Shown here: positions 1-36,444 of the stretch, one piece after another
How positions within the stretch are numbered: position 1 is the first letter of the stretch
How the letters are laid out: the number at the start of each line of letters is the position of its first letter
Origin: a virus
IMG/VR virus record: IMGVR_UViG_3300044641_002664
Span: 1-36,444 of that record
Reading direction: 5' to 3' (one strand)
DNA length: 36,444 bases
The notes under the pieces: model-generated
What the model was told of the DNA's origin: nothing
The model's input: only the letters and a program-made list of their open reading frames with translations
Database searches by the model: none
Made by a program: the position numbers and the translations under genes

Positions 1-620
1 GCAGTGTCCCACCCAGTTAAAGTATCATCAAATCCCTTATTTGTATTTAGAATAGTTGGATAAGACCCTGTTCCAGCAATAGAAACAAAATTTGGAAAAT
101 CTGTGTAATTTGATTTTAAAATATCGATTCCCAATGTTCCAGTTTGATCTGCAAATATTTTCCAAGAGTCAATCACTCCACTTACGTCAAGAGTAATCGA
201 CCCCTTAACTCCTGGAACTAAGTCAAGAGATCCACTATCAAATGAAAAATTAATAGTTCTTGTTAAATCTGCAGTTGTAACAAGAGCAACTATCCAAACA
301 TCATCACCAACTTGTGGGGAAGTGGTGAATATTATACTTGAACCAGATATAGTATAATCCTCTTCTGGTTCAAGTATAATATTATTTTGACTAACAATTA
401 ATTGTTGATCATTTATTGGAGTATATGCAGCACCATCGTCATATAAAGAAAACGTTTTTCCAATACCATTAAATCCAGATGATATATCATCTAATATAAT
501 GTTATTATATTGTAAAGACTTTGTAGGAATTTCATAGTTAACTCCAACATCATACTTAGTTGGAGGAGAAACCGTTACTCTTTTTGATGGTGATGATAAT
601 CTTACATTATAATGAGTCAT
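1..620 (-). CDS. Putative virion/fibre-type protein, partial (3' end beyond window)
   Basis: The reading frame stays open from an ATG at 620 down to base 1, giving at least 206 residues, so the C-terminus lies outside the window. The N-terminus begins MTHYNVRLSSPSKRV and the rest is Ser/Thr/Asn/Gly-rich with alternating beta-like stretches and no membrane segment. Its ATG overlaps the stop of the upstream gene (ATGA, 617-620), so the two are translationally coupled. Composition and coupling to another beta-rich protein suggest a structural or tail-fibre-associated protein of a T4-like cyanophage. This is inference, since no catalytic motif is visible. Confidence 0.7.
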   Translation of the reverse strand, partial: MTHYNVRLSSPSKRVTVSPPTKYDVGVNYEIPTKSLQYNNIILDDISSGFNGIGKTFSLYDDGAAYTPINDQQLIVSQNNIILEPEEDYTISGSSIIFTTSPQVGDDVWIVALVTTADLTRTINFSFDSGSLDLVPGVKGSITLDVSGVIDSWKIFADQTGTLGIDILKSNYTDFPNFVSIAGTGSYPTILNTNKGFDDTLTGWDT

Positions 621-952
621 AATGTAACTCCAGGATTAACTATTATATTGCCTTGAATAACTCTAGACTTTGTACTTGTAGGGGAGGTAAGGACTATATC
701 ATAAACATACCTACCCTCAGACAATGTAGAGGTTACAGTGCTAGCCATCGATACTGCTATTTCACCAGCAAGTCGATCAACAAATGCAATTGCAAATGAT
801 TTTGAACTTGTAGAAGCATAATGCTTTCTCAATTCTGCCTCTGCTGTATATCCAGTAAGATTTAATGCAGATCCATCATCATTCGTAATGGTAAAAGTTG
901 CCTCATAATCTGATCCCTGCTCGATAGTTAAGTTAATATTTACAGGAGCCAT
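617..952 (-). CDS. Small beta-rich virion-type protein (111 aa)
   Basis: A 111-residue protein with a beta-sandwich look: an N-terminal NINLTIEQGSDYEATFTI strand pair, then a LTGYTAEAELRKHY segment. It resembles the short N-terminal domains seen in phage baseplate or fibre proteins. It is the first gene of a coupled pair (ATGA overlap with the next gene). A CTAAATA late-type promoter lies 25 bases upstream and a TATAAT-like string lies between. A structural role is inferred from composition and late-type promoter; the exact function is unknown. Confidence 0.65.
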   Translation of the reverse strand: MAPVNINLTIEQGSDYEATFTITNDDGSALNLTGYTAEAELRKHYASTSSKSFAIAFVDRLAGEIAVSMASTVTSTLSEGRYVYDIVLTSPTSTKSRVIQGNIIVNPGVTL

Positions 953-976
953 CTATCTTATGTTTTATTATAAAGT

Positions 977-983
977 TATTTAG
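977..983 (-). promoter_or_regulatory. Late-type promoter (CTAAATA) for the 952/620 gene pair
   Basis: The minus strand reads CTAAATAA 25 to 30 bases upstream of the ATG at 952. This matches the CTAAATA variant of the T4 late promoter (TATAAATA) used by cyanomyoviruses. Inferred from sequence and position only. Confidence 0.5.
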
Positions 984-1041
984 ATCTGAGGGTGGCTTAT
1001 AATCTTTTGAAGATCTATAATGAATATAAAAAATGTTTATC

Positions 1042-1158
1042 TTAATATATAATCTGTACGCTTTTAGGTTGGGGTTTCCTAACAGGTGGTCTGTAAAGAT
1101 TGGGCCAAGTATCGTGAATAATCTCTACGAGTTTGTATGGAGTTTCTGAGGATATCAT
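1042..1158 (-). CDS. Hypothetical small protein (38 aa)
   Basis: ATG at 1158 follows the stop of the 209-residue gene by three bases, with GGAAGG about 12 bases upstream inside that gene. The product starts MISSETPYKLVEIIHDTWPN and has a proline-rich tail (YRPPVRKPQPKS). There is no membrane segment. It would be co-translated with its neighbour. Function not recognised. Confidence 0.5.
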   Translation of the reverse strand: MISSETPYKLVEIIHDTWPNLYRPPVRKPQPKSVQIIY

Positions 1159-1161
1159 CAA

Positions 1162-1791
1162 CTAAATCCCTTCCTTGATTTGATAAATGTAGTGATCAGA
1201 AGTCTCAAAGGTTCTTGTATTTTCTACAGAATACAAATTCGTATCAATCTCATATCCTGGATTTGACTGGATACGATTGAATGTCCAGGCACTATCATAC
1301 CATATAATTCTATTATTTGGATATGCATAATAATTACCAGTTTCAACCTTGAACAAATGAGCACATTTATGTTCTGGAGTTTCTGAGTAATTAAAATCCG
1401 TCATTCCCTTATTCTCAAATCCCCAGTCAAGAGTGAACATATAATCACCTTGAACTTTAGTATTATCAGGACGAATAAGTTCTGCTTTCAGTCCAGCAAG
1501 ACGATTCCTTCTTTGTACATCCACATAAGAAGAGAAGCAATCCCAATACATGATTTGATTGAGAGGTTCTATTTCTGCATCAGGTTTCCAGCAGAGTGAA
1601 TGTAATGGTCTTCTTGTCCAGTTTACACCATTCTCCAGAAAACATTCGAATAATGGAACTCGTTTCTCCATACTTGCGACAGAGTGAACATCACATTTCG
1701 TAACTTCACCTTGCCCTTTTTTGTGATTATATAGAAATTCGTTGCGAATATAACAACTCCAATCAGGTAAGTTATGATTCAAATAAGACAT
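1162..1791 (-). CDS. Conserved-looking cyanophage protein of unknown function (209 aa)
   Basis: A soluble 209-residue protein, Trp/Tyr-rich (many WY, YY and WD pairs) and with several Cys (for example DWSCYI, KCDVHS, CWKPD, KCAHLF). There is no signal peptide or membrane helix. A good AAGGAG site precedes the ATG. It lies between the structural-type genes and a 21-residue membrane ORF, all on the minus strand. I do not recognise a family; aromatic-rich soluble proteins of this size in this position are often virion-associated, but that is inference. Confidence 0.7.
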   Translation of the reverse strand: MSYLNHNLPDWSCYIRNEFLYNHKKGQGEVTKCDVHSVASMEKRVPLFECFLENGVNWTRRPLHSLCWKPDAEIEPLNQIMYWDCFSSYVDVQRRNRLAGLKAELIRPDNTKVQGDYMFTLDWGFENKGMTDFNYSETPEHKCAHLFKVETGNYYAYPNNRIIWYDSAWTFNRIQSNPGYEIDTNLYSVENTRTFETSDHYIYQIKEGI

Positions 1792-1812
1792 TTTGTAATA
1801 CTCCTTGAGGTT

Positions 1813-1878
1813 TTATAGTAGGGACATCAGAAAGAGGAACACTCCGAAACTTATGAATGCTGCGAGGATTGTGAGCAT
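1813..1878 (-). CDS. 21-residue hydrophobic micro-protein, copy A
   Basis: ATG at 1878 to TAA at 1813 encodes 21 residues that are almost entirely one membrane segment (MLTILAAFISFGVFLFLM then SLL). A second ORF of the same length at 2878-2943 matches it at about 16 of 21 residues, with many of the differences at the DNA level silent. Such conservation between copies supports real coding. Function unknown; it is too short to call a known photosystem subunit. Confidence 0.5.
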   Translation of the reverse strand: MLTILAAFISFGVFLFLMSLL

Positions 1879-1890
1879 TTATCTTGTGTA

Positions 1891-2844
1891 TTATACAGAG
1901 ACTACTGTGAGAATGATTGATGGAATAGCAGGAACAACTCCACTTGCAGTCCTTGCTTTGATTTCAACGTGAATATCAGTAGAACTCCACATAAGTTCAT
2001 AATAATCATTCGCAGAAGCAGATACTACATAATTCCAAGCAGCAATTGCTTCTGATGATGTTCCCTGAACTGAAACTTCTCCTGCACTATTTGGGACATC
2101 TGTCCCATTTTTTTTCAACCAAATATAAACGTGTGCTTGAGAACCTTGTGACTTATCAATTTGTAAAGAAAATTGAATATTATATATTCCAGAGTTTGCA
2201 ATGACAATATGAGAACTATTTGCTATTGATACTTGATTTGATATATCAGTCGTATTGATTGTAAATGGTTGATATGTATTGACGCCTACTACATTTTGTG
2301 TTGTGGTATCATAAAAACTTCCATAATATCCTGTAACAATACCAACAATATTTCCTGAATTGATATTAACAAACTCTGCCTTGTTTGATGAAGAATCCCA
2401 TTGTAAAAATTTTGAATTATAAGCACTTGAGTTTGTTGCAACACCTACAACATCGTCCAAGTATCTTATTTGAGTTTCACCACCTCCACCTAATGTAGAG
2501 AGTTGTTGCTGAATACGAGAAAGGAAAGTGCTGTAATGTTTTTGTAAATCATCAAGTGTTGCAAACTTTTGATTGAGTGGTGTGAGTGGATCATTCTTAT
2601 GTTTGGTATCTGATGGTTCAGATAATAAACCTAATGATTTTTCTATTAAAGTATCTTTTTTTACTTCTACTATTTCAACAATTTGAGGTTCTTGTATTTT
2701 CTTTTGAATAATTTTTTTCTTTTTGGGTTTCAGTTGCTCAATAAAAAGTGTCTCAAAAGAATCACCAACTAAAGATTCTATCTCTAGTTTTTTCTTTTTA
2801 TTTTCTTCTGCAACTATTTTAAATAATTCTGAAAGTTCTTCCAT
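1891..2844 (-). CDS. Fibre/adhesin-like structural protein with coiled coil and C-terminal beta domain (317 aa)
   Basis: The N-terminal ~70 residues are highly charged and Lys/Glu-rich (coiled-coil or helical), followed by a Ser/Pro linker, a helical stretch near residue 95-115 and a GGGGE hinge. From about 150 onward it is Asn/Thr/Ser-rich beta sequence. The last ~130 residues (GIYNIQFSLQID, HVYIWLKKNG, YYELMW) look like a C1q/TNF-type jelly roll as found in phage fibres. I start at ATG 2844, because the frame's upstream codon at 2847 is TTG. A TATAAATA late-type promoter at 2865-2872 sits about 20 bases upstream, which fits a virion protein. Host-contact function is inferred. Confidence 0.75.
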   Translation of the reverse strand: MEELSELFKIVAEENKKKKLEIESLVGDSFETLFIEQLKPKKKKIIQKKIQEPQIVEIVEVKKDTLIEKSLGLLSEPSDTKHKNDPLTPLNQKFATLDDLQKHYSTFLSRIQQQLSTLGGGGETQIRYLDDVVGVATNSSAYNSKFLQWDSSSNKAEFVNINSGNIVGIVTGYYGSFYDTTTQNVVGVNTYQPFTINTTDISNQVSIANSSHIVIANSGIYNIQFSLQIDKSQGSQAHVYIWLKKNGTDVPNSAGEVSVQGTSSEAIAAWNYVVSASANDYYELMWSSTDIHVEIKARTASGVVPAIPSIILTVVSV

Positions 2845-2864
2845 CAAAAATTATATTTCTTAGA

Positions 2865-2872
2865 TATTTATA
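2865..2872 (-). promoter_or_regulatory. T4-type late promoter (TATAAATA)
   Basis: A perfect TATAAATA octamer on the minus strand, about 20 bases upstream of ATG 2844. It overlaps the end of the micro-ORF at 2878. Position and exact consensus match favour a late promoter for the fibre-like gene. Confidence 0.6.
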
Positions 2873-2877
2873 TTCTA

Positions 2878-2943
2878 TTATATCAGAGACATTAGAAAGA
2901 GGAGCACTCCGAATGCTATGAAGGCTGTGAGGATTGTTAGCAT
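2878..2943 (-). CDS. 21-residue hydrophobic micro-protein, copy B
   Basis: ATG at 2943 overlaps the TAA of the 70-residue gene (TAATG), indicating translational coupling. The product (MLTILTAFIAFGVLLFLM then SLI) is a single predicted membrane helix, nearly identical to copy A at 1813-1878. Function unknown. Confidence 0.55.
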   Translation of the reverse strand: MLTILTAFIAFGVLLFLMSLI

Positions 2944-3155
2944 TACTTATCGTTATAAAGATTTTCTAGTCTTTCTTTGGTGAGGTCAACATATAAAAGT
3001 TCATCACCTTCTTTTGGTGCTTCTGGATGTTGAGGTTTCTTTGGTCTTCTCATTTCCTCATTGATGGACTGGACATTTGCCCACATCATCGCAAAAGCAC
3101 CTCCTGCGATGACTGCGAAGAATGTGAAGTAGATTATTACTAAAAAGTTATTCAT
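2943..3155 (-). CDS. Single-pass membrane protein downstream of psbD (70 aa)
   Basis: Residues 3-28 form one hydrophobic helix (FLVIIYFTFFAVIAGGAFAM); the tail is charged and Pro/Glu-rich with PEAPKEGDELLYVDL. The family is not recognised, although its position next to psbD suggests a thylakoid-membrane role. The start codon sits only a few bases after the T-run of the psbD terminator, leaving no room for a normal ribosome-binding site or promoter. Expression therefore probably depends on terminator read-through. It is coupled to the 21-residue ORF downstream. Confidence 0.65.
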   Translation of the reverse strand: MNNFLVIIYFTFFAVIAGGAFAMMWANVQSINEEMRRPKKPQHPEAPKEGDELLYVDLTKERLENLYNDK

Positions 3156-3156
3156 A

Positions 3157-3180
3157 AGAAAAAAGACCCCGAAGGGTCTT
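3157..3180 (-). terminator. Intrinsic terminator after psbD
   Basis: On the minus strand a 7-bp perfect stem (AAGACCC/GGGTCTT) with a UUCG tetraloop is followed by a T-run. It begins 8 bases past the psbD stop codon. Confidence 0.85.
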
Positions 3181-3187
3181 GGTAAGT

Positions 3188-4249
3188 TTATAGGGCATTC
3201 CCTCTCGGCAAAATTTCTTCAGGAAAGACAAAGTTCTCATGAGGTTGGTCTACTGGAGCCATCCAAGCACGAAGACCTTCATTCAGAAGAATATTTTTCG
3301 TGTAAAATGTTTCAAACTCTGGATCTTCTGCCGCACGAATTTCCTGAGATACAAAGTCGTAAGCACGAAGATTGAGGGCAAGACCAATGATTCCAATGGA
3401 ACTTGTCCAGAGTCCCATGACGGGAACAAAGAGCATAAAGAAGTGAAGCCAACGCTTGTTAGAAAAAGCAATACCGAATATTTGAGACCAGAACCGATTA
3501 GCAGTGACCATCGAATAGGTCTCTTCTTCTTGGGTTGGTTCGAATGCTTTAAAGGTGTTTGATTGGTCACTGTCTTCAAATAGTGTGTTTTCTACGGTAG
3601 CACCATGAATTGCACAGAGCAGTGCTCCTCCCAGTATACCAGCAACTCCCATCATGTGAAAGGGGTTGAGTGTCCAATTATGAAAACCTTGTAGGAATAG
3701 GAGGAACCTAAAAATCGCTGCAACACCAAAACTCGGCGCAAAGAACCAACTCGATTGTCCGAGTGGATACATGAGAAACACACTGACAAAAACAGCAATA
3801 GGCCCAGAAAACGCGATAGCATTGTACGGTCTAATTCCTACGAGTCGTGCAATCTCAAACTGGCGAAGCATAAAACCAATCAGACTAAAGGCCCCGTGGA
3901 GCGCCACAAAAGTCCAGAGTCCCCCAAGTTGGAACCACCTGACGATATCCCCTTGAGCCTCAGGACCCCAAAGTAGAAGAAGAGAATGACCCATAGCGTC
4001 TGCTGGGGTGCTTACCGCAGACGTTAAAAAATTGCAACCTTCCAAATAACTTGATGCTAAACCGTGTGTATAAAAACTTGTGACGAATGTTGTTCCAGTC
4101 AACCATCCACCAAGAGCAAGATAAGCAGTTGGGAATAGTAGTAATCCACTCCATCCAACAAACACAAATCTGTCCCTTTTCAACCAATCATCTAATAAAT
4201 CAAACCAACCTTTTTGTTGAATAGGTTTTGTAAGCGTAGATGATACCAT
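3188..4249 (-). CDS. psbD: Photosystem II reaction-centre protein D2
   Basis: 353 residues, the normal D2 length, with the diagnostic N-terminal segment [20 protein letters not shown] and further D2 blocks throughout ([73 protein letters not shown]). D2 pairs with D1 to bind the PSII electron-transfer cofactors in the thylakoid. Longer in-frame starts exist (4306, 4273), but ATG 4249 has GGAGG at good spacing, lies about 25 bases below a CTAAATA late-type promoter and gives the family's usual N-terminus. An intrinsic terminator follows. Phage D2 is known to be expressed during infection to sustain photosynthesis; no damaging change is visible here. Confidence 0.98.
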
Positions 4250-4272
4250 CAATCCTCCATTATCGTTTCTCA

Positions 4273-4279
4273 TATTTAG
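4273..4279 (-). promoter_or_regulatory. Late-type promoter (CTAAATA) upstream of psbD
   Basis: The minus strand reads CTAAATAT ending about 24 bases before the psbD ATG at 4249, and GGAGG follows it. The spacing supports 4249 as the true start, because the longer ORF starts lie within or upstream of this promoter. Confidence 0.55.
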
Positions 4280-4315
4280 TTTACAATACTTTACAAAATA
4301 GGTCAATAGGAATTT

Positions 4316-4750
4316 CTACTCACCTCTATGCCTTTTAACATAATCAATCATACTCTTAATCAACTCAACATCTTCATTTACATAACCAATAGTTCTATTG
4401 CAGACATTACAGAGAAGTCCACGAACCTCACCAGTTTTATGATTGTGGTCAACATAAAAAACATCTACTCCACCACCTCTACCAGATTTTCTACCTTTCG
4501 GGTCAGTGGAATTACAAATAGCACATTTATACCCTTGCTTTTCTAAAAGAGTATTATATTCCTCAATACCAATACCATAAACTCTTTTCAAATTTTCATC
4601 CCTCTTTTTTACTGGGTCGTAATTTTCTTGTTGTTTTTTCACATAACACTTTTTACATTTTCCGTGATGCCCATATGGACTACCGTTTCTTACAGTTTGA
4701 TAGAACTCTGTAAGTGGCTTTAACTGGTTGCAGATTTTACAAGTTTTCAT
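4316..4750 (-). CDS. Free-standing homing-type endonuclease (Endonuclease VII-like HNH)
   Basis: 144 residues. Paired Cys motifs (CKICN at 4-8, CKKC, CAIC, CNVC) flank a His-Asn-rich core VDHNHKTGEVRGLLC, the signature of the recombination endonuclease VII/HNH family. It lies between psbD and psbA. In cyanophage S-PM2 the homing endonuclease F-CphI is encoded beside psbA and cuts the psbA intron-insertion site, so this gene is a positional counterpart. The psbA here has no intron. A CTAAATA promoter and a 10-bp palindrome lie just upstream. A weak ribosome-binding site suggests low expression. Confidence 0.85.
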   Translation of the reverse strand: MKTCKICNQLKPLTEFYQTVRNGSPYGHHGKCKKCYVKKQQENYDPVKKRDENLKRVYGIGIEEYNTLLEKQGYKCAICNSTDPKGRKSGRGGGVDVFYVDHNHKTGEVRGLLCNVCNRTIGYVNEDVELIKSMIDYVKRHRGE

Positions 4751-4764
4751 AATCGGTTTAGTTG

Positions 4765-4790
4765 TTAAAGTTATTATACCATAACTTTAA
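4765..4790 (-). repeat. 10-bp inverted repeat upstream of the HNH gene
   Basis: Perfect arms TTAAAGTTAT / ATAACTTTAA at 4765-4774 and 4781-4790 with a 6-base loop. It lies in the leader of the HNH gene, between its late-type promoter and its ATG. It may be an operator or an mRNA hairpin limiting translation; no T-run follows, so it is unlikely to be a terminator. Confidence 0.6.
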
Positions 4791-4791
4791 G

Positions 4792-4798
4792 TATTTAG
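4792..4798 (-). promoter_or_regulatory. Late-type promoter (CTAAATA) for the HNH gene
   Basis: CTAAATA on the minus strand only four bases beyond the T-run of the psbA terminator, about 42 bases upstream of the HNH ATG. Terminator and promoter form one compact boundary. Confidence 0.45.
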
Positions 4799-4802
4799 CA
4801 AT

Positions 4803-4824
4803 AAAAAAGACCCCTTTCGGGGTC
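4803..4824 (-). terminator. Intrinsic terminator after psbA
   Basis: Stem GACCCC/GGGGTC with loop GAAA on the minus strand, followed by six T. It lies 22 bases past the psbA stop codon. Confidence 0.88.
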
Positions 4825-4846
4825 TCTGTTAGAAAACTCTAACTTA

Positions 4847-5926
4847 TCAACCAATCGCAGGAGCAGTCAAGGCAACAGGAGTTGCTTCGGCAGCAGCGAG
4901 GTCCAAAGGAAAATTATGTGCATTTCTCTCATGCATCACTTCCATTCCGAGTCCAGCACGATTCAGGACATCTGCCCAAGTATTGAGCACACGACCCTGA
5001 CTGTCCAGGATACTCTGATTGAAATTCAGACCGTTGAGATTAAAAGCCATAGTGCTCACACCAAGAGCGGTGAACCAGATACCTACAACAGGCCAGGCAG
5101 CAAGGAAGAAGTGCAGCGAACGGGAGTTATTGAACGAAGCATATTGAAAAATAAGGCGACCAAAATAACCATGAGCAGCAACAATGTTGTAGGTCTCTTC
5201 TTCTTGACCGAACTTATAACCATAGTTCTGAGATTCGGTTTCAGTAGTTTCACGAACTAAAGATGAAGTGACCAAAGAACCGTGCATTGCACTGAAGAGT
5301 GATCCGCCAAATACTCCCGCAACTCCAAGCATATGGAAGGGATGCATAAGAATGTTATGTTCTGCTTGGAAGACGAGCATGTAGTTAAACGTGCCCGAAA
5401 TACCGAGAGGCATAGCATCAGAGAACGATCCTTGTCCGAAAGGATAGACCAAGAATACTGCAGAAGCGGCAGCAACGGGTGCGGAATATGCAACACAAAT
5501 CCAGGGGCGCATCCCCAGGCGATACGACAATTCCCACTCACGACCCATATAGGCATAGATGCCGATGAGGAAGTGGAAAACAACAAGTTGGAAAGGTCCA
5601 CCATTGTACAACCATTCATCCAGAGAAGCAGCTTCCCAGATAGGATAGAAGTGAAGTCCAATAGCATTAGAAGAAGGAACAACAGCACCAGAGATGATGT
5701 TGTTTCCGTACATGAGAGAACCAGCAACTGGTTCACGAATGCCGTCAATGTCCACAGGAGGAGCACCGACGAATGCGATAATGAAGCAAGTCGTAGCAGC
5801 AAGAAGGCAAGGAATCATAAGGACTCCGAACCAACCAACATAGATACGGTTGTTAGTGGAAGTAACCCACTCACAGAATTGGTTCCAGGTATTTGTGGAA
5901 CGTTGTTGAGCAATTGTAGCAGTCAT
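4847..5926 (-). CDS. psbA: Photosystem II reaction-centre protein D1
   Basis: 359 residues, full length and uninterrupted. Visible ligands include Tyr161 and Asp170 ([11 protein letters not shown]), and the C-terminal processing site LDLA with a 15-residue extension is present. Residue 130 is Glu (YAYMGREW), the form seen in high-light D1:2 proteins. D1 is the fast-turnover PSII subunit; phage copies maintain photosynthesis during infection. The gene sits behind a long structured leader with an apparent sigma70-type promoter overlapped by a late-type octamer. An intrinsic terminator follows, then an HNH endonuclease gene. No intron is present although such introns are known in other cyanophages. 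Confidence 0.99.
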
Positions 5927-5947
5927 TTGTTTTAAAAGGTAGTAAGA

Positions 5948-6068
5948 CCATCGGGGAAATGGTGGAGTTACTATGTTCCCCGCACCCTCAGCGGGGATAT
6001 GAGAGATACTTTACTTCTCGTGATCTCGGTTTGAGAAGTCAACATTAAGAATCTGTAACGGTTCTTAA
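5948..6068 (-). promoter_or_regulatory. Structured 5' leader of psbA (PhotoRC-like candidate)
   Basis: Between the promoter and the psbA ATG the minus-strand RNA can form four perfect hairpins: arms at 6045-6051/6062-6068 (7 bp), 6013-6019/6033-6039 (7 bp), 5978-5983/5991-5996 (CCCCGC/GCGGGG) and 5948-5952/5960-5964. Conserved RNA motifs named PhotoRC have been described upstream of psbA in marine cyanobacteria and cyanophages; whether this one belongs needs a covariance-model search. It probably affects psbA mRNA stability or translation. Confidence 0.5.
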
Positions 6069-6078
6069 CTTGTTGATG

Positions 6079-6112
6079 TATTTATCATACTACGGTTTGC
6101 CGTAAGAGTCAA
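6079..6112 (-). promoter_or_regulatory. Overlapping early (sigma70-type) and late promoters of psbA
   Basis: Minus strand: TTGACT at 6112-6107, 17-base spacer, TATGAT at 6089-6084, an almost ideal sigma70 promoter. The last bases of the -10 box run into GATAAATA (6086-6079), which fits the T4-late-type octamer. A small palindrome ACGGTTTGCCGT lies within the spacer. The overlap would allow both early and late transcription of psbA. Confidence 0.7.
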
Positions 6113-6146
6113 GCCCCAATATGAGCCCCAATGTGGGGACACTTTG

Positions 6147-6153
6147 CTAAATA
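6147..6153 (+). promoter_or_regulatory. Late-type promoter of the plus-strand cassette
   Basis: CTAAATA on the plus strand 27 bases before the ATG at 6180. Just upstream is a CCCCA/TGGGG mini-hairpin (6127-6139) and a GCCCCAAT direct repeat (6113-6120 and 6125-6132), between the two divergent transcripts. Confidence 0.5.
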
Positions 6154-6179
6154 ATAGTAGTGTTTATTACTAAGAAAAA

Positions 6180-6641
6180 ATGAAAAGACTTCTTTTAGCC
6201 TTTTCGTTATTCTTTATCACTCCTGTAAGTGCTGCTGAAATTACATCAAGAATTACTGATTCTGTTCAATTAGGTGTACAGGGCGCGGCGGTTCAGTCAA
6301 CAAGAATTGGGGCATCATATTCTGCCTCAGGTACAAATATTCAAGCAACTTCATTCGGTGGTGTAAGTGGCGCTGGAACTTACGATATTAATACGGCAGG
6401 TCAAGCATTTACTTTCTCAGAAAGTTTCAATGCTGCTGATTCAATCGTCACCACTCAGTCGGTCTCTGGTGGAGTTATTGCTTCTCCCAACCTTTATGGG
6501 GATAGTGTTACTCAGTTAGCAGGAGACAAAGGTTCTCTCGCTGGTACATTATCACCTACAGGTGTTCCTACTGTTACTGCTGGTGGTCCTGGTACTACAG
6601 CAACAGCACAACGTAGCGTTGAATTGAGCGTATTCAAATGA
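6180..6641 (+). CDS. Exported Ser/Thr/Gly-rich protein, paralogue 1 (153 aa)
   Basis: A clear signal peptide (MKRLLLAFSLFFITPVSAAE, cleavage after the A-x-A at about residue 19) leads to a low-complexity Gly/Ser/Thr/Ala-rich, beta-prone mature protein without cysteines. Its SYSASGTNIQA ... YDINTAGQAFTFSESF region matches the next gene (SYTVTGTNINI ... YTIMNQGAPFQFSETY), so the two are diverged tandem paralogues. First gene of the plus-strand cassette, coupled to the next by ATGA. An exported periplasmic, outer-membrane or virion-surface role is likely; the family is not recognised. Confidence 0.72.
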   Translation: MKRLLLAFSLFFITPVSAAEITSRITDSVQLGVQGAAVQSTRIGASYSASGTNIQATSFGGVSGAGTYDINTAGQAFTFSESFNAADSIVTTQSVSGGVIASPNLYGDSVTQLAGDKGSLAGTLSPTGVPTVTAGGPGTTATAQRSVELSVFK

Positions 6642-6997
6642 AAAGTATCCTAGCAGGGTTGCTCCTGCTAGGGTTTTCTTGTCCTGCCCTAGCTGAACAA
6701 GTTGTTCCTAATTTTACTAGAGGAACAATCACTGCAACCACAGAATCGACTACAAAGATTGTAGAAACAATTCGCCAAGTTGAATATACAACTGGCACAT
6801 CTTACACTGTAACTGGAACAAACATCAATATTCCTGGTAATCCAACACCTGGAGCCAATTATACTATTATGAATCAAGGCGCTCCATTCCAGTTCAGCGA
6901 AACTTATCTCGGCCCAGGAGTGGCTAAGGAAACATGGATAGATCGCAGTACAGAAACAAATTCGGTTACAAACTCGGTATCTGTCTTTACACAGTAA
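6638..6997 (+). CDS. Exported protein, paralogue 2 (119 aa)
   Basis: Starts in an ATGA overlap with the previous gene. Signal peptide MKSILAGLLLLGFSCPALAE, with a Cys in the c-region but no proper lipobox. The mature protein is Thr/Val/Asn-rich with alternating beta strands and shares the GTNI...YxI...GxxFxFSExY pattern with the first gene. It ends in a Thr/Ser-rich TETNSVTNSVSVFTQ. No known family recognised. Co-export with its neighbours suggests one assembly. Confidence 0.7.
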   Translation: MKSILAGLLLLGFSCPALAEQVVPNFTRGTITATTESTTKIVETIRQVEYTTGTSYTVTGTNINIPGNPTPGANYTIMNQGAPFQFSETYLGPGVAKETWIDRSTETNSVTNSVSVFTQ

Positions 6998-7575
6998 CAG
7001 GAATATTATTACTATCTCTTGCAGGTTCGACAAAAAGTAAAGCTCAGCAAGCACCGAGCAATACTAATATTGCAGGACCCTCAGCATCTGCGACTGGTAA
7101 CGTAACTAACCAGGCAGTTCAGGTGCTTCAGGGTCCTTATGCAATGAATACTTATGGTGGTGGGGTTAGTTGCCAAGGTCCAACAATGAGCGTTGCTCCA
7201 TTTGCATTAGGAAATTTTAATGGGAGTCAAGATCCAGAGTCTTATCAATCTTATAATGGGAATTTTGGTGTAAGTCTAGGATTTAATTTCCCCCTCGATG
7301 GTTCATTACAAGAACTTTGTAAAGAAAGAGCAAGAACAGAAATAAAAAGACAAAACGCAGAAGCGGATAAAGCACGTCTCGATTTTGAATTAGTTAGGTT
7401 ATTGAAATGCGGTGAAGCAAAAAAATCAGGTATCGACTTTCATCCAAATAGTCCATATGCAAGTGTTTGTGCTGATGTAATAATACAACCACCAAAAATT
7501 GTTACAATTGACCCTGTTGGATCTCTAAATATAAAGACACCTCCTAAGCAAGTCAATGGGCAAACCCAAAAATAA
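6934..7575 (+). CDS. Exported protein with C-terminal coiled coil (213 aa)
   Basis: ATG 6934 (AAGGA upstream) overlaps the previous gene by 64 bases; no later ATG, GTG or TTG precedes the hydrophobic core LYTVTGILLLSLAG, so this start gives a signal peptide with a long n-region and a likely cut after SKAQQ. The middle is Gly/Asn/Ser-rich (one Cys), a FGVSLGFNFPLDG segment looks like a strand before a ~45-residue charged helix (CKERARTEIKRQNAEADKAR), and two more Cys follow. It could be an outer-membrane or periplasmic scaffold. Function unknown. Confidence 0.68.
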   Translation: MDRSQYRNKFGYKLGICLYTVTGILLLSLAGSTKSKAQQAPSNTNIAGPSASATGNVTNQAVQVLQGPYAMNTYGGGVSCQGPTMSVAPFALGNFNGSQDPESYQSYNGNFGVSLGFNFPLDGSLQELCKERARTEIKRQNAEADKARLDFELVRLLKCGEAKKSGIDFHPNSPYASVCADVIIQPPKIVTIDPVGSLNIKTPPKQVNGQTQK

Positions 7576-7657
7576 AAAAAGTAAGTCTGCTAACGCCAAG
7601 CAGAATTCTGGTAATGCTACAGCGAAAAAAGCAAAGAATGGTGGTAAGAAGAAGTGA
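7556..7657 (+). CDS. Very basic 33-residue protein
   Basis: ATG at 7556 is nested in the 3' end of the preceding gene in another frame. The product starts MGKPKNKKSKSANAKQN and is about 40% Lys with Gly/Asn/Ala filler, resembling nucleic-acid-binding or ribosomal-tail peptides. Its TGA overlaps the ATG of the next ORF (TGATG). The compact coupling supports it, though low complexity keeps confidence moderate. Confidence 0.45.
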   Translation: MGKPKNKKSKSANAKQNSGNATAKKAKNGGKKK

Positions 7658-7833
7658 TGGAGTTCATCGCTTTTATGATAGTTGGTTACATTGAAACAAA
7701 TCCTGGTCAATGCACTTTAGAATATTTTAGATATAACGAAATACACTCACTAGTAGTACCGTGCCAAGAGAATGGAACACTCCAAAGAGGGAGTGTTGGA
7801 ATGCTCCAATCCATCAGATTCTCAAAGCTATAG
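7657..7833 (+). CDS. Hypothetical 58-residue protein
   Basis: ATG at 7657 overlaps the previous stop. The product begins MEFIAFMIVGYIETNPGQCT with a short hydrophobic start and two Cys. Its last 73 bases overlap the next gene in another frame, so one of the two frames may not be used. Function unknown. Confidence 0.42.
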   Translation: MEFIAFMIVGYIETNPGQCTLEYFRYNEIHSLVVPCQENGTLQRGSVGMLQSIRFSKL

Positions 7834-7961
7834 ACAATCACACTCGTCTTTGGATGGAGACGGGTGACTATTGGCATGAAGAACAGGCCCAGATCTTGAG
7901 AAAGTATGTAAAAGATTTGAAAGTCTGGATTCATAAACAAGAAGGATGGTGGGATGAATGA
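7761..7961 (+). CDS. Small Trp-rich soluble protein (66 aa)
   Basis: The frame starts at GTG 7761 (MPREWNTPKRECWN), is Trp/His/Lys-rich (six Trp) and ends in the ATGA that starts the HExxH gene. No ATG is available before residue 32, so the GTG start is inferred from the compact N-terminal pattern. The mostly helical sequence (HQILKAIDNHTRLW, EEQAQILRKYVKDLKVW) looks like a genuine folded protein. No family recognised. Confidence 0.6.
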   Translation: MPREWNTPKRECWNAPIHQILKAIDNHTRLWMETGDYWHEEQAQILRKYVKDLKVWIHKQEGWWDE

Positions 7962-8704
7962 AAAAGATCCTCACAGCAATCGGGTTATCATTAACCTTTT
8001 CATTTCCAGTTAATGCAAATAAATTAGAAAAGACTCAACCAACTGTTCCCGCATATAGCGTAGCAGCGATGGGTTGTATGATACTCAGAGAATGTACAGA
8101 AGGGGTTGAACAACTTACACCAGAGTCTGATATACTTAAAAGCGCATCTTTTGATCCATTCAGAGAAGAAATTAAAAGTATTTTAACTGCTTTGAATAAA
8201 GTTAACGTCCCTGTATATGTTGGGCAGAGTAGATACTTTACTCCAAGAACAGTCGGACTTTACAAACCAAAGTATAATCGTTTCTTTGTTAATGAAAATC
8301 TTTTAAAAGATCCTAGAGAATTTCTGGGAACAATGAGACATGAGGGTTGGCATGTCGTCCAAGACTGTATGGGTGGTGGAATTGAAACATCTTTTATGGC
8401 TCAGGTTCATCAAGATTCTGAGATTCCATCTTGGGTAATGAAGAGCACGAGACTTGCATATGAATCAATGATGCAAAGTCGTGCAGTTCCTTGGGAGGCA
8501 GATGCTAACTGGGCAGAAGAGCAGTCAAATGTAACCGCACAGAAGTTAGAAATGTGTGCGAAAGGTCCATTGTGGGAACAGATTCGTCCAACACCAATGA
8601 CGATGGAATGGTTAATCGGTTGCGGATGGATGAAACCACAAGAAGGTTACAAAGAATATACTCCAAATCAAAAATCAGAGTATTGTGTGGAGGGTAAATA
8701 CTAA
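7958..8704 (+). CDS. Exported putative zinc metallopeptidase (HExxH, DUF4157-like core)
   Basis: 248 residues with a signal peptide (MKKILTAIGLSLTFSFPVNA). Residues 128-132 read HEGWH in the context MRHEGWHVVQDC, the HExxHxxQ arrangement of DUF4157-type gluzincins. A candidate third ligand Glu180 lies in PWEADANWAE. Several Cys (40, 46, 137, 200 and near the C-terminus) could form periplasmic disulfides. Coupled by ATGA to the gene before and by TAATG to the one after. A role in envelope remodelling, lysis or processing of the co-exported proteins is plausible. Peptidase activity is inferred from the motif only. Confidence 0.72.
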   Translation: MKKILTAIGLSLTFSFPVNANKLEKTQPTVPAYSVAAMGCMILRECTEGVEQLTPESDILKSASFDPFREEIKSILTALNKVNVPVYVGQSRYFTPRTVGLYKPKYNRFFVNENLLKDPREFLGTMRHEGWHVVQDCMGGGIETSFMAQVHQDSEIPSWVMKSTRLAYESMMQSRAVPWEADANWAEEQSNVTAQKLEMCAKGPLWEQIRPTPMTMEWLIGCGWMKPQEGYKEYTPNQKSEYCVEGKY

Positions 8705-8811
8705 TGTCTCATGCTGTTGTTTGGATATTAAACAATCCAATAACTTTAGGGATACTTTGTTTTTGTTTAGTAATTTTTCCTATTGTGGGTATTTGGTATG
8801 TCCATAAATGA
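8704..8811 (+). CDS. 35-residue membrane protein
   Basis: ATG overlaps the preceding TAA (TAATG). The product (MSHAVVWILNNPITLGILCF, then a second hydrophobic stretch to WYVHK) is essentially one membrane helix. Overlaps the next ORF by 14 bases. Could be a holin-like or accessory membrane peptide. Function unknown. Confidence 0.5.
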   Translation: MSHAVVWILNNPITLGILCFCLVIFPIVGIWYVHK

Positions 8812-8956
8812 TTTTCCCTGGGGAGTTGTTATAATATTATCTTGCGGACTTGCGTTCACAGGATACATCATTTACTACATATTAAGATTAGCATATATGG
8901 AGATGCAAGATGAAGAACCTAGCACTCATTCTATCAGCAACAAGTCTAGCGATTAG
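8798..8956 (+). CDS. 52-residue membrane protein
   Basis: Begins within the previous ORF (ATG 8798). Residues 8-32 are a membrane helix (WGVVIILSCGLAFTGYIIYY), followed by an acidic/Ser tail that overlaps the next gene by 47 bases. Function unknown; the coding claim rests on coupling and the helix. Confidence 0.48.
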   Translation: MSINDFPWGVVIILSCGLAFTGYIIYYILRLAYMEMQDEEPSTHSISNKSSD

Positions 8957-9119
8957 TGGAGCACTTTGTTATGGTGCTTATGTGACTTATCAAAAGGCAC
9001 AGAATATTCTGAATAATCCAGAAGAGTTTGTTGGTGCTGTTGTTGAAAAACAAGTTAATAAAGCATTTGAAAAACTACCTATTCCTAAACTAAATACTGA
9101 GAAGTTTAAACTATTCTGA
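8910..9119 (+). CDS. Small membrane-anchored protein (69 aa)
   Basis: GGAG eight bases before ATG 8910. The N-terminus MKNLALILSATSLAISGALC is a signal anchor or lipoprotein-like segment ending at a Cys, followed by a helical charged tail (EFVGAVVEKQVNKAFEKLPI). Overlaps the previous ORF in another frame. Precedes the SNase gene by three bases. Unknown role. Confidence 0.6.
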   Translation: MKNLALILSATSLAISGALCYGAYVTYQKAQNILNNPEEFVGAVVEKQVNKAFEKLPIPKLNTEKFKLF

Positions 9120-9122
9120 AGA

Positions 9123-9557
9123 ATGTCAGACAAAGATCCATACATCTATAGAATACGTTCAGTTCATAAGGTAGTAGATGGCGACACTATTGACGCTGAT
9201 ATTGATTTGGGTTTTGATATCTCCCTTACTAAGCGAATTCGTCTTGCTGGTGTCGATACCCCAGAGAGCAGAACAACTAATGCGTATGAAAAGAAACTTG
9301 GTCTTGAAGTTAAAGAGTGGCTTAAAAAGAAATTAGAAGGTCAGACTGATATTATTGTAAAAACAGAACTCCCAGATTCGACCGAAAAATACGGAAGAAT
9401 TCTGGGACATCTTTTTATTGGGGACAAAGAAGTATCAGCAGTGAATAAAAAGAAATCCATCAATCAACAAATGATTGATGAAGGTTATGCTTGGGAATAT
9501 GATGGTGGTACAAAGAAAAAGGACTTTGCTTTATTGGAATCTAGGAGGCAAAAATGA
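9123..9557 (+). CDS. Staphylococcal nuclease-like (SNc) thermonuclease
   Basis: 144 residues spanning the SNase fold. Catalytic/Ca-binding positions are visible: Asp21 (VVDGDTID), Arg40, Asp45, Thr46 and Glu48 (RIRLAGVDTPES), and Arg92 (KYGRILG). There is no signal peptide, so it should act in the cytoplasm unless exported otherwise. SNase homologues are common in cyanophages and may degrade host DNA or RNA. It ends in an ATGA overlap with a small membrane gene. Confidence 0.9.
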   Translation: MSDKDPYIYRIRSVHKVVDGDTIDADIDLGFDISLTKRIRLAGVDTPESRTTNAYEKKLGLEVKEWLKKKLEGQTDIIVKTELPDSTEKYGRILGHLFIGDKEVSAVNKKKSINQQMIDEGYAWEYDGGTKKKDFALLESRRQK

Positions 9558-9691
9558 CTGCTGCACCAGTAAAAGAAAAGCGTAAGGAAGAGAAAGATAA
9601 TATCTTTCTTGAAATTCTTTACAACGTTTCAATTCAATTACCAGTCTTAGTAATTGGGTGGATTATTACACAATTCACATCAGATAGATAA
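9554..9691 (+). CDS. 45-residue membrane protein ending the plus-strand cassette
   Basis: ATG in the ATGA of the SNase gene, preceded by AGGAGG. Charged N-terminus (KEKRKEEKDN), then one helix (VSIQLPVLVIGWIITQF). Its last 12 bases overlap the convergent minus-strand gene. No plus-strand intrinsic terminator is visible between them. Unknown function. Confidence 0.6.
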   Translation: MTAAPVKEKRKEEKDNIFLEILYNVSIQLPVLVIGWIITQFTSDR

Positions 9692-10573
9692 TTTAGCAGA
9701 CAATTTTTTAGCAATTTTTTTAGCGGGGGCAAAGAGAGATTTAAATCTTTCTTTGCCCTCTTTTGTAAACTTATCTTTGATAATATCATCAATAATAATC
9801 TTATTGTCTATTTCGTAAAGAGCATTAATCTCAACTTGATCCCGAATATATTGCTCTACATTAGTAACTTGTTCTACAAGTTTTGTCCCATTTTCAGAAT
9901 ATTCAAAAATATCAACGTGCCCTTCTTCTGCTAAGACATAGTGTAAAACAGGTTTAACTTGTTTGATTTTGATTTTAAATTTATTTTTAGTTGCTTCTTT
10001 AATGATTGGTTCTGCTGCGTTCTTTAATGCATTAAGAACAGTTGTAGACGCTATCGTAGCGGCAGTAGTTACTACTGCGACAGCACCAGCCGTAGCAACA
10101 AGAGAAGGATCAGGTAGATTAATATCTGCACCAAGAACTGTAAAGGTTGGTTGAGGTTTATCTGCTGGTATTTCAGCAATAGGCGCTTGAGTGGGGGGAG
10201 TTTGAAAAACTTGAGGCACTTGAGGTGGGGGAGTACTATTAGGTAAACTCCTGTTCTTATCTGCCTGTTCCTCTTGTTTTTTCTGATCTGCTTTTACAGC
10301 TGCATCAAACTCTTCCTGTGTTGGAACATTGATCACAGGATATTTTATAGAAGGTCTAGGAAAGTCTATAATAGGAAGTCCTAGACCTTGTGTTACTGGA
10401 ACTTCAAGCTTCGGGGCGGGCAGACGCTCTACTGTAGTCTGGGGAATCCCCTGGATCGCAGTTTGGGCAACCTGTGGTTGCTGAAGCATCGGCAACGAGT
10501 TCTGCTGGAGGTTCTGGTTCTGGAGTTGGTTCAACTGAGGTGATCCCAGGTTGTCTATTTGGTTGATCTCCAT
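9680..10573 (-). CDS. Pro/Gln-rich protein with central hydrophobic segment (297 aa)
   Basis: Residues 1-50 are Gln/Asn/Leu-rich, 50-150 Pro-rich (repeated PxP and TPPPQVPQ runs), followed by a hydrophobic Ala/Val/Thr segment around 158-180 (LVATAGAVAVVTTAATIAST) and a charged folded C-terminal domain ending in Lys-rich helices. The long Pro-rich spacer next to a membrane segment is reminiscent of TonB- or spanin-like periplasm-crossing proteins. Its 5' end overlaps the holin-like gene by 170 bases in another frame. It lies at the end of the lysis-type operon. Alternatively it is a virion protein. Confidence 0.65.
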   Translation of the reverse strand: MEINQIDNLGSPQLNQLQNQNLQQNSLPMLQQPQVAQTAIQGIPQTTVERLPAPKLEVPVTQGLGLPIIDFPRPSIKYPVINVPTQEEFDAAVKADQKKQEEQADKNRSLPNSTPPPQVPQVFQTPPTQAPIAEIPADKPQPTFTVLGADINLPDPSLVATAGAVAVVTTAATIASTTVLNALKNAAEPIIKEATKNKFKIKIKQVKPVLHYVLAEEGHVDIFEYSENGTKLVEQVTNVEQYIRDQVEINALYEIDNKIIIDDIIKDKFTKEGKERFKSLFAPAKKIAKKLSAKLSI

Positions 10574-10739
10574 CCTTATCGTCTCCTTTTTTTAGAGTAT
10601 CAACTCCAAAGGTAGCAGCTGCTGCAGTAAACACTGTAGCAATAAAGGTTGGATCCATTTTAGCAAGTAGACCCGCATATGATGCTGTGAGTAGAGCAGC
10701 ACTCCAACTCAAAACAGTAATTCTAACGATAGTGCTCAT
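10404..10739 (-). CDS. Putative holin-like membrane protein (111 aa)
   Basis: The N-terminal ~50 residues contain two hydrophobic stretches (VLSWSAALLTASYAGLLA and TFIATVFTAAAATFG), then a charged and Pro/Glu-rich tail (PEPEPPAELV) with a CPNC motif. Size, topology and location just after a lysozyme gene fit a holin; family not recognised. I prefer ATG 10739 (AGGA seven bases upstream) over ATG 10772, whose AAGGA is too close. The 3' third overlaps the next gene by 170 bases. Confidence 0.6.
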   Translation of the reverse strand: MSTIVRITVLSWSAALLTASYAGLLAKMDPTFIATVFTAAAATFGVDTLKKGDDKDGDQPNRQPGITSVEPTPEPEPPAELVADASATTGCPNCDPGDSPDYSRASARPEA

Positions 10740-10793
10740 ACATCTTTCCTTTTTCTGTTGTGGTTCAGCCATTGTCCTTGATTGAGAGTGAGG

Positions 10794-11465
10794 TTAACCT
10801 TTTTTCCAAGCTTCACCTTCCGCCTTTCTTCTACGTGCTAAACCTGCTTCTACATTTGAACCAGGATTTCTGTAGAGATAGAGCGCATCGGGAACTTTGT
10901 CCCACTCTTTATTCTTCAGTACTCTAGTTATAGTATTAAAATTATCACCACCGTAAAAACCAGCGCCGAGATTATAAGCAAAGCTGAGCAAAGCTCCTCT
11001 TTTACCATCACTCATTTCATTCCAATGTGGAATCTTACGAAGTGCTGGGAGAAAGTGATGCTTCGCTTCTTCAATCAGTAGCTCATCTGCTTCTGCTTGA
11101 GTAATTTTGTCTCCCATCTTGAATGGTTGCCCATTCTTATTTCTAGTAGAACCCCAACCAATAGTGATTGGAAGTCCACCAGAAAGAGGATCTGGATAGG
11201 CATTCAATCTGCATCCTTCAAATTCTTTAACTAATTTGATGCCCATTTGTGGAACATCATCACCACCAACTACAGAAGCAGGAGCTGCAGCAGCAGGGGC
11301 TGGTGCAGCATTACCCTTTTTTCCTCTAAAAATCTCCGCCCAATCTACGTTATCTTCTAGATACTTAACTGGTAAGTTATCTTCTAACCACTGTACGGCT
11401 TTAACGTGATTAGGATTCTTCTCATCATAGAACTTGAAAAAGTTGTGTAGATCAATTCTTGCCAT
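10794..11465 (-). CDS. Endolysin, GH24 T4-type lysozyme with N-terminal module
   Basis: 223 residues. Residues 75-223 form a GH24 lysozyme: catalytic Glu83 (EFEGCRLNAY), Asp92 (YPDPLSGG) and Thr101 (ITIGWGS), and the C-terminal block GLARRRKAE. Residues 1-48 (LHNFFKFYDEKNPNHVKAVQW) are a module shared with the C39-like protein encoded upstream. An Ala/Pro linker (~52-66) joins them. The enzyme hydrolyses the peptidoglycan glycan backbone. No signal peptide, so holin-dependent release is expected. AGGAGG is well placed. Confidence 0.93.
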   Translation of the reverse strand: MARIDLHNFFKFYDEKNPNHVKAVQWLEDNLPVKYLEDNVDWAEIFRGKKGNAAPAPAAAAPASVVGGDDVPQMGIKLVKEFEGCRLNAYPDPLSGGLPITIGWGSTRNKNGQPFKMGDKITQAEADELLIEEAKHHFLPALRKIPHWNEMSDGKRGALLSFAYNLGAGFYGGDNFNTITRVLKNKEWDKVPDALYLYRNPGSNVEAGLARRRKAEGEAWKKG

Positions 11466-11598
11466 TTGTTCCTCCTATATTTGGAAAGTAAATTTCAAAT
11501 AATTCGTTTGCTTCTTTGTGTTTTCCTTGATTTGTGAGTTTCTTCACTTCTTCCAGAATTTTCTTTTTAAACTCAGTCGAAGATCCTTCCCCACCCAT
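11452..11598 (-). CDS. 48-residue charged ORF between the two lysins
   Basis: ATG 11598 has AGGAGG five bases upstream and lies inside the 3' end of the C39-like gene; its TGA lies 14 bases inside the lysozyme gene. The product starts MGGEGSSTEFKKKILEEVKK and is a Lys/Glu-rich helix with a Gly/Asn end. Strong ribosome-binding site and overlap on both sides support coding. Could be a lysis regulator; no family recognised. Confidence 0.55.
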   Translation of the reverse strand: MGGEGSSTEFKKKILEEVKKLTNQGKHKEANELFEIYFPNIGGTNGKN

Positions 11599-12244
11599 CA
11601 TTACCTCCTGGACACCAACGATGCTTCAGGACTGCCTTTGTATAAATGGTCTTCTTACCATTTGTTACGGGACCAGTGTAATTATCATTCAAAGAACCAT
11701 AAGGATCATTAACGAAATATCCCTTTCCATCTGGAGTCTTACCAATCACTACACACATGTGACCACCAGTAGGAGCAGATAAAGAACCGCGATGCAAGAT
11801 ACCAATAACAACAGGTTTCCCAGCATCAAGACTCTTATCAATATCAGCAAAAGAAAGATTATAGCTAAAGTGAGACTTAACTCCATAACCTGCGAGAACT
11901 TTCGTCTGTACCGCATGGTCAGTAGTGTCGCCAATCGCAAATACTTTCTTAACGTATTCATCGTCGCCTTTGATGCTTCCTGGCTTGAGGAAAGCAAGGC
12001 ACATAGCGCACGATGAACTGTTACAAGTTCTATGTGCATCTCGATAGTTATCTACTTGATTGAAGTATGGAACGTTAAGAACTGCTGGAGTTGGAGGTTT
12101 TGTTCTAAAAATACCAATCCACTCGGTTTCTGAATCGTCCATAAACTCAGCAGGAAGGTTATCTTCTAACCATTGAACTGCTGCTACGTGATTCGCGTTA
12201 CCATCATCATAATATTTGAAAAAGTTATGAAGATCTAACGTCAT
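11573..12244 (-). CDS. Putative cysteine peptidase-type endolysin (C39-like) with shared N-terminal module
   Basis: 223 residues. The first ~47 residues (LHNFFKYYDDGNANHVAAVQW) closely match the lysozyme's N-terminus. After a Pro linker, residues 56-200 fit a C39-like papain fold: NVPYFNQVDN, a Cys cluster HRTCNSSSCAMCL with likely nucleophile Cys74, His162 (TGGHMCVVIG) and Asp180 (YFVNDPYG). C39-like domains in phage lysins cut peptide bonds. First gene of the lysis operon, about 25 bases below a perfect TATAAATA promoter. Peptidase activity is inferred. Confidence 0.85.
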   Translation of the reverse strand: MTLDLHNFFKYYDDGNANHVAAVQWLEDNLPAEFMDDSETEWIGIFRTKPPTPAVLNVPYFNQVDNYRDAHRTCNSSSCAMCLAFLKPGSIKGDDEYVKKVFAIGDTTDHAVQTKVLAGYGVKSHFSYNLSFADIDKSLDAGKPVVIGILHRGSLSAPTGGHMCVVIGKTPDGKGYFVNDPYGSLNDNYTGPVTNGKKTIYTKAVLKHRWCPGGNDGWGRIFD

Positions 12245-12268
12245 CTCGTTTTTCTATAAACACTGAGG

Positions 12269-12276
12269 TATTTATA
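12269..12276 (-). promoter_or_regulatory. Late promoter (TATAAATA) of the lysis operon
   Basis: Exact TATAAATA on the minus strand, 25 bases upstream of ATG 12244. It merges with the T-run of the upstream operon's terminator. A late promoter before lysis genes is what T4-like timing predicts. Confidence 0.7.
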
Positions 12277-12300
12277 AAAAAAGCACCTATTAAGGTGCTT
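12275..12300 (-). terminator. Intrinsic terminator of the hli/peroxiredoxin operon
   Basis: Perfect 8-bp stem AAGCACCT/AGGTGCTT with a 4-base loop, followed by a run of T on the minus strand, 16 bases after the peroxiredoxin stop. Confidence 0.85.
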
Positions 12301-12315
12301 ACAAAGATTATATTT

Positions 12316-12822
12316 TCAGCAATTTACACAGGATTTACTTTTTAGGTATCCCAAAACTTTTTCTGGTGTGGTTTCCTCATAAGGATCATCTTCTGCATTA
12401 TCACATTTACCAGACTCGATGAACAGTTTCTCAATCAAACAATTATCAATAACAGCAGCATATCGCCACGAACGGTAAGCAAATCCTAGATTAAATTTCT
12501 TTACAAGCATATCCATACCTTTGGTAAATTCTCCATTACCATCAGGAAGAAGTTTGACTTTTGAAACTCCTAGAGATTTTGCCCATGCATTCATAACGAA
12601 TGCATCGTTCATAGAAATACAATATACGTCATCAATTCCTTGCTGAATGAATTCAACAAACTTTTCTTCATACCCAGGTAATTGATATGAACTGCAAGTA
12701 GGGGTAAATGCTCCAGGAAGTGAAAAAATAACTACTCGCTTTCCAGTAAAAAGTTCTTCTGTGCTGCGAGCAACAAACTTTCCGCTCTCACGGAACATTA
12801 AATCAACTGAAGGAATAAGCAT
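12316..12822 (-). CDS. Peroxiredoxin (Prx5/AhpE-like, thiol peroxidase)
   Basis: 168 residues from ATG 12822 (a TTG nine bases upstream is less likely). The motif PGAFTPTCSS carries the peroxidatic Cys43 and the conserved Pro/Thr; SWRYAAVIDN resembles the second active-site block with Arg. The C-terminus ends in a Cys pair (KSCVNC) that could act as resolving thiols. It reduces peroxides using a thiol donor. It ends an operon of HLIP genes, a sensible pairing with high-light stress. The ribosome-binding site is weak, so coupling to the 28-residue ORF is likely. Confidence 0.9.
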   Translation of the reverse strand: MLIPSVDLMFRESGKFVARSTEELFTGKRVVIFSLPGAFTPTCSSYQLPGYEEKFVEFIQQGIDDVYCISMNDAFVMNAWAKSLGVSKVKLLPDGNGEFTKGMDMLVKKFNLGFAYRSWRYAAVIDNCLIEKLFIESGKCDNAEDDPYEETTPEKVLGYLKSKSCVNC

Positions 12823-12827
12823 AATTT

Positions 12828-12914
12828 TCAATACGTTTCTAATACTTTCTCTACACTATAACCTAAAAGTGTTAAAAAGGCAACAGCTGTTACTGTCCAA
12901 AGTAATTCGATCAT
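12828..12914 (-). CDS. 28-residue membrane peptide
   Basis: ATG 12914 overlaps the mini-HLIP stop (TGATG) and the TGA ends at 12828, inside the alternative TTG start of the peroxiredoxin frame. MIELLWTVTAVAFLTLLGYS is a single helix, then a charged tail. Resembles the size of minor photosystem or cytochrome subunits but has no recognised signature. Confidence 0.5.
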   Translation of the reverse strand: MIELLWTVTAVAFLTLLGYSVEKVLETY

Positions 12915-13021
12915 CACCAAATACCTGGAATGATTTGACCAGTAAAAGCATAACTGCCCATAGCGGCAACAATACCGATCATTGCTGCCCAACCATTAAT
13001 ACGTTCTGCGCGTTCGTTCAT
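12914..13021 (-). CDS. hli: Minimal high-light-inducible protein (35 aa)
   Basis: Only 35 residues, but contains the core of the HLIP helix: ERINGWAAMIGIVAAMG, matching the ExxNGRxAMxG chlorophyll-binding motif except that Arg is replaced by Trp. Ends in SYAFTGQIIPGIW. GGAGG precedes ATG 13021. Fourth base overlaps both neighbours (ATGA, TGATG). HLIPs bind pigment and dissipate excess energy in the thylakoid; this is among the shortest forms. Confidence 0.82.
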   Translation of the reverse strand: MNERAERINGWAAMIGIVAAMGSYAFTGQIIPGIW

Positions 13022-13170
13022 TTTAGAATCCTCCAAATTTCTTTTAATTTTTGAATAATTTTTTGACGTTTTGTTTTTTTAGTCGAAAGAAAGGCTGGTT
13101 TTTGATTTGGGTCAGCAGGAACAAATTTAATCTCTGCCCAAATTTCTGGTTTTTTATTTGAATCTAGCAT
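13018..13170 (-). CDS. 50-residue basic protein in the hli operon
   Basis: ATG 13170 to TGA 13018, ATGA overlap with the mini-HLIP. The product starts MLDSNKKPEIWAEIKFVPAD and ends in a Lys-rich amphipathic helix (TKRQKIIQKLKEIWRILK). No membrane segment. Between two HLIP genes. Function unknown. Confidence 0.58.
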   Translation of the reverse strand: MLDSNKKPEIWAEIKFVPADPNQKPAFLSTKKTKRQKIIQKLKEIWRILK

Positions 13171-13237
13171 TTACGATTAAATCGAAAAGATCTTTAAAAT
13201 AATTTATCACTAAATGCGTAGAAAATCAACTCCAATA

Positions 13238-13447
13238 TCAAATCAATCCAAAGAAGAATTTACCTGTGATAGCATAAGAAAGGAAACCAGCAACAATGCC
13301 GACCATAGCCCAACGTCCATTTGCTTTCTCCGCTTTTACTGCATAAGGTTCAAACCCATAACGTTCGATGTCTTCTTTCGACATCCACATTGTAGGTTCT
13401 TTAGCGAACATGTTCATTTGTCCGCGCTCATTAGTTGTTACAGTCAT
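13238..13447 (-). CDS. hli: High-light-inducible protein (HLIP, 69 aa)
   Basis: A standard-size phage HLIP: hydrophilic N-terminus, then AEKANGRWAMVGIVAGFLSY carrying the ExxNGRxAM chlorophyll-binding motif and one membrane helix, ending FFFGLI. Acts in the thylakoid, protecting photosystems under stress. First gene of the hli/peroxiredoxin operon, below a TTGACT-17-TATAAT promoter and a late-like TATAAATG. Confidence 0.95.
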   Translation of the reverse strand: MTVTTNERGQMNMFAKEPTMWMSKEDIERYGFEPYAVKAEKANGRWAMVGIVAGFLSYAITGKFFFGLI

Positions 13448-13474
13448 TTTCGTTTTATTACGAATTGTTACACA

Positions 13475-13503
13475 ATTATATAGGAAAAATAAAAAAGAGT
13501 CAA
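13475..13503 (-). promoter_or_regulatory. Sigma70-type early promoter of the hli operon
   Basis: Minus strand: TTGACT at 13503-13498, 17-base spacer, TATAAT at 13480-13475, about 28 bases before ATG 13447. Just upstream (13517-13524) a TATAAATG resembles the late octamer (7 of 8). Confidence 0.72.
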
Positions 13504-13546
13504 GTACCTTTGGTAAGCATTTATACTTATTTTGTTAGGAAATGAA

Positions 13547-13575
13547 AATAAAAACCACCCCTTTTGGGGGTGGTT
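13547..13575 (-). terminator. Intrinsic terminator of the porin gene
   Basis: 9-bp stem AACCACCCC/GGGGTGGTT, 5-base loop, followed by a T-rich run on the minus strand, about 22 bases past the porin stop. Confidence 0.87.
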
Positions 13576-13597
13576 CCACTCATTATGTGAGTGATTA

Positions 13598-15046
13598 TCA
13601 GAAGGTGAACTTAGTCTGAACGACGCCGCCCCACTTGGAGGAGTCATCGAACCTTTGATTGTTCGTCACATAGAAGAGAGCAGGAGTGATGCTGATGTTA
13701 TCAGACACTTGGAACTTGTAGAAGATTTCCAGAAGTTGAGCGTCTTCTACGTCAGTGGTAGGTGCTGCACCATAAGCAACTCCAGCAGAGTTGCCCTTGG
13801 CGAACACATCGCTCCACTGAAGACCGACGAACCAAGAATCGGTGTTGTAATCATCACCGCCACTTACGGCATTGTAACCGTAACCAGCACTGATTGAAGG
13901 AACAAAACCAGACTCAGTAGGTTGCCAGTAACCATTTACAGCAACGCTATTTGATTCTTGACCAGTAGCAAGAGTTCCATTGAACCCAAGAGGACCGTTG
14001 AAGGAACGAGGACGGGTGCCCTCAGTACCATAACGATAACCAACACCAACACCCCAGTTAGATGCCTTGTAACCAACTTGAGCAAGCAGGTTTAGAGCAC
14101 CATCGGCATTGAATACACCAGTCTCACTATCGCTACCGTTTTGAGCAACGTAGTTCAGACCAGCAACGAATCCAGTTTTACCAACATACTGAGCACCGAA
14201 ACCAGCACCAGTTGCCTTGTTATAGACACCAGGAGCACCAGCAGTGGTGAAGAAGTCAAGAATTTCCGAACGATAAGCGGTAGGAACCCAAGACATCTCA
14301 GTGTTACGAACCAGAGGTCCAGCAGTCAGAGTTACATTCTGAGCAACAGGGAACTGATAATACAGGCGATCAATCTCTACACTATTAGCAGTGGTTTCTG
14401 CCTTATCAAGTTTGAAGAGTGATGAAGAAGAACCGAAAGGATTATCATTGAAGTTACCAGCACGAAGACGAGTGCGGAGCAGATCCTTACCAGTGAATGA
14501 AGTATCAAAGTTCAGACGGAGATCATAGTTGAATGCGGTGTTTCCAACGTTTCCACCATCATTCGTTTCAAGACCAGGAACTCCACCCAAAGCAAAGATT
14601 GCTTCACCCTTGAGTTTGGTAGTAGTGGAGAATTGAGTTGCCTCAAGTTCACCAACTTTTGCTTCAAGGCCATTTACACGACCCTTAAGAACACCAAGTT
14701 CAGTTTTGAATTCAGCAATAAGACGCTGAAGTTCATCGGTAACTTCCGTTACACGATCCAGACAAGCGTTCAGAAGAGCAGCGGCTTCGTAACGACTCAT
14801 CGAACGACCACCACCATAGGTCCCGTTAGGATAACCAGCAACGCAACCATAACGCTCAACGAGGTTGCTGAGTGCCTGATATGCCCAATCGGTAGGTTGA
14901 ACATCAGACAGTTGATTGATACTTGAGACTTGTTCTGCTGTAGCATATTGATTGACTGCCGCCATATTAAGGTCTGCGGCATTCGCAGCAACAGGAGCAA
15001 CCATTCCCAGAGCAACAGGTGCAAGCATCAGTTGTTTGAGTTTCAT
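13598..15046 (-). CDS. Outer-membrane porin, cyanobacterial SLH-OprB (iron-uptake porin) type
   Basis: 482 residues from ATG 15046, giving a signal peptide (MKLKQLMLAPVALGMVAPVA, cleaved after ANA); longer upstream starts only add a non-signal leader. Then an SLH-type domain (DVQPTDWAYQALSNLVERYG, YEAAALLNACLDRVTEVTDE), a coiled coil around 100-140 (LKGRVNGLEAKVGELEATQF), and a beta-barrel to a terminal Phe (GGVVQTKFTF), the usual outer-membrane end. This is the layout of marine Synechococcus SomA/SomB porins. Full length with an intact signal, so probably functional: nutrient or ion passage, or changing phage-receptor display. Own promoter and terminator. Likely acquired from a host. Confidence 0.93.
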   Translation of the reverse strand: MKLKQLMLAPVALGMVAPVAANAADLNMAAVNQYATAEQVSSINQLSDVQPTDWAYQALSNLVERYGCVAGYPNGTYGGGRSMSRYEAAALLNACLDRVTEVTDELQRLIAEFKTELGVLKGRVNGLEAKVGELEATQFSTTTKLKGEAIFALGGVPGLETNDGGNVGNTAFNYDLRLNFDTSFTGKDLLRTRLRAGNFNDNPFGSSSSLFKLDKAETTANSVEIDRLYYQFPVAQNVTLTAGPLVRNTEMSWVPTAYRSEILDFFTTAGAPGVYNKATGAGFGAQYVGKTGFVAGLNYVAQNGSDSETGVFNADGALNLLAQVGYKASNWGVGVGYRYGTEGTRPRSFNGPLGFNGTLATGQESNSVAVNGYWQPTESGFVPSISAGYGYNAVSGGDDYNTDSWFVGLQWSDVFAKGNSAGVAYGAAPTTDVEDAQLLEIFYKFQVSDNISITPALFYVTNNQRFDDSSKWGGVVQTKFTF

Positions 15047-15076
15047 AAAGTTGTTTTTAGTACTAAACGACATATC

Positions 15077-15111
15077 GAATAACCATGCAAATAGTTGCGG
15101 CATGGTTATTC
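15077..15111 (-). repeat. 12-bp perfect inverted repeat in the porin leader
   Basis: Arms GAATAACCATGC (15077-15088) and its complement (15100-15111), 11-base loop. No T-run, so not a standard terminator. It lies right after the apparent transcription start of the porin and could stabilise its mRNA. Confidence 0.7.
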
Positions 15112-15120
15112 AATGAATTT

Positions 15121-15149
15121 ACTTTAACATTTTTTTTACAATTCGTCAA
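15121..15149 (-). promoter_or_regulatory. Candidate early promoter of the porin gene
   Basis: Minus strand TTGACG (15149-15144), 17-base spacer, TAAAGT (15126-15121). The -35 overlaps the stop codon of the GT25 gene. The -10 is a weak match, so support is moderate. Confidence 0.45.
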
Positions 15150-15952
15150 GCTTTTGGTTGAGATGGTTCTGTGATTCTCCCTAGATACGGATCATATTCC
15201 ATTAAGTCCGCAATGGTTAACTGAGCCCCAGTCTGTTCCCAAAAGTTTTTAAGTCCATCATGACTTTGACGATGAAAAATATCAACGTGTTCTGGATGAA
15301 TAGATGATCCCAATTGAATCTTGTATAAGAAGAGTGGAATGGAGTAAGTATTTCCCGAATTATAAATTAAGTCATCAGCAACAGGACGTGGTTTAACACC
15401 ATTATCCAATCGATATTTGTCTTCTCCCTTCACATGAAATTTAAGAAGCTTTTCTGCATGATGCCTGTTGATAATATAACAAGCTGTAGAAAAATCATTT
15501 ACAAATCTTTTATGAAGTTTCACATGCAAATCACCAGTACAAATAATAGCAGTTTGAACTACATCCCAATCATATGGAATTCTAGAATAAAAATCTAACC
15601 AAGTAAAATTCCAAAATCTAACCAAATCCAAATTACAATCATCTTCCATAATAACTGCATATGGACTATCAGATGTTTCCATCCAATGTTTGATTGCTTT
15701 AAGATGTGATGTCGTGCAACCAATTTCCCCAGAGGTCATCATTTCTGGATATCTACCAGTAAGAATATCACTAAGGTCATCTTGTCTACCATCATACGCA
15801 GAGATACGAGTATAGTTTTCAATTTCCCAATATTTAAATTGGTCTTCCATATATTGAGCTCTCTCTGGTTGACCATCCAGATTAAGATAATAAATTGGAC
15901 CAATTCCCCTCAGCTTATATGCTGATTTATTTTTATCTAATAATTCATTCAT
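15146..15952 (-). CDS. Glycosyltransferase, GT25/LPS-LgtB type
   Basis: 268 residues with family-25 hallmarks: IGPIYYLNLDGQPERAQYM at the N-terminus, GEIGCTTSHLKAIKHW, an acidic VIMEDDCNLD (likely DxD-like metal site) and YIINRHHAEKLL. GT25 enzymes add galactose to lipooligosaccharide. Last gene of the glycan operon, ATGA-coupled to the UDP-glucose dehydrogenase gene. Donor and acceptor not predictable from sequence. Confidence 0.9.
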   Translation of the reverse strand: MNELLDKNKSAYKLRGIGPIYYLNLDGQPERAQYMEDQFKYWEIENYTRISAYDGRQDDLSDILTGRYPEMMTSGEIGCTTSHLKAIKHWMETSDSPYAVIMEDDCNLDLVRFWNFTWLDFYSRIPYDWDVVQTAIICTGDLHVKLHKRFVNDFSTACYIINRHHAEKLLKFHVKGEDKYRLDNGVKPRPVADDLIYNSGNTYSIPLFLYKIQLGSSIHPEHVDIFHRQSHDGLKNFWEQTGAQLTIADLMEYDPYLGRITEPSQPKA

Positions 15953-17112
15953 AACCCAACCAGAATAAAATCTTCTTTAATTTCAGATTGCTCAGAGACA
16001 AAAACAACTCTATCACCATAGTATTCTAGCATTGGTTGCTGAATTTGATCAAGGATTGTTTGGTTATCACCAATATAAACTTTATATCCAGCATCTAAAA
16101 GATCGATACAAAGTTTATATTGGCGACTTTCAGTTAAGATGTCCGTTCCTTTCTTATAAGAAACATGTGGGAAGTAATAAGGAAGACCTTCATTATTAAT
16201 TGAAGCAAAATATTCAAATAAGAATTTTGAATGTTGCTCATTAAAAGCATCAGTAACCGATCCAAGATTATACTTCAATCCAACCTTTTGAGCATATGCA
16301 GCAAAAGAACGATTGTCTCTAGGTAGACATGGACCACCATATCCAAATCCATATCTCATATATTTTTTACCAACTCTACTATCAGATCCGATAGCATCTA
16401 AAACCTGTTCGATTTCGTTTTCTAGACCAGATAAAGTTAAAACTTCACCGACCATATTTGCGTAACTGATTTTAGTTGTAAGGTAACAATTAAGTGCTAG
16501 TTTTACAATCTCTGCTGCAGTAGTAGACATAAAACAAGGATTTGCTTCAATCCATTGAATTCTGCTATAAATCGTAGCAATCTTAGATCTTACATTAGGA
16601 TCTTCCCCTCCAATAAGAACCATATCAGCATATCTCAGATCATGAATAATAGATCCCTGAGCAATAAATTCTGGGTTATAAAAAACGTCTACTCCATATG
16701 GAGAAAGTTTTTCTTTAAACTTTTCACAATCTCCAGGATTTGTAGTGCATCCAACTACAAAAACTTTTCCATTTAAATCAATACCATACTCAGATGCTTT
16801 TTGAATATCTTCAACTACTTTCCAAACAGCAGTTACATCGTAAGATCCATCTGCAGCAGAAGGAGTTGCTACCAAAGTGTAGATGATATCGGATTGCTTT
16901 ACAACCTCAATATTATCAATAGTCGCTACGAAGTTTTTAGCATCATCTAAAAGATCCGCTACTTCTGGTTCGTTGGTATTGATGATTCGATTGTTTAGGG
17001 AAATAACATAATCCTCACGACAATCAGATACGATAACATCATATCCAGATTTTTCTGCAAGAAGAGCAAAGCAAATACCAAGTCTTCCTGCTCCGATAAC
17101 TCCAATCTTCAT
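15949..17112 (-). CDS. UDP-glucose/GDP-mannose dehydrogenase family
   Basis: 387 residues. Rossmann GAGRLG near residue 7 and the catalytic thiol in GYGGPCLPRDNRSF (Cys262), preceded by the central NPEFIAQGS block. Oxidises a nucleotide sugar to a uronic acid, using two NAD. Shorter than UDP-glucose dehydrogenase norms (~440) at the C-terminal domain. ATGA-coupled on both sides. The NAD synthetase encoded just upstream could support it. Substrate unknown. Confidence 0.9.
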   Translation of the reverse strand: MKIGVIGAGRLGICFALLAEKSGYDVIVSDCREDYVISLNNRIINTNEPEVADLLDDAKNFVATIDNIEVVKQSDIIYTLVATPSAADGSYDVTAVWKVVEDIQKASEYGIDLNGKVFVVGCTTNPGDCEKFKEKLSPYGVDVFYNPEFIAQGSIIHDLRYADMVLIGGEDPNVRSKIATIYSRIQWIEANPCFMSTTAAEIVKLALNCYLTTKISYANMVGEVLTLSGLENEIEQVLDAIGSDSRVGKKYMRYGFGYGGPCLPRDNRSFAAYAQKVGLKYNLGSVTDAFNEQHSKFLFEYFASINNEGLPYYFPHVSYKKGTDILTESRQYKLCIDLLDAGYKVYIGDNQTILDQIQQPMLEYYGDRVVFVSEQSEIKEDFILVGL

Positions 17113-17903
17113 AGTTTAAATGTAGGAATAGACAACATTTTATGTTTATTTTGGGTGTTAAATTTTTTATAGACTTCGATTGCTTTTAGTTGATTTTCGT
17201 TAAGAAACATTGGATCTTCACTCAATCCAGTTTCCATAACCCACTCAAGCATTTCATAAGATGTTCCAATCTGATCCTCATCAGATCTACCATCTTCCCA
17301 AAGTCCATCTGTGGGAGGAGCATCAACAATACGTTGATCTACTCCAAGATATTTTCCAAGTTCCCATACCTCAGTTTTATAAAGGTCTGCGATAGGAGCA
17401 ATATCAACTCCACCATCACCATATTTAGTATAAAATCCCACACCGTAATCTTCAACTTTATTTCCAGTACCGACAACAATACCACCAACAGATCCAGCAA
17501 TTTGATACAAAGTAACCATGCGAATGCGTGATTTTGTATTTGCATTTGCAAGTTGATTGCTTGTGTACTGAGAACTGTTAGTCCACCAATTCAAACTATG
17601 AACGAATTTATCATACACACTAGAAAGTTCTACACGAATTCTAGTAACATTAGGATATTTTGCTTCCAATGCTTTTGTATGATCATCTGAAAGTCTATCA
17701 TTATCTACATTTGAAAGTAGAGGCATAGACAAGACATATGTTGGTAGTCCAGTTTCTGCACAAAGAGTTGAGACTACAGCAGAGTCAATTCCTCCAGAAA
17801 CTCCTACAACAAGAGATTTGATGCTAGGGTTTTCTAGTACATAGTCACCCAACCATTTAACAATTCTATTTTTTAATTGTTCGTAATCTGAAATTCGATT
17901 CAT
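17109..17903 (-). CDS. nadE: NAD+ synthetase, ammonia-dependent (NadE)
   Basis: 264 residues. P-loop SGGIDSA at 36-42, then NTKSRIRM, GTGNKVEDYGVGFYTKYGDG (deamido-NAD/ATP site), PIADLYKTEVWELGKYLG and GLWEDGRSDEDQIG, all diagnostic for NadE. No glutaminase domain, so ammonia-dependent. It makes NAD from NaAD. Unusual inside a glycan operon. It may supply NAD to the four nucleotide-sugar oxidoreductases/epimerases around it or replenish host NAD during infection. Both ends ATGA-coupled. Confidence 0.9.
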   Translation of the reverse strand: MNRISDYEQLKNRIVKWLGDYVLENPSIKSLVVGVSGGIDSAVVSTLCAETGLPTYVLSMPLLSNVDNDRLSDDHTKALEAKYPNVTRIRVELSSVYDKFVHSLNWWTNSSQYTSNQLANANTKSRIRMVTLYQIAGSVGGIVVGTGNKVEDYGVGFYTKYGDGGVDIAPIADLYKTEVWELGKYLGVDQRIVDAPPTDGLWEDGRSDEDQIGTSYEMLEWVMETGLSEDPMFLNENQLKAIEVYKKFNTQNKHKMLSIPTFKL

Positions 17904-18712
17904 TGGTATTTTTTAAGATACGACTGTTGTAAATAATAATTTTTTAATTCTTCCACACTCATTGATTGGACCTTTTCCCATTCATCATTATTCTGATTCA
18001 TATGGGGATTACTGAACCATGAATTAGGACCTCTTTTATGTTCTAGATGATAGACATAATCATTAATACGTCCTACATTATACCCCAATGTAGTAAATCT
18101 GTAAAATCTTTCTTTATCTTCTGGTGCATATGCTACAAAGTTTTCATTTTCCATTCCACCTTCAATATAAACTTTACGGTTAAAGAACTGAGCCCACCCA
18201 AAATCGGAGGTGTGAGTATTTGAATTTTTATCTAAAACTGAAAAATCAAAATCGTTAGATAGAAAATCAGAGACTAGTTCATCAGTAGCAGCAACTTGCT
18301 TCTGATACATCCCTTGACCGTATGGATATACAATATCATAAGTATGATCAATAATAGAATTATATGCCTCTAGATAAGAATTGAATGGGAGAATAACATC
18401 ACAATCATAATTTACAACAACCTCAGTATTGGAAACCCATAGCATTTCATTCAGAATTCTTTGCCTATGAAAAGTTCCACCATCACTTTCTTCAAAGATA
18501 TGATCAATATCTGGAACATTTCCCAGAAATTCTGAAATCTGAGGAAGTGCTTGATTACGAAATACTGAAGTAGAATCAACCTCCTTTAAGATTATATTTG
18601 TTTCAAAATTTTCCAATAAAAAGCATAGAGATGTAATAACATTCCTAAGTCTATCATCAGATTCTATTCTGACTGGAATGATAAAAGTCGCTTTTGATAA
18701 ATCAGTTTTCAT
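17900..18712 (-). CDS. Glycosyltransferase, GT2/GT7 galactosyltransferase-like
   Basis: 270 residues. An N-terminal FIIPVRIESDDRLRNVITSL region, a YDCDVILPF metal-binding-like motif, and a C-terminal GGMENENFVAYAPEDKERFYR block like the galactosyltransferase (Glyco_transf_7C) acceptor-side motif. Probably a beta-galactosyl- or GalNAc-transferase fold. Overlaps the GT2 gene by 11 bases. Confidence 0.82.
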   Translation of the reverse strand: MKTDLSKATFIIPVRIESDDRLRNVITSLCFLLENFETNIILKEVDSTSVFRNQALPQISEFLGNVPDIDHIFEESDGGTFHRQRILNEMLWVSNTEVVVNYDCDVILPFNSYLEAYNSIIDHTYDIVYPYGQGMYQKQVAATDELVSDFLSNDFDFSVLDKNSNTHTSDFGWAQFFNRKVYIEGGMENENFVAYAPEDKERFYRFTTLGYNVGRINDYVYHLEHKRGPNSWFSNPHMNQNNDEWEKVQSMSVEELKNYYLQQSYLKKYQ

Positions 18713-19460
18713 CTGGATACTTTCTAGTTTGTATAAATTCTGAATATTTTTCTTGAATATATTTTAATTCTTTACTATTCATCATCCATCCACCTTCTGG
18801 ATGCTCTACAACACAATCATATTGAGAAGTTGCTTGACTGCTTATTCGATTATCATGATCTCTATTTGCAACTAGAATATCAGGAATAATATTTGGAAGT
18901 CCATTATTCCACCTCATTCTATGATAAAAATCGGTGTCGAGTAATAGTTTTAGATTTAAATCAAAGTTAACTTTGCAATCATTTAAAAATGAAACTACGG
19001 ATGGACTGCTCAGAAGATTTCTTCCCTCAAGAGTGTAGTCAACCCATTTTGGAACTTTTTGATCATAGAAAGAAACTCCGTCTTTAGTTCCGCAAAATCC
19101 ACTAAATGCCCATTTACAATTAGATGTTTTGTATTCCTCGGAAATAATTTCTAATGCTTTCGGTGAAACAAAAACATCATCGGAGAACATGATTTTAATT
19201 ATTTTACCAGCACAATTATCTAAAGCAACATTAATATTTTCACATGCATTAGTACCAGAATATCTAACAAAAGTAAATTCAAAATCATCAGAATATTCTT
19301 TACAAACATCCAAGATTAAATCATTTTTACTTTGATCAGAAACAACAATATCAAAATCTTGAAACGTTTGAACCTTAAGAGAATCGAGCAATTGTCTCAT
19401 CCAAATTGGTCCATTCTCTCCCCTATCATGAGATGGAATTGCAATAGAAAATTCAGTCAT
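18702..19460 (-). CDS. Glycosyltransferase family 2
   Basis: 252 residues from ATG 19460 (TAATG overlap with the upstream gene; an in-frame start at 19475 would overlap it further). GT-A features: FSIAIPSHDRG, QTFQDFDIVVSDQSKND, IIKIMFSDDVFVS (DxD-like SDDVF). Adds a sugar from a nucleotide donor with inversion. Sits mid-operon. Confidence 0.86.
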   Translation of the reverse strand: MTEFSIAIPSHDRGENGPIWMRQLLDSLKVQTFQDFDIVVSDQSKNDLILDVCKEYSDDFEFTFVRYSGTNACENINVALDNCAGKIIKIMFSDDVFVSPKALEIISEEYKTSNCKWAFSGFCGTKDGVSFYDQKVPKWVDYTLEGRNLLSSPSVVSFLNDCKVNFDLNLKLLLDTDFYHRMRWNNGLPNIIPDILVANRDHDNRISSQATSQYDCVVEHPEGGWMMNSKELKYIQEKYSEFIQTRKYPDEN

Positions 19461-20251
19461 TAAATTCTTTCCCAATCCTCAGGTACTAAATCAACTTCAT
19501 CAATTGTAGCAGCAGGTCCAAACCAAACTTTGGGTGCAATAATTTTTTTAGAATTAGCCAACCATGCTCCCCACCAACTATAAGTACTATTAGCAATGAT
19601 ATGATATGAGCAAAGAGTCATAAGGCACATATCAATTATATTATCATCAGATTCCGAGATCAAAAATCTATCACTCTCAAATAAAGATTGAGTCTTACAC
19701 CACTTTGGATCATCAGAAAAAATCATAACTGGAAGATTTTCTGGTAGTTTTTCCAGTGCTGCTTCGTAGTATTCAAGAGGGAGAACTGGATGATATTGTG
19801 GTTTAATTAGATGATCTGTTCTACGAATATGAAGAGAAATTGCATCAACTCCAAATGAGAACATCTCTTTACATGGTTTGAGAATATCATCTACGAAAGT
19901 AAAGTCTTCACGAATTTCATCAGCAATATGATTAAAGTATTTTGGTGATTGAAAATACCCATAAAGATTTACGTTATCTTCGCAGTTATTAAAAAGATTT
20001 TCATTAAATCTAAATGTTTCCTCTTCCACATAAGGTGCTGGAAAAAGATTAACCTCCTTTACATGAGGAAGATTAAAAGCCATGAATAACTTATGCTGAT
20101 TTTCTTCATCGTTGAATTCATCATAAGTTTTAGGACCAGGGGGAATACACCAATCAAATCCTCGATTAGCAGCAATTCCTCTAGTAGCAGCGTATTGGAA
20201 CATTTGATTTCCAAAACGACCATTCTTTCCTAAGTGATTATGTCCGATCAT
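19460..20251 (-). CDS. GT11-type alpha-1,2-fucosyltransferase-like (copy 1)
   Basis: 263 residues with GT11 motifs: GRFGNQMFQYAATRGIAA, ISLHIRRTDH (HxRR donor motif), MIFSDDPKWCK and IIANSTYSWWGAWLANS. Closely resembles the GT11 gene at 27621, so paralogous. GT11 enzymes use GDP-L-fucose or a sugar of like stereochemistry. ATGA-coupled to the previous gene. Confidence 0.9.
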   Translation of the reverse strand: MIGHNHLGKNGRFGNQMFQYAATRGIAANRGFDWCIPPGPKTYDEFNDEENQHKLFMAFNLPHVKEVNLFPAPYVEEETFRFNENLFNNCEDNVNLYGYFQSPKYFNHIADEIREDFTFVDDILKPCKEMFSFGVDAISLHIRRTDHLIKPQYHPVLPLEYYEAALEKLPENLPVMIFSDDPKWCKTQSLFESDRFLISESDDNIIDMCLMTLCSYHIIANSTYSWWGAWLANSKKIIAPKVWFGPAATIDEVDLVPEDWERI

Positions 20252-20922
20252 AGTACAGTTCCTGGTGGTAAATGATAATGGAATCCAAAGGGAACAATTC
20301 CCTGAGTTTCTGGAAGTGGTTTTTCGTGAGAAAATTTAGCGGCAACTTCCACTGGGGCAAACTTACACCCCAATGCTTCGTAGATATGGCGATTGTGAAC
20401 GCAGATATTTCCATCCTCTCCAGTATTACCATATCCAAAATGCTTATAAAAGTCTCCCCAATTTACATCAAAGTGAATATAAGCTCTCTTGGGTACATCT
20501 AAAAGTTTTTTACTTCTAAAAGAGAATCCCCCATTTCCAACTCTATGAGGTTTTCCCCAAGGATCCAGATAAGAATGAGGAACTTGCTCCCAAGGAGCAC
20601 CAATATAATCATAATTAAAGAACTCATTATCCCATTTATCTGGATTAATTACAAACCCATCTGGTTGAACAAGAAGACAATAATCAGTATCAATATGTTT
20701 GCTCAGGTTGTAAATGCAATAATAATTGTAATCATGAATTGACTTAATCTCATAGCATTTAGAAAACTCAATTCCCTCGGGAAGATTACCTGGATCTTCG
20801 TGAGTAATCAACTTTACTGCACCAAAATTAATTCCCTTCATACTATGCTGTAGAGCAAAGAGTGCTCCAGGAATATTATTTGAAGATATGCAGAATAAAG
20901 TTACATTAGGTAGATTGATCAT
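20248..20922 (-). CDS. DUF5672-like glycosyltransferase
   Basis: 224 residues from ATG 20922 (GAGG 11 bases upstream; longer starts are possible). Shows TDYCLLVQPDGFVINP, YDYIGAPWEQVP and RVGNGGFSFRSKKLL, the pattern of DUF5672 proteins common in glycan clusters. Acts on an unknown acceptor. Soluble. Coupled at both ends. Confidence 0.84.
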   Translation of the reverse strand: MINLPNVTLFCISSNNIPGALFALQHSMKGINFGAVKLITHEDPGNLPEGIEFSKCYEIKSIHDYNYYCIYNLSKHIDTDYCLLVQPDGFVINPDKWDNEFFNYDYIGAPWEQVPHSYLDPWGKPHRVGNGGFSFRSKKLLDVPKRAYIHFDVNWGDFYKHFGYGNTGEDGNICVHNRHIYEALGCKFAPVEVAAKFSHEKPLPETQGIVPFGFHYHLPPGTVL

Positions 20923-21763
20923 TAGTTTCATCACCTCGCTTGATATACACAATAATATTACTACTATACCACTCTTCTACCTTATTTGTATCATCAACTA
21001 AAAAGTTTTCTGGAAGAGAATCAATAGTCTTTACATGATGCTCAAATCTTTCTTGAGTGTCTGGATTACGAACAATGTATGAAAAATTTGATTTAGATAC
21101 AAACTTATCAAAGTAATCTAATTGAGTTTCAAGATTACACTCTGAAAGAGAATTTACAGCAATAACTAAATCAAAATCTTTTTTCTTTATTGAAGAAAGT
21201 TTATCGCATGGAACGAAATTGACTTTATCTTTTAAATGCTCGAAATTTGAAATATACTTTTGAGCAAGTTTACAAGCCTCAGGTAAATCTATTAGAGTAT
21301 AAGACTCAAATTCAATTAGATTAGATAATAGTAAACAAAGTCCACCATACCCACCACCAATCTCAATAATATTTTTTAAAGAAAGAGGTTGCGATTGTTG
21401 TTCAAGAAAACAAACAATATCAATAGCGTTAAATGCAAACTTAAGAGTACTTGGAGAAATTAAACCAATTTCACTCTCATCGTATAAGTCTGGATTACCA
21501 ATCTTATCATTCTCTTTAAACTTTTCAAGATTGCTGTAAAACAAATTTTTCTTTAAATGAGAATTAATTTTCTGAACATAATAATCAGAAAAAAGTTTTG
21601 GAGCACCTTCTAAAATTGTTCTGTATTTTTCATTCTTCCTGAAGTTAGAAAATTCATTATCATATTCCACTGCTTCAAGACATGCAGAAGTATAATCAGA
21701 AAGAGTTTCATTTTCTGCGGCAATCCATCCGTAGAAATTTTTCTTTTTATTAATCGTTTTCAT
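20906..21763 (-). CDS. Putative sugar O-methyltransferase
   Basis: 285 residues from ATG 21763 (the frame's earlier codon is TTG). NIIEIGGGYGGLCLLLSNL is a SAM-binding motif I followed by a SYTLIDLPEACKLAQKYI helix, as in the 'putative sugar O-methyltransferase' group. It has a helical N-terminal cap. Would methylate a sugar hydroxyl in the glycan. Confidence 0.82.
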   Translation of the reverse strand: MKTINKKKNFYGWIAAENETLSDYTSACLEAVEYDNEFSNFRKNEKYRTILEGAPKLFSDYYVQKINSHLKKNLFYSNLEKFKENDKIGNPDLYDESEIGLISPSTLKFAFNAIDIVCFLEQQSQPLSLKNIIEIGGGYGGLCLLLSNLIEFESYTLIDLPEACKLAQKYISNFEHLKDKVNFVPCDKLSSIKKKDFDLVIAVNSLSECNLETQLDYFDKFVSKSNFSYIVRNPDTQERFEHHVKTIDSLPENFLVDDTNKVEEWYSSNIIVYIKRGDETNDQST

Positions 21764-22733
21764 ATTTTGTAATGATACCCGAAAGTCCAAAGTTTTGTAC
21801 GCCCTTATAATTCTCGTATTCTTCCCAACACTGAGCAGCAGTCTTTACTGTTCCGTTTTTATCCATGTAATTCCAATCCATAACGATGGAATCTGCAGGT
21901 CTCCAAAATCCATCAGAGATGTTCCAATCAAACCAATACATTGGTGCGATTACTTTCTTAACTTCTGTAGATAACCAAACAGGCCAGAAAGAAAATGTAG
22001 ATGCAGACATGATAACATATTTTGCAGTATTCAAAATAGTGTAATCAATAGAAAGAGGGCCTCCACCCATCTGATACCATCCAATTTTATAATCTGGACC
22101 CCCTGGTTCATCAGAAACTGCTGCACCAACAACTTCAGCGTTTGGAATATGTCTTCTAGCTAGATTTGGATCATCAGTCACAACAACAAACTTAATATCA
22201 GGATTTTCTTCTTGCATTGCTTTCATCGCCATCTGATAATACTCGGGAGGCAAGAAAGAATGTCCAGTAGAATAATCTCCACCCCTAAAGTGAACTACAC
22301 AAATATTATCTTGAGAATAATCTCTAATAATTTTATCTTCATCAAGTTTACACCATTCTCTAATATCATCACGACGATCTTCAATAAAGATCATGTTTTG
22401 AAATGTTCCATCAACTTTTGTGTTATCTGGGAGAAAAAACAACATTGGGTCAACAGGATTATAATCATGACCACTTTTTGGATGTCGATACTGACATTCT
22501 TTATACCAGTATTCGATTCCTTGCGGAAGAGAATCAGGTGGTCCTCCATCAGGACCAGACCCACCAATTACTTCATTACCCCAGAAAAAAGGCATCCAAC
22601 CAGCACCTTTCCAAAGGTGCTTTCCCATAATACCATAATCATATCCTAACTTTTCTGCGATGATTCTAACCACAACAGCGCCCCAGATCTGGTTTCCAAT
22701 TCCAGATCCAAGATACATTTCATTAACTAGCAT
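21750..22733 (-). CDS. Divergent GT11-like glycosyltransferase
   Basis: 327 residues. GSGIGNQIWGAVVVRIIAEK matches the GT11 start in altered form, VVHFRGGDYSTGH replaces HxRR, FVVVTDDPNLARRHIPNA and VIMSASTFSFWPVWLS follow. A distant third member of the GT11 set, probably with altered donor use. N-terminal region around 60-90 is Gly/Pro-rich. Confidence 0.78.
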   Translation of the reverse strand: MLVNEMYLGSGIGNQIWGAVVVRIIAEKLGYDYGIMGKHLWKGAGWMPFFWGNEVIGGSGPDGGPPDSLPQGIEYWYKECQYRHPKSGHDYNPVDPMLFFLPDNTKVDGTFQNMIFIEDRRDDIREWCKLDEDKIIRDYSQDNICVVHFRGGDYSTGHSFLPPEYYQMAMKAMQEENPDIKFVVVTDDPNLARRHIPNAEVVGAAVSDEPGGPDYKIGWYQMGGGPLSIDYTILNTAKYVIMSASTFSFWPVWLSTEVKKVIAPMYWFDWNISDGFWRPADSIVMDWNYMDKNGTVKTAAQCWEEYENYKGVQNFGLSGIITKYEND

Positions 22734-23674
22734 GAAATCTCCTTAATAGCTTTACTTACAATGTTATCATAGAAATATGGTAGGGTCAATGTGGTAAAAT
22801 CTATTTGTTTTACCTCATTATAAAGATGTTCATTTTGAACTAAAAGTTCTTCAGTAACATCTTCATAGTTGTCTACAAAAAGAACAGGATAATTCTTATA
22901 CAGTTCCTCAAGATAAGGATGTCTCTTCATCACTGGAACTCTTTTGAGGTATAACACTTCCCAATTTCGGTGACAGTCTAAAGCGTTACCGATAGGACAA
23001 ATCATAAATTTGTGATTTTTGATTTTCTTCAAAAACTCTTCATACCCAACACGTTCTTTATCTACCAATACCCAATACTTATCTTCAAAGATTTCATTAA
23101 TACCAGATCTCTCTTTTGGATTTGTATGAGTGCTATGATTTATGTATAAGAGATTGGTTGGAGTGATATCAGAATCTAACATCACTTTATTCAGAATCTC
23201 ATTTCTATTATCTCCAGGATGCATTTGCCTTTGTAATCCATATGGTGCTGGAATAACTTTACCACCCCAAGAAGCAGCGTTTACAGCAGAAATACAAAGG
23301 ACATTTTCTGGGATAGCATCAAAGATATATTGATCAATTGGGGTATCTTCAAGATTAGTAAAGATGATAAAGTTTATATCTTTAAAGTTAGAACACAATT
23401 TTAAAAGATCGCTTCTATCCATTAAAGACCAAACATAATCTTTATCTTCTGGTTTTACTTCTTCAATATCTCTCTTATACAGTCTGATATTATCAATAAA
23501 CAAAGTCATATAGTTTCTTTGTTTCTTTAGTTCAAAAACTTTAGAAACAAATTCAACATTTGTTAAATTAGCATCTTTCATAAAAGAGGTAAAAATATTA
23601 CCCCATTGTCCAGATTGATCACCGAAAGAGTAATCGCAAAGTTTAGATAATGCTACGCCTTCAATCAATTCCAT
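22727..23674 (-). CDS. Putative glycosyltransferase, exostosin-like
   Basis: 315 residues. The C-terminal half contains FMICPIGNALDCHRNWEVL and KRVPVMKRHPYLEELYKNYP, the donor-binding type block of exostosin/GT47-like enzymes. N-terminal half is diverged. Overlaps the GT17 gene by 10 bases. Assignment to a family is tentative, the glycosyltransferase role less so. Confidence 0.68.
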   Translation of the reverse strand: MELIEGVALSKLCDYSFGDQSGQWGNIFTSFMKDANLTNVEFVSKVFELKKQRNYMTLFIDNIRLYKRDIEEVKPEDKDYVWSLMDRSDLLKLCSNFKDINFIIFTNLEDTPIDQYIFDAIPENVLCISAVNAASWGGKVIPAPYGLQRQMHPGDNRNEILNKVMLDSDITPTNLLYINHSTHTNPKERSGINEIFEDKYWVLVDKERVGYEEFLKKIKNHKFMICPIGNALDCHRNWEVLYLKRVPVMKRHPYLEELYKNYPVLFVDNYEDVTEELLVQNEHLYNEVKQIDFTTLTLPYFYDNIVSKAIKEISC

Positions 23675-24525
23675 GGTTTAATGTACTGAGTAAACTTATC
23701 TTGATTATTCAAAATGTATTCTGGGAAAGAATCATCGATAGGAACTGTAGGATAAACATTTCCGCGATTGAGAGGATCTAATCCGTTTTCAATTTTTTCT
23801 TCTGCATTATCAATTACATCTGGTGTATTGTGATGGCAGTCTGCAGACGCTGCTAACTTTTGTTTGAATTTATCAGCATCACCAAAATAACTCCAATGCC
23901 AACCAGCAGACTCGATTAAATGAGATTCACTTAAACTCTGTCTCAGTTTATCAACACTAATCTCCTTAAGAGTTTTCCAAGAACAAATTCTAGATCCTGC
24001 CCAATTTTCTTGATAAAGAATGTTGAGTTTATAATAAAATGATCTTTGAAGACATGCATAATGATTTGAAGCATCGAACCAATCCACATTCTTAAGAATT
24101 AATGGATTAACAATTTCATCAGCATCACTGGTAATAACAATATCCTCATCAGAAACTCCTGCCTTTTCTAAAGAAAACGCTGTACAATTTCTAGCGTAGA
24201 TATCTCTTTGATACCTAACAGGAATATCAATAAATCTCTGCCCGCAGTTATTATCAATATCCCCATAGGCAGTATGATATTTTTTCTTCTCTACATAATC
24301 CGAGAAGTCATTAGGAATTTCTTCCGTAATATCATGAATCACTTTATCATTAAACTTTGAAAACTGATCTTTATTTTCCAGATAAAGTAATGGCTTTTCA
24401 TGTCCACTAATTGTATATGGACATTCAGTGATTACAAAATAGTCTACAACATCATAAAGTAGATTAAATCTAATTTCTAAAAGTTCCAACTCATTAAAGA
24501 ATCGAAACGAATCAAAAATTTTCAT
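23665..24525 (-). CDS. Glycosyltransferase family 17 (MGAT3-like)
   Basis: 286 residues. Starts KIFDSFRFFNELELLEIRFN and continues YFVITECPYTISG, typical GT17; VITSDADEIVNP supplies a DxD. GT17 enzymes make beta-1,4-GlcNAc linkages in eukaryotic N-glycans and occur in giant and other phages. C-terminal HWSYFGDADKFKQKLAA block is also typical. Mid-operon, one base from its neighbour. Confidence 0.9.
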   Translation of the reverse strand: MKIFDSFRFFNELELLEIRFNLLYDVVDYFVITECPYTISGHEKPLLYLENKDQFSKFNDKVIHDITEEIPNDFSDYVEKKKYHTAYGDIDNNCGQRFIDIPVRYQRDIYARNCTAFSLEKAGVSDEDIVITSDADEIVNPLILKNVDWFDASNHYACLQRSFYYKLNILYQENWAGSRICSWKTLKEISVDKLRQSLSESHLIESAGWHWSYFGDADKFKQKLAASADCHHNTPDVIDNAEEKIENGLDPLNRGNVYPTVPIDDSFPEYILNNQDKFTQYIKPWN

Positions 24526-24526
24526 A

Positions 24527-25198
24527 TCAGTTCTTAGTAATAATGATTAGTCCGTTATTTTCTTCAGTCTCATATTCAATTTCCCATTCGGGATTTTCTT
24601 CCAAGAATTCATCAATTGCTAGTCTAATTCCACCTGATCCATCAAGAGTATCTCTTTGTGGATGGTTTGGATCCATGGATGGATAACCTTCACCACGCTC
24701 ACCAAATGTATAGGTATCGTGAAAAGCAATATACTTTCTAACTTTACCAGCATGAAGTTCTAGTTCTTTTTTAAGTTGATCGTAGCAGTGCCACGTATCA
24801 ATGAAAAGCATATCAGTTTCTTCAATTTCTACTGTAAGAACATCGGCACCAATATATTCACAATTCACACCCAATTCTTGTGCTTGATGAAAGACTTTAA
24901 TTAGAGCGTTAACTTCTCTAGCGAGGTGTGGTTCTGGATTTTCATATTGATAATCATAAGAGACAAATTTTTTAGGATTAGCATATAAAAATGCAGATGT
25001 ACTATTTCCAGATCTTGCCCCCATTTCGGTTACATGATCACACTTCTTAGCGTATTCATACAAAACAGGAAGATGCATGTAAATATCAGATACTTCACAT
25101 GCACATGCATCTTCATAGATGTCTTGAATACTAAATGGTTTAGCGACTTTAGCAGGTCTATTCTTTGGTTGATAGACAAGAACTTTTGAATTTCTCAT
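24527..25198 (-). CDS. Class I SAM methyltransferase-like protein A
   Basis: 223 residues. VTEMGARSGNSTSAFLYANP is a SAM motif, with CEYIGADVLTVEIEETDMLF and FHDTYTFGERGEG (CmcI/Methyltransf_24-like). N-terminus has a basic leader. Glycan O-methylation is inferred from context. Sits 13 bases after its neighbour, with a weak ribosome-binding site. Confidence 0.78.
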   Translation of the reverse strand: MRNSKVLVYQPKNRPAKVAKPFSIQDIYEDACACEVSDIYMHLPVLYEYAKKCDHVTEMGARSGNSTSAFLYANPKKFVSYDYQYENPEPHLAREVNALIKVFHQAQELGVNCEYIGADVLTVEIEETDMLFIDTWHCYDQLKKELELHAGKVRKYIAFHDTYTFGERGEGYPSMDPNHPQRDTLDGSGGIRLAIDEFLEENPEWEIEYETEENNGLIIITKN

Positions 25199-25211
25199 AA
25201 TTTTAATTAAT

Positions 25212-25889
25212 TTAATTTAAGGTTTCCGATGAAATTGGTTTCCAATGAGATGAATTTCCAATGTATGTGATCTTTCTTTCAAAAGGACTTTCTTCCATAA
25301 TAACGTATTTTGGTTGATTATCATTCACAAAATTTTGTACAGATTTACTCACAAGCCCATTATCACAATCATCAATTAATATATTATCAATTCCCAGTCT
25401 AGCACAATTTTTTAAATCTGAATATGCACATTCGTAATCGTGCCCACCATCAACCCAAGCAAGATCAAATTTAATTTGTTCTGGATTCTCAAAATTACTT
25501 AAAGTCTCTACAGAATTTCCAGGAAAGAAAGTAATAAATTCTTCACCAAAATACTTGTGAATTTCATCAACGCAAAGTTGACTTTCTTCATTTATGCCGA
25601 ATGTCCAAATTTTAACATCTGGAATTAACTTTTTCATAAAATATGAATAATATCCTTTATGAGTTCCAACCTCTAAAACATTTTTAGGTTTGATTTGATC
25701 CACATATTTTTTATGAAAATCCAATTGTTCCACTAATCCATTACAACCCAACCAATTAAATAAAGCACCCTCGTCATCTAAAAACATTACATAAAGTTTA
25801 TTCAAGAAATCATAATCATATTCTTTTAATTCTTCCCTTGATAAAAATTCATCCCTATCCGTCGTTAATCCTTTGATTGGTTCTTGCAT
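25212..25889 (-). CDS. Class I SAM methyltransferase-like protein B
   Basis: 225 residues. KNVLEVGTHKGYYSYFMKKL motif, then KIWTFGINEESQLCVDEI, FDLAWVDGGHDYECAYSDL and NILIDDCDNGLVSKSV. A Methyltransf_24-type fold, also found in glycan clusters. Its ATG overlaps the epimerase stop (TGATG). Confidence 0.8.
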   Translation of the reverse strand: MQEPIKGLTTDRDEFLSREELKEYDYDFLNKLYVMFLDDEGALFNWLGCNGLVEQLDFHKKYVDQIKPKNVLEVGTHKGYYSYFMKKLIPDVKIWTFGINEESQLCVDEIHKYFGEEFITFFPGNSVETLSNFENPEQIKFDLAWVDGGHDYECAYSDLKNCARLGIDNILIDDCDNGLVSKSVQNFVNDNQPKYVIMEESPFERKITYIGNSSHWKPISSETLN

Positions 25890-26881
25890 CAGTCTTTCCA
25901 GTATTCGTAAATATTTTTAGTAACTTCATAATCCATATCTTTAACTTTTCTATTTGGTTGCTTCATAGCCCAAACAAAAACATCTTCAATGAGATCTTCA
26001 AGGTTTGTGTTATCCACAAATTCTAATATAGTCTTTGCTTTTGTATGATCACAATAAGCGTGTTTTACTTCATGCCTAGCTTCCCCATGCTCGATAGGAA
26101 CATCATATCCATATTTTCGCCCAATCTTTTGAACTGTTTGAGCAACTTCATTAAGTGAAAAATACTTATCAGCACCAATATTAAAAATTTCACCATCGTA
26201 CTCTGTTAGAAGTTTATCGAATGGTTCCATATAATATTTGATATCTGAAAAAGCTCTTGTCTGCTCACCATCACCATACACAAGAATAGGAATTCCATTT
26301 AGAGTTTTTCTAATAAAAATTCCAATTACGTTTCTATAACGATCCCAAATATTTTGGTACTTACCCAAAACGTTGTGTGGACGAACGATATTATACCTTA
26401 ACCCAAATTGCTTACGAGCTAATTCAAGATCAACCTCTACGGCATACTTTGCAACGCCATAAGGATCGATAGGTTGTGGTCTCTTATCTTCAGTAAAAGG
26501 AGGTTCCTGAGCACCATAAACAGCCATGCTTGATGTAAAAATCATCTTAGCATCGTGTTTAATGCACTCATTAATCAAATTTGCAGAGCAAATAAGATTG
26601 TTCCTATAGTTAAAATTCCTAATAAAAGGAGAAAGTCCTTCGGCAGCATAAGCAGCAAAATGTACTACTACATCTGGTTTATGTTCATCAAATAAATCTA
26701 TAAGTTTTTTTCTTTTCTCTAGATTCAATTTAGCAAAAGTAAAGTGTTCATCTTTAGGAAGAAACGCTTTATATCCCCCAGAAAGATCATCAATACCAAT
26801 TACATCATGACCATTCTTAAGAAGATGCCTAGTATAATTGGACCCAAGAAGTCCAGCACATCCAGTTACAAAAATCTTCAT
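25889..26881 (-). CDS. UDP-glucose 4-epimerase-like SDR
   Basis: 330 residues. Rossmann GCAGLLGSNY, FTSSMAVYGA, and YGVAKYAVE with the YxxxK catalytic pair; SDIKYYMEPFDKLL and FNIGADKYFSLNEV fit GalE-like extended SDRs. Interconverts nucleotide sugars (for example UDP-Glc/UDP-Gal). Coupled ATGA upstream. Confidence 0.9.
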   Translation of the reverse strand: MKIFVTGCAGLLGSNYTRHLLKNGHDVIGIDDLSGGYKAFLPKDEHFTFAKLNLEKRKKLIDLFDEHKPDVVVHFAAYAAEGLSPFIRNFNYRNNLICSANLINECIKHDAKMIFTSSMAVYGAQEPPFTEDKRPQPIDPYGVAKYAVEVDLELARKQFGLRYNIVRPHNVLGKYQNIWDRYRNVIGIFIRKTLNGIPILVYGDGEQTRAFSDIKYYMEPFDKLLTEYDGEIFNIGADKYFSLNEVAQTVQKIGRKYGYDVPIEHGEARHEVKHAYCDHTKAKTILEFVDNTNLEDLIEDVFVWAMKQPNRKVKDMDYEVTKNIYEYWKD

Positions 26882-27624
26882 ACAGTAATTACCATTTCAT
26901 TTAAACAATTGGGATCAATTTCCTCGATATAATATGGAGAAGATCTATTAAAATATATATTCGTTAAGAAGTTACGCATCTCAAAAACTTCTTCCCAATC
27001 AATATTTTTTTTATATTCTGGAATATAAGATACGTCTTTAATTTGTACGAAGGTCATACCATAACTTTCTTTAAAATGCCTTACTGCAATATGGTCATCT
27101 TCATATTCCCCATCCAACTCCTTCAATCCAAAGAAATCCATAACTGCATGATTAACAGTTTTAGTCTCTCTTCCATCATATATTTCGCAAATACCATCCT
27201 CCCATTCCGTATCATGAAAAACAAAAAATCCATTTGGTTTAATATAATCTGTCCAAAAATAAAGTTCGGCAAGGACTTGTTCTCTAACGTGAAGAGTATC
27301 TACAAATACTAAATCTACTAAACCTTCACCCCACATTTTTCCAAGAGTAACGCTATCAGCAGCAATTTTGTGGTAATTAGAAGTTCTATCGTACCATTCA
27401 TCAAGCACATTGAATGTAATATCACACCCAAAGATATGGGTGTTTTTTTCTTCCGCACGATAAGAGAGAATTGCAGAAGAAACTCCGTGTCTAACACCCA
27501 GATCAACGCAAATTAAATTATCACATGGTTCTATCAAAGAAAATAATCTTAGACCATTGACCCCCAGATCACAGTATGGATTGGTTAAAGCATGTATTAC
27601 ATGTTCTCTTTCTGTTATTTTCAT
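26878..27624 (-). CDS. Class I SAM methyltransferase-like protein C
   Basis: 248 residues from ATG 27624, which has GGGAG five bases upstream and overlaps the GT11 stop (ATGA), preferred over codon 27636. LICVDLGVRHGVSSAILSYR, IFGCDITFNVLDEWY, VDLVFVDTLHVREQVL and FFVFHDTEWEDG fit a Methyltransf_24-type enzyme. Substrate unknown. Confidence 0.78.
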   Translation of the reverse strand: MKITEREHVIHALTNPYCDLGVNGLRLFSLIEPCDNLICVDLGVRHGVSSAILSYRAEEKNTHIFGCDITFNVLDEWYDRTSNYHKIAADSVTLGKMWGEGLVDLVFVDTLHVREQVLAELYFWTDYIKPNGFFVFHDTEWEDGICEIYDGRETKTVNHAVMDFFGLKELDGEYEDDHIAVRHFKESYGMTFVQIKDVSYIPEYKKNIDWEEVFEMRNFLTNIYFNRSSPYYIEEIDPNCLNEMVITV

Positions 27625-28475
27625 AAAATCTCCCATTCACTGCAATACAAATCTTTAGTATCCTTATCAGCATATGCTGGTCCAAACCAATTCTTTGGGG
27701 TGATTACTTTTTTATTTGGATTTGATTGCAACCAAGCACCCCACCAGCTCATAGAACTGTTAGCAATAATAGCATGAGAACACAGGGACATCAAACACAA
27801 ATCTGCATATGGTGTATAGGAACCATCCGCATATTTTTGTTGAGGGACTGATTGAAAAAATCTATCTCCAGAGAAAAATTCTTGCTCTTCGACCCATTCG
27901 GGAGAATCAGAAAACACAATCACTGGTTGATTATCATCAAATACCTCTAAAGCACGTTCATAATAATCAAGTGGTTGAACAGGATGCTGATCACCACACT
28001 GAGTATAAGACCACTTAAAACCACGAGGATCCATTAAATTTGGATCTCCCCTACGAACATGAAGCATGATTGGTTCTTGCCCTTCAAACTCAGACATAAA
28101 CTCTTTACATGGTTCTATGTGCTCATCATGAAACGTGTATTCTTTTCTTATAACATTTTCAACATGTGAGAAATATTTCTCAGATTGAAAAAATCCATGA
28201 AGACTTACATTGTCTGGACATTTCTCAAACAACTCTTCATCAAAGTGAAAAAATCTTTCAGATAGATATTGGACTTCTAAAATTTGAAGATTTTCTTCTT
28301 GCACGTCCTCCATCTTGAAACACTTATGAAGACTGTAGTTTTCAATACCAGTCAGATGTGTTGGAGGAATACACCAATCATATTCATGTTTAGCAGCAAT
28401 ACCTCTTAATGCTGCATATTCAAACATTTGGTTTCCAAGTCTTCCAAGGTTTCCAATTTGATTAAACGCCAGCAT
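27621..28475 (-). CDS. GT11-type alpha-1,2-fucosyltransferase-like (copy 2)
   Basis: 284 residues. GRLGNQMFEYAALRGIAA, MLHVRRGDP, VIVFSDSPEWVEEQ and IIANSSMSWWGAWLQSN are GT11 signatures, strongly alike to the copy at 19460. GT11 enzymes transfer L-fucose from GDP-L-fucose; the GDP-mannose 3,5-epimerase gene nearby could instead provide GDP-L-galactose. Confidence 0.92.
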   Translation of the reverse strand: MLAFNQIGNLGRLGNQMFEYAALRGIAAKHEYDWCIPPTHLTGIENYSLHKCFKMEDVQEENLQILEVQYLSERFFHFDEELFEKCPDNVSLHGFFQSEKYFSHVENVIRKEYTFHDEHIEPCKEFMSEFEGQEPIMLHVRRGDPNLMDPRGFKWSYTQCGDQHPVQPLDYYERALEVFDDNQPVIVFSDSPEWVEEQEFFSGDRFFQSVPQQKYADGSYTPYADLCLMSLCSHAIIANSSMSWWGAWLQSNPNKKVITPKNWFGPAYADKDTKDLYCSEWEIL

Positions 28476-29319
28476 AGTCTTCCCTCATACTCTTAAAAAT
28501 CTGTGCAATTCCTTGCTCAATTGTAGTCTTAGGTTGCCACCATTTCATCAGGTAAGTATCTGGTTTATTTCTCTTGTCCATCTGAACACTATCCTTTTCA
28601 GCAGAAGGTTGAACCTTAACATCATGCCTTCCAATCAAATTAAATTGACCACAAATTATACTTGCGATATCAATAATTTTTGTAGAATGAAAACTTGTAA
28701 TGTGAAGATTATCCTCTGAGGTAAAGTCATTATAATTTTCCATGATTGATTCAAGTGCTTCACAGCAATCCTCAGCATAAAGAAATTCTCTTTCTTCTTG
28801 TCCATCAGTCATCATATCAATAACACCAGTTTCAAATCCCTTACGAATAAAGTCAGTGATTACATGAGCCTTCTCATGATCTTTTTCAATACCATAAACA
28901 TTCCAGAACTTAACGATAAGTCCATTCAATGACTTAGTATAAAGTTCACCAACATTCTTGAGAACTCCATATGGAGAGTAACTCATATTACTCATCTGAG
29001 ATGATGCAAAGATGAACCTCTTATTATACTTTTTAAGAAGTCCAAATGCATTGACCATCAAACGACCATTGTTATCAATGAATTGGAAAGTGTGTTGATA
29101 CTTTTTAAGATAACGAGATCCACCAACATCAAATGCAAGGAAGAACACAAAGTCTGAATCTGCAATTCTTTCTTCAAGAAGAAGATTGGGAATCAAGGTC
29201 ATATCCTCATGAGGATTATTTACGACATCAAACTCATAAACATAATGACCTTTTTCGCGCAAGTAATCTGTAAGGTAGGCACCAATCTGCCCACTGGAAC
29301 CAAGAATAGTAATTTTCAT
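28462..29319 (-). CDS. Extended SDR epimerase/reductase
   Basis: 285 residues. GSSGQIGAYLTDYLREKG Rossmann motif, a RFIFASSQMSNMSYSPYGVL segment with YxxxK. Ends AQIFKSMREDYAGV. Shorter than typical 4,6-dehydratases; could be a GDP-fucose-synthase- or dTDP-rhamnose-reductase-like step. ATGA-coupled to the gene before. Confidence 0.82.
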   Translation of the reverse strand: MKITILGSSGQIGAYLTDYLREKGHYVYEFDVVNNPHEDMTLIPNLLLEERIADSDFVFFLAFDVGGSRYLKKYQHTFQFIDNNGRLMVNAFGLLKKYNKRFIFASSQMSNMSYSPYGVLKNVGELYTKSLNGLIVKFWNVYGIEKDHEKAHVITDFIRKGFETGVIDMMTDGQEEREFLYAEDCCEALESIMENYNDFTSEDNLHITSFHSTKIIDIASIICGQFNLIGRHDVKVQPSAEKDSVQMDKRNKPDTYLMKWWQPKTTIEQGIAQIFKSMREDYAGV

Positions 29320-30392
29320 ACTGTTTGCAATAAATTATCAGTTGTTTCTTTAATTAGGATTTGGGACTCAATCCAATTATAAGTCTTACGAATTCCTTCC
29401 TCAAGAGTCTGAGAATAATCCCATCCCAGTTTTTCACGGATAAGATCATTGTTGGAATTACGTCCGCGAACTCCAAGAGGTCCATCGATATGATTCCTTT
29501 CTACAGTTTTTCCAGAAACTCTTGCTGCAGTTTCTACAAGTTGATTGATAGTAACCATTTCTTCTGATCCAATATTCACTGGTCCAATAAAATCAGAATC
29601 CATTAATCTGCGGGTTGCCTCAATGCATTCATCAATATACAAGAACGACCGAGTTTGTTTTCCATCACCCCACACATCAATAGTTCCTCCTTCTTCTGGG
29701 AGGTAGGCGACTTTGCGACAGATTGCTGCAGGTGCCTTTTCTCTTCCACCTTCCCATGTTCCTTCTGGGCCAAAGATGTTGTGATAACGAGCGACCCTAA
29801 CAGGAATCCCATAGTTACGATAGTACGCAAAATAGAGTCTTTCACTGAAGAGTTTTTCCCATCCATATTCGGAATCTGGGTTTGCTGGATATGCTGATTC
29901 TTCACGACAGTCTGGATTATCGGGATCCAATTGATTATGTTCTGGATACATGCAAGCAGATCCAGAATAGAAAATTTTAGTCTTATTTACGCTCTTAAAG
30001 TCATTTAATTGACGCTGTGCCTCAAGAACATTAAGGTTAATTTGTGACGAGTTATGCATAATATCAGCGTCGTTTTCGCCAGTAAAGACGAAACCTGCTC
30101 CACCCATATCAGCAGCAAATTGATATACCTCATCAAAGGTATCAATATATCTTGAAGGAACAAAGTTATAGAAATTTCTGTAAGGACCTTTATATTGGAG
30201 AACTCTTTCAACAAAAGTAAGATCTCTTAGGTCTCCTACAATAAATTCATGTGCTTCACTTTCTGAAAACTCAGGAAGTTTAAGATCTACACCACGAACC
30301 CAATATCCTTCGGAGCGCAGTCTTTTTACCATGTGACTTCCAATGAAACCACCAGCACCAAGTACAAGTGCTGTTTTCGTATATTGACTCAT
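29316..30392 (-). CDS. gme: GDP-mannose 3,5-epimerase-like SDR
   Basis: 358 residues from ATG 30392 (the longer frame opens with TTG). GAGGFIGSH; FAADMGGAGFVFTGEND; catalytic SGSACMYPE with Cys147; YGWEK (Tyr176/Lys180); YHNIFGPEGTWEGGREKAPA; and GPLGVRGRNSNNDLIREKLG are the blocks that identify plant GDP-mannose 3,5-epimerase. That enzyme turns GDP-D-mannose into GDP-L-galactose and GDP-L-gulose. First gene of the glycan operon, about 40 bases after a terminator, so read-through or a local promoter is needed. WcaG-type epimerases are the main alternative. Confidence 0.85.
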   Translation of the reverse strand: MSQYTKTALVLGAGGFIGSHMVKRLRSEGYWVRGVDLKLPEFSESEAHEFIVGDLRDLTFVERVLQYKGPYRNFYNFVPSRYIDTFDEVYQFAADMGGAGFVFTGENDADIMHNSSQINLNVLEAQRQLNDFKSVNKTKIFYSGSACMYPEHNQLDPDNPDCREESAYPANPDSEYGWEKLFSERLYFAYYRNYGIPVRVARYHNIFGPEGTWEGGREKAPAAICRKVAYLPEEGGTIDVWGDGKQTRSFLYIDECIEATRRLMDSDFIGPVNIGSEEMVTINQLVETAARVSGKTVERNHIDGPLGVRGRNSNNDLIREKLGWDYSQTLEEGIRKTYNWIESQILIKETTDNLLQTV

Positions 30393-30434
30393 AAAAGCAA
30401 TCAAGTAAATAATCTTCTTATTATATATTCTACT

Positions 30435-30463
30435 AAAAAAGGGAGGTTTTGTAAACCTCCCTT
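30435..30463 (-). terminator. Intrinsic terminator/attenuator before the glycan operon
   Basis: 11-bp perfect stem AAGGGAGGTTT/AAACCTCCCTT with a 3-base loop and a TTTTTT run on the minus strand. It lies 130 bases past the 77-residue gene and 43 bases before the first glycan gene. Confidence 0.9.
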
Positions 30464-30592
30464 GGGTAACTCAGGCTCGCCACCAATTCTTTGACTGGAA
30501 ATTGGAAACCAGGCGGGAGAGAGTCCCATCCGCACCACTTGCCTTTTAATGGGAAGGCAAGAAACCAAAAGGGGTCGTTTTGACTCCACCAC
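30464..30592 (-). ncRNA. Structured leader upstream of the glycan operon (wcaG-motif candidate)
   Basis: No convincing gene. The minus-strand RNA can form several helices: CTTGCCTT/AAGGCAAG (8 bp, 8-base loop), GGGA/TCCC in a CTCTC loop, CCAATT/AATTGG (11-base loop), and the terminator. The wcaG RNA motif is known from cyanophages, often before exopolysaccharide genes. Location and WcaG-like SDR first gene fit, but membership must be tested. A 63-residue ORF in the same strand ignores the structure and I reject it. Confidence 0.45.
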
Positions 30593-30826
30593 CTAGTTTG
30601 ACTGAACTAGGAAAAGTTGGGATAATTTTGCAAACTCATTAACAGAAAAGAAAGCACATAAAATTAGAACATCATAGAGTTTTAATTTGATTGCAAATGG
30701 TATTGTGAGTGCGCCACCAACAAACTTTACCAATAACCCATATTTAAAATCCCCCCATAACATGATTTGATAACCAACTATGAGAAGAATATTTCCAAGA
30801 TATCTTAAGACACTTGTTTTAGACAT
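30593..30826 (-). CDS. Multi-pass membrane protein (77 aa)
   Basis: Three hydrophobic stretches (RYLGNILLIVGYQIMLWG, YGLLVKFVGGALTIPFAI, YDVLILCAFFSVNEF) separated by short polar turns. No known family recognised. Last gene of the upstream transcript; a small CTAGTT/AACTAG hairpin lies at its stop. Confidence 0.62.
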   Translation of the reverse strand: MSKTSVLRYLGNILLIVGYQIMLWGDFKYGLLVKFVGGALTIPFAIKLKLYDVLILCAFFSVNEFAKLSQLFLVQSN

Positions 30827-30879
30827 AAGGGGTTTGCTCCCGACCAGGGCAAGTTTTAAGTCATTCCGAGACTATTTAA

Positions 30880-31128
30880 CTAATCCCAATCCTGAAGATC
30901 ATCAGGATCGACATAACAAGGAACACGATCAGGATCTAACCATTTCGCATATTCAATATCTTCCATTGCAGTAGTGCATTGTAGACCGTTATCAAAAAGA
31001 TAAATGTCATTCCAGCGTTTAGTGTATTCATTTTGCTTTTGCAAGCGATAATCGGGTTTACCGTTAATTTCAAGAATACCCGCTTCAATAAAGCGATACC
31101 CTTCACGCTCTAGAAGAATTTTAGTCAT
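30880..31128 (-). CDS. Hypothetical protein (82 aa)
   Basis: Soluble, charged and Tyr/Trp-rich (MTKILLEREGYRFIEAG ... YAKWLDPDRVPCYVDPD). ATGA overlap with the upstream gene. No recognised family. Part of a two-gene early operon. Confidence 0.62.
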   Translation of the reverse strand: MTKILLEREGYRFIEAGILEINGKPDYRLQKQNEYTKRWNDIYLFDNGLQCTTAMEDIEYAKWLDPDRVPCYVDPDDLQDWD

Positions 31129-31340
31129 GCAACTTCAACTGATTCAAGATCTGCAGCAATGTAATCGAGGAGCATTTCATAGTCATCAAGAGGATCACCA
31201 GAGAATACTACACCTTCATTTTCATAAAAGCGACGAACTTTTTTATAAAGTTTCGGATTCTTTACATCAAGATAAAATTCGCCGTTTGCAGCACCCTTAA
31301 GGGTTTGAACATCTTTCTTGAATTTTGCTGTAAGAGTCAT
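31125..31340 (-). CDS. Hypothetical acidic protein (71 aa)
   Basis: Start at ATG 31340 (MTLTAKFKKDVQTLKGAANG); an open frame continues upstream into the promoter and is rejected. Ends in an acidic helix EMLLDYIAADLESVEVA. First gene of a two-gene operon behind a near-consensus promoter, so probably early. Function unknown. Confidence 0.65.
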   Translation of the reverse strand: MTLTAKFKKDVQTLKGAANGEFYLDVKNPKLYKKVRRFYENEGVVFSGDPLDDYEMLLDYIAADLESVEVA

Positions 31341-31362
31341 TGTTTTGAATGTTGACCTTGTT

Positions 31363-31391
31363 ATTATAAGGGTTTGACTTATGAAAGTCAA
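31363..31391 (-). promoter_or_regulatory. Sigma70-type promoter with an operator-like dyad
   Basis: Minus strand TTGACT (31391-31386), 17-base spacer, TATAAT (31368-31363), 23 bases before ATG 31340. A 7-bp dyad TTGACTT/AAGTCAA (31374-31391, 4-base gap) covers the -35 and could bind a regulator. It faces away from the tRNA cluster. Confidence 0.72.
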
Positions 31392-31416
31392 GTAGGACAG
31401 TTTCGGATCTGTCCAG

Positions 31417-31489
31417 TGCTCCTTGCGTGGATCGAACACGCCTTAGGCGAATTATGAGTTCGCTGCATTCACCAGATTGCTAAAGGAGC
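31417..31489 (-). tRNA. tRNA-Met (CAT)
   Basis: Complete cloverleaf: 7-bp acceptor GCTCCTT/AAGGAGC with discriminator A, D arm, anticodon arm GCGAA-CTCATAA-TTCGC (anticodon CAT), T arm GCGTG-TTCGATC-CACGC. Elongator Met or, if lysidine-modified, Ile (AUA). No CCA is encoded. Confidence 0.9.
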
Positions 31490-31513
31490 ATTCGCTATTC
31501 GCAAATAGCGAAT
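31490..31513 (-). repeat. 10-bp hairpin between tRNAs
   Basis: ATTCGCTATT at 31490-31499 and its perfect complement at 31504-31513, 4-base loop, directly abutting the tRNA-Met 5' end. Possibly a processing signal for the polycistronic tRNA transcript. Confidence 0.65.
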
Positions 31514-31563
31514 GGAGGATTTACCCAGCCTCAGATTTCTCTTCACAGGCACGGAACCTCCAA
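31514..31563 (-). other. Short structured spacer between tRNAs
   Basis: Closed by GGAGG/CCTCC ends. No tRNA fold and no ORF. Nothing further supported. Confidence 0.35.
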
Positions 31564-31635
31564 TAGGACTGCGGAGAATTGAACTCCGTTCACACCGTTA
31601 TAAGCAGTGGGCCTTAACCCATAGGCGACAGTCCC
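31564..31635 (-). tRNA. tRNA-Ile (TAT)
   Basis: Acceptor GGGACTG/CAGTCCT (one wobble) plus A73; D arm GCCT/AGGC; anticodon arm CACTG-CTTATAA-CGGTG (anticodon TAT); T arm CGGAG-TTCAATT-CTCCG. Reads AUA, a rare codon in many hosts but frequent in AT-rich phage DNA. Confidence 0.88.
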
Positions 31636-31641
31636 AAAAAA

Positions 31642-31821
31642 TTATGGGGCATCATTGTTTAGTTCGGTGTGTATTCGTATGACTTCTTCAACTTCTTCGT
31701 TATGTGGAACTATTACTGCATCACCATATTCACTAGTAATCAAAAAAGATTCTCCGTTTTCTACTCTGTCCATGAGGTTATCGAAATTAGATTGAAATTC
31801 TTCTACAGTAAATTTTTCCAT
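31642..31821 (-). CDS. Phd/YefM-like antitoxin, orphan (59 aa)
   Basis: MEKFTVEEFQSNFDNLMDRVENGESFLITSEYGDAVIVP is read here in parts: a VEEFQSNFDNLMDRVENGES segment followed by a FLITSEYGDAVIVP strand pair, the Phd/YefM DNA-binding fold. The C-terminal toxin-binding tail is short and acidic. No toxin ORF lies beside it; tRNA-Pro is upstream and tRNA-Ile downstream. It could neutralise a host toxin or act as a repressor. Confidence 0.75.
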   Translation of the reverse strand: MEKFTVEEFQSNFDNLMDRVENGESFLITSEYGDAVIVPHNEEVEEVIRIHTELNNDAP

Positions 31822-31841
31822 TTAAAAAAATAAAATGTAAG

Positions 31842-31915
31842 TCGGGGTGATAGGATTTGAACCTACGACCGCCCGCTCCCAAAGCGGATGCGCTACCAAA
31901 CTGCGCTACACCCCG
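31842..31915 (-). tRNA. tRNA-Pro (TGG)
   Basis: Acceptor CGGGGTG/CACCCCG with A73, anticodon arm with loop TTTGGGA (TGG), T arm with GGTTCAAATCC. Lies 20 bases upstream of the Phd-like gene. Confidence 0.92.
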
Positions 31916-31933
31916 TTTTTGTTGACTTGATTA

Positions 31934-32191
31934 TTATACCACAGTGGCGGGTGAACTTGCAACCGCTTCTTCCATAAAGAAACGACTTACTTCATCAAAT
32001 GTATTAAATGTTTTCACCTGATCTTCAAACTCCACCCACCAAACTACATCATTTACTGAAACATTATTAATATCAGTATTTGCATTTTCATCTTTGGGAA
32101 TTGCTTCAATAACCATATGAGTATGCTCTCCGTGCTTTTTCTCTGCAGCAAGAGCAAGATTAAAAATAGGTACTTCTGATAATAAAGTCAT
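31934..32191 (-). CDS. Hypothetical protein (85 aa)
   Basis: Soluble mixed-charge protein (MTLLSEVPIFNLALAAEKKHG, later VVWWVEFEDQVKTFNTFDEVSRFF). A CTAAATA late-type promoter lies 34 bases upstream. No known family recognised. Confidence 0.62.
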   Translation of the reverse strand: MTLLSEVPIFNLALAAEKKHGEHTHMVIEAIPKDENANTDINNVSVNDVVWWVEFEDQVKTFNTFDEVSRFFMEEAVASSPATVV

Positions 32192-32224
32192 TGGTTAATC
32201 TTTTAATTTAACAATTATTTAACG

Positions 32225-32231
32225 TATTTAG
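32225..32231 (-). promoter_or_regulatory. Late-type promoter (CTAAATA)
   Basis: CTAAATA on the minus strand, 34 bases before ATG 32191, in an AT-rich gap of about 90 bases with no ORF. Confidence 0.4.
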
Positions 32232-32281
32232 TTTGGATATGCATTACTAATTCTCTAAACTAGAAATGAGCAAATTAGTCA

Positions 32282-32503
32282 CTAGTATCCTCTCCAAGTT
32301 TTAAATTCGTAATAAAAATATTGGTCTAAAGTCATGCTGTCTAACGGAGCATTTTCAGTTCTATATGCCCATACTTCACAGAATTCTACGATACGACGAT
32401 CATGTAAAGAACTATGTCCCCACATTCTTACAAATGCTGATGCGGCAAAATGATACCGCTGTCTAATGTGCGGTTCCGTTTCCTTTATACTTTTCGGTAT
32501 CAT
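32282..32503 (-). CDS. Hypothetical protein (73 aa)
   Basis: Arg/Tyr/His-rich soluble protein (RQRYHFAASAFVRMWGHSSL). Its start overlaps a 40-residue membrane ORF by 41 bases. Member of the PTOX-linked operon. Not recognised. Confidence 0.65.
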   Translation of the reverse strand: MIPKSIKETEPHIRQRYHFAASAFVRMWGHSSLHDRRIVEFCEVWAYRTENAPLDSMTLDQYFYYEFKTWRGY

Positions 32504-32585
32504 AATACCCCCCTTTTGTTCCGAAATAAAGAGTTGTTAATATGAAAGGAACTGAAACAAATAAAAGTGCTTTTGCTAATAACAT
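32463..32585 (-). CDS. 40-residue membrane peptide after PTOX
   Basis: ATG 32585 overlaps the PTOX stop (TGATG). MLLAKALLFVSVPFILTTLY is one helix, then a polar GGYYDTEKYKG tail. Overlaps the next gene. Coupling suggests membrane partnership with PTOX; unproven. Confidence 0.55.
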   Translation of the reverse strand: MLLAKALLFVSVPFILTTLYFGTKGGYYDTEKYKGNGTAH

Positions 32586-33085
32586 CAGATCATCTCCATT
32601 GCTCGTTCTAGTTCAATATAATGATTCATTTCATCCACTGCGATCTCTACAATCTTCGCATCATCCTGATGATCCCAGAAGTAATCTAGGTATGTTTCTG
32701 TTGCATGAAACTCAATACCTGAGTTCAGATGATAAGCGAAAACAGGAGCAAGAAAATAATAACCCACCATAATCCAATAATAGATGAGAACCAAATGATA
32801 AGCGAAAAAACGATCAACCCAGCGGTCTGCTCCGCCACGCGACTCCATTTCTCTGAGGTGTTCGGTTTCATTGATTGTTTGAGCAAAGTGTTCTTTCATC
32901 AGGTAGTAGTGTTCTTCTGTTCGGAGACCTAGTGATTCTCTGAGATGAAGAACACTGAGAAACGCGAAGTAAGGTGCTCTGGCGATTGTTTCCAGAACCC
33001 AGAATCTTTGGATTGGTAGATCACGGTAAAGAAAGTCAATGATGGCTACCGTGATTGATAGAACTACATCATTAAACTTTCTCAT
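32585..33085 (-). CDS. ptox: Plastoquinol terminal oxidase (PTOX/alternative oxidase)
   Basis: 166 residues with di-iron ligands in order: Glu32 (LETIARAPYF), Glu73/His76 (NETEHLREM), a HATETY segment near 127-132 and Asp151-Glu152-xx-His155 (DEMNHY). Two interfacial helices (YHLVLIYYWIMVGYYFLAP). Oxidises plastoquinol with oxygen, a safety valve for electrons when Calvin cycle flow is low. Common in cyanomyoviruses. ATGA-coupled to the 55-residue gene before it. Confidence 0.95.
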   Translation of the reverse strand: MRKFNDVVLSITVAIIDFLYRDLPIQRFWVLETIARAPYFAFLSVLHLRESLGLRTEEHYYLMKEHFAQTINETEHLREMESRGGADRWVDRFFAYHLVLIYYWIMVGYYFLAPVFAYHLNSGIEFHATETYLDYFWDHQDDAKIVEIAVDEMNHYIELERAMEMI

Positions 33086-33249
33086 AGGAATACTCCTGGT
33101 TTGTAATCGACCAATTTCTGAATCTCACCAAGAAGTGCTCCATACTCTTTAAACTTTCGGTCTCCAGCAATATGATGTCTTTGTCTTACCCATACTGCAT
33201 CTGCAAGGAGACGCAATTCATACTCTGAAAAATCTTTGAATCTTTCCAT
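33082..33249 (-). CDS. 55-residue protein upstream of PTOX
   Basis: ATG 33249 with GGAGAC upstream; product starts MERFKDFSEYELRLLADAVW and is basic and helical. ATGA overlap with PTOX. Function unknown. Confidence 0.6.
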   Translation of the reverse strand: MERFKDFSEYELRLLADAVWVRQRHHIAGDRKFKEYGALLGEIQKLVDYKPGVFL

Positions 33250-33257
33250 AATGTCTC

Positions 33258-33350
33258 CTAATGTTGTGGATATGCGTGTGTAAGACCCCAGTAAATAAAG
33301 GTTCCAATCGCACCGAAAAGTAAAATTGACGATATGAATGTTTTAGTCAT
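33258..33350 (-). CDS. 30-residue membrane peptide
   Basis: MTKTFISSILLFGAIGTFIY then WGLTHAYPQH: a single helix with a short periplasmic-type tail. Overlaps the 37-residue ORF by eight bases. Confidence 0.52.
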   Translation of the reverse strand: MTKTFISSILLFGAIGTFIYWGLTHAYPQH

Positions 33351-33456
33351 TTTCTTCGTCCTCATAGGTAGATGGTTCTTCAAATAACTCATCCATTTTT
33401 TGTCTTAAAACTATTTCTCGTAATTCTTGTAAGTCTTCTTCTGTAATCGTTATCAT
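33343..33456 (-). CDS. 37-residue acidic ORF
   Basis: MITITEEDLQELREIVLRQK then an Asp/Glu-rich end. ATGA overlap with the 59-residue gene upstream. Unknown function. Confidence 0.5.
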   Translation of the reverse strand: MITITEEDLQELREIVLRQKMDELFEEPSTYEDEEND

Positions 33457-33632
33457 TTGTCTCTAAGTAGTTCCTCTATTCTTTTACGCATTGTTGTGCT
33501 ATCTTGTTTCATATAGTCACGTAAAGAATAACCACGCTGATTTCTTATGATACAAGTTCCTTGATAGAACATTGTGGCGGCAAATACCAATAGTAGGACG
33601 ATGCCTATTATTTCAGGGTAATGTTGAGCCAT
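33453..33632 (-). CDS. Membrane-anchored protein (59 aa)
   Basis: One N-terminal helix (IIGIVLLLVFAATMFYQG) and a charged cytoplasmic tail (YMKQDSTTMRKRIEELLRDK). Overlaps the 68-residue gene by 25 bases. Function unknown. Confidence 0.6.
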   Translation of the reverse strand: MAQHYPEIIGIVLLLVFAATMFYQGTCIIRNQRGYSLRDYMKQDSTTMRKRIEELLRDK

Positions 33633-33814
33633 GGTAGAAGTGGTGGAATAACTCCAATCAACCTCAAAAGTCCCTCAGCAAATAAAGCAAGAACCACCCA
33701 ACCAACGCACATACTAATGATAGAAGCATTACGGTTGTGTCGTCGTATTGCGGCATCAATCATCTCCTGAACTTCAGAATGTGTTGCATAATCATCATCA
33801 AATGGTTCCATCAT
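33608..33814 (-). CDS. Membrane-anchored protein (68 aa)
   Basis: Acidic N-terminus, an amphipathic helix, then a long hydrophobic segment (ASIISMCVGWVVLALFAEGL ... IGVIPPLLPWL). ATGA-coupled to the gene before. Unknown function. Confidence 0.62.
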   Translation of the reverse strand: MMEPFDDDYATHSEVQEMIDAAIRRHNRNASIISMCVGWVVLALFAEGLLRLIGVIPPLLPWLNITLK

Positions 33815-33960
33815 TTCTCATCTCCAAGAAACTTTGCAAGAGGATCTTTGTGGGTTTTGACTATTTCAACTGCTCTCTTGTAGAACATATTATTTGTGTT
33901 CCCAGAGGCTTCAAAAGTCTCCTTGATCTTCACCCAATTATCGTAGGTGTGCTGATCCAT
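33811..33960 (-). CDS. 49-residue soluble protein
   Basis: MDQHTYDNWVKIKETFEASG and a Lys-rich helical rest. ATGA overlap with the 68-residue gene. First ORF of the small-gene operon leading to PTOX. Function unknown. Confidence 0.55.
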   Translation of the reverse strand: MDQHTYDNWVKIKETFEASGNTNNMFYKRAVEIVKTHKDPLAKFLGDEK

Positions 33961-34072
33961 GGGGTTGAGGTTGAATACTACTAGTTATGCTAGTGAGTGT
34001 TCTTAGACTGTCAAGTTTGTGTTGGTTTCAAGAAAGTGTTTAAGACAATCTTAAATTCTGTAATATTTGTAA

Positions 34073-34157
34073 CGGAAGCGGTAGGATTTGAACCCACGAA
34101 TGCTTTCACATTGCCTGTTTTCAAGACAGGTGCCTTAAACCACTCGGCCACGCTTCC
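34073..34157 (-). tRNA. tRNA-Ser (TGA)
   Basis: Acceptor GGAAGCG/CGCTTCC with G73, anticodon arm CCTGT-CTTGAAA-ACAGG (TGA), a long class II variable arm and T arm with GGTTCAAATCC. A plus-strand ORF across it is spurious. Confidence 0.93.
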
Positions 34158-34162
34158 AGGTT

Positions 34163-34414
34163 TTAACGAATTTCAAAATCAAGTTTTCTGACTTTACGCT
34201 TACGTCTCGCTTCTTGAAAGGCAAGATCTTCGTTAGAAAGAATACCTGTTTTTGTATTCGTATTTATTGAGTTTAACATGACTACACGAGATAAGTCAAC
34301 AGCAGAAATAATTCCGCCACGAATAGTAGTCATATTAGAACATCCACAAGTTACCGTCTTTGTGGAATTTCCAGTTAATTCTCTATTGCAATCCTTGCAT
34401 CTTACTGAAATCAT
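34163..34414 (-). CDS. Zinc-ribbon-like hypothetical protein (83 aa)
   Basis: N-terminal CKDCNRELTG ... VTCGC gives two Cys pairs at 6, 9 and 23, 25 (zinc-ribbon-like), and a basic C-terminus (ARRKRKVRKLDFEIR). Nucleic-acid or ribosome interaction is plausible. Stop is six bases from the tRNA-Ser end. Confidence 0.68.
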   Translation of the reverse strand: MISVRCKDCNRELTGNSTKTVTCGCSNMTTIRGGIISAVDLSRVVMLNSINTNTKTGILSNEDLAFQEARRKRKVRKLDFEIR

Positions 34415-34429
34415 TGTTCTTCATCCTTA

Positions 34430-34864
34430 TCACTGTAAATGTGATCTTAACATCCATACAAATTTACCATGAGACTCCATTAAATCTTGAACTAAATTCG
34501 CAGTTGCATACGATTTTTGCTCTTCTGCTTCTTCTGAAATCTCAGACATTAACTCACAAAATTTAGTATTATTTTCAAGAAGTTCTTGGAGCATTTCTTT
34601 TGCACCAGTTGAACTTGCCGCTTCTTTAATTTGCGTAACCTCAAGCATTCTTGAAAGAGAACTCAGAGGTTTAACATTTAAGTATCTCATGTGTTCAGAG
34701 AGTCTATCAATCTCTTCAAACATAGTTTCATATTGTCCACCAAAAAGTTGATGTAGTTGGGTAAAATCTTCACCAACTACATTCCAATGAAACGCCCAAG
34801 TTTTATGAAACAACACAAAAAGTGATGACTGAGCATCACTTAAGAGTTTGAATAATTTTTCCAT
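34430..34864 (-). CDS. dps: Dps-family ferritin-like protein (144 aa)
   Basis: Start at ATG 34864; the longer ORF runs into tRNA-Val and is rejected. FHWNVVGEDFTQLHQLFGGQ and TMFEEIDRLSEHMR give the Dps ferroxidase ligands His26, His38, Asp53 and Glu57 with canonical spacing (12, 15, 4). Dps 12-mers store iron, oxidise Fe(II) with peroxide and may bind DNA. Late-type CATAAATA promoter 17 bases upstream. With peroxiredoxin, it suggests oxidative protection. Confidence 0.9.
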   Translation of the reverse strand: MEKLFKLLSDAQSSLFVLFHKTWAFHWNVVGEDFTQLHQLFGGQYETMFEEIDRLSEHMRYLNVKPLSSLSRMLEVTQIKEAASSTGAKEMLQELLENNTKFCELMSEISEEAEEQKSYATANLVQDLMESHGKFVWMLRSHLQ

Positions 34865-34880
34865 TATACTCTTTTTTGAG

Positions 34881-34888
34881 TATTTATG
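34881..34888 (-). promoter_or_regulatory. Late-type promoter (CATAAATA) of dps
   Basis: CATAAATA on the minus strand between tRNA-Val and the dps ATG, fitting the NATAAATA form of the late octamer. Confidence 0.5.
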
Positions 34889-34892
34889 CAAG

Positions 34893-34964
34893 TGGGCGAT
34901 GACGGGATCGAACCGCCGACATACTCGGTGTAAACGAGGCACTCTACCGCTGAGTTAATCGCCC
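34893..34964 (-). tRNA. tRNA-Val (TAC)
   Basis: Acceptor GGGCGAT/ATCGCCC with A73; anticodon loop TTTACAC (TAC) on a stem with one mismatched outer pair; T arm GGCGG-TTCGATC-CCGTC. Confidence 0.9.
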
Positions 34965-35095
34965 AAATGCCTAGGAAGGGTAACCCTCAACCAACGGAGG
35001 ACCCCAGAACTAGGCAACGAACGGGGGTGATCAAGTCCCCGACCTAAGTAAACTTAGGATTTAGAGGAAGTCCCAGACATTTCCAGTCCTTCCAA
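34965..35095 (-). ncRNA. Multi-hairpin non-coding spacer between tRNA-Val and tRNA-Asn
   Basis: No ORF or tRNA fold in 131 bases, yet several perfect helices: GCCTAG/CTAGGC (34969-34974 with 35010-35015), CGGGG/CCCCG (35022-35026 with 35037-35041) and CCTAAGT/ACTTAGG (35043-35049 with 35052-35058). T4 encodes small stable RNAs among its tRNAs; this could be an analogue. Candidate only. Confidence 0.42.
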
Positions 35096-35167
35096 CTCCA
35101 CAACCTGGGATCGAACCAGGGACCAGTCGATTAACAGTCGAATGCTCTACCGCTGAGCTATTGTGGA
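35096..35167 (-). tRNA. tRNA-Asn (GTT)
   Basis: Acceptor TCCACAA/TTGTGGA with G73, anticodon loop CTGTTAA (GTT) on a stem with one mismatch at its outer end, T arm CCTGG-TTCGATC-CCAGG. Its 5' end overlaps the HNH gene by 10 bases. Confidence 0.9.
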
Positions 35168-35511
35168 ATAAGTATTTCGTGATGTATTTCTCTATGACAA
35201 TTGGCACAGAGTAAATCACATTTATCAAGTTCTGCAGTTAACTTATCTTTTGAAACTAATCGCATTTTTTGCCAAACAAATTCTTTTTCTTTGGGATTTC
35301 TATGATGAAATTCTAAAGCACCATAGTATTTGGAATAACCACATACTTGACACTTTCCACCTTTGTATTGAATAGCATCAAGTTTTCGTTGTTTCCAACG
35401 ATCTTGAAATATTCTATTCATACAAGTCTTGCAATATGATTGAAGTCGTTTGCCCTTTTTATAAGCATTGTCTTCGTTTAATTCAATTTTGCAAGTAGAA
35501 CAGGTTGACAT
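35158..35511 (-). CDS. HNH endonuclease (homing-type) inserted beside tRNA-Asn
   Basis: 117 residues. Zn-binding Cys pairs (CSTCK, YCKTC, CQVCG) and the HNH core (LEFHHRNPKE ... CDLLCANCHREIHH). Has its own perfect TATAAATA promoter 24 bases upstream. Its stop codon lies within tRNA-Asn. Probably a free-standing mobile endonuclease; distinct from the Endonuclease VII-like gene at psbA. Confidence 0.88.
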   Translation of the reverse strand: MSTCSTCKIELNEDNAYKKGKRLQSYCKTCMNRIFQDRWKQRKLDAIQYKGGKCQVCGYSKYYGALEFHHRNPKEKEFVWQKMRLVSKDKLTAELDKCDLLCANCHREIHHEILIPQ

Positions 35512-35534
35512 TTTATTTTATATTTGGATAATAT

Positions 35535-35542
35535 TATTTATA
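35535..35542 (-). promoter_or_regulatory. Late promoter (TATAAATA) of the HNH gene
   Basis: Exact TATAAATA on the minus strand, 24 bases before ATG 35511 and nine bases below tRNA-Arg. Confidence 0.6.
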
Positions 35543-35550
35543 CTATCCAA

Positions 35551-35624
35551 CGGGCTAGGCTGGATTCGAACCAGCGACTCACGCTTTAGAAGAGCGTTAC
35601 TCTATTCCACTGAGTTACTAGCCC
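35551..35624 (-). tRNA. tRNA-Arg (TCT)
   Basis: Acceptor GGGCTAG/CTAGCCC with G73, anticodon arm ACGCT-CTTCTAA-AGCGT (TCT), T arm GCTGG-TTCGAAT-CCAGC. Reads AGA. Confidence 0.93.
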
Positions 35625-35627
35625 ATA

Positions 35628-35662
35628 AGTAGGTTCCTATCGCCGCCACTCCTGAACCTACT
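35628..35662 (-). repeat. 9-bp hairpin in the leader of the tRNA-Arg transcript
   Basis: Arms AGTAGGTTC (35628-35636) and GAACCTACT (35654-35662), between the promoter and tRNA-Arg. May guide 5' processing. Confidence 0.6.
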
Positions 35663-35697
35663 GAAGGGGAGTACCGCAGTTGATTTTCAACTCTCAT

Positions 35698-35726
35698 ATC
35701 ATAGCAGACGGTGGTTTGATCGTCAA
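35698..35726 (-). promoter_or_regulatory. Sigma70-type promoter of the tRNA cluster
   Basis: Minus strand TTGACG (35726-35721), 17-base spacer, TATGAT (35703-35698). Lies between tRNA-Tyr and tRNA-Arg, directed at tRNA-Arg and the rest of the cluster. Confidence 0.72.
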
Positions 35727-35728
35727 GG

Positions 35729-35810
35729 TGGGCAGGACTGGATTTGAACCAGTGAAGGCAGAGCCGTCTGATTTACAGTCAGATTCCTTTAACCACTCGG
35801 AAACCTACCC
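35729..35810 (-). tRNA. tRNA-Tyr (GTA)
   Basis: Acceptor GGGTAGG/CCTGCCC (one G-T pair) with A73; anticodon arm TCTGA-CTGTAAA-TCAGA (GTA); a long variable arm as in bacterial tRNA-Tyr; T arm ACTGG-TTCAAAT-CCAGT. Confidence 0.92.
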
Positions 35811-35825
35811 GATGTCTTTATTGTA

Positions 35826-36239
35826 TCAATCCTTTGGGCAATCGTCAACCCATACAGCACAGATTCTCATTTCTCCACCAAGTAATCTCGATTCTCCAGT
35901 TTGAAGATTAGAGTCTATCGGTTTCTCAGAATATCTTGGTTTATATTTTTTATCTGCTTCACGAATGATACGATCATATTCTGGAGTCACTTCATTCAGT
36001 GCTCGATCTACATCTCTCTTAATTCTCCTCTCTAATTTCTCAGGATCTTTAAGTACAAACTCATTAAGAATCGTTTGCGGGAAATATTTTCTTTGAATCT
36101 CGTCCAGTAAATCCCAAAGTCCATTTTCAGATACTCCAGTACATTGTGAGAGTGCTGCAATAATAGAAGATAATACAATCCCTATAATTGCGTATTGTTT
36201 TATATCTGGTTTCTTTTTACCAAAGTTAAAGTTAAACAT
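35826..36239 (-). CDS. Membrane-anchored protein (137 aa)
   Basis: Start ATG 36239; the frame's GTG at 36254 is possible. One helix (QYAIIGIVLSSIIAALSQCT) at about residues 15-35, then a charged soluble region (KYFPQTILNEFVLKDPEKLE) and a tail with CAVWVDDCPKD. A GATAAATA late-type promoter sits about 23 bases upstream with a 7-bp hairpin in between. Not recognised; could be virion-associated. Confidence 0.65.
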   Translation of the reverse strand: MFNFNFGKKKPDIKQYAIIGIVLSSIIAALSQCTGVSENGLWDLLDEIQRKYFPQTILNEFVLKDPEKLERRIKRDVDRALNEVTPEYDRIIREADKKYKPRYSEKPIDSNLQTGESRLLGGEMRICAVWVDDCPKD

Positions 36240-36240
36240 A

Positions 36241-36258
36241 GGGGAGTTATGCACTCCC
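36241..36258 (-). repeat. 7-bp hairpin before the 137-residue gene
   Basis: GGGGAGT/ACTCCCC arms around a short loop, so a GGGAG ribosome-binding-like string is in the stem. It may restrain translation. Confidence 0.5.
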
Positions 36259-36261
36259 CCG

Positions 36262-36269
36262 TATTTATC
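36262..36269 (-). promoter_or_regulatory. Late-type promoter (GATAAATA)
   Basis: GATAAATA on the minus strand, between the stop of the right-hand partial gene and the 137-residue gene. Confidence 0.5.
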
Positions 36270-36274
36270 CTAGA

Positions 36275-36444
36275 TTAGGAATTTTTAGTTTCAACCTCTA
36301 CCGTGATCAGTCGGGACGCATAATCATGAGCATACGAAGTGCGGGCACCATGATACCCCCAACCAATCCAACTATACGCATAGTCCATGTAACGATTGAT
36401 AGACTTACCAGGAGTTTTCATCCTATCTTCAATTCGTTGCCATT
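36275..36444 (-). CDS. Partial hypothetical protein (C-terminal 56 codons)
   Basis: Open minus-strand frame entering from the right edge to TAA at 36275. It contains WQRIEDRMKTPGKSINRYMD and an aromatic SWIGWGYHGARTSYAHDYA segment. Trp/Tyr-rich with no obvious helix. The 5' end lies outside the window. Not recognised. Confidence 0.6.
   Translation of the reverse strand, partial: WQRIEDRMKTPGKSINRYMDYAYSWIGWGYHGARTSYAHDYASRLITVEVETKNS

Follow-up and report, generated by a model that had tools for sequence, protein, structure and literature searches.

A late five-gene module of exported and membrane proteins in T4-like and T7-like cyanophages, with a possible role in opening the host outer membrane

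Introduction

What is the role of a compact run of genes for exported and membrane proteins on the plus strand of a cyanophage contig? The run lies in a stretch of 36,444 nucleotides that we analysed in full (IMG/VR record IMGVR_UViG_3300044641_002664, positions 1 to 36,444; hereafter the window). A 2010 review listed the T4 r genes as missing in cyanophages (PMC2984593). The literature we searched holds no account of T4-like or T7-like cyanophages opening the outer membrane of Synechococcus or Prochlorococcus, and searches for DUF6322 and for cyanophage holins or spanins returned no description of the module reported here.

A packed block that is not one functional unit

Between positions 6180 and 9691, the plus strand is filled by about 12 packed ORFs that overlap or are separated by tiny gaps, in the order P1, P2, P3, small ORFs, P7, small membrane ORFs and SNase. 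P1, P2, P3 and P7 have signal-peptide-like N-termini, S8, S8b, S9 and S11 contain one hydrophobic segment each, and all remaining plus-strand ORFs of at least 100 aa in the window lie opposite longer minus-strand ORFs. The features of the block and of the minus-strand genes beside it are:

6147..6153, plus: T4-type late promoter element CTAAATA upstream of P1, conserved in position
6180..6641, plus: P1, exported, Ser/Thr/Gly-rich (phrog_564), paralogue of P2
6638..6997, plus: P2, exported (DUF6322 / phrog_650), AF2 model a long two-stranded beta hairpin
6934..6997, plus: P2/P3 reading-frame overlap, 64 nt
6934..7575, plus: P3, exported (phrog_848/1755), four invariant cysteines, beta strands then a 42-residue helix
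7556..7961, plus: three small ORFs (33, 59 and 66 aa), conserved in close relatives
7958..8704, plus: P7, exported HEGWH (zincin-like) protein (phrog_591), a separate neighbour
8704-8811, about 8798-8956 and 8910-9119, plus: three small ORFs with one TM segment each
9090..9096, plus: late promoter element of SNase, separate from the P1 promoter
9123..9557, plus: SNase-family nuclease (phrog_452), no signal peptide, a separate unit
9554..9691, plus: 45-aa ORF with one TM segment
9680..10573, minus: ProTM, proline-rich towards the N-terminus and basic towards the C-terminus, with one TM segment
10404..10772, minus: TM2 (DUF6450 / phrog_21865/721/2714), two TM segments, holin-like topology
10794..11465, minus: lysozyme-type endolysin (PF00959), same strand as TM2 and 21 nt before it
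11573..12244, minus: C39-type peptidase endolysin, sharing an N-terminal stretch of ~50 aa with the lysozyme

A sequence-only reading of this DNA had described eleven overlapping or nearly touching genes as the sole plus-strand block, with four signal peptides, four membrane proteins and a late-type promoter, and had taken them for a single late envelope or lysis module. The ORF map of the window and the conserved promoter position agree with the description, and the block exists in that form, but it is not one functional unit. One condition set to refute the reading was that relatives have the genes scattered or lack them. The trio withstands this check: almost every complete locus has P1-P2-P3, or P2-P3 in podoviruses, in that order. 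The rest of the block does not, for relatives have P7, SNase and the small genes inverted, at other places or not at all. Most close relatives encode SNase and P7 on the minus strand but the trio on the plus strand, and DSL-LC02 has the small genes inverted as well; the three small ORFs at 7556..7961 are not core to the module. The SNase gene has its own late promoter in 50 of 53 relatives, mostly at -31. The same reading had placed a metallopeptidase-like protein and an SNase within the unit, and here the families stand: the HEGWH (HExxH) motif of P7 is conserved in 66 of 68 relatives (its Pfam match being DUF6782 at E 0.056 only), and the nuclease matches PF00565 (E 4.7e-16). Judged by synteny, however, both are separate neighbours of the module, as are the small genes. 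The lysis or envelope assignment is thus retained for P1-P2-P3 alone within the block, while ProTM and TM2 on the minus strand also belong.

CTAAATA occurs in the window at chance level (9 seen versus 8.9 expected). Upstream of P1, TAAATA was found in 123 of 142 relatives, with almost all of these elements 26-37 nt ahead of the start, against a background rate of 3.7% of random 100-nt stretches. A T4-type late element also precedes TM2 in 58 of 62 marine and 36 of 61 freshwater loci. For comparison, the late motif of S-PM2 is NATAAATA (PMC2984593).

A five-gene module in two groups of cyanophages

The trio is part of a five-gene module with the minus-strand genes TM2 and ProTM beside it; all five components are present and adjacent in the window. 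In T4-like cyanophages, P1-P2-P3 as a rule has ProTM and TM2 beside it and a conserved late promoter, while in T7-like cyanophages ProTM-TM2-P2-P3 forms a single operon; at least 60 of 80 loci show it, and contig ends cut most of the remainder. Homologues of P3 were found in 462 cyanophage records, and DUF6450 and P3 co-occur in seven of seven phage records. The module is common to two unrelated groups of phages that infect ocean and lake cyanobacteria. In S-CREM2 and S-SZBM1, neither DUF6450 nor P3 gives a family-level match. S-CREM2 gp174 and gp176 had been considered as P1 and P3 on the basis of size, a place near lysozymes and presence in the virion proteome, but the sequences are unrelated and S-CREM2 lacks P3; similarly, S-SZBM1 was set aside as a virion-proteome test case as it lacks the module.

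P1 and P2 are related by profile comparison (E 5.4e-11, probability 97%). The AF2 hairpin model of P2 (pLDDT 86) gave weak PDB matches, mostly to ring- or pore-forming stems, and weak Foldseek matches to phage collar proteins, with a maximum Z of 4.0 and a PDB Foldseek E of 0.003 at best; its named top matches in a viral structure library are phage proteins of marine or cyanophage origin. Structure comparisons with P3 reached a maximum Z of 3.6 and no E below 0.4, and a profile search against solved structures returned mainly antibody-type chains (E 0.7 or worse). An OEP/TolC-like resemblance was seen in 8 of 78 P3 members, the best (E 0.031) below the family cut-off; P3 was rejected as an OEP/TolC channel, the window protein giving 0.12 and 0.088, both under the cut-off. 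By inspection, P1-P3 have AxA-type cleavage sites and no clear lipobox, and their signal peptides appear cleaved. The P2/P3 frame overlap is maintained across phage families, at 64 nt in all window-like and most podovirus loci and 52 nt in most marine myovirus loci. An NCBIfam search gave no names for the module proteins.

ProTM is a regular neighbour of P3 or TM2 among the loci, and its ORF is overlapped by the 3' part of TM2 over 170 nt; translation may in fact begin downstream of the first ATG. The window TM2 and P-SSP7 gp43 have class II holin features (two TM segments, small size and charged termini), and TM2 family searches matched only DUF6450 and phrogs without assigned function. Endolysin genes adjoin the module in three arrangements: C39-LYS-TM2-ProTM in the window clade, C39 beside TM2-P1-P2-P3 in L095, L097 and L098, and, in podoviruses L116, L120 and L138, ProTM-TM2-P2-P3 followed by a lysozyme gene. 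In other phages, phrog_3617 spans both the C39 peptidase and the lysozyme. No endolysin of these families was found within the 6-kb flanks of marine T4-like loci.

Copies in host chromosomes

Three freshwater Synechococcus chromosomes contain a phage-derived P1-P3 trio, together with ProTM where the contig reaches, and gave no TM2 match. These copies sit beside ndhE/NAD kinase-type genes, and the tree places them within the clade of freshwater phages (98/95). They are under purifying selection (dN/dS about 0.07 for P2 and P3). As P1-P3 and ProTM are kept in host chromosomes under selection, this part of the module alone cannot kill the cell and may have a role besides lysis. DUF6450 matched podovirus contigs only and no host chromosome. 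Judging by titles and module content, most genome-contig matches seem to be phage contigs placed in the bins of unrelated hosts, and host gene context was seen for L099-L101 only; G072 and G284, considered as a host P3 group, are podovirus contigs with phage genes around. In cyanobacterial chromosomes, distant P3 relatives are encoded among many clustered genes for exported proteins. P1 gave no significant match to the host 'LSAF' family, and P2 gave a candidate match to a host family at E 1e-4 (probability 57%).

Proposed function and alternatives

We tentatively propose, at a little short of an even chance, that this is a late lysis and outer-membrane-breaching module in which TM2 is holin-like and P1-P3 with ProTM take the spanin role. 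The five late proteins would open the host cell from within, as holins and spanins do elsewhere. TM2, with its two TM segments, small residues and charged ends, would be the inner-membrane part, and ProTM an inner-membrane anchor whose proline-rich arm reaches into the periplasm. P1 and P2 would be long beta-hairpin proteins of a kind that assembles into rings or tubes, and P3 a beta part joined to the 42-residue helix, with the conserved cysteines holding it. Once the nearby endolysins had cut the peptidoglycan, the proteins together would span the periplasm, either disrupting or perforating the outer membrane. The sequences show membership, gene order, late promoters, export signals, membrane segments and endolysin adjacency; how the proteins sit in the membrane, that they form a complex, the steps in which they act and lysis as such are inferred.

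The late class, the three endolysin arrangements, the topology of TM2 and ProTM, the kept P2/P3 overlap, the ProTM-TM2-P2-P3 operon, its T7-like place in P-SSP7 and the P2 hairpin model favour a role in lysis. Against it stand the missing spanin signature (P1-P3 show no clear lipobox and have signal peptides that look cleaved), the weak structure matches (Z of 4 or less, PDB Foldseek E 0.003 or worse), the marine T4-like loci without such endolysins within 6-kb flanks, the host chromosomes that keep P1-P3 without a TM2 match, and the ability of S-SZBM1 and S-CREM2 to lyse their hosts without the module.

Envelope remodelling without lysis is also plausible, though we consider it less than probable. 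P1-P3 and ProTM would then form a late trans-envelope conduit, a surface structure or a superinfection-exclusion layer, with TM2 as an assembly or anchor protein, and a freshwater Synechococcus lineage would have captured the genes for its surface or for phage resistance. The position and selection of the host copies, the exported-protein clusters around distant P3 relatives and the weak OEP/TolC-like resemblance of P3 (best E 0.03) are consistent with this, as are further envelope genes in the window (an OprB/SLH porin and glycosyltransferases). In contrast, the endolysins adjoining the module, the holin-like TM2 in the operon and the restriction of DUF6450 matches to podovirus contigs argue against it.

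A more specific form of the lysis proposal is rather unlikely as a whole: a spanin-independent outer-membrane breaching machine of ring-forming P1/P2 hairpins, a beta-helix P3, the ProTM arm and a holin-like protein, common to two unrelated phage lineages of the same picocyanobacteria, whose non-holin part was domesticated by a freshwater Synechococcus lineage.

It is improbable that P1-P3 are minor components of the virion or act in its assembly, being exported or associated with membranes at that stage. The late promoter and the weak collar-protein matches of the P2 model would fit, but all three proteins carry Sec-type signal peptides, and in T4-like phages their genes are set apart from the structural clusters. 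Among published virion protein tables, those we compared come from S-CREM2 and S-SZBM1, both phages without module genes. Finally, that the whole block at 6180-9691 is one single-purpose operon, metallopeptidase and SNase included, is scarcely credible: tight packing and a common strand in this contig speak for it, but SNase has a separate promoter, and in most relatives SNase, P7 and the small genes lie on the opposite strand or elsewhere, a synteny that mostly refutes it.

Five named, widespread gene families are now candidates for the outer-membrane opening step and can be tested in genetically tractable phages, and the module accounts for a number of reference-genome genes that lack an annotation or carry a wrong one. 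Capture of the exported part by a host and its retention by selection, if true, would be an unusual adoption of phage envelope genes by a cell.

Comparison with known systems

The closest T7-like counterpart is P-SSP7 gp42-gp45 (ProTM, TM2, P2 and P3, all uncharacterised), with the same four families, order and P2/P3 overlap. Unlike the window, P-SSP7 has no P1, and its genes form one co-directional operon between tail fibre and terminase genes, located between the tail fibre gene and gp19; the annotated start of its P3 is ~100 nt too far downstream. The T7 holin and spanin genes occupy a comparable place. Among T4-like cyanophages, the P1-P2-P3 order of the window recurs in S-SCSM1 (gp205-gp206 plus an unannotated P3, opposite psbA) and in ACG-2014e (the 'OMP1 protein' and its neighbours), both with a convergent ProTM as in the window; the P3 of this T4-like trio is 39% identical to that of the window, and no window-type endolysin lies within 6 kb.

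Two-component spanins (lambda Rz/Rz1, T7 gp18.5/18.7) are likewise late, exported, encoded in overlapping frames beside endolysins and comparably placed in T7-like genomes. However, the module shows no clear lipobox, has beta-rich exported proteins and comprises five components rather than two. Regarding the inner-membrane spanin with its periplasmic coiled coil, ProTM has one TM segment but a proline-rich arm, and P3 has a helix but an apparently cleavable signal. Class II holins (for example phage 21 S) resemble TM2 in their two TM segments, charged ends and small-residue-rich helices, and an endolysin adjoins TM2 in the window clade, although by sequence TM2 matched only DUF6450, which has no assigned function, and phrogs of the same kind. 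The cyanobacterial 'GPGINCPTPT' family shares with P3 a signal peptide, conserved cysteines and a similar helix (phrog_1755, E 8.5e-9), but is very distant and has other partners.

Conservation of the plus-strand block

The window belongs to a T4-like cyanophage of freshwater type (36.4-kb IMG/VR record), with DSL-LC03 from Dishui Lake as its closest isolate. As the sequence-only reading described, a packed plus-strand block lies opposite psbA; it comprises ~12 ORFs without real gaps, and the numbers of signal peptides and of membrane segments given in that reading stand.

Features of the block and module (families of P1 to SNase from family searches)
5963-6052, minus: PhotoRC-II RNA, preceding the plus-strand block opposite psbA
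6180-6641, plus: P1, exported; phrog_564
6638-6997, plus: P2, exported; phrog_650/DUF6322
6934-7575, plus: P3, exported; phrog_848 and 1755
7958-8704, plus: P7, exported; phrog_591
9123-9557, plus: SNase; phrog_452/PF00565
9680-10573, minus: ProTM; proline-rich first half, one transmembrane segment, basic tail
10404-10772, minus: TM2; DUF6450, two transmembrane segments

The conserved part of the block is the trio P1-P2-P3. Relatives of P3 number 462 phage records, every one named as a cyanophage or marine phage, among them the T7-like P-SSP7, P-RSP2 and NATL1A-7; in P-SSP7, P2 is homologous to gp44 (E 1e-30) and P3 to a stretch at gp45. Among 240 IMG/VR loci, wherever the contig extends far enough, gene order was P1-P2-P3 in T4-like and P2-P3 in T7-like contigs, with rare exceptions. 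The window clade and most podoviruses share a 64-nt overlap between the P2 and P3 frames; in most marine myoviruses it measures 52 nt, in identical phase. P1 and P2 are paralogues, and P3 has four invariant cysteines, as expected of a disulfide-bearing periplasmic protein. Probably because of the P2 overlap, gp45 of P-SSP7 (L087:7935-8555) is annotated ~100 nt too short and P3 of S-SCSM1 (L086:6995-7792) lacks any annotation.

Module extent and late promoters

The module exceeds the block and includes two minus-strand genes beyond it, TM2 and ProTM. ProTM is the counterpart of gp42 of P-SSP7, to which iterated search linked it; gp42 matches phrog_9426 strongly, the window ProTM weakly (E 0.033). 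Podoviruses carry an operon ProTM-TM2-P2-P3, while in marine myoviruses P1-P2-P3 converges on opposite-strand ProTM and TM2; within the window clade, 61 loci have ProTM immediately 3' of P3 and co-directional with it, and 18 have it convergent. The module partners remain together despite repeatedly changed arrangement. DUF6450 and P3 are jointly present in seven phage records, with no family-level match for either in S-CREM2 and S-SZBM1, and among 300 host-family genomes DUF6450 matched just two, each time on podovirus contigs. The gene families are already known, but unnamed, and no paper describing them as a unit was found among those searched. The TM2 and ProTM ORFs overlap by up to 170 nt (10404-10573, minus) in different frames of the same strand, and overlapping open frames also occur in other convergent-type relatives (L008, L014 and L009).

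P1-P2-P3 are under late control. Of 142 loci, 123 carry a TAAATA element ahead of P1, almost always at 26-37 nt from the start (background 3.7%); it matches the late motif of S-PM2, NATAAATA (PMC2984593). The element is likewise present before TM2, in 58 of 62 marine loci and 36 of 61 freshwater ones, and before SNase in 50 of 53 freshwater loci, and SNase is therefore a separate promoter unit.

Block genes outside the trio are not core. P7 is a conserved HEGWH protein (366 phage records) that adjoins the module in part of the loci only; most window-like loci have P7 and SNase on the minus strand and the trio on plus, and DSL-LC02 has the small genes and SNase on the opposite strand. The proposal that 6180-9691 forms a single unit, SNase included, is very unlikely, since SNase has its own promoter and P7, SNase and small genes shift strand among relatives.

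Elsewhere on the minus strand, the phage encodes a full-length, cyanobacterial-type outer-membrane porin (13598-15103; SLH and OprB, PF00395/PF04966), which is 70% identical to a 'porin' of the freshwater cyanophage S-SRM01 and is matched in S-PM2 and S-CREM1 in its SLH-like part only. A long minus-strand run of glycan genes (15146-30404) holds glycosyltransferase families 2, 11 and 25, GDP-mannose dehydratase/epimerases, a methyltransferase and a phage NAD synthase (17109-17903), with a wcaG RNA beside it (30469-30569).

Copies in Synechococcus chromosomes

P1-P2-P3 also occur in three freshwater Synechococcus-type MAGs (L099, L100 and L101; GC 55-57%), with NAD-kinase and CYTH-type genes as neighbours. 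ProTM is present in L099 and L100, where the contig is long enough; all three contigs stop shortly past the module. The chromosomal trio is phage-derived: in a 46-protein tree, the MAG copies nest in the freshwater phage clade (98/95), apart from a distant host family, a placement to be read with caution given the long branches. These copies have lost the P2/P3 overlap, dN/dS is ~0.07 for P2 and P3 and ~0.35 for P1, and the trio is kept by the host lineage. The MAG P3 has an apparently new signal peptide. A distant P3 relative lies in other cyanobacterial chromosomes (L291, L292, L293 and L294) amid many small exported Ser/Thr/Asn-rich proteins, in clusters that also hold a repeat-like Cys-rich protein.

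Proposed relation to lysis

Three separate arrangements place endolysin genes beside the module: C39-LYS-TM2-ProTM in the window (C39, peptidase; LYS, lysozyme), C39 adjoining TM2-P1-P2-P3 in L095, L097 and L098, and a lysozyme gene downstream of P3 in the podoviruses L116, L120 and L138. LYS and C39 (10794-12244, minus) begin with a common ~50-aa domain (DLHNFFK.YD...HV.AVQWLEDNLP), and in other phages phrog_3617 covers lysozyme and peptidase as a single protein. In DSL-LC03, a 550-aa gene with the annotation autotransporter beta-barrel protein separates the endolysin gene from TM2 (L001:9056-10705, minus); in the window, TM2 directly follows the lysozyme.

The AF2 model of P2 is a hairpin with two strands of 24-25 residues (pLDDT 86, pTM 0.41), whose weak structural matches (Z <= 4.0) are mostly pore-forming-protein stems and ring collars such as FliF; the P3 model (pLDDT 70) combines short strands with a helix of 42 residues. 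These models suggest an oligomeric ring that would bridge or open the outer membrane.

Several points speak against lysis: the lack of a spanin lipobox by inspection, marine loci with no nearby endolysin of the C39/lysozyme families, weak structural matches, and retention in a host lineage whose copies have no match to the holin-like TM2. Host retention fits non-lethal envelope proteins that would be harmful only jointly with TM2 and an endolysin, and it also fits a function of the trio unrelated to lysis, a rival that is possible, if somewhat doubtful. What the sequence establishes is which genes belong to the module, their export signals and late promoters, and the proximity of endolysins. 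The mechanism in lysis is inferred; it is the favoured reading, at slightly less than even odds, and has support for the trio but not for the remainder of the block. The holin and spanins of T7 are located between the tail fibre and gp19, the stretch that the module genes fill in P-SSP7, and TM2 shares the topology of class II holins.

Follow-up and report, generated by a model that had tools for sequence, protein, structure and literature searches.

GDP-mannose 3,5-epimerase (GME) was named in a cyanophage as early as 2022, in the T4-like S-SCSM1, whose gene lies beside GT11 and other glycosyltransferase genes in a glycan cluster that also carries a wcaG RNA (PMC9602691). S-SCSM1 possesses its own gmd and fcl genes next to GME, and the paper made no connection between the RNA and the epimerase. 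The wcaG RNA motif (RF01761), found in marine cyanophage upstream of exopolysaccharide-type genes, is a riboswitch candidate that has been an orphan since 2010 (Weinberg 2010, PMC2864571). In another cyanophage cluster, that of S-SRM01 (MW015081), the wcaG RNA at the head is accompanied by two GT11 genes, GT25 and GT2-like genes and a methyltransferase gene, whereas gmd, fcl and a NodZ-like fucosyltransferase take the place of GME. Outside phages, GME has been characterised from the thermophilic, cellular Methylacidiphilum fumariolicum, where the gene has glycosyltransferase and methyltransferase neighbours (PMC6678494).

The locus described here belongs to a T4-like cyanomyovirus infecting marine cyanobacteria (IMG/VR record IMGVR_UViG_3300044641_002664). 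The window, that is, the whole stretch of DNA analysed, spans 36,444 nucleotides, and an operon of 18 consecutive, tightly packed minus-strand ORFs occupies positions 15146-30404. From its leader to its last gene it contains:

30469..30569, minus strand: wcaG RNA (RF01761), operon leader and orphan riboswitch candidate; 101.1 bits against a gathering threshold of 42
30427..30461, minus strand: terminator-like hairpin and T-run overlapping a sigma70-like promoter, read from the sequence
29316..30404, minus strand: GDP-mannose 3,5-epimerase; start at ATG 30392 or TTG 30404; E=1e-84 to 2c59/8sg0
28462..29319, minus strand: NDP-sugar SDR (gene 17), cyanophage-specific; active-site YxxxK kept
27621..28475, minus strand: GT11 glycosyltransferase a; PF01531 75 bits, HVRRGD motif
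26878..27636, minus strand: methyltransferase; PF13578 49 bits
25889..26881, minus strand: GalE-like NDP-sugar epimerase/dehydratase; PF01370 161 bits
25212..25889, minus strand: O-methyltransferase; PF01596/PF13578
24527..25198, minus strand: putative methyltransferase, on the reading of the earlier note only; no Pfam or PHROG match
23665..24525, minus strand: GT17 glycosyltransferase; PF04724 79 bits
22727..23674, minus strand: putative glycosyltransferase, likewise on that reading only; no Pfam or PHROG match
21750..22733, minus strand: divergent GT11-like transferase (third GT11); PF01531 31 bits
20906..21790, minus strand: putative methyltransferase; PF08242 25 bits (below cut-off), PF10294 21.5 bits (at cut-off)
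20248..20952, minus strand: DUF5672 protein, putative glycosyltransferase; PF18922 68 bits
19460..20251, minus strand: GT11 glycosyltransferase b; PF01531 85 bits, HIRRTD motif
18702..19475, minus strand: GT2 glycosyltransferase; PF00535 37 bits
17900..18712, minus strand: putative GT2-like glycosyltransferase; no Pfam match, phrog_15655 (function unknown) 409 bits
17109..17903, minus strand: NadE, NH3-dependent NAD synthetase family; PF02540 166 bits, TIGR00552 over cut-off
15949..17112, minus strand: UDP-glucose/GDP-mannose dehydrogenase family (UGDH); TIGR03026 over cut-off, phrog_9148
15146..15952, minus strand: GT25 glycosyltransferase, last gene; PF01755 48 bits

An earlier note, made from the sequence of the window, had described an unbroken, mostly ATGA-coupled operon. 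It is indeed unbroken: 15 of the 17 junctions overlap and the other two leave gaps of 1 and 13 nt. The coupling is only roughly as described, since exact 4-base overlaps, with the starts used, number six. The four nucleotide-sugar enzymes and NadE of that note are clear by family models. Its nine glycosyltransferases comprise six over Pfam cut-offs (GT25, GT2, GT17 and three GT11), the DUF5672 protein and two proteins that Pfam does not match; two of its four methyltransferases are over cut-offs, while one (20906-21790) is borderline and one (24527-25198) unmatched. All three GT11s exceed the PF01531 cut-off of 23.9 bits. The HxRRxD motif is kept in 19460-20251 and 27621-28475, and 21750-22733 has FRGGD instead. 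The best matches of the fold model of this third protein are NodZ and FUT8, which is weak support because the model is moderate (pLDDT 63); sequence search found no solved GT11 relative.

The operon is not unique: sister operons occur in many isolates, and GME is shared by dozens of related phages, which rules out an 18-gene-specific novelty. The author of the earlier note was unaware that GME is common in cyanophages and already named in S-SCSM1, whose enzyme is 70% identical to the present one. A near-sister is the operon of S-SCSM2R (PQ898602, 190687-203351), which shares the wcaG RNA, GME (83.5%), the gene-17 SDR, NadE, UGDH, three GT11s and GT2, and likewise has no gmd; it differs by a 2OG oxygenase gene between RNA and GME, by a GT10-annotated gene and by fewer methyltransferases.

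The head gene had been read in the earlier note as GME, and both its residues and its phylogeny bear this out. Its best PDB matches are all GMEs, with E=1e-84 against the Arabidopsis enzyme compared with 1e-19 against GDP-fucose synthase. The six diagnostic residues of GME (criteria from PMC8787198), S143, C145, Y174, K178, K217 and R306, are all kept. In window numbering the catalytic residues are S145, Y176 and K180, the acid/base pair Cys145 and Lys217 corresponds to C147 and K219, and Arg306, which acidifies the cysteine, to R311; the NAD-binding GxxGxxG is present as GAGGFIG. GME homologues retain the catalytic S, C, Y and K, the base K217 and also R306 in 128/128 viral and 79/79 bacterial cases, whereas viral GDP-fucose synthases have histidine at the base position (30/30) and mostly lysine at the Arg306 position (24/30). 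A tree splits the phage enzymes, with Arabidopsis GME on their side, from GDP-fucose synthases (100/100), so that grouping with the latter, which the earlier note had named as grounds for giving up its reading, did not occur; residues and tree together rule out a GDP-fucose synthase. Judged by its sequence, the head enzyme is a true GME and should convert host GDP-mannose to GDP-L-galactose. The catalytic residues it shares with the Methylacidiphilum enzyme are those of a characterised protein; the phage GME is known from sequence. Cyanophage records often label their GME genes UDP-glucose 4-epimerase, and the GME chemistry has therefore been overlooked.

The enzyme might instead make mainly GDP-L-gulose, or a one-sided epimer processed by gene 17, so that the final sugar would not be L-galactose. 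GDP-L-gulose is a known side product of GMEs (PMC6678494); the identity between the phage clade and plant GME is only about 45%, and their alignment shows a phage insertion of roughly 16-20 residues near residue 65-85; in many loci, moreover, an SDR comes after GME. With catalytic residues that are all those of GMEs, we hold such an outcome to be improbable. Gene 17 lies next to GME or within 1.5 kb of it in 38/97 GME loci. Its AlphaFold model (pLDDT 84) has a fold of GalE/GDP-fucose synthase type, which is common to NDP-sugar SDRs at large and indicates no specific substrate; this is probably a GDP-L-hexose. Still less credible, to the point of being hardly worth entertaining, is a role of GME in supplying L-galactose for ascorbate as an antioxidant of the infected cell. 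Plant GME feeds vitamin C synthesis and phages do carry high-light and redox genes, but genes for later ascorbate steps were not seen among the scanned ORFs and the operon around GME is one of glycosyltransferases.

The earlier note had also linked the GT11s to GME, and gene order speaks for this link. The gene following GME encodes a GT11 in 14/97 loci, and in 21 more it is gene 17, itself overlapping a GT11; the end of gene 17 is the start of a GT11 in many loci, and Bellamy, S-8S55, S-CAM9 and S-PRM1 show a direct 4-base overlap of GME and GT11. The distribution of the genes agrees. Of 24 cyanophage records with GT11 genes, GME occurs without gmd in 14, gmd without GME in 8, both in one and neither in one (Fisher p = 1e-4, a value that overstates independence because the phages counted are related); two gmd-like matches, one in Bellamy and one in SynMITS9220M01, were left uncounted because their scores of about 164 bits fall far short of the cut-off of 415, and that of SynMITS9220M01 sits in a heptose-type cluster. 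Strict mutual exclusion holds nearly throughout the isolates but fails in IMG/VR contigs, where both modules occur at 7 of the 39 informative GT11 loci (p = 0.77 for these contigs), and the alternation is therefore a tendency, not a rule. On the GT11 tree the three GT11s of the window sit in GME-only clades, and the S-SRM01 pair, which goes with gmd, is sister to the Sf-CH8 and S-T4 pair, which goes with GME; the module has therefore been swapped under the same transferases. GME and gmd-fcl thus behave as two alternative modules from GDP-mannose to a GDP-L-hexose, feeding the same kinds of GT11 and both standing behind a wcaG leader.

To our knowledge, characterised GT11s use GDP-L-fucose. The phage GT11s could accordingly be ordinary fucosyltransferases working on host GDP-fucose, with phage GDP-L-galactose going to another transferase of the operon. 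The host side is favourable to this: gmd is over cut-off in 89/121 host-family genomes, so that many infected cells probably contain GDP-fucose. The GT11s from phages with GME and from phages with gmd are, moreover, homologous and intermixed on the tree, and some contigs hold both modules. The rarity of both modules together in isolates, the direct GME-GT11 overlap in several genera and the clustering of GT11 subclades by module (13 changes versus 26 in shuffles) weigh against it, and we judge this alternative unlikely. Several fucosyltransferases accept GDP-L-galactose (PMC8787198). GT11 transfer of L-galactose in this virus is, from the comparative evidence, likely and not stronger than that, because host GDP-fucose is usually available. 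As the earlier note had stated, no GDP-mannose 4,6-dehydratase gene is visible in the window. Nor does one pass the cut-off in the adjoining 25 kb, for which a 59.4-kb IMG/VR contig identical to the window over 17.1 kb was used; this makes about 61 kb of an incomplete genome of perhaps 200 kb. None of the three Epimerase-family genes of the window scores near the cut-off for GDP-fucose synthase. GME itself was found in 1/121 host-family genomes, namely the one around which the family was selected, picked for bearing GME.

Of the other nucleotide-sugar enzymes, the GalE-like protein best matches UDP-glucose 4-epimerase TM0509 in the PDB (E=1e-39). NadE adjoins UGDH in 27/32 loci. A role for NadE as uronic-acid amidase was considered; the protein resembles NAD synthetase, with Francisella-type NadE as the closest, and a literature search on such a role gave nothing relevant.

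For the product, its use as donor, the acceptor and the purpose of the operon we infer the following scheme. GME would convert host GDP-D-mannose to GDP-L-galactose, with some GDP-L-gulose, and GDP-L-galactose would be passed, possibly after a step by the adjoining SDR, to the GT11/fucosyltransferase-type enzymes, which may attach an L-galactosyl residue in the place that L-fucose takes in related phages. A uronic acid would come from UGDH, with NadE, and a hexose from the GalE-like enzyme; the remaining transferases would assemble the chain, to be capped by the methyltransferases. The acceptor would most likely be a host envelope glycan (LPS/O-chain) of the infected cell, since Pfam recognised neither a flippase nor a polymerase or ligase among the operon ORFs. 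This same lack, with many cytoplasmic transferases, would also fit protein glycosylation, with virion proteins and not host LPS or capsule as the carrier of the glycan. The operon is without a structural gene or oligosaccharyltransferase, and cyanophage LPS-type gene clusters are usually taken as host surface modification (PMC9602691); a virion glycan thus appears to us unlikely. We lean towards a lytic-cycle glycan operon in which the GT11s use the GDP-L-galactose made by GME and the glycan is placed on the host envelope.

The wcaG RNA at the head of the operon was missed in the earlier note. It scores 104 bits with a covariance model built in this analysis, used in place of a strict regular expression that had missed divergent copies. 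The leader is followed by the terminator-like hairpin and T-run (30461-30435) and the overlapping promoter-like site (-35 TTTACA 30455-30450, 17-nt spacer, -10 TAGAAT 30432-30427), and such an arrangement follows 38/58 wcaG cores. In contrast to the published motif, the downstream gene is here identified as GME (in other phages, gmd), with a terminator/promoter composite separating it from the RNA. The RNA stands upstream of GME in 68/80 loci and upstream of gmd in other phages; as it also precedes tail fibres, Hlips, oxygenases and tRNAs, it is not specific to GME alone. A tentative extension, which we consider doubtful, is that wcaG would be the dedicated leader of the step from GDP-mannose to a GDP-L-hexose (GME/gmd), sensing a branch metabolite (GDP-mannose, GDP-L-galactose or GDP-L-fucose) and setting read-through of a terminator to which the operon's early promoter is fused; in this way the phage would make a glycan with L-galactose that is beyond the capacity of its host.

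If the proposed pathway is true, cyanophages would import a sugar-nucleotide pathway almost always absent from their hosts, and an L-sugar would be written onto the surface recognised by other phages and grazers. GME and gmd, alternating as they do under the same transferases, present a natural experiment on the donor choice of GT11, and the wcaG RNA before both modules is testable with three named candidate ligands.

The glycan operon (15146-30404) consists of 18 consecutive minus-strand genes joined by overlaps or by gaps of at most 13 nt, and is real as described in the earlier note. Family models confirm its four nucleotide-sugar enzymes, NadE, six of the nine glycosyltransferases and two of the four methyltransferases claimed there, the transferases scoring over the cut-off; the other five assignments are plausible, with weak or no model matches. 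The head gene (29316-30404) had been called a GDP-mannose 3,5-epimerase (GME), a call upheld by its catalytic residues and PDB matches: Arabidopsis and other plant GMEs are retrieved with E values around 1e-84, GDP-fucose synthases with only 1e-17 to 1e-19. GME employs a base lysine and an arginine, GDP-fucose synthase a histidine and a lysine (PMC8787198). The GME pattern is found at all six catalytic positions of the head gene and is kept in 128/128 viral and 79/79 bacterial homologues, while the base position is histidine in 30/30 viral GDP-fucose synthases. A maximum-likelihood tree likewise places the phage enzymes with Arabidopsis GME, apart from GDP-fucose synthases (100/100 split). Judged from its sequence, the head gene is a GME. 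A GDP-mannose 4,6-dehydratase (gmd) was found neither in the available 61 kb of this genome nor in the complete phage S-SCSM2R, whose operon is a near-sister to that of the window.

Phage GME is common and was partly known before. It occurs at 64% identity or more in 37 phage records, most of which label it a UDP-glucose 4-epimerase or a nucleotide-sugar epimerase, and relatives are encoded in at least 599 IMG/VR stretches; GME and GDP-L-galactose have been named previously for cyanophage S-SCSM1 (PMC9602691). Phage-like GMEs (70-78% identity) are also present in metagenome-assembled contigs named Euryarchaeota, Rhodobacteraceae and Pelagibacteraceae (L257, L258, L262), possibly misbinned cyanophage contigs.

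The window is a 36.4-kb piece of a T4-like cyanomyovirus, which also encodes a redoxin and a phage lysozyme. Features outside the operon are:

3188-4306, psbD
4847-5926, psbA
5963-6052, minus strand, PhotoRC-II RNA, before psbA
30469-30569, minus strand, wcaG RNA (RF01761), 101 bits
32585-33085, minus strand, alternative-oxidase (PTOX-like) gene, among eight tRNA genes
34430-34942, minus strand, ferritin/Dps-like gene, among the same tRNA genes

A 59.4-kb IMG/VR contig (L004/G001) shares 17.1 kb with the window at 100% identity, up to its right end, and extends 25 kb beyond it with genes for ribonucleotide reductase, DnaB-type helicase, a RecA-family protein, DNA polymerase B and Hsp20. Directly after the operon lies a gene for an OprB-type porin with SLH domain (13598-15103, minus strand), a cyanobacterial outer-membrane protein type; a porin is annotated in phage S-SRM01 too.

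The wcaG RNA, overlooked in the earlier note, precedes the operon by about 65 nt, counted to the earliest possible GME start codon. Weinberg et al. count it among riboswitch candidates with no assigned ligand (PMC2864571). A purpose-built covariance model detected it in 68 of 80 GME-seeded loci, its 3' end lying 48-154 nt (mostly 68-83) upstream of GME in 50 of them and the RNA 0.5-5.6 kb upstream in 18, never downstream. As these loci are related, the recurrence represents conservation, not 68 independent events. Among 25 wcaG-matching phage records, 13 carry it upstream of GME or gmd on the same strand, directly or within 3.5 kb, as does the window's own contig upstream of GME; it directly precedes gmd in DSL-LC03, S-SKS1 and four further loci (L223, L234, L235, L238). 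In a pattern scan not seeded by GME, GME was the commonest downstream gene (13/45 stretches), others including tail fibres, Hlips and oxygenases. Apparent tRNA sequences immediately follow wcaG in L097, L099, L113 and L122, which is hard to reconcile with a simple sugar-gene riboswitch.

Within 30427-30569 (minus strand) of the window, a terminator-like hairpin comes next after wcaG and is merged with a promoter-like site. This arrangement, a hairpin with T-run between RNA and gene, overlapping a promoter-like TTGACA/TTGCAT-17-TATAAT, accompanies 38 of 58 wcaG cores. Across 6.7 Mb of strand sequence, 101 such composites occur: 43 come after a strict wcaG core, and of the 25 others listed most come after a divergent one. 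Most wcaG RNAs have the composite behind them; away from wcaG it is rare in the loci read. If the promoter-like site is used, its transcripts would lack the RNA, and wcaG would therefore act on read-through from upstream.

GME and gmd modules tend to alternate beside fucosyltransferase-type (GT11) genes. In an isolate set of 25 phage records, picked by GT11 and in two cases by gmd, the 24 GT11-bearing records comprise 14 with GME only, eight with gmd only, one with both (S-SCSM1) and one with neither (B23); the Fisher p of 1e-4 is overstated because the phages are related. An independent set of 78 GT11-seeded IMG/VR loci gave 23 with GME only, nine with gmd or fcl (GDP-fucose synthase) only, seven with both and 39 uninformative, mostly with short flanks. 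With seven loci holding both, alternation is a tendency. In the GT11 tree module labels are clustered (13 changes versus 26 in shuffles), with repeated switching nonetheless; all three GT11s of the window fall in GME-only clades, while both GT11s of the gmd phage S-SRM01 are each sister to those of the GME phages Sf-CH8 and S-T4. The donor module thus appears, from these sequences, to have been swapped beneath one GT11 pair. In the comparison of S-SRM01 (L002) with L162, L163, L249 and L244, this GT11 pair is supplied by gmd-fcl on the S-SRM01 side and by GME in the sister phages.

GME and GT11 genes overlap by four bases in Bellamy, S-8S55, S-CAM9 and S-PRM1. Among 97 distinct GME loci, the gene right after GME is GT11 in 14 and the nucleotide-sugar short-chain dehydrogenase/reductase (SDR) called gene 17 (28462-29319, minus strand, in the window) in 21; in 17 further loci this SDR lies within 1.5 kb. 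As gene 17 otherwise adjoins gmd-fcl (P-SSM2, P-SSM5), a GDP-L-hexose is suggested as its substrate. NadE (17109-17903, minus strand, in the window) adjoins the UDP-glucose/GDP-mannose dehydrogenase family gene (UGDH; 15949-17112, minus strand) in 27 of 32 phage glycan operon loci, which would fit NAD supply for an NAD-consuming enzyme. Away from this pair, the same virus has a nucleotidyltransferase-like gene, an NMNAT candidate, at L155:11712-12893.

The GT11 enzymes could instead use host GDP-fucose, the main rival explanation. Among 121 genomes from the family of one Prochlorococcus genome, gmd scored over the cut-off in 89, making GDP-fucose available to GT11 in most hosts, and GME was present only in the centre genome, itself chosen for its GME. 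Phage GME therefore brings a nucleotide sugar almost never encoded by the sampled hosts; gmd phages duplicate an activity already in the host. Several kinds of fucosyltransferases accept GDP-L-galactose (PMC8787198), so both donors are chemically reasonable. One host genome, Prochlorococcus AG-409-M05 (L256, 290-kb contig), encodes a GME that shares 79% identity with that of the phage; a resolvase gene lies upstream of it and a UGDH gene downstream, and no gmd was found in that genome.

The L-galactose proposal of the earlier note is plausible, and the best-supported account runs from GME through GDP-L-galactose and GT11 to an envelope glycan. GME would convert host GDP-mannose to GDP-L-galactose, perhaps processed next by gene 17, and the GT11 enzymes would transfer it onto a growing host-envelope glycan, to which UGDH may contribute uronic acid and which methyl groups may cap. 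Gene identities and genetic coupling are shown; we infer product, donor, acceptor and benefit. The interest of the system lies in its alternating GME and gmd modules and in the wcaG RNA leader common to both.

Follow-up and report, generated by a model that had tools for sequence, protein, structure and literature searches.

A modular pseudoknot array containing the wcaG RNA, positioned at gene 3' ends and ahead of a terminator with an embedded promoter in a cyanophage-like genome

The wcaG locus and its modules

The window analysed here is the whole stretch of 36,444 bases of the virus record IMGVR_UViG_3300044641_002664. It carries psbA, plastoquinol terminal oxidase (PTOX), eight tRNAs and the PhotoRC-II RNA, by which the phage is cyanophage-like, in agreement with the context supposed in an earlier note on this DNA. 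On the minus strand the tRNAs are followed by an 82-aa ORF, a structural module of type B, a 77-aa ORF, three modules of type A (A1, A2 and A3), a terminator, a promoter and an operon of glycan genes (Table 1). A Pfam search with seven genes of this operon gave hits for five. Its first ORF extends from a TTG codon (29316-30404), relatives use the ATG at 30392, and no Shine-Dalgarno sequence is visible, as had been remarked before. The tRNA cluster encloses a Phd-like antitoxin ORF (PHROG 375; 31642-31821, minus strand). The PhotoRC-II RNA (56 bits; 5963-6052, minus strand) is found 37 nt upstream of psbA (4847-5926), i.e. in a true leader position, unlike wcaG.

Table 1. Array modules, signals and flanking genes of the window, in minus-strand order
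Feature	Position	Strand	Description	Basis
82-aa ORF	30880..31128	-	PHROG 481, unknown function; stop 7 nt before module B	
Module B	30847..30873	-	AGTC-TCGGAAT-GACT-TAAAACTTGCCC, then TGGTCGGG; outside Rfam model, between two upstream ORFs	scanner, covariation
77-aa ORF	30593..30826	-	PHROG 2318, unknown function; between modules B and A1	
Module A1	30592..30617	-	ACT-TTT-CCTAG-TTC-AGT-CAAA-CTAGG, then TGGTGGAG; outside Rfam model	scanner
wcaG RNA core	30469..30569	-	A2, A3 and P2 linker hairpin	cmscan
Module A2	30538..30567	-	PKa TGG, TTT, stem CTTGCCT, PKb CCA, stem AGGCAAG, then TGGTGCGG	scanner, covariation
P2 linker hairpin	30513..30537	-	TGGTGCGGATGGG-ACTCT-CTCCCGC; joins A2 and A3	sequence; Rfam P2
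Module A3	30483..30512	-	PKa CTGG, L1 TTT, stem CCAATTT, PKb CCAG, L3 TCAAA, stem GAATTGG, then TGGCG	module scanner, unbiased pseudoknot test, covariation
Intrinsic terminator	30439..30463	-	AAGGGAGGTTT-ACA-AAACCTCCCTT, then TTTT; 11-bp stem	sequence
Sigma70-like promoter	30427..30455	-	-35 TTTACA (30455-30450) inside terminator hairpin, 17-nt spacer, -10 TAGAAT (30432-30427); 10/12 matches	sequence; position conserved in relatives
First glycan operon gene	29316..30392	-	NAD-dependent epimerase/dehydratase, PF01370	Pfam
Glycan operon	15146..30392	-	epimerases, fucosyltransferase-type GT11, methyltransferase, others; unit downstream of the promoter	ORF layout and Pfam

The earlier note had guessed at a wcaG-type RNA ahead of the glycan genes, and the covariance search (cmscan) confirmed it: Rfam family RF01761 is matched over its full length (model positions 1-98 of 98) with 101.1 bits and an E-value of 1.7e-18, where the gathering score is 42 bits. 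By Rfam's own test, as well as by its cyanophage or marine viral source, the core belongs to wcaG, since 2010 an orphan riboswitch candidate of cyanobacterial viruses. The description of the motif by Weinberg et al. (2010; PMC2864571) places it near exopolysaccharide and high-light genes, and recent cyanophage papers repeat the role of an exopolysaccharide-linked regulator of genes downstream (PMC9964418, PMC10665884, PMC9602691). The 11-bp terminator noted before is also present. The gap between it and the gene is indeed short, but measures 46 nt to the ATG, not 43.

A scanner for the modules detected four of them, each on the minus strand of the window, as compared with 0.15 per shuffled 36-kb strand. 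Modules A1 and B are not recognized by Rfam, and the TAG stop codon of the 77-aa ORF sits within the 3' stem of A1. The stretch previously flagged as a structured leader does fold stably (30430-30592, z = -2.1, with 3 of 200 shuffles equally stable), but its proposed extent missed the two upstream modules. The minimum-energy fold of the whole 453-nt array is only mildly stable (z = -1.9) and does not show the modules, because pseudoknots are not modelled. The locus is like the Rfam wcaG in that its core matches the whole model, in its cyanophage context and in the sugar genes downstream. It differs in that the Rfam match consists of three nested helices and two modules, whereas here we see a longer array with a pseudoknot in each module and extra A and B modules upstream, whose place is not a leader but the 3' end of the gene before it. 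The pseudoknots may already have been drawn in a figure or supplement of Weinberg et al. In the portions of the literature text on wcaG RNA that were covered, we found descriptions neither of a modular array nor of type B modules nor of a coupling to stop codons.

Module structure and covariation in related loci

The array pattern was examined across about 190 related loci. A DNA pattern of the conserved core was matched in at least 119 viral contigs and in 3 of 84,980 prokaryote genomes; among the matches listed, 109 loci have distinct neighbourhoods. Two of the prokaryote matches are from Hymenobacter, with flanks resembling coding sequence. The third is on a contig that carries phage-type genes and shares an identical sequence around the motif with a viral contig; none of the three is usable, and host copies of wcaG were rejected. 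Type A modules have the organization PKa(3-4)-UUU-stem-PKb-A-rich loop-stem-UGGYG, and in type B modules a 4-bp stem encloses a yGGx loop and is followed by an AAA-rich segment and then by x'y'NNC-UGGU[C/G]G. The linkers between modules begin with UGGUG or UGGUCGG.

Both stems of each kind of module covary in about 110 related loci, bearing out the conserved pairing in related phages on which the earlier note had counted. In the 3' copy of type A (35 sequences) there are 73 double-change cells, as compared with 18 after shuffling and at most 7 in slid controls, and 100% of the cells are paired, a percentage that is partly by construction, since the modules were chosen by a scanner that requires pairing. 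The corresponding numbers of double-change cells are 55 against 19 for the 5' copy of type A, and 40 against 10.5 and 29 against 9 for type B. Because the scanner asks for pairing, an unbiased test of the pseudoknots was carried out on 65 unique cores found by the DNA pattern alone. At a fixed register 63 of these pair, and the remaining two are shifted by one base. The two variable pseudoknot bases pair in 63 of the 65 cores, while permutations (n=2000) give a mean of 35 and a maximum of 42.

In arrays such as B-B-A-A or B-ORF-A-A-A the modules are spaced at about 50 nt, and a single small ORF is often interposed. An independent scan with the type B pattern yielded 85 new hits, and in 71 of the 75 with enough downstream sequence A modules follow in the same direction. 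Some of these arrays lack the wcaG core and score 29-49 bits with Rfam (cut-off 42) or are not scored at all. At eight loci (L017, L027, L038, L041, L078, L092, L093 and L120) a third A-type module (CCTTCCGTGTGGTTG-GTTTC..GTGGCGTGCATG) follows the wcaG core, outside the Rfam model. Within the genome of phage S-SM2 the modules cluster in one place only (143119-143518), accompanied elsewhere by isolated low-grade matches, and the idea that modules are scattered over the whole phage genome was rejected. We also dropped the idea that the GGA of the B loops serves as a CsrA sponge; the A modules have no GGA, and the flanking bases covary as a stem. Another known RNA that can be compared by its description is the STAXI motif (Weinberg et al. 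2010), a pseudoknot likewise present two or three times in tandem, but near genes of DNA-binding and DNA-handling proteins.

Genes and signals around the arrays

Analysis of the preceding genes revealed a strong coupling of modules to stop codons. A co-oriented ORF ends between -60 and +45 of the module start in 133 of 146 module clusters (91%, against 25% for random positions) and between -15 and +30 in 115 of them; in an independent sample the coupling is found in 103 of 123 (84%, against 25%). The registers of the stop recur at +2, +18/19 and +25 relative to the module start, which places the stop codon within the module. Upstream genes belong mostly to a few families of small ORFs (PHROG 481, PHROG 2318 and two others). 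On the same strand a tRNA is present no more than 1.5 kb upstream in 65 of 88 loci (random 43%), and on the opposite strand in none. A motif resembling a late promoter (CTAAATA) is located between the B modules and a small ORF of the MATKG family in L006, L074, L096 and S-SM2 (about 143200), which suggests that this ORF and its A modules could form a late transcript.

Downstream of the array a terminator is present in 84 of 101 loci (63 of 74 in an independent sample), at a narrowly distributed distance of 16-61 nt past the last module (median 22 nt). A promoter scoring at least 9/12, with its -35 box inside the hairpin and its -10 box after the T-tract, accompanies it in 66 of these 84 relatives, as compared with 9% of shuffles, with an exact TATAAT in 55; in the independent sample it is present in 55 of 63. 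Sigma70 promoters occur downstream of 69% of arrays (21% in shuffled sequences). In the 110 nt upstream of the arrays they are at chance level (16% against 15% in shuffled sequences) by a score that covers sigma70 promoters and leaves late (gp55-type) ones outside, and a promoter upstream of the array was rejected. In about one locus in ten an ORF directly follows the array, with neither terminator nor promoter. At four loci (L045, L099, L112 and L165) the array precedes tRNA genes and the hairpin has the embedded -35 box but no T-tract. Since the T-tract is absent from several loci of this kind, the promoter seems to be more consistently kept than the terminator before tRNA genes.

The genes next after the arrays fall into more than 25 protein clusters. 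The commonest are epimerases and other sugar genes, with 34 of 92 in the epimerase cluster and 12 in a second cluster. In four isolates (S-CREM1, S-IOM18, S-RIM8 and S-RSM4) a tRNA lies directly behind wcaG, and in S-IOM18 and S-RIM8 an hli gene comes after that tRNA, an order that may be the reason why high-light genes were noted in the vicinity of wcaG in 2010.

The prevalence of sugar genes, the short and narrowly distributed distance to the terminator and the high conservation of the unpaired bases agree with the riboswitch candidate proposed for the vicinity of exopolysaccharide and high-light genes (PMC2864571), i.e. with tandem modules that bind a ligand (e.g. a nucleotide sugar) and alter how far the glycan operon is read through the terminator. 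Pairing between the core and the terminator arms is slightly better within a locus than with permuted arms (7.38 against 7.23, with 2 of 60 permutations as high). This excess is marginal, and an antiterminator pairing between core and arms is not clearly seen. The terminator has no overlap with any module helix, and its 66 distinct arms in the 84 loci vary without a clear counterpart in the RNA. The downstream genes possess a promoter of their own, are very diverse and include tRNAs. The case for a riboswitch with a regulated terminator is weakened, and we regard it as unlikely, although the marginal pairing excess and the ORFs found directly behind about a tenth of the arrays leave some probability for a role in cis.

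These observations also bear on the suggestion, made in the earlier note, that the RNA decides whether the 15-kb operon is read. It had overlooked the promoter overlapping the terminator, which comes close to the strong promoter between terminator and gene that it had itself named as evidence to the contrary. With a promoter in and after the terminator, enriched in relatives, the suggestion finds no support, and it is further disfavoured by an RNA tied to the preceding stop, by next genes that are diverse or tRNAs and by the lack of a clearly covarying antiterminator. A leader would form the 5' UTR on the transcript of the gene it regulates; here terminator and promoter intervene, and the coupling is to the upstream stop. 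Judged by this arrangement, the wcaG RNA is probably not a leader switch of the glycan operon.

The EAR (epsC) and HK022 put elements are intercistronic structured RNAs near exopolysaccharide genes or upstream of terminators, and in this they resemble the array, although no sequence relation between them and the array was found. The array could similarly act as a processive antiterminator (as HK022 put or Bacillus EAR/epsC), modifying RNA polymerase so that upstream transcripts pass the terminator into the glycan operon. Its intercistronic place, its structured tandem RNA, the terminator just behind it and the 15-kb operon downstream would suit such a role, which we nevertheless consider improbable: an adjacent terminator and a fresh promoter make little sense if the terminator is always defeated, and some arrays precede a tRNA or a short gene.

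The terminator-promoter unit is reminiscent of a type of cassette known from T4-like phages, PeSL (Arbiol 2010; Comeau 2014, as cited in PMC4503421), in which a stem-loop terminator and an early promoter form one unit that is placed between modular genes. The composite of the window, the only terminator with an embedded promoter there, likewise combines a terminator hairpin with an early promoter of the sigma70 type; six composites scoring at least 9 are found in the entire S-SM2 genome (190,789 nt). By comparison with that description, the composite here differs in its -35 box inside the terminator hairpin and in the pseudoknot array that precedes it. As proposed for PeSL, the modules and terminator-promoter units might serve mainly as homology for gene shuffling, and downstream genes are indeed freely exchanged behind the conserved array, with truncated arrays fused into new genes in L030 and L118. 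Homology alone, however, selects no compensatory changes in both stems of each module, and the modules of S-SM2 are in one place only, and it would surprise us greatly if recombination were their main role.

Possible roles of the array

From the position and structure of the array we infer, with moderate confidence and from sequence comparison, a phage-restricted structured RNA at the 3' end of genes or between them, which would close the upstream transcript and most likely protect or process it, and which would not be a leader of the glycan operon. The transcript coming from upstream, i.e. from the tRNA cluster and small ORFs, would end in the array and be closed by the terminator, while the glycan operon would start at its own promoter within the terminator and be insulated by the latter. 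The array would guard the phage RNA that precedes it against 3'-5' decay or determine how that RNA is processed, the tandem copies of the module would provide redundancy, and the released array RNA might have a role in trans. When the T7-like phage P-SSP7 infects its host, RNase E of the host increases, and the transcripts of the phage are thought to escape it by protection (PMC9692554), which makes selection for RNA protection plausible. Protection or processing is favoured by the position of the array, by its redundancy and by the raised RNase activity that can accompany cyanophage infection. Against a 3'-end RNA speak the conserved loops and UGGUG flanks, which exceed the need of simple protection and suggest a specific partner, the ORFs that directly follow about a tenth of the arrays, as they would a translational leader, and the imperfect promoter of the window.

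A more far-reaching proposal, which we put forward tentatively, would remove wcaG from the riboswitch classes and make it the best-conserved piece of a modular phage RNA of a new kind. In this view phage genes bear at their 3' ends two to five H-type pseudoknots in an array, which overlaps the stop codons and would serve, in cyanophage infection, as RNA armour or as a noncoding RNA excised from the tRNA cluster. If the array is truly a modular 3'-end element, screens for sugar ligands target the wrong model, and RNA decay, processing and end mapping would be the right tests; it would also be a case, from phages, of pseudoknots repeated in tandem where genes end. On the 3'-end reading, the RNA is distinct from a promoter cassette at which the sugar operon probably starts, although genomic context had led the two to be taken together.

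Some arrays are closely associated with tRNAs and other small RNAs. Two loci have an array that begins at a tRNA 3' end or within 1 nt of it, and in S-CREM1 the order is wcaG, tRNA, tRNA, manA, tRNA, abiF, tRNA. Together with the conserved loops, this is what one would expect of a noncoding RNA cut from the tRNA-cluster transcript and acting in trans on a protein or RNA of either host or phage. Many loci, however, have ORFs interposed between modules, and the variable number of modules and the lack of the wcaG core in some arrays are unusual for a fixed trans-acting RNA, which leaves this explanation rather doubtful.

The manA RNA (RF01745) is another orphan riboswitch candidate of cyanophages and occurs in the same tRNA-rich region of related phages, but it represents a separate family, with no match in the window (cmscan). 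In S-CREM1 (L213, 3359-3728) it lies exactly between two tRNAs, separated from them by gaps of about 1 nt, and in L161 (8193-8477) it follows a tRNA at a distance of 2 nt; it, too, may belong to the transcript of the tRNA cluster and not be an element of a 5' UTR. The abiF small RNA is likewise found within a few bases of cyanophage tRNA genes (L213, 3758-3794; L128, 12703-12739).
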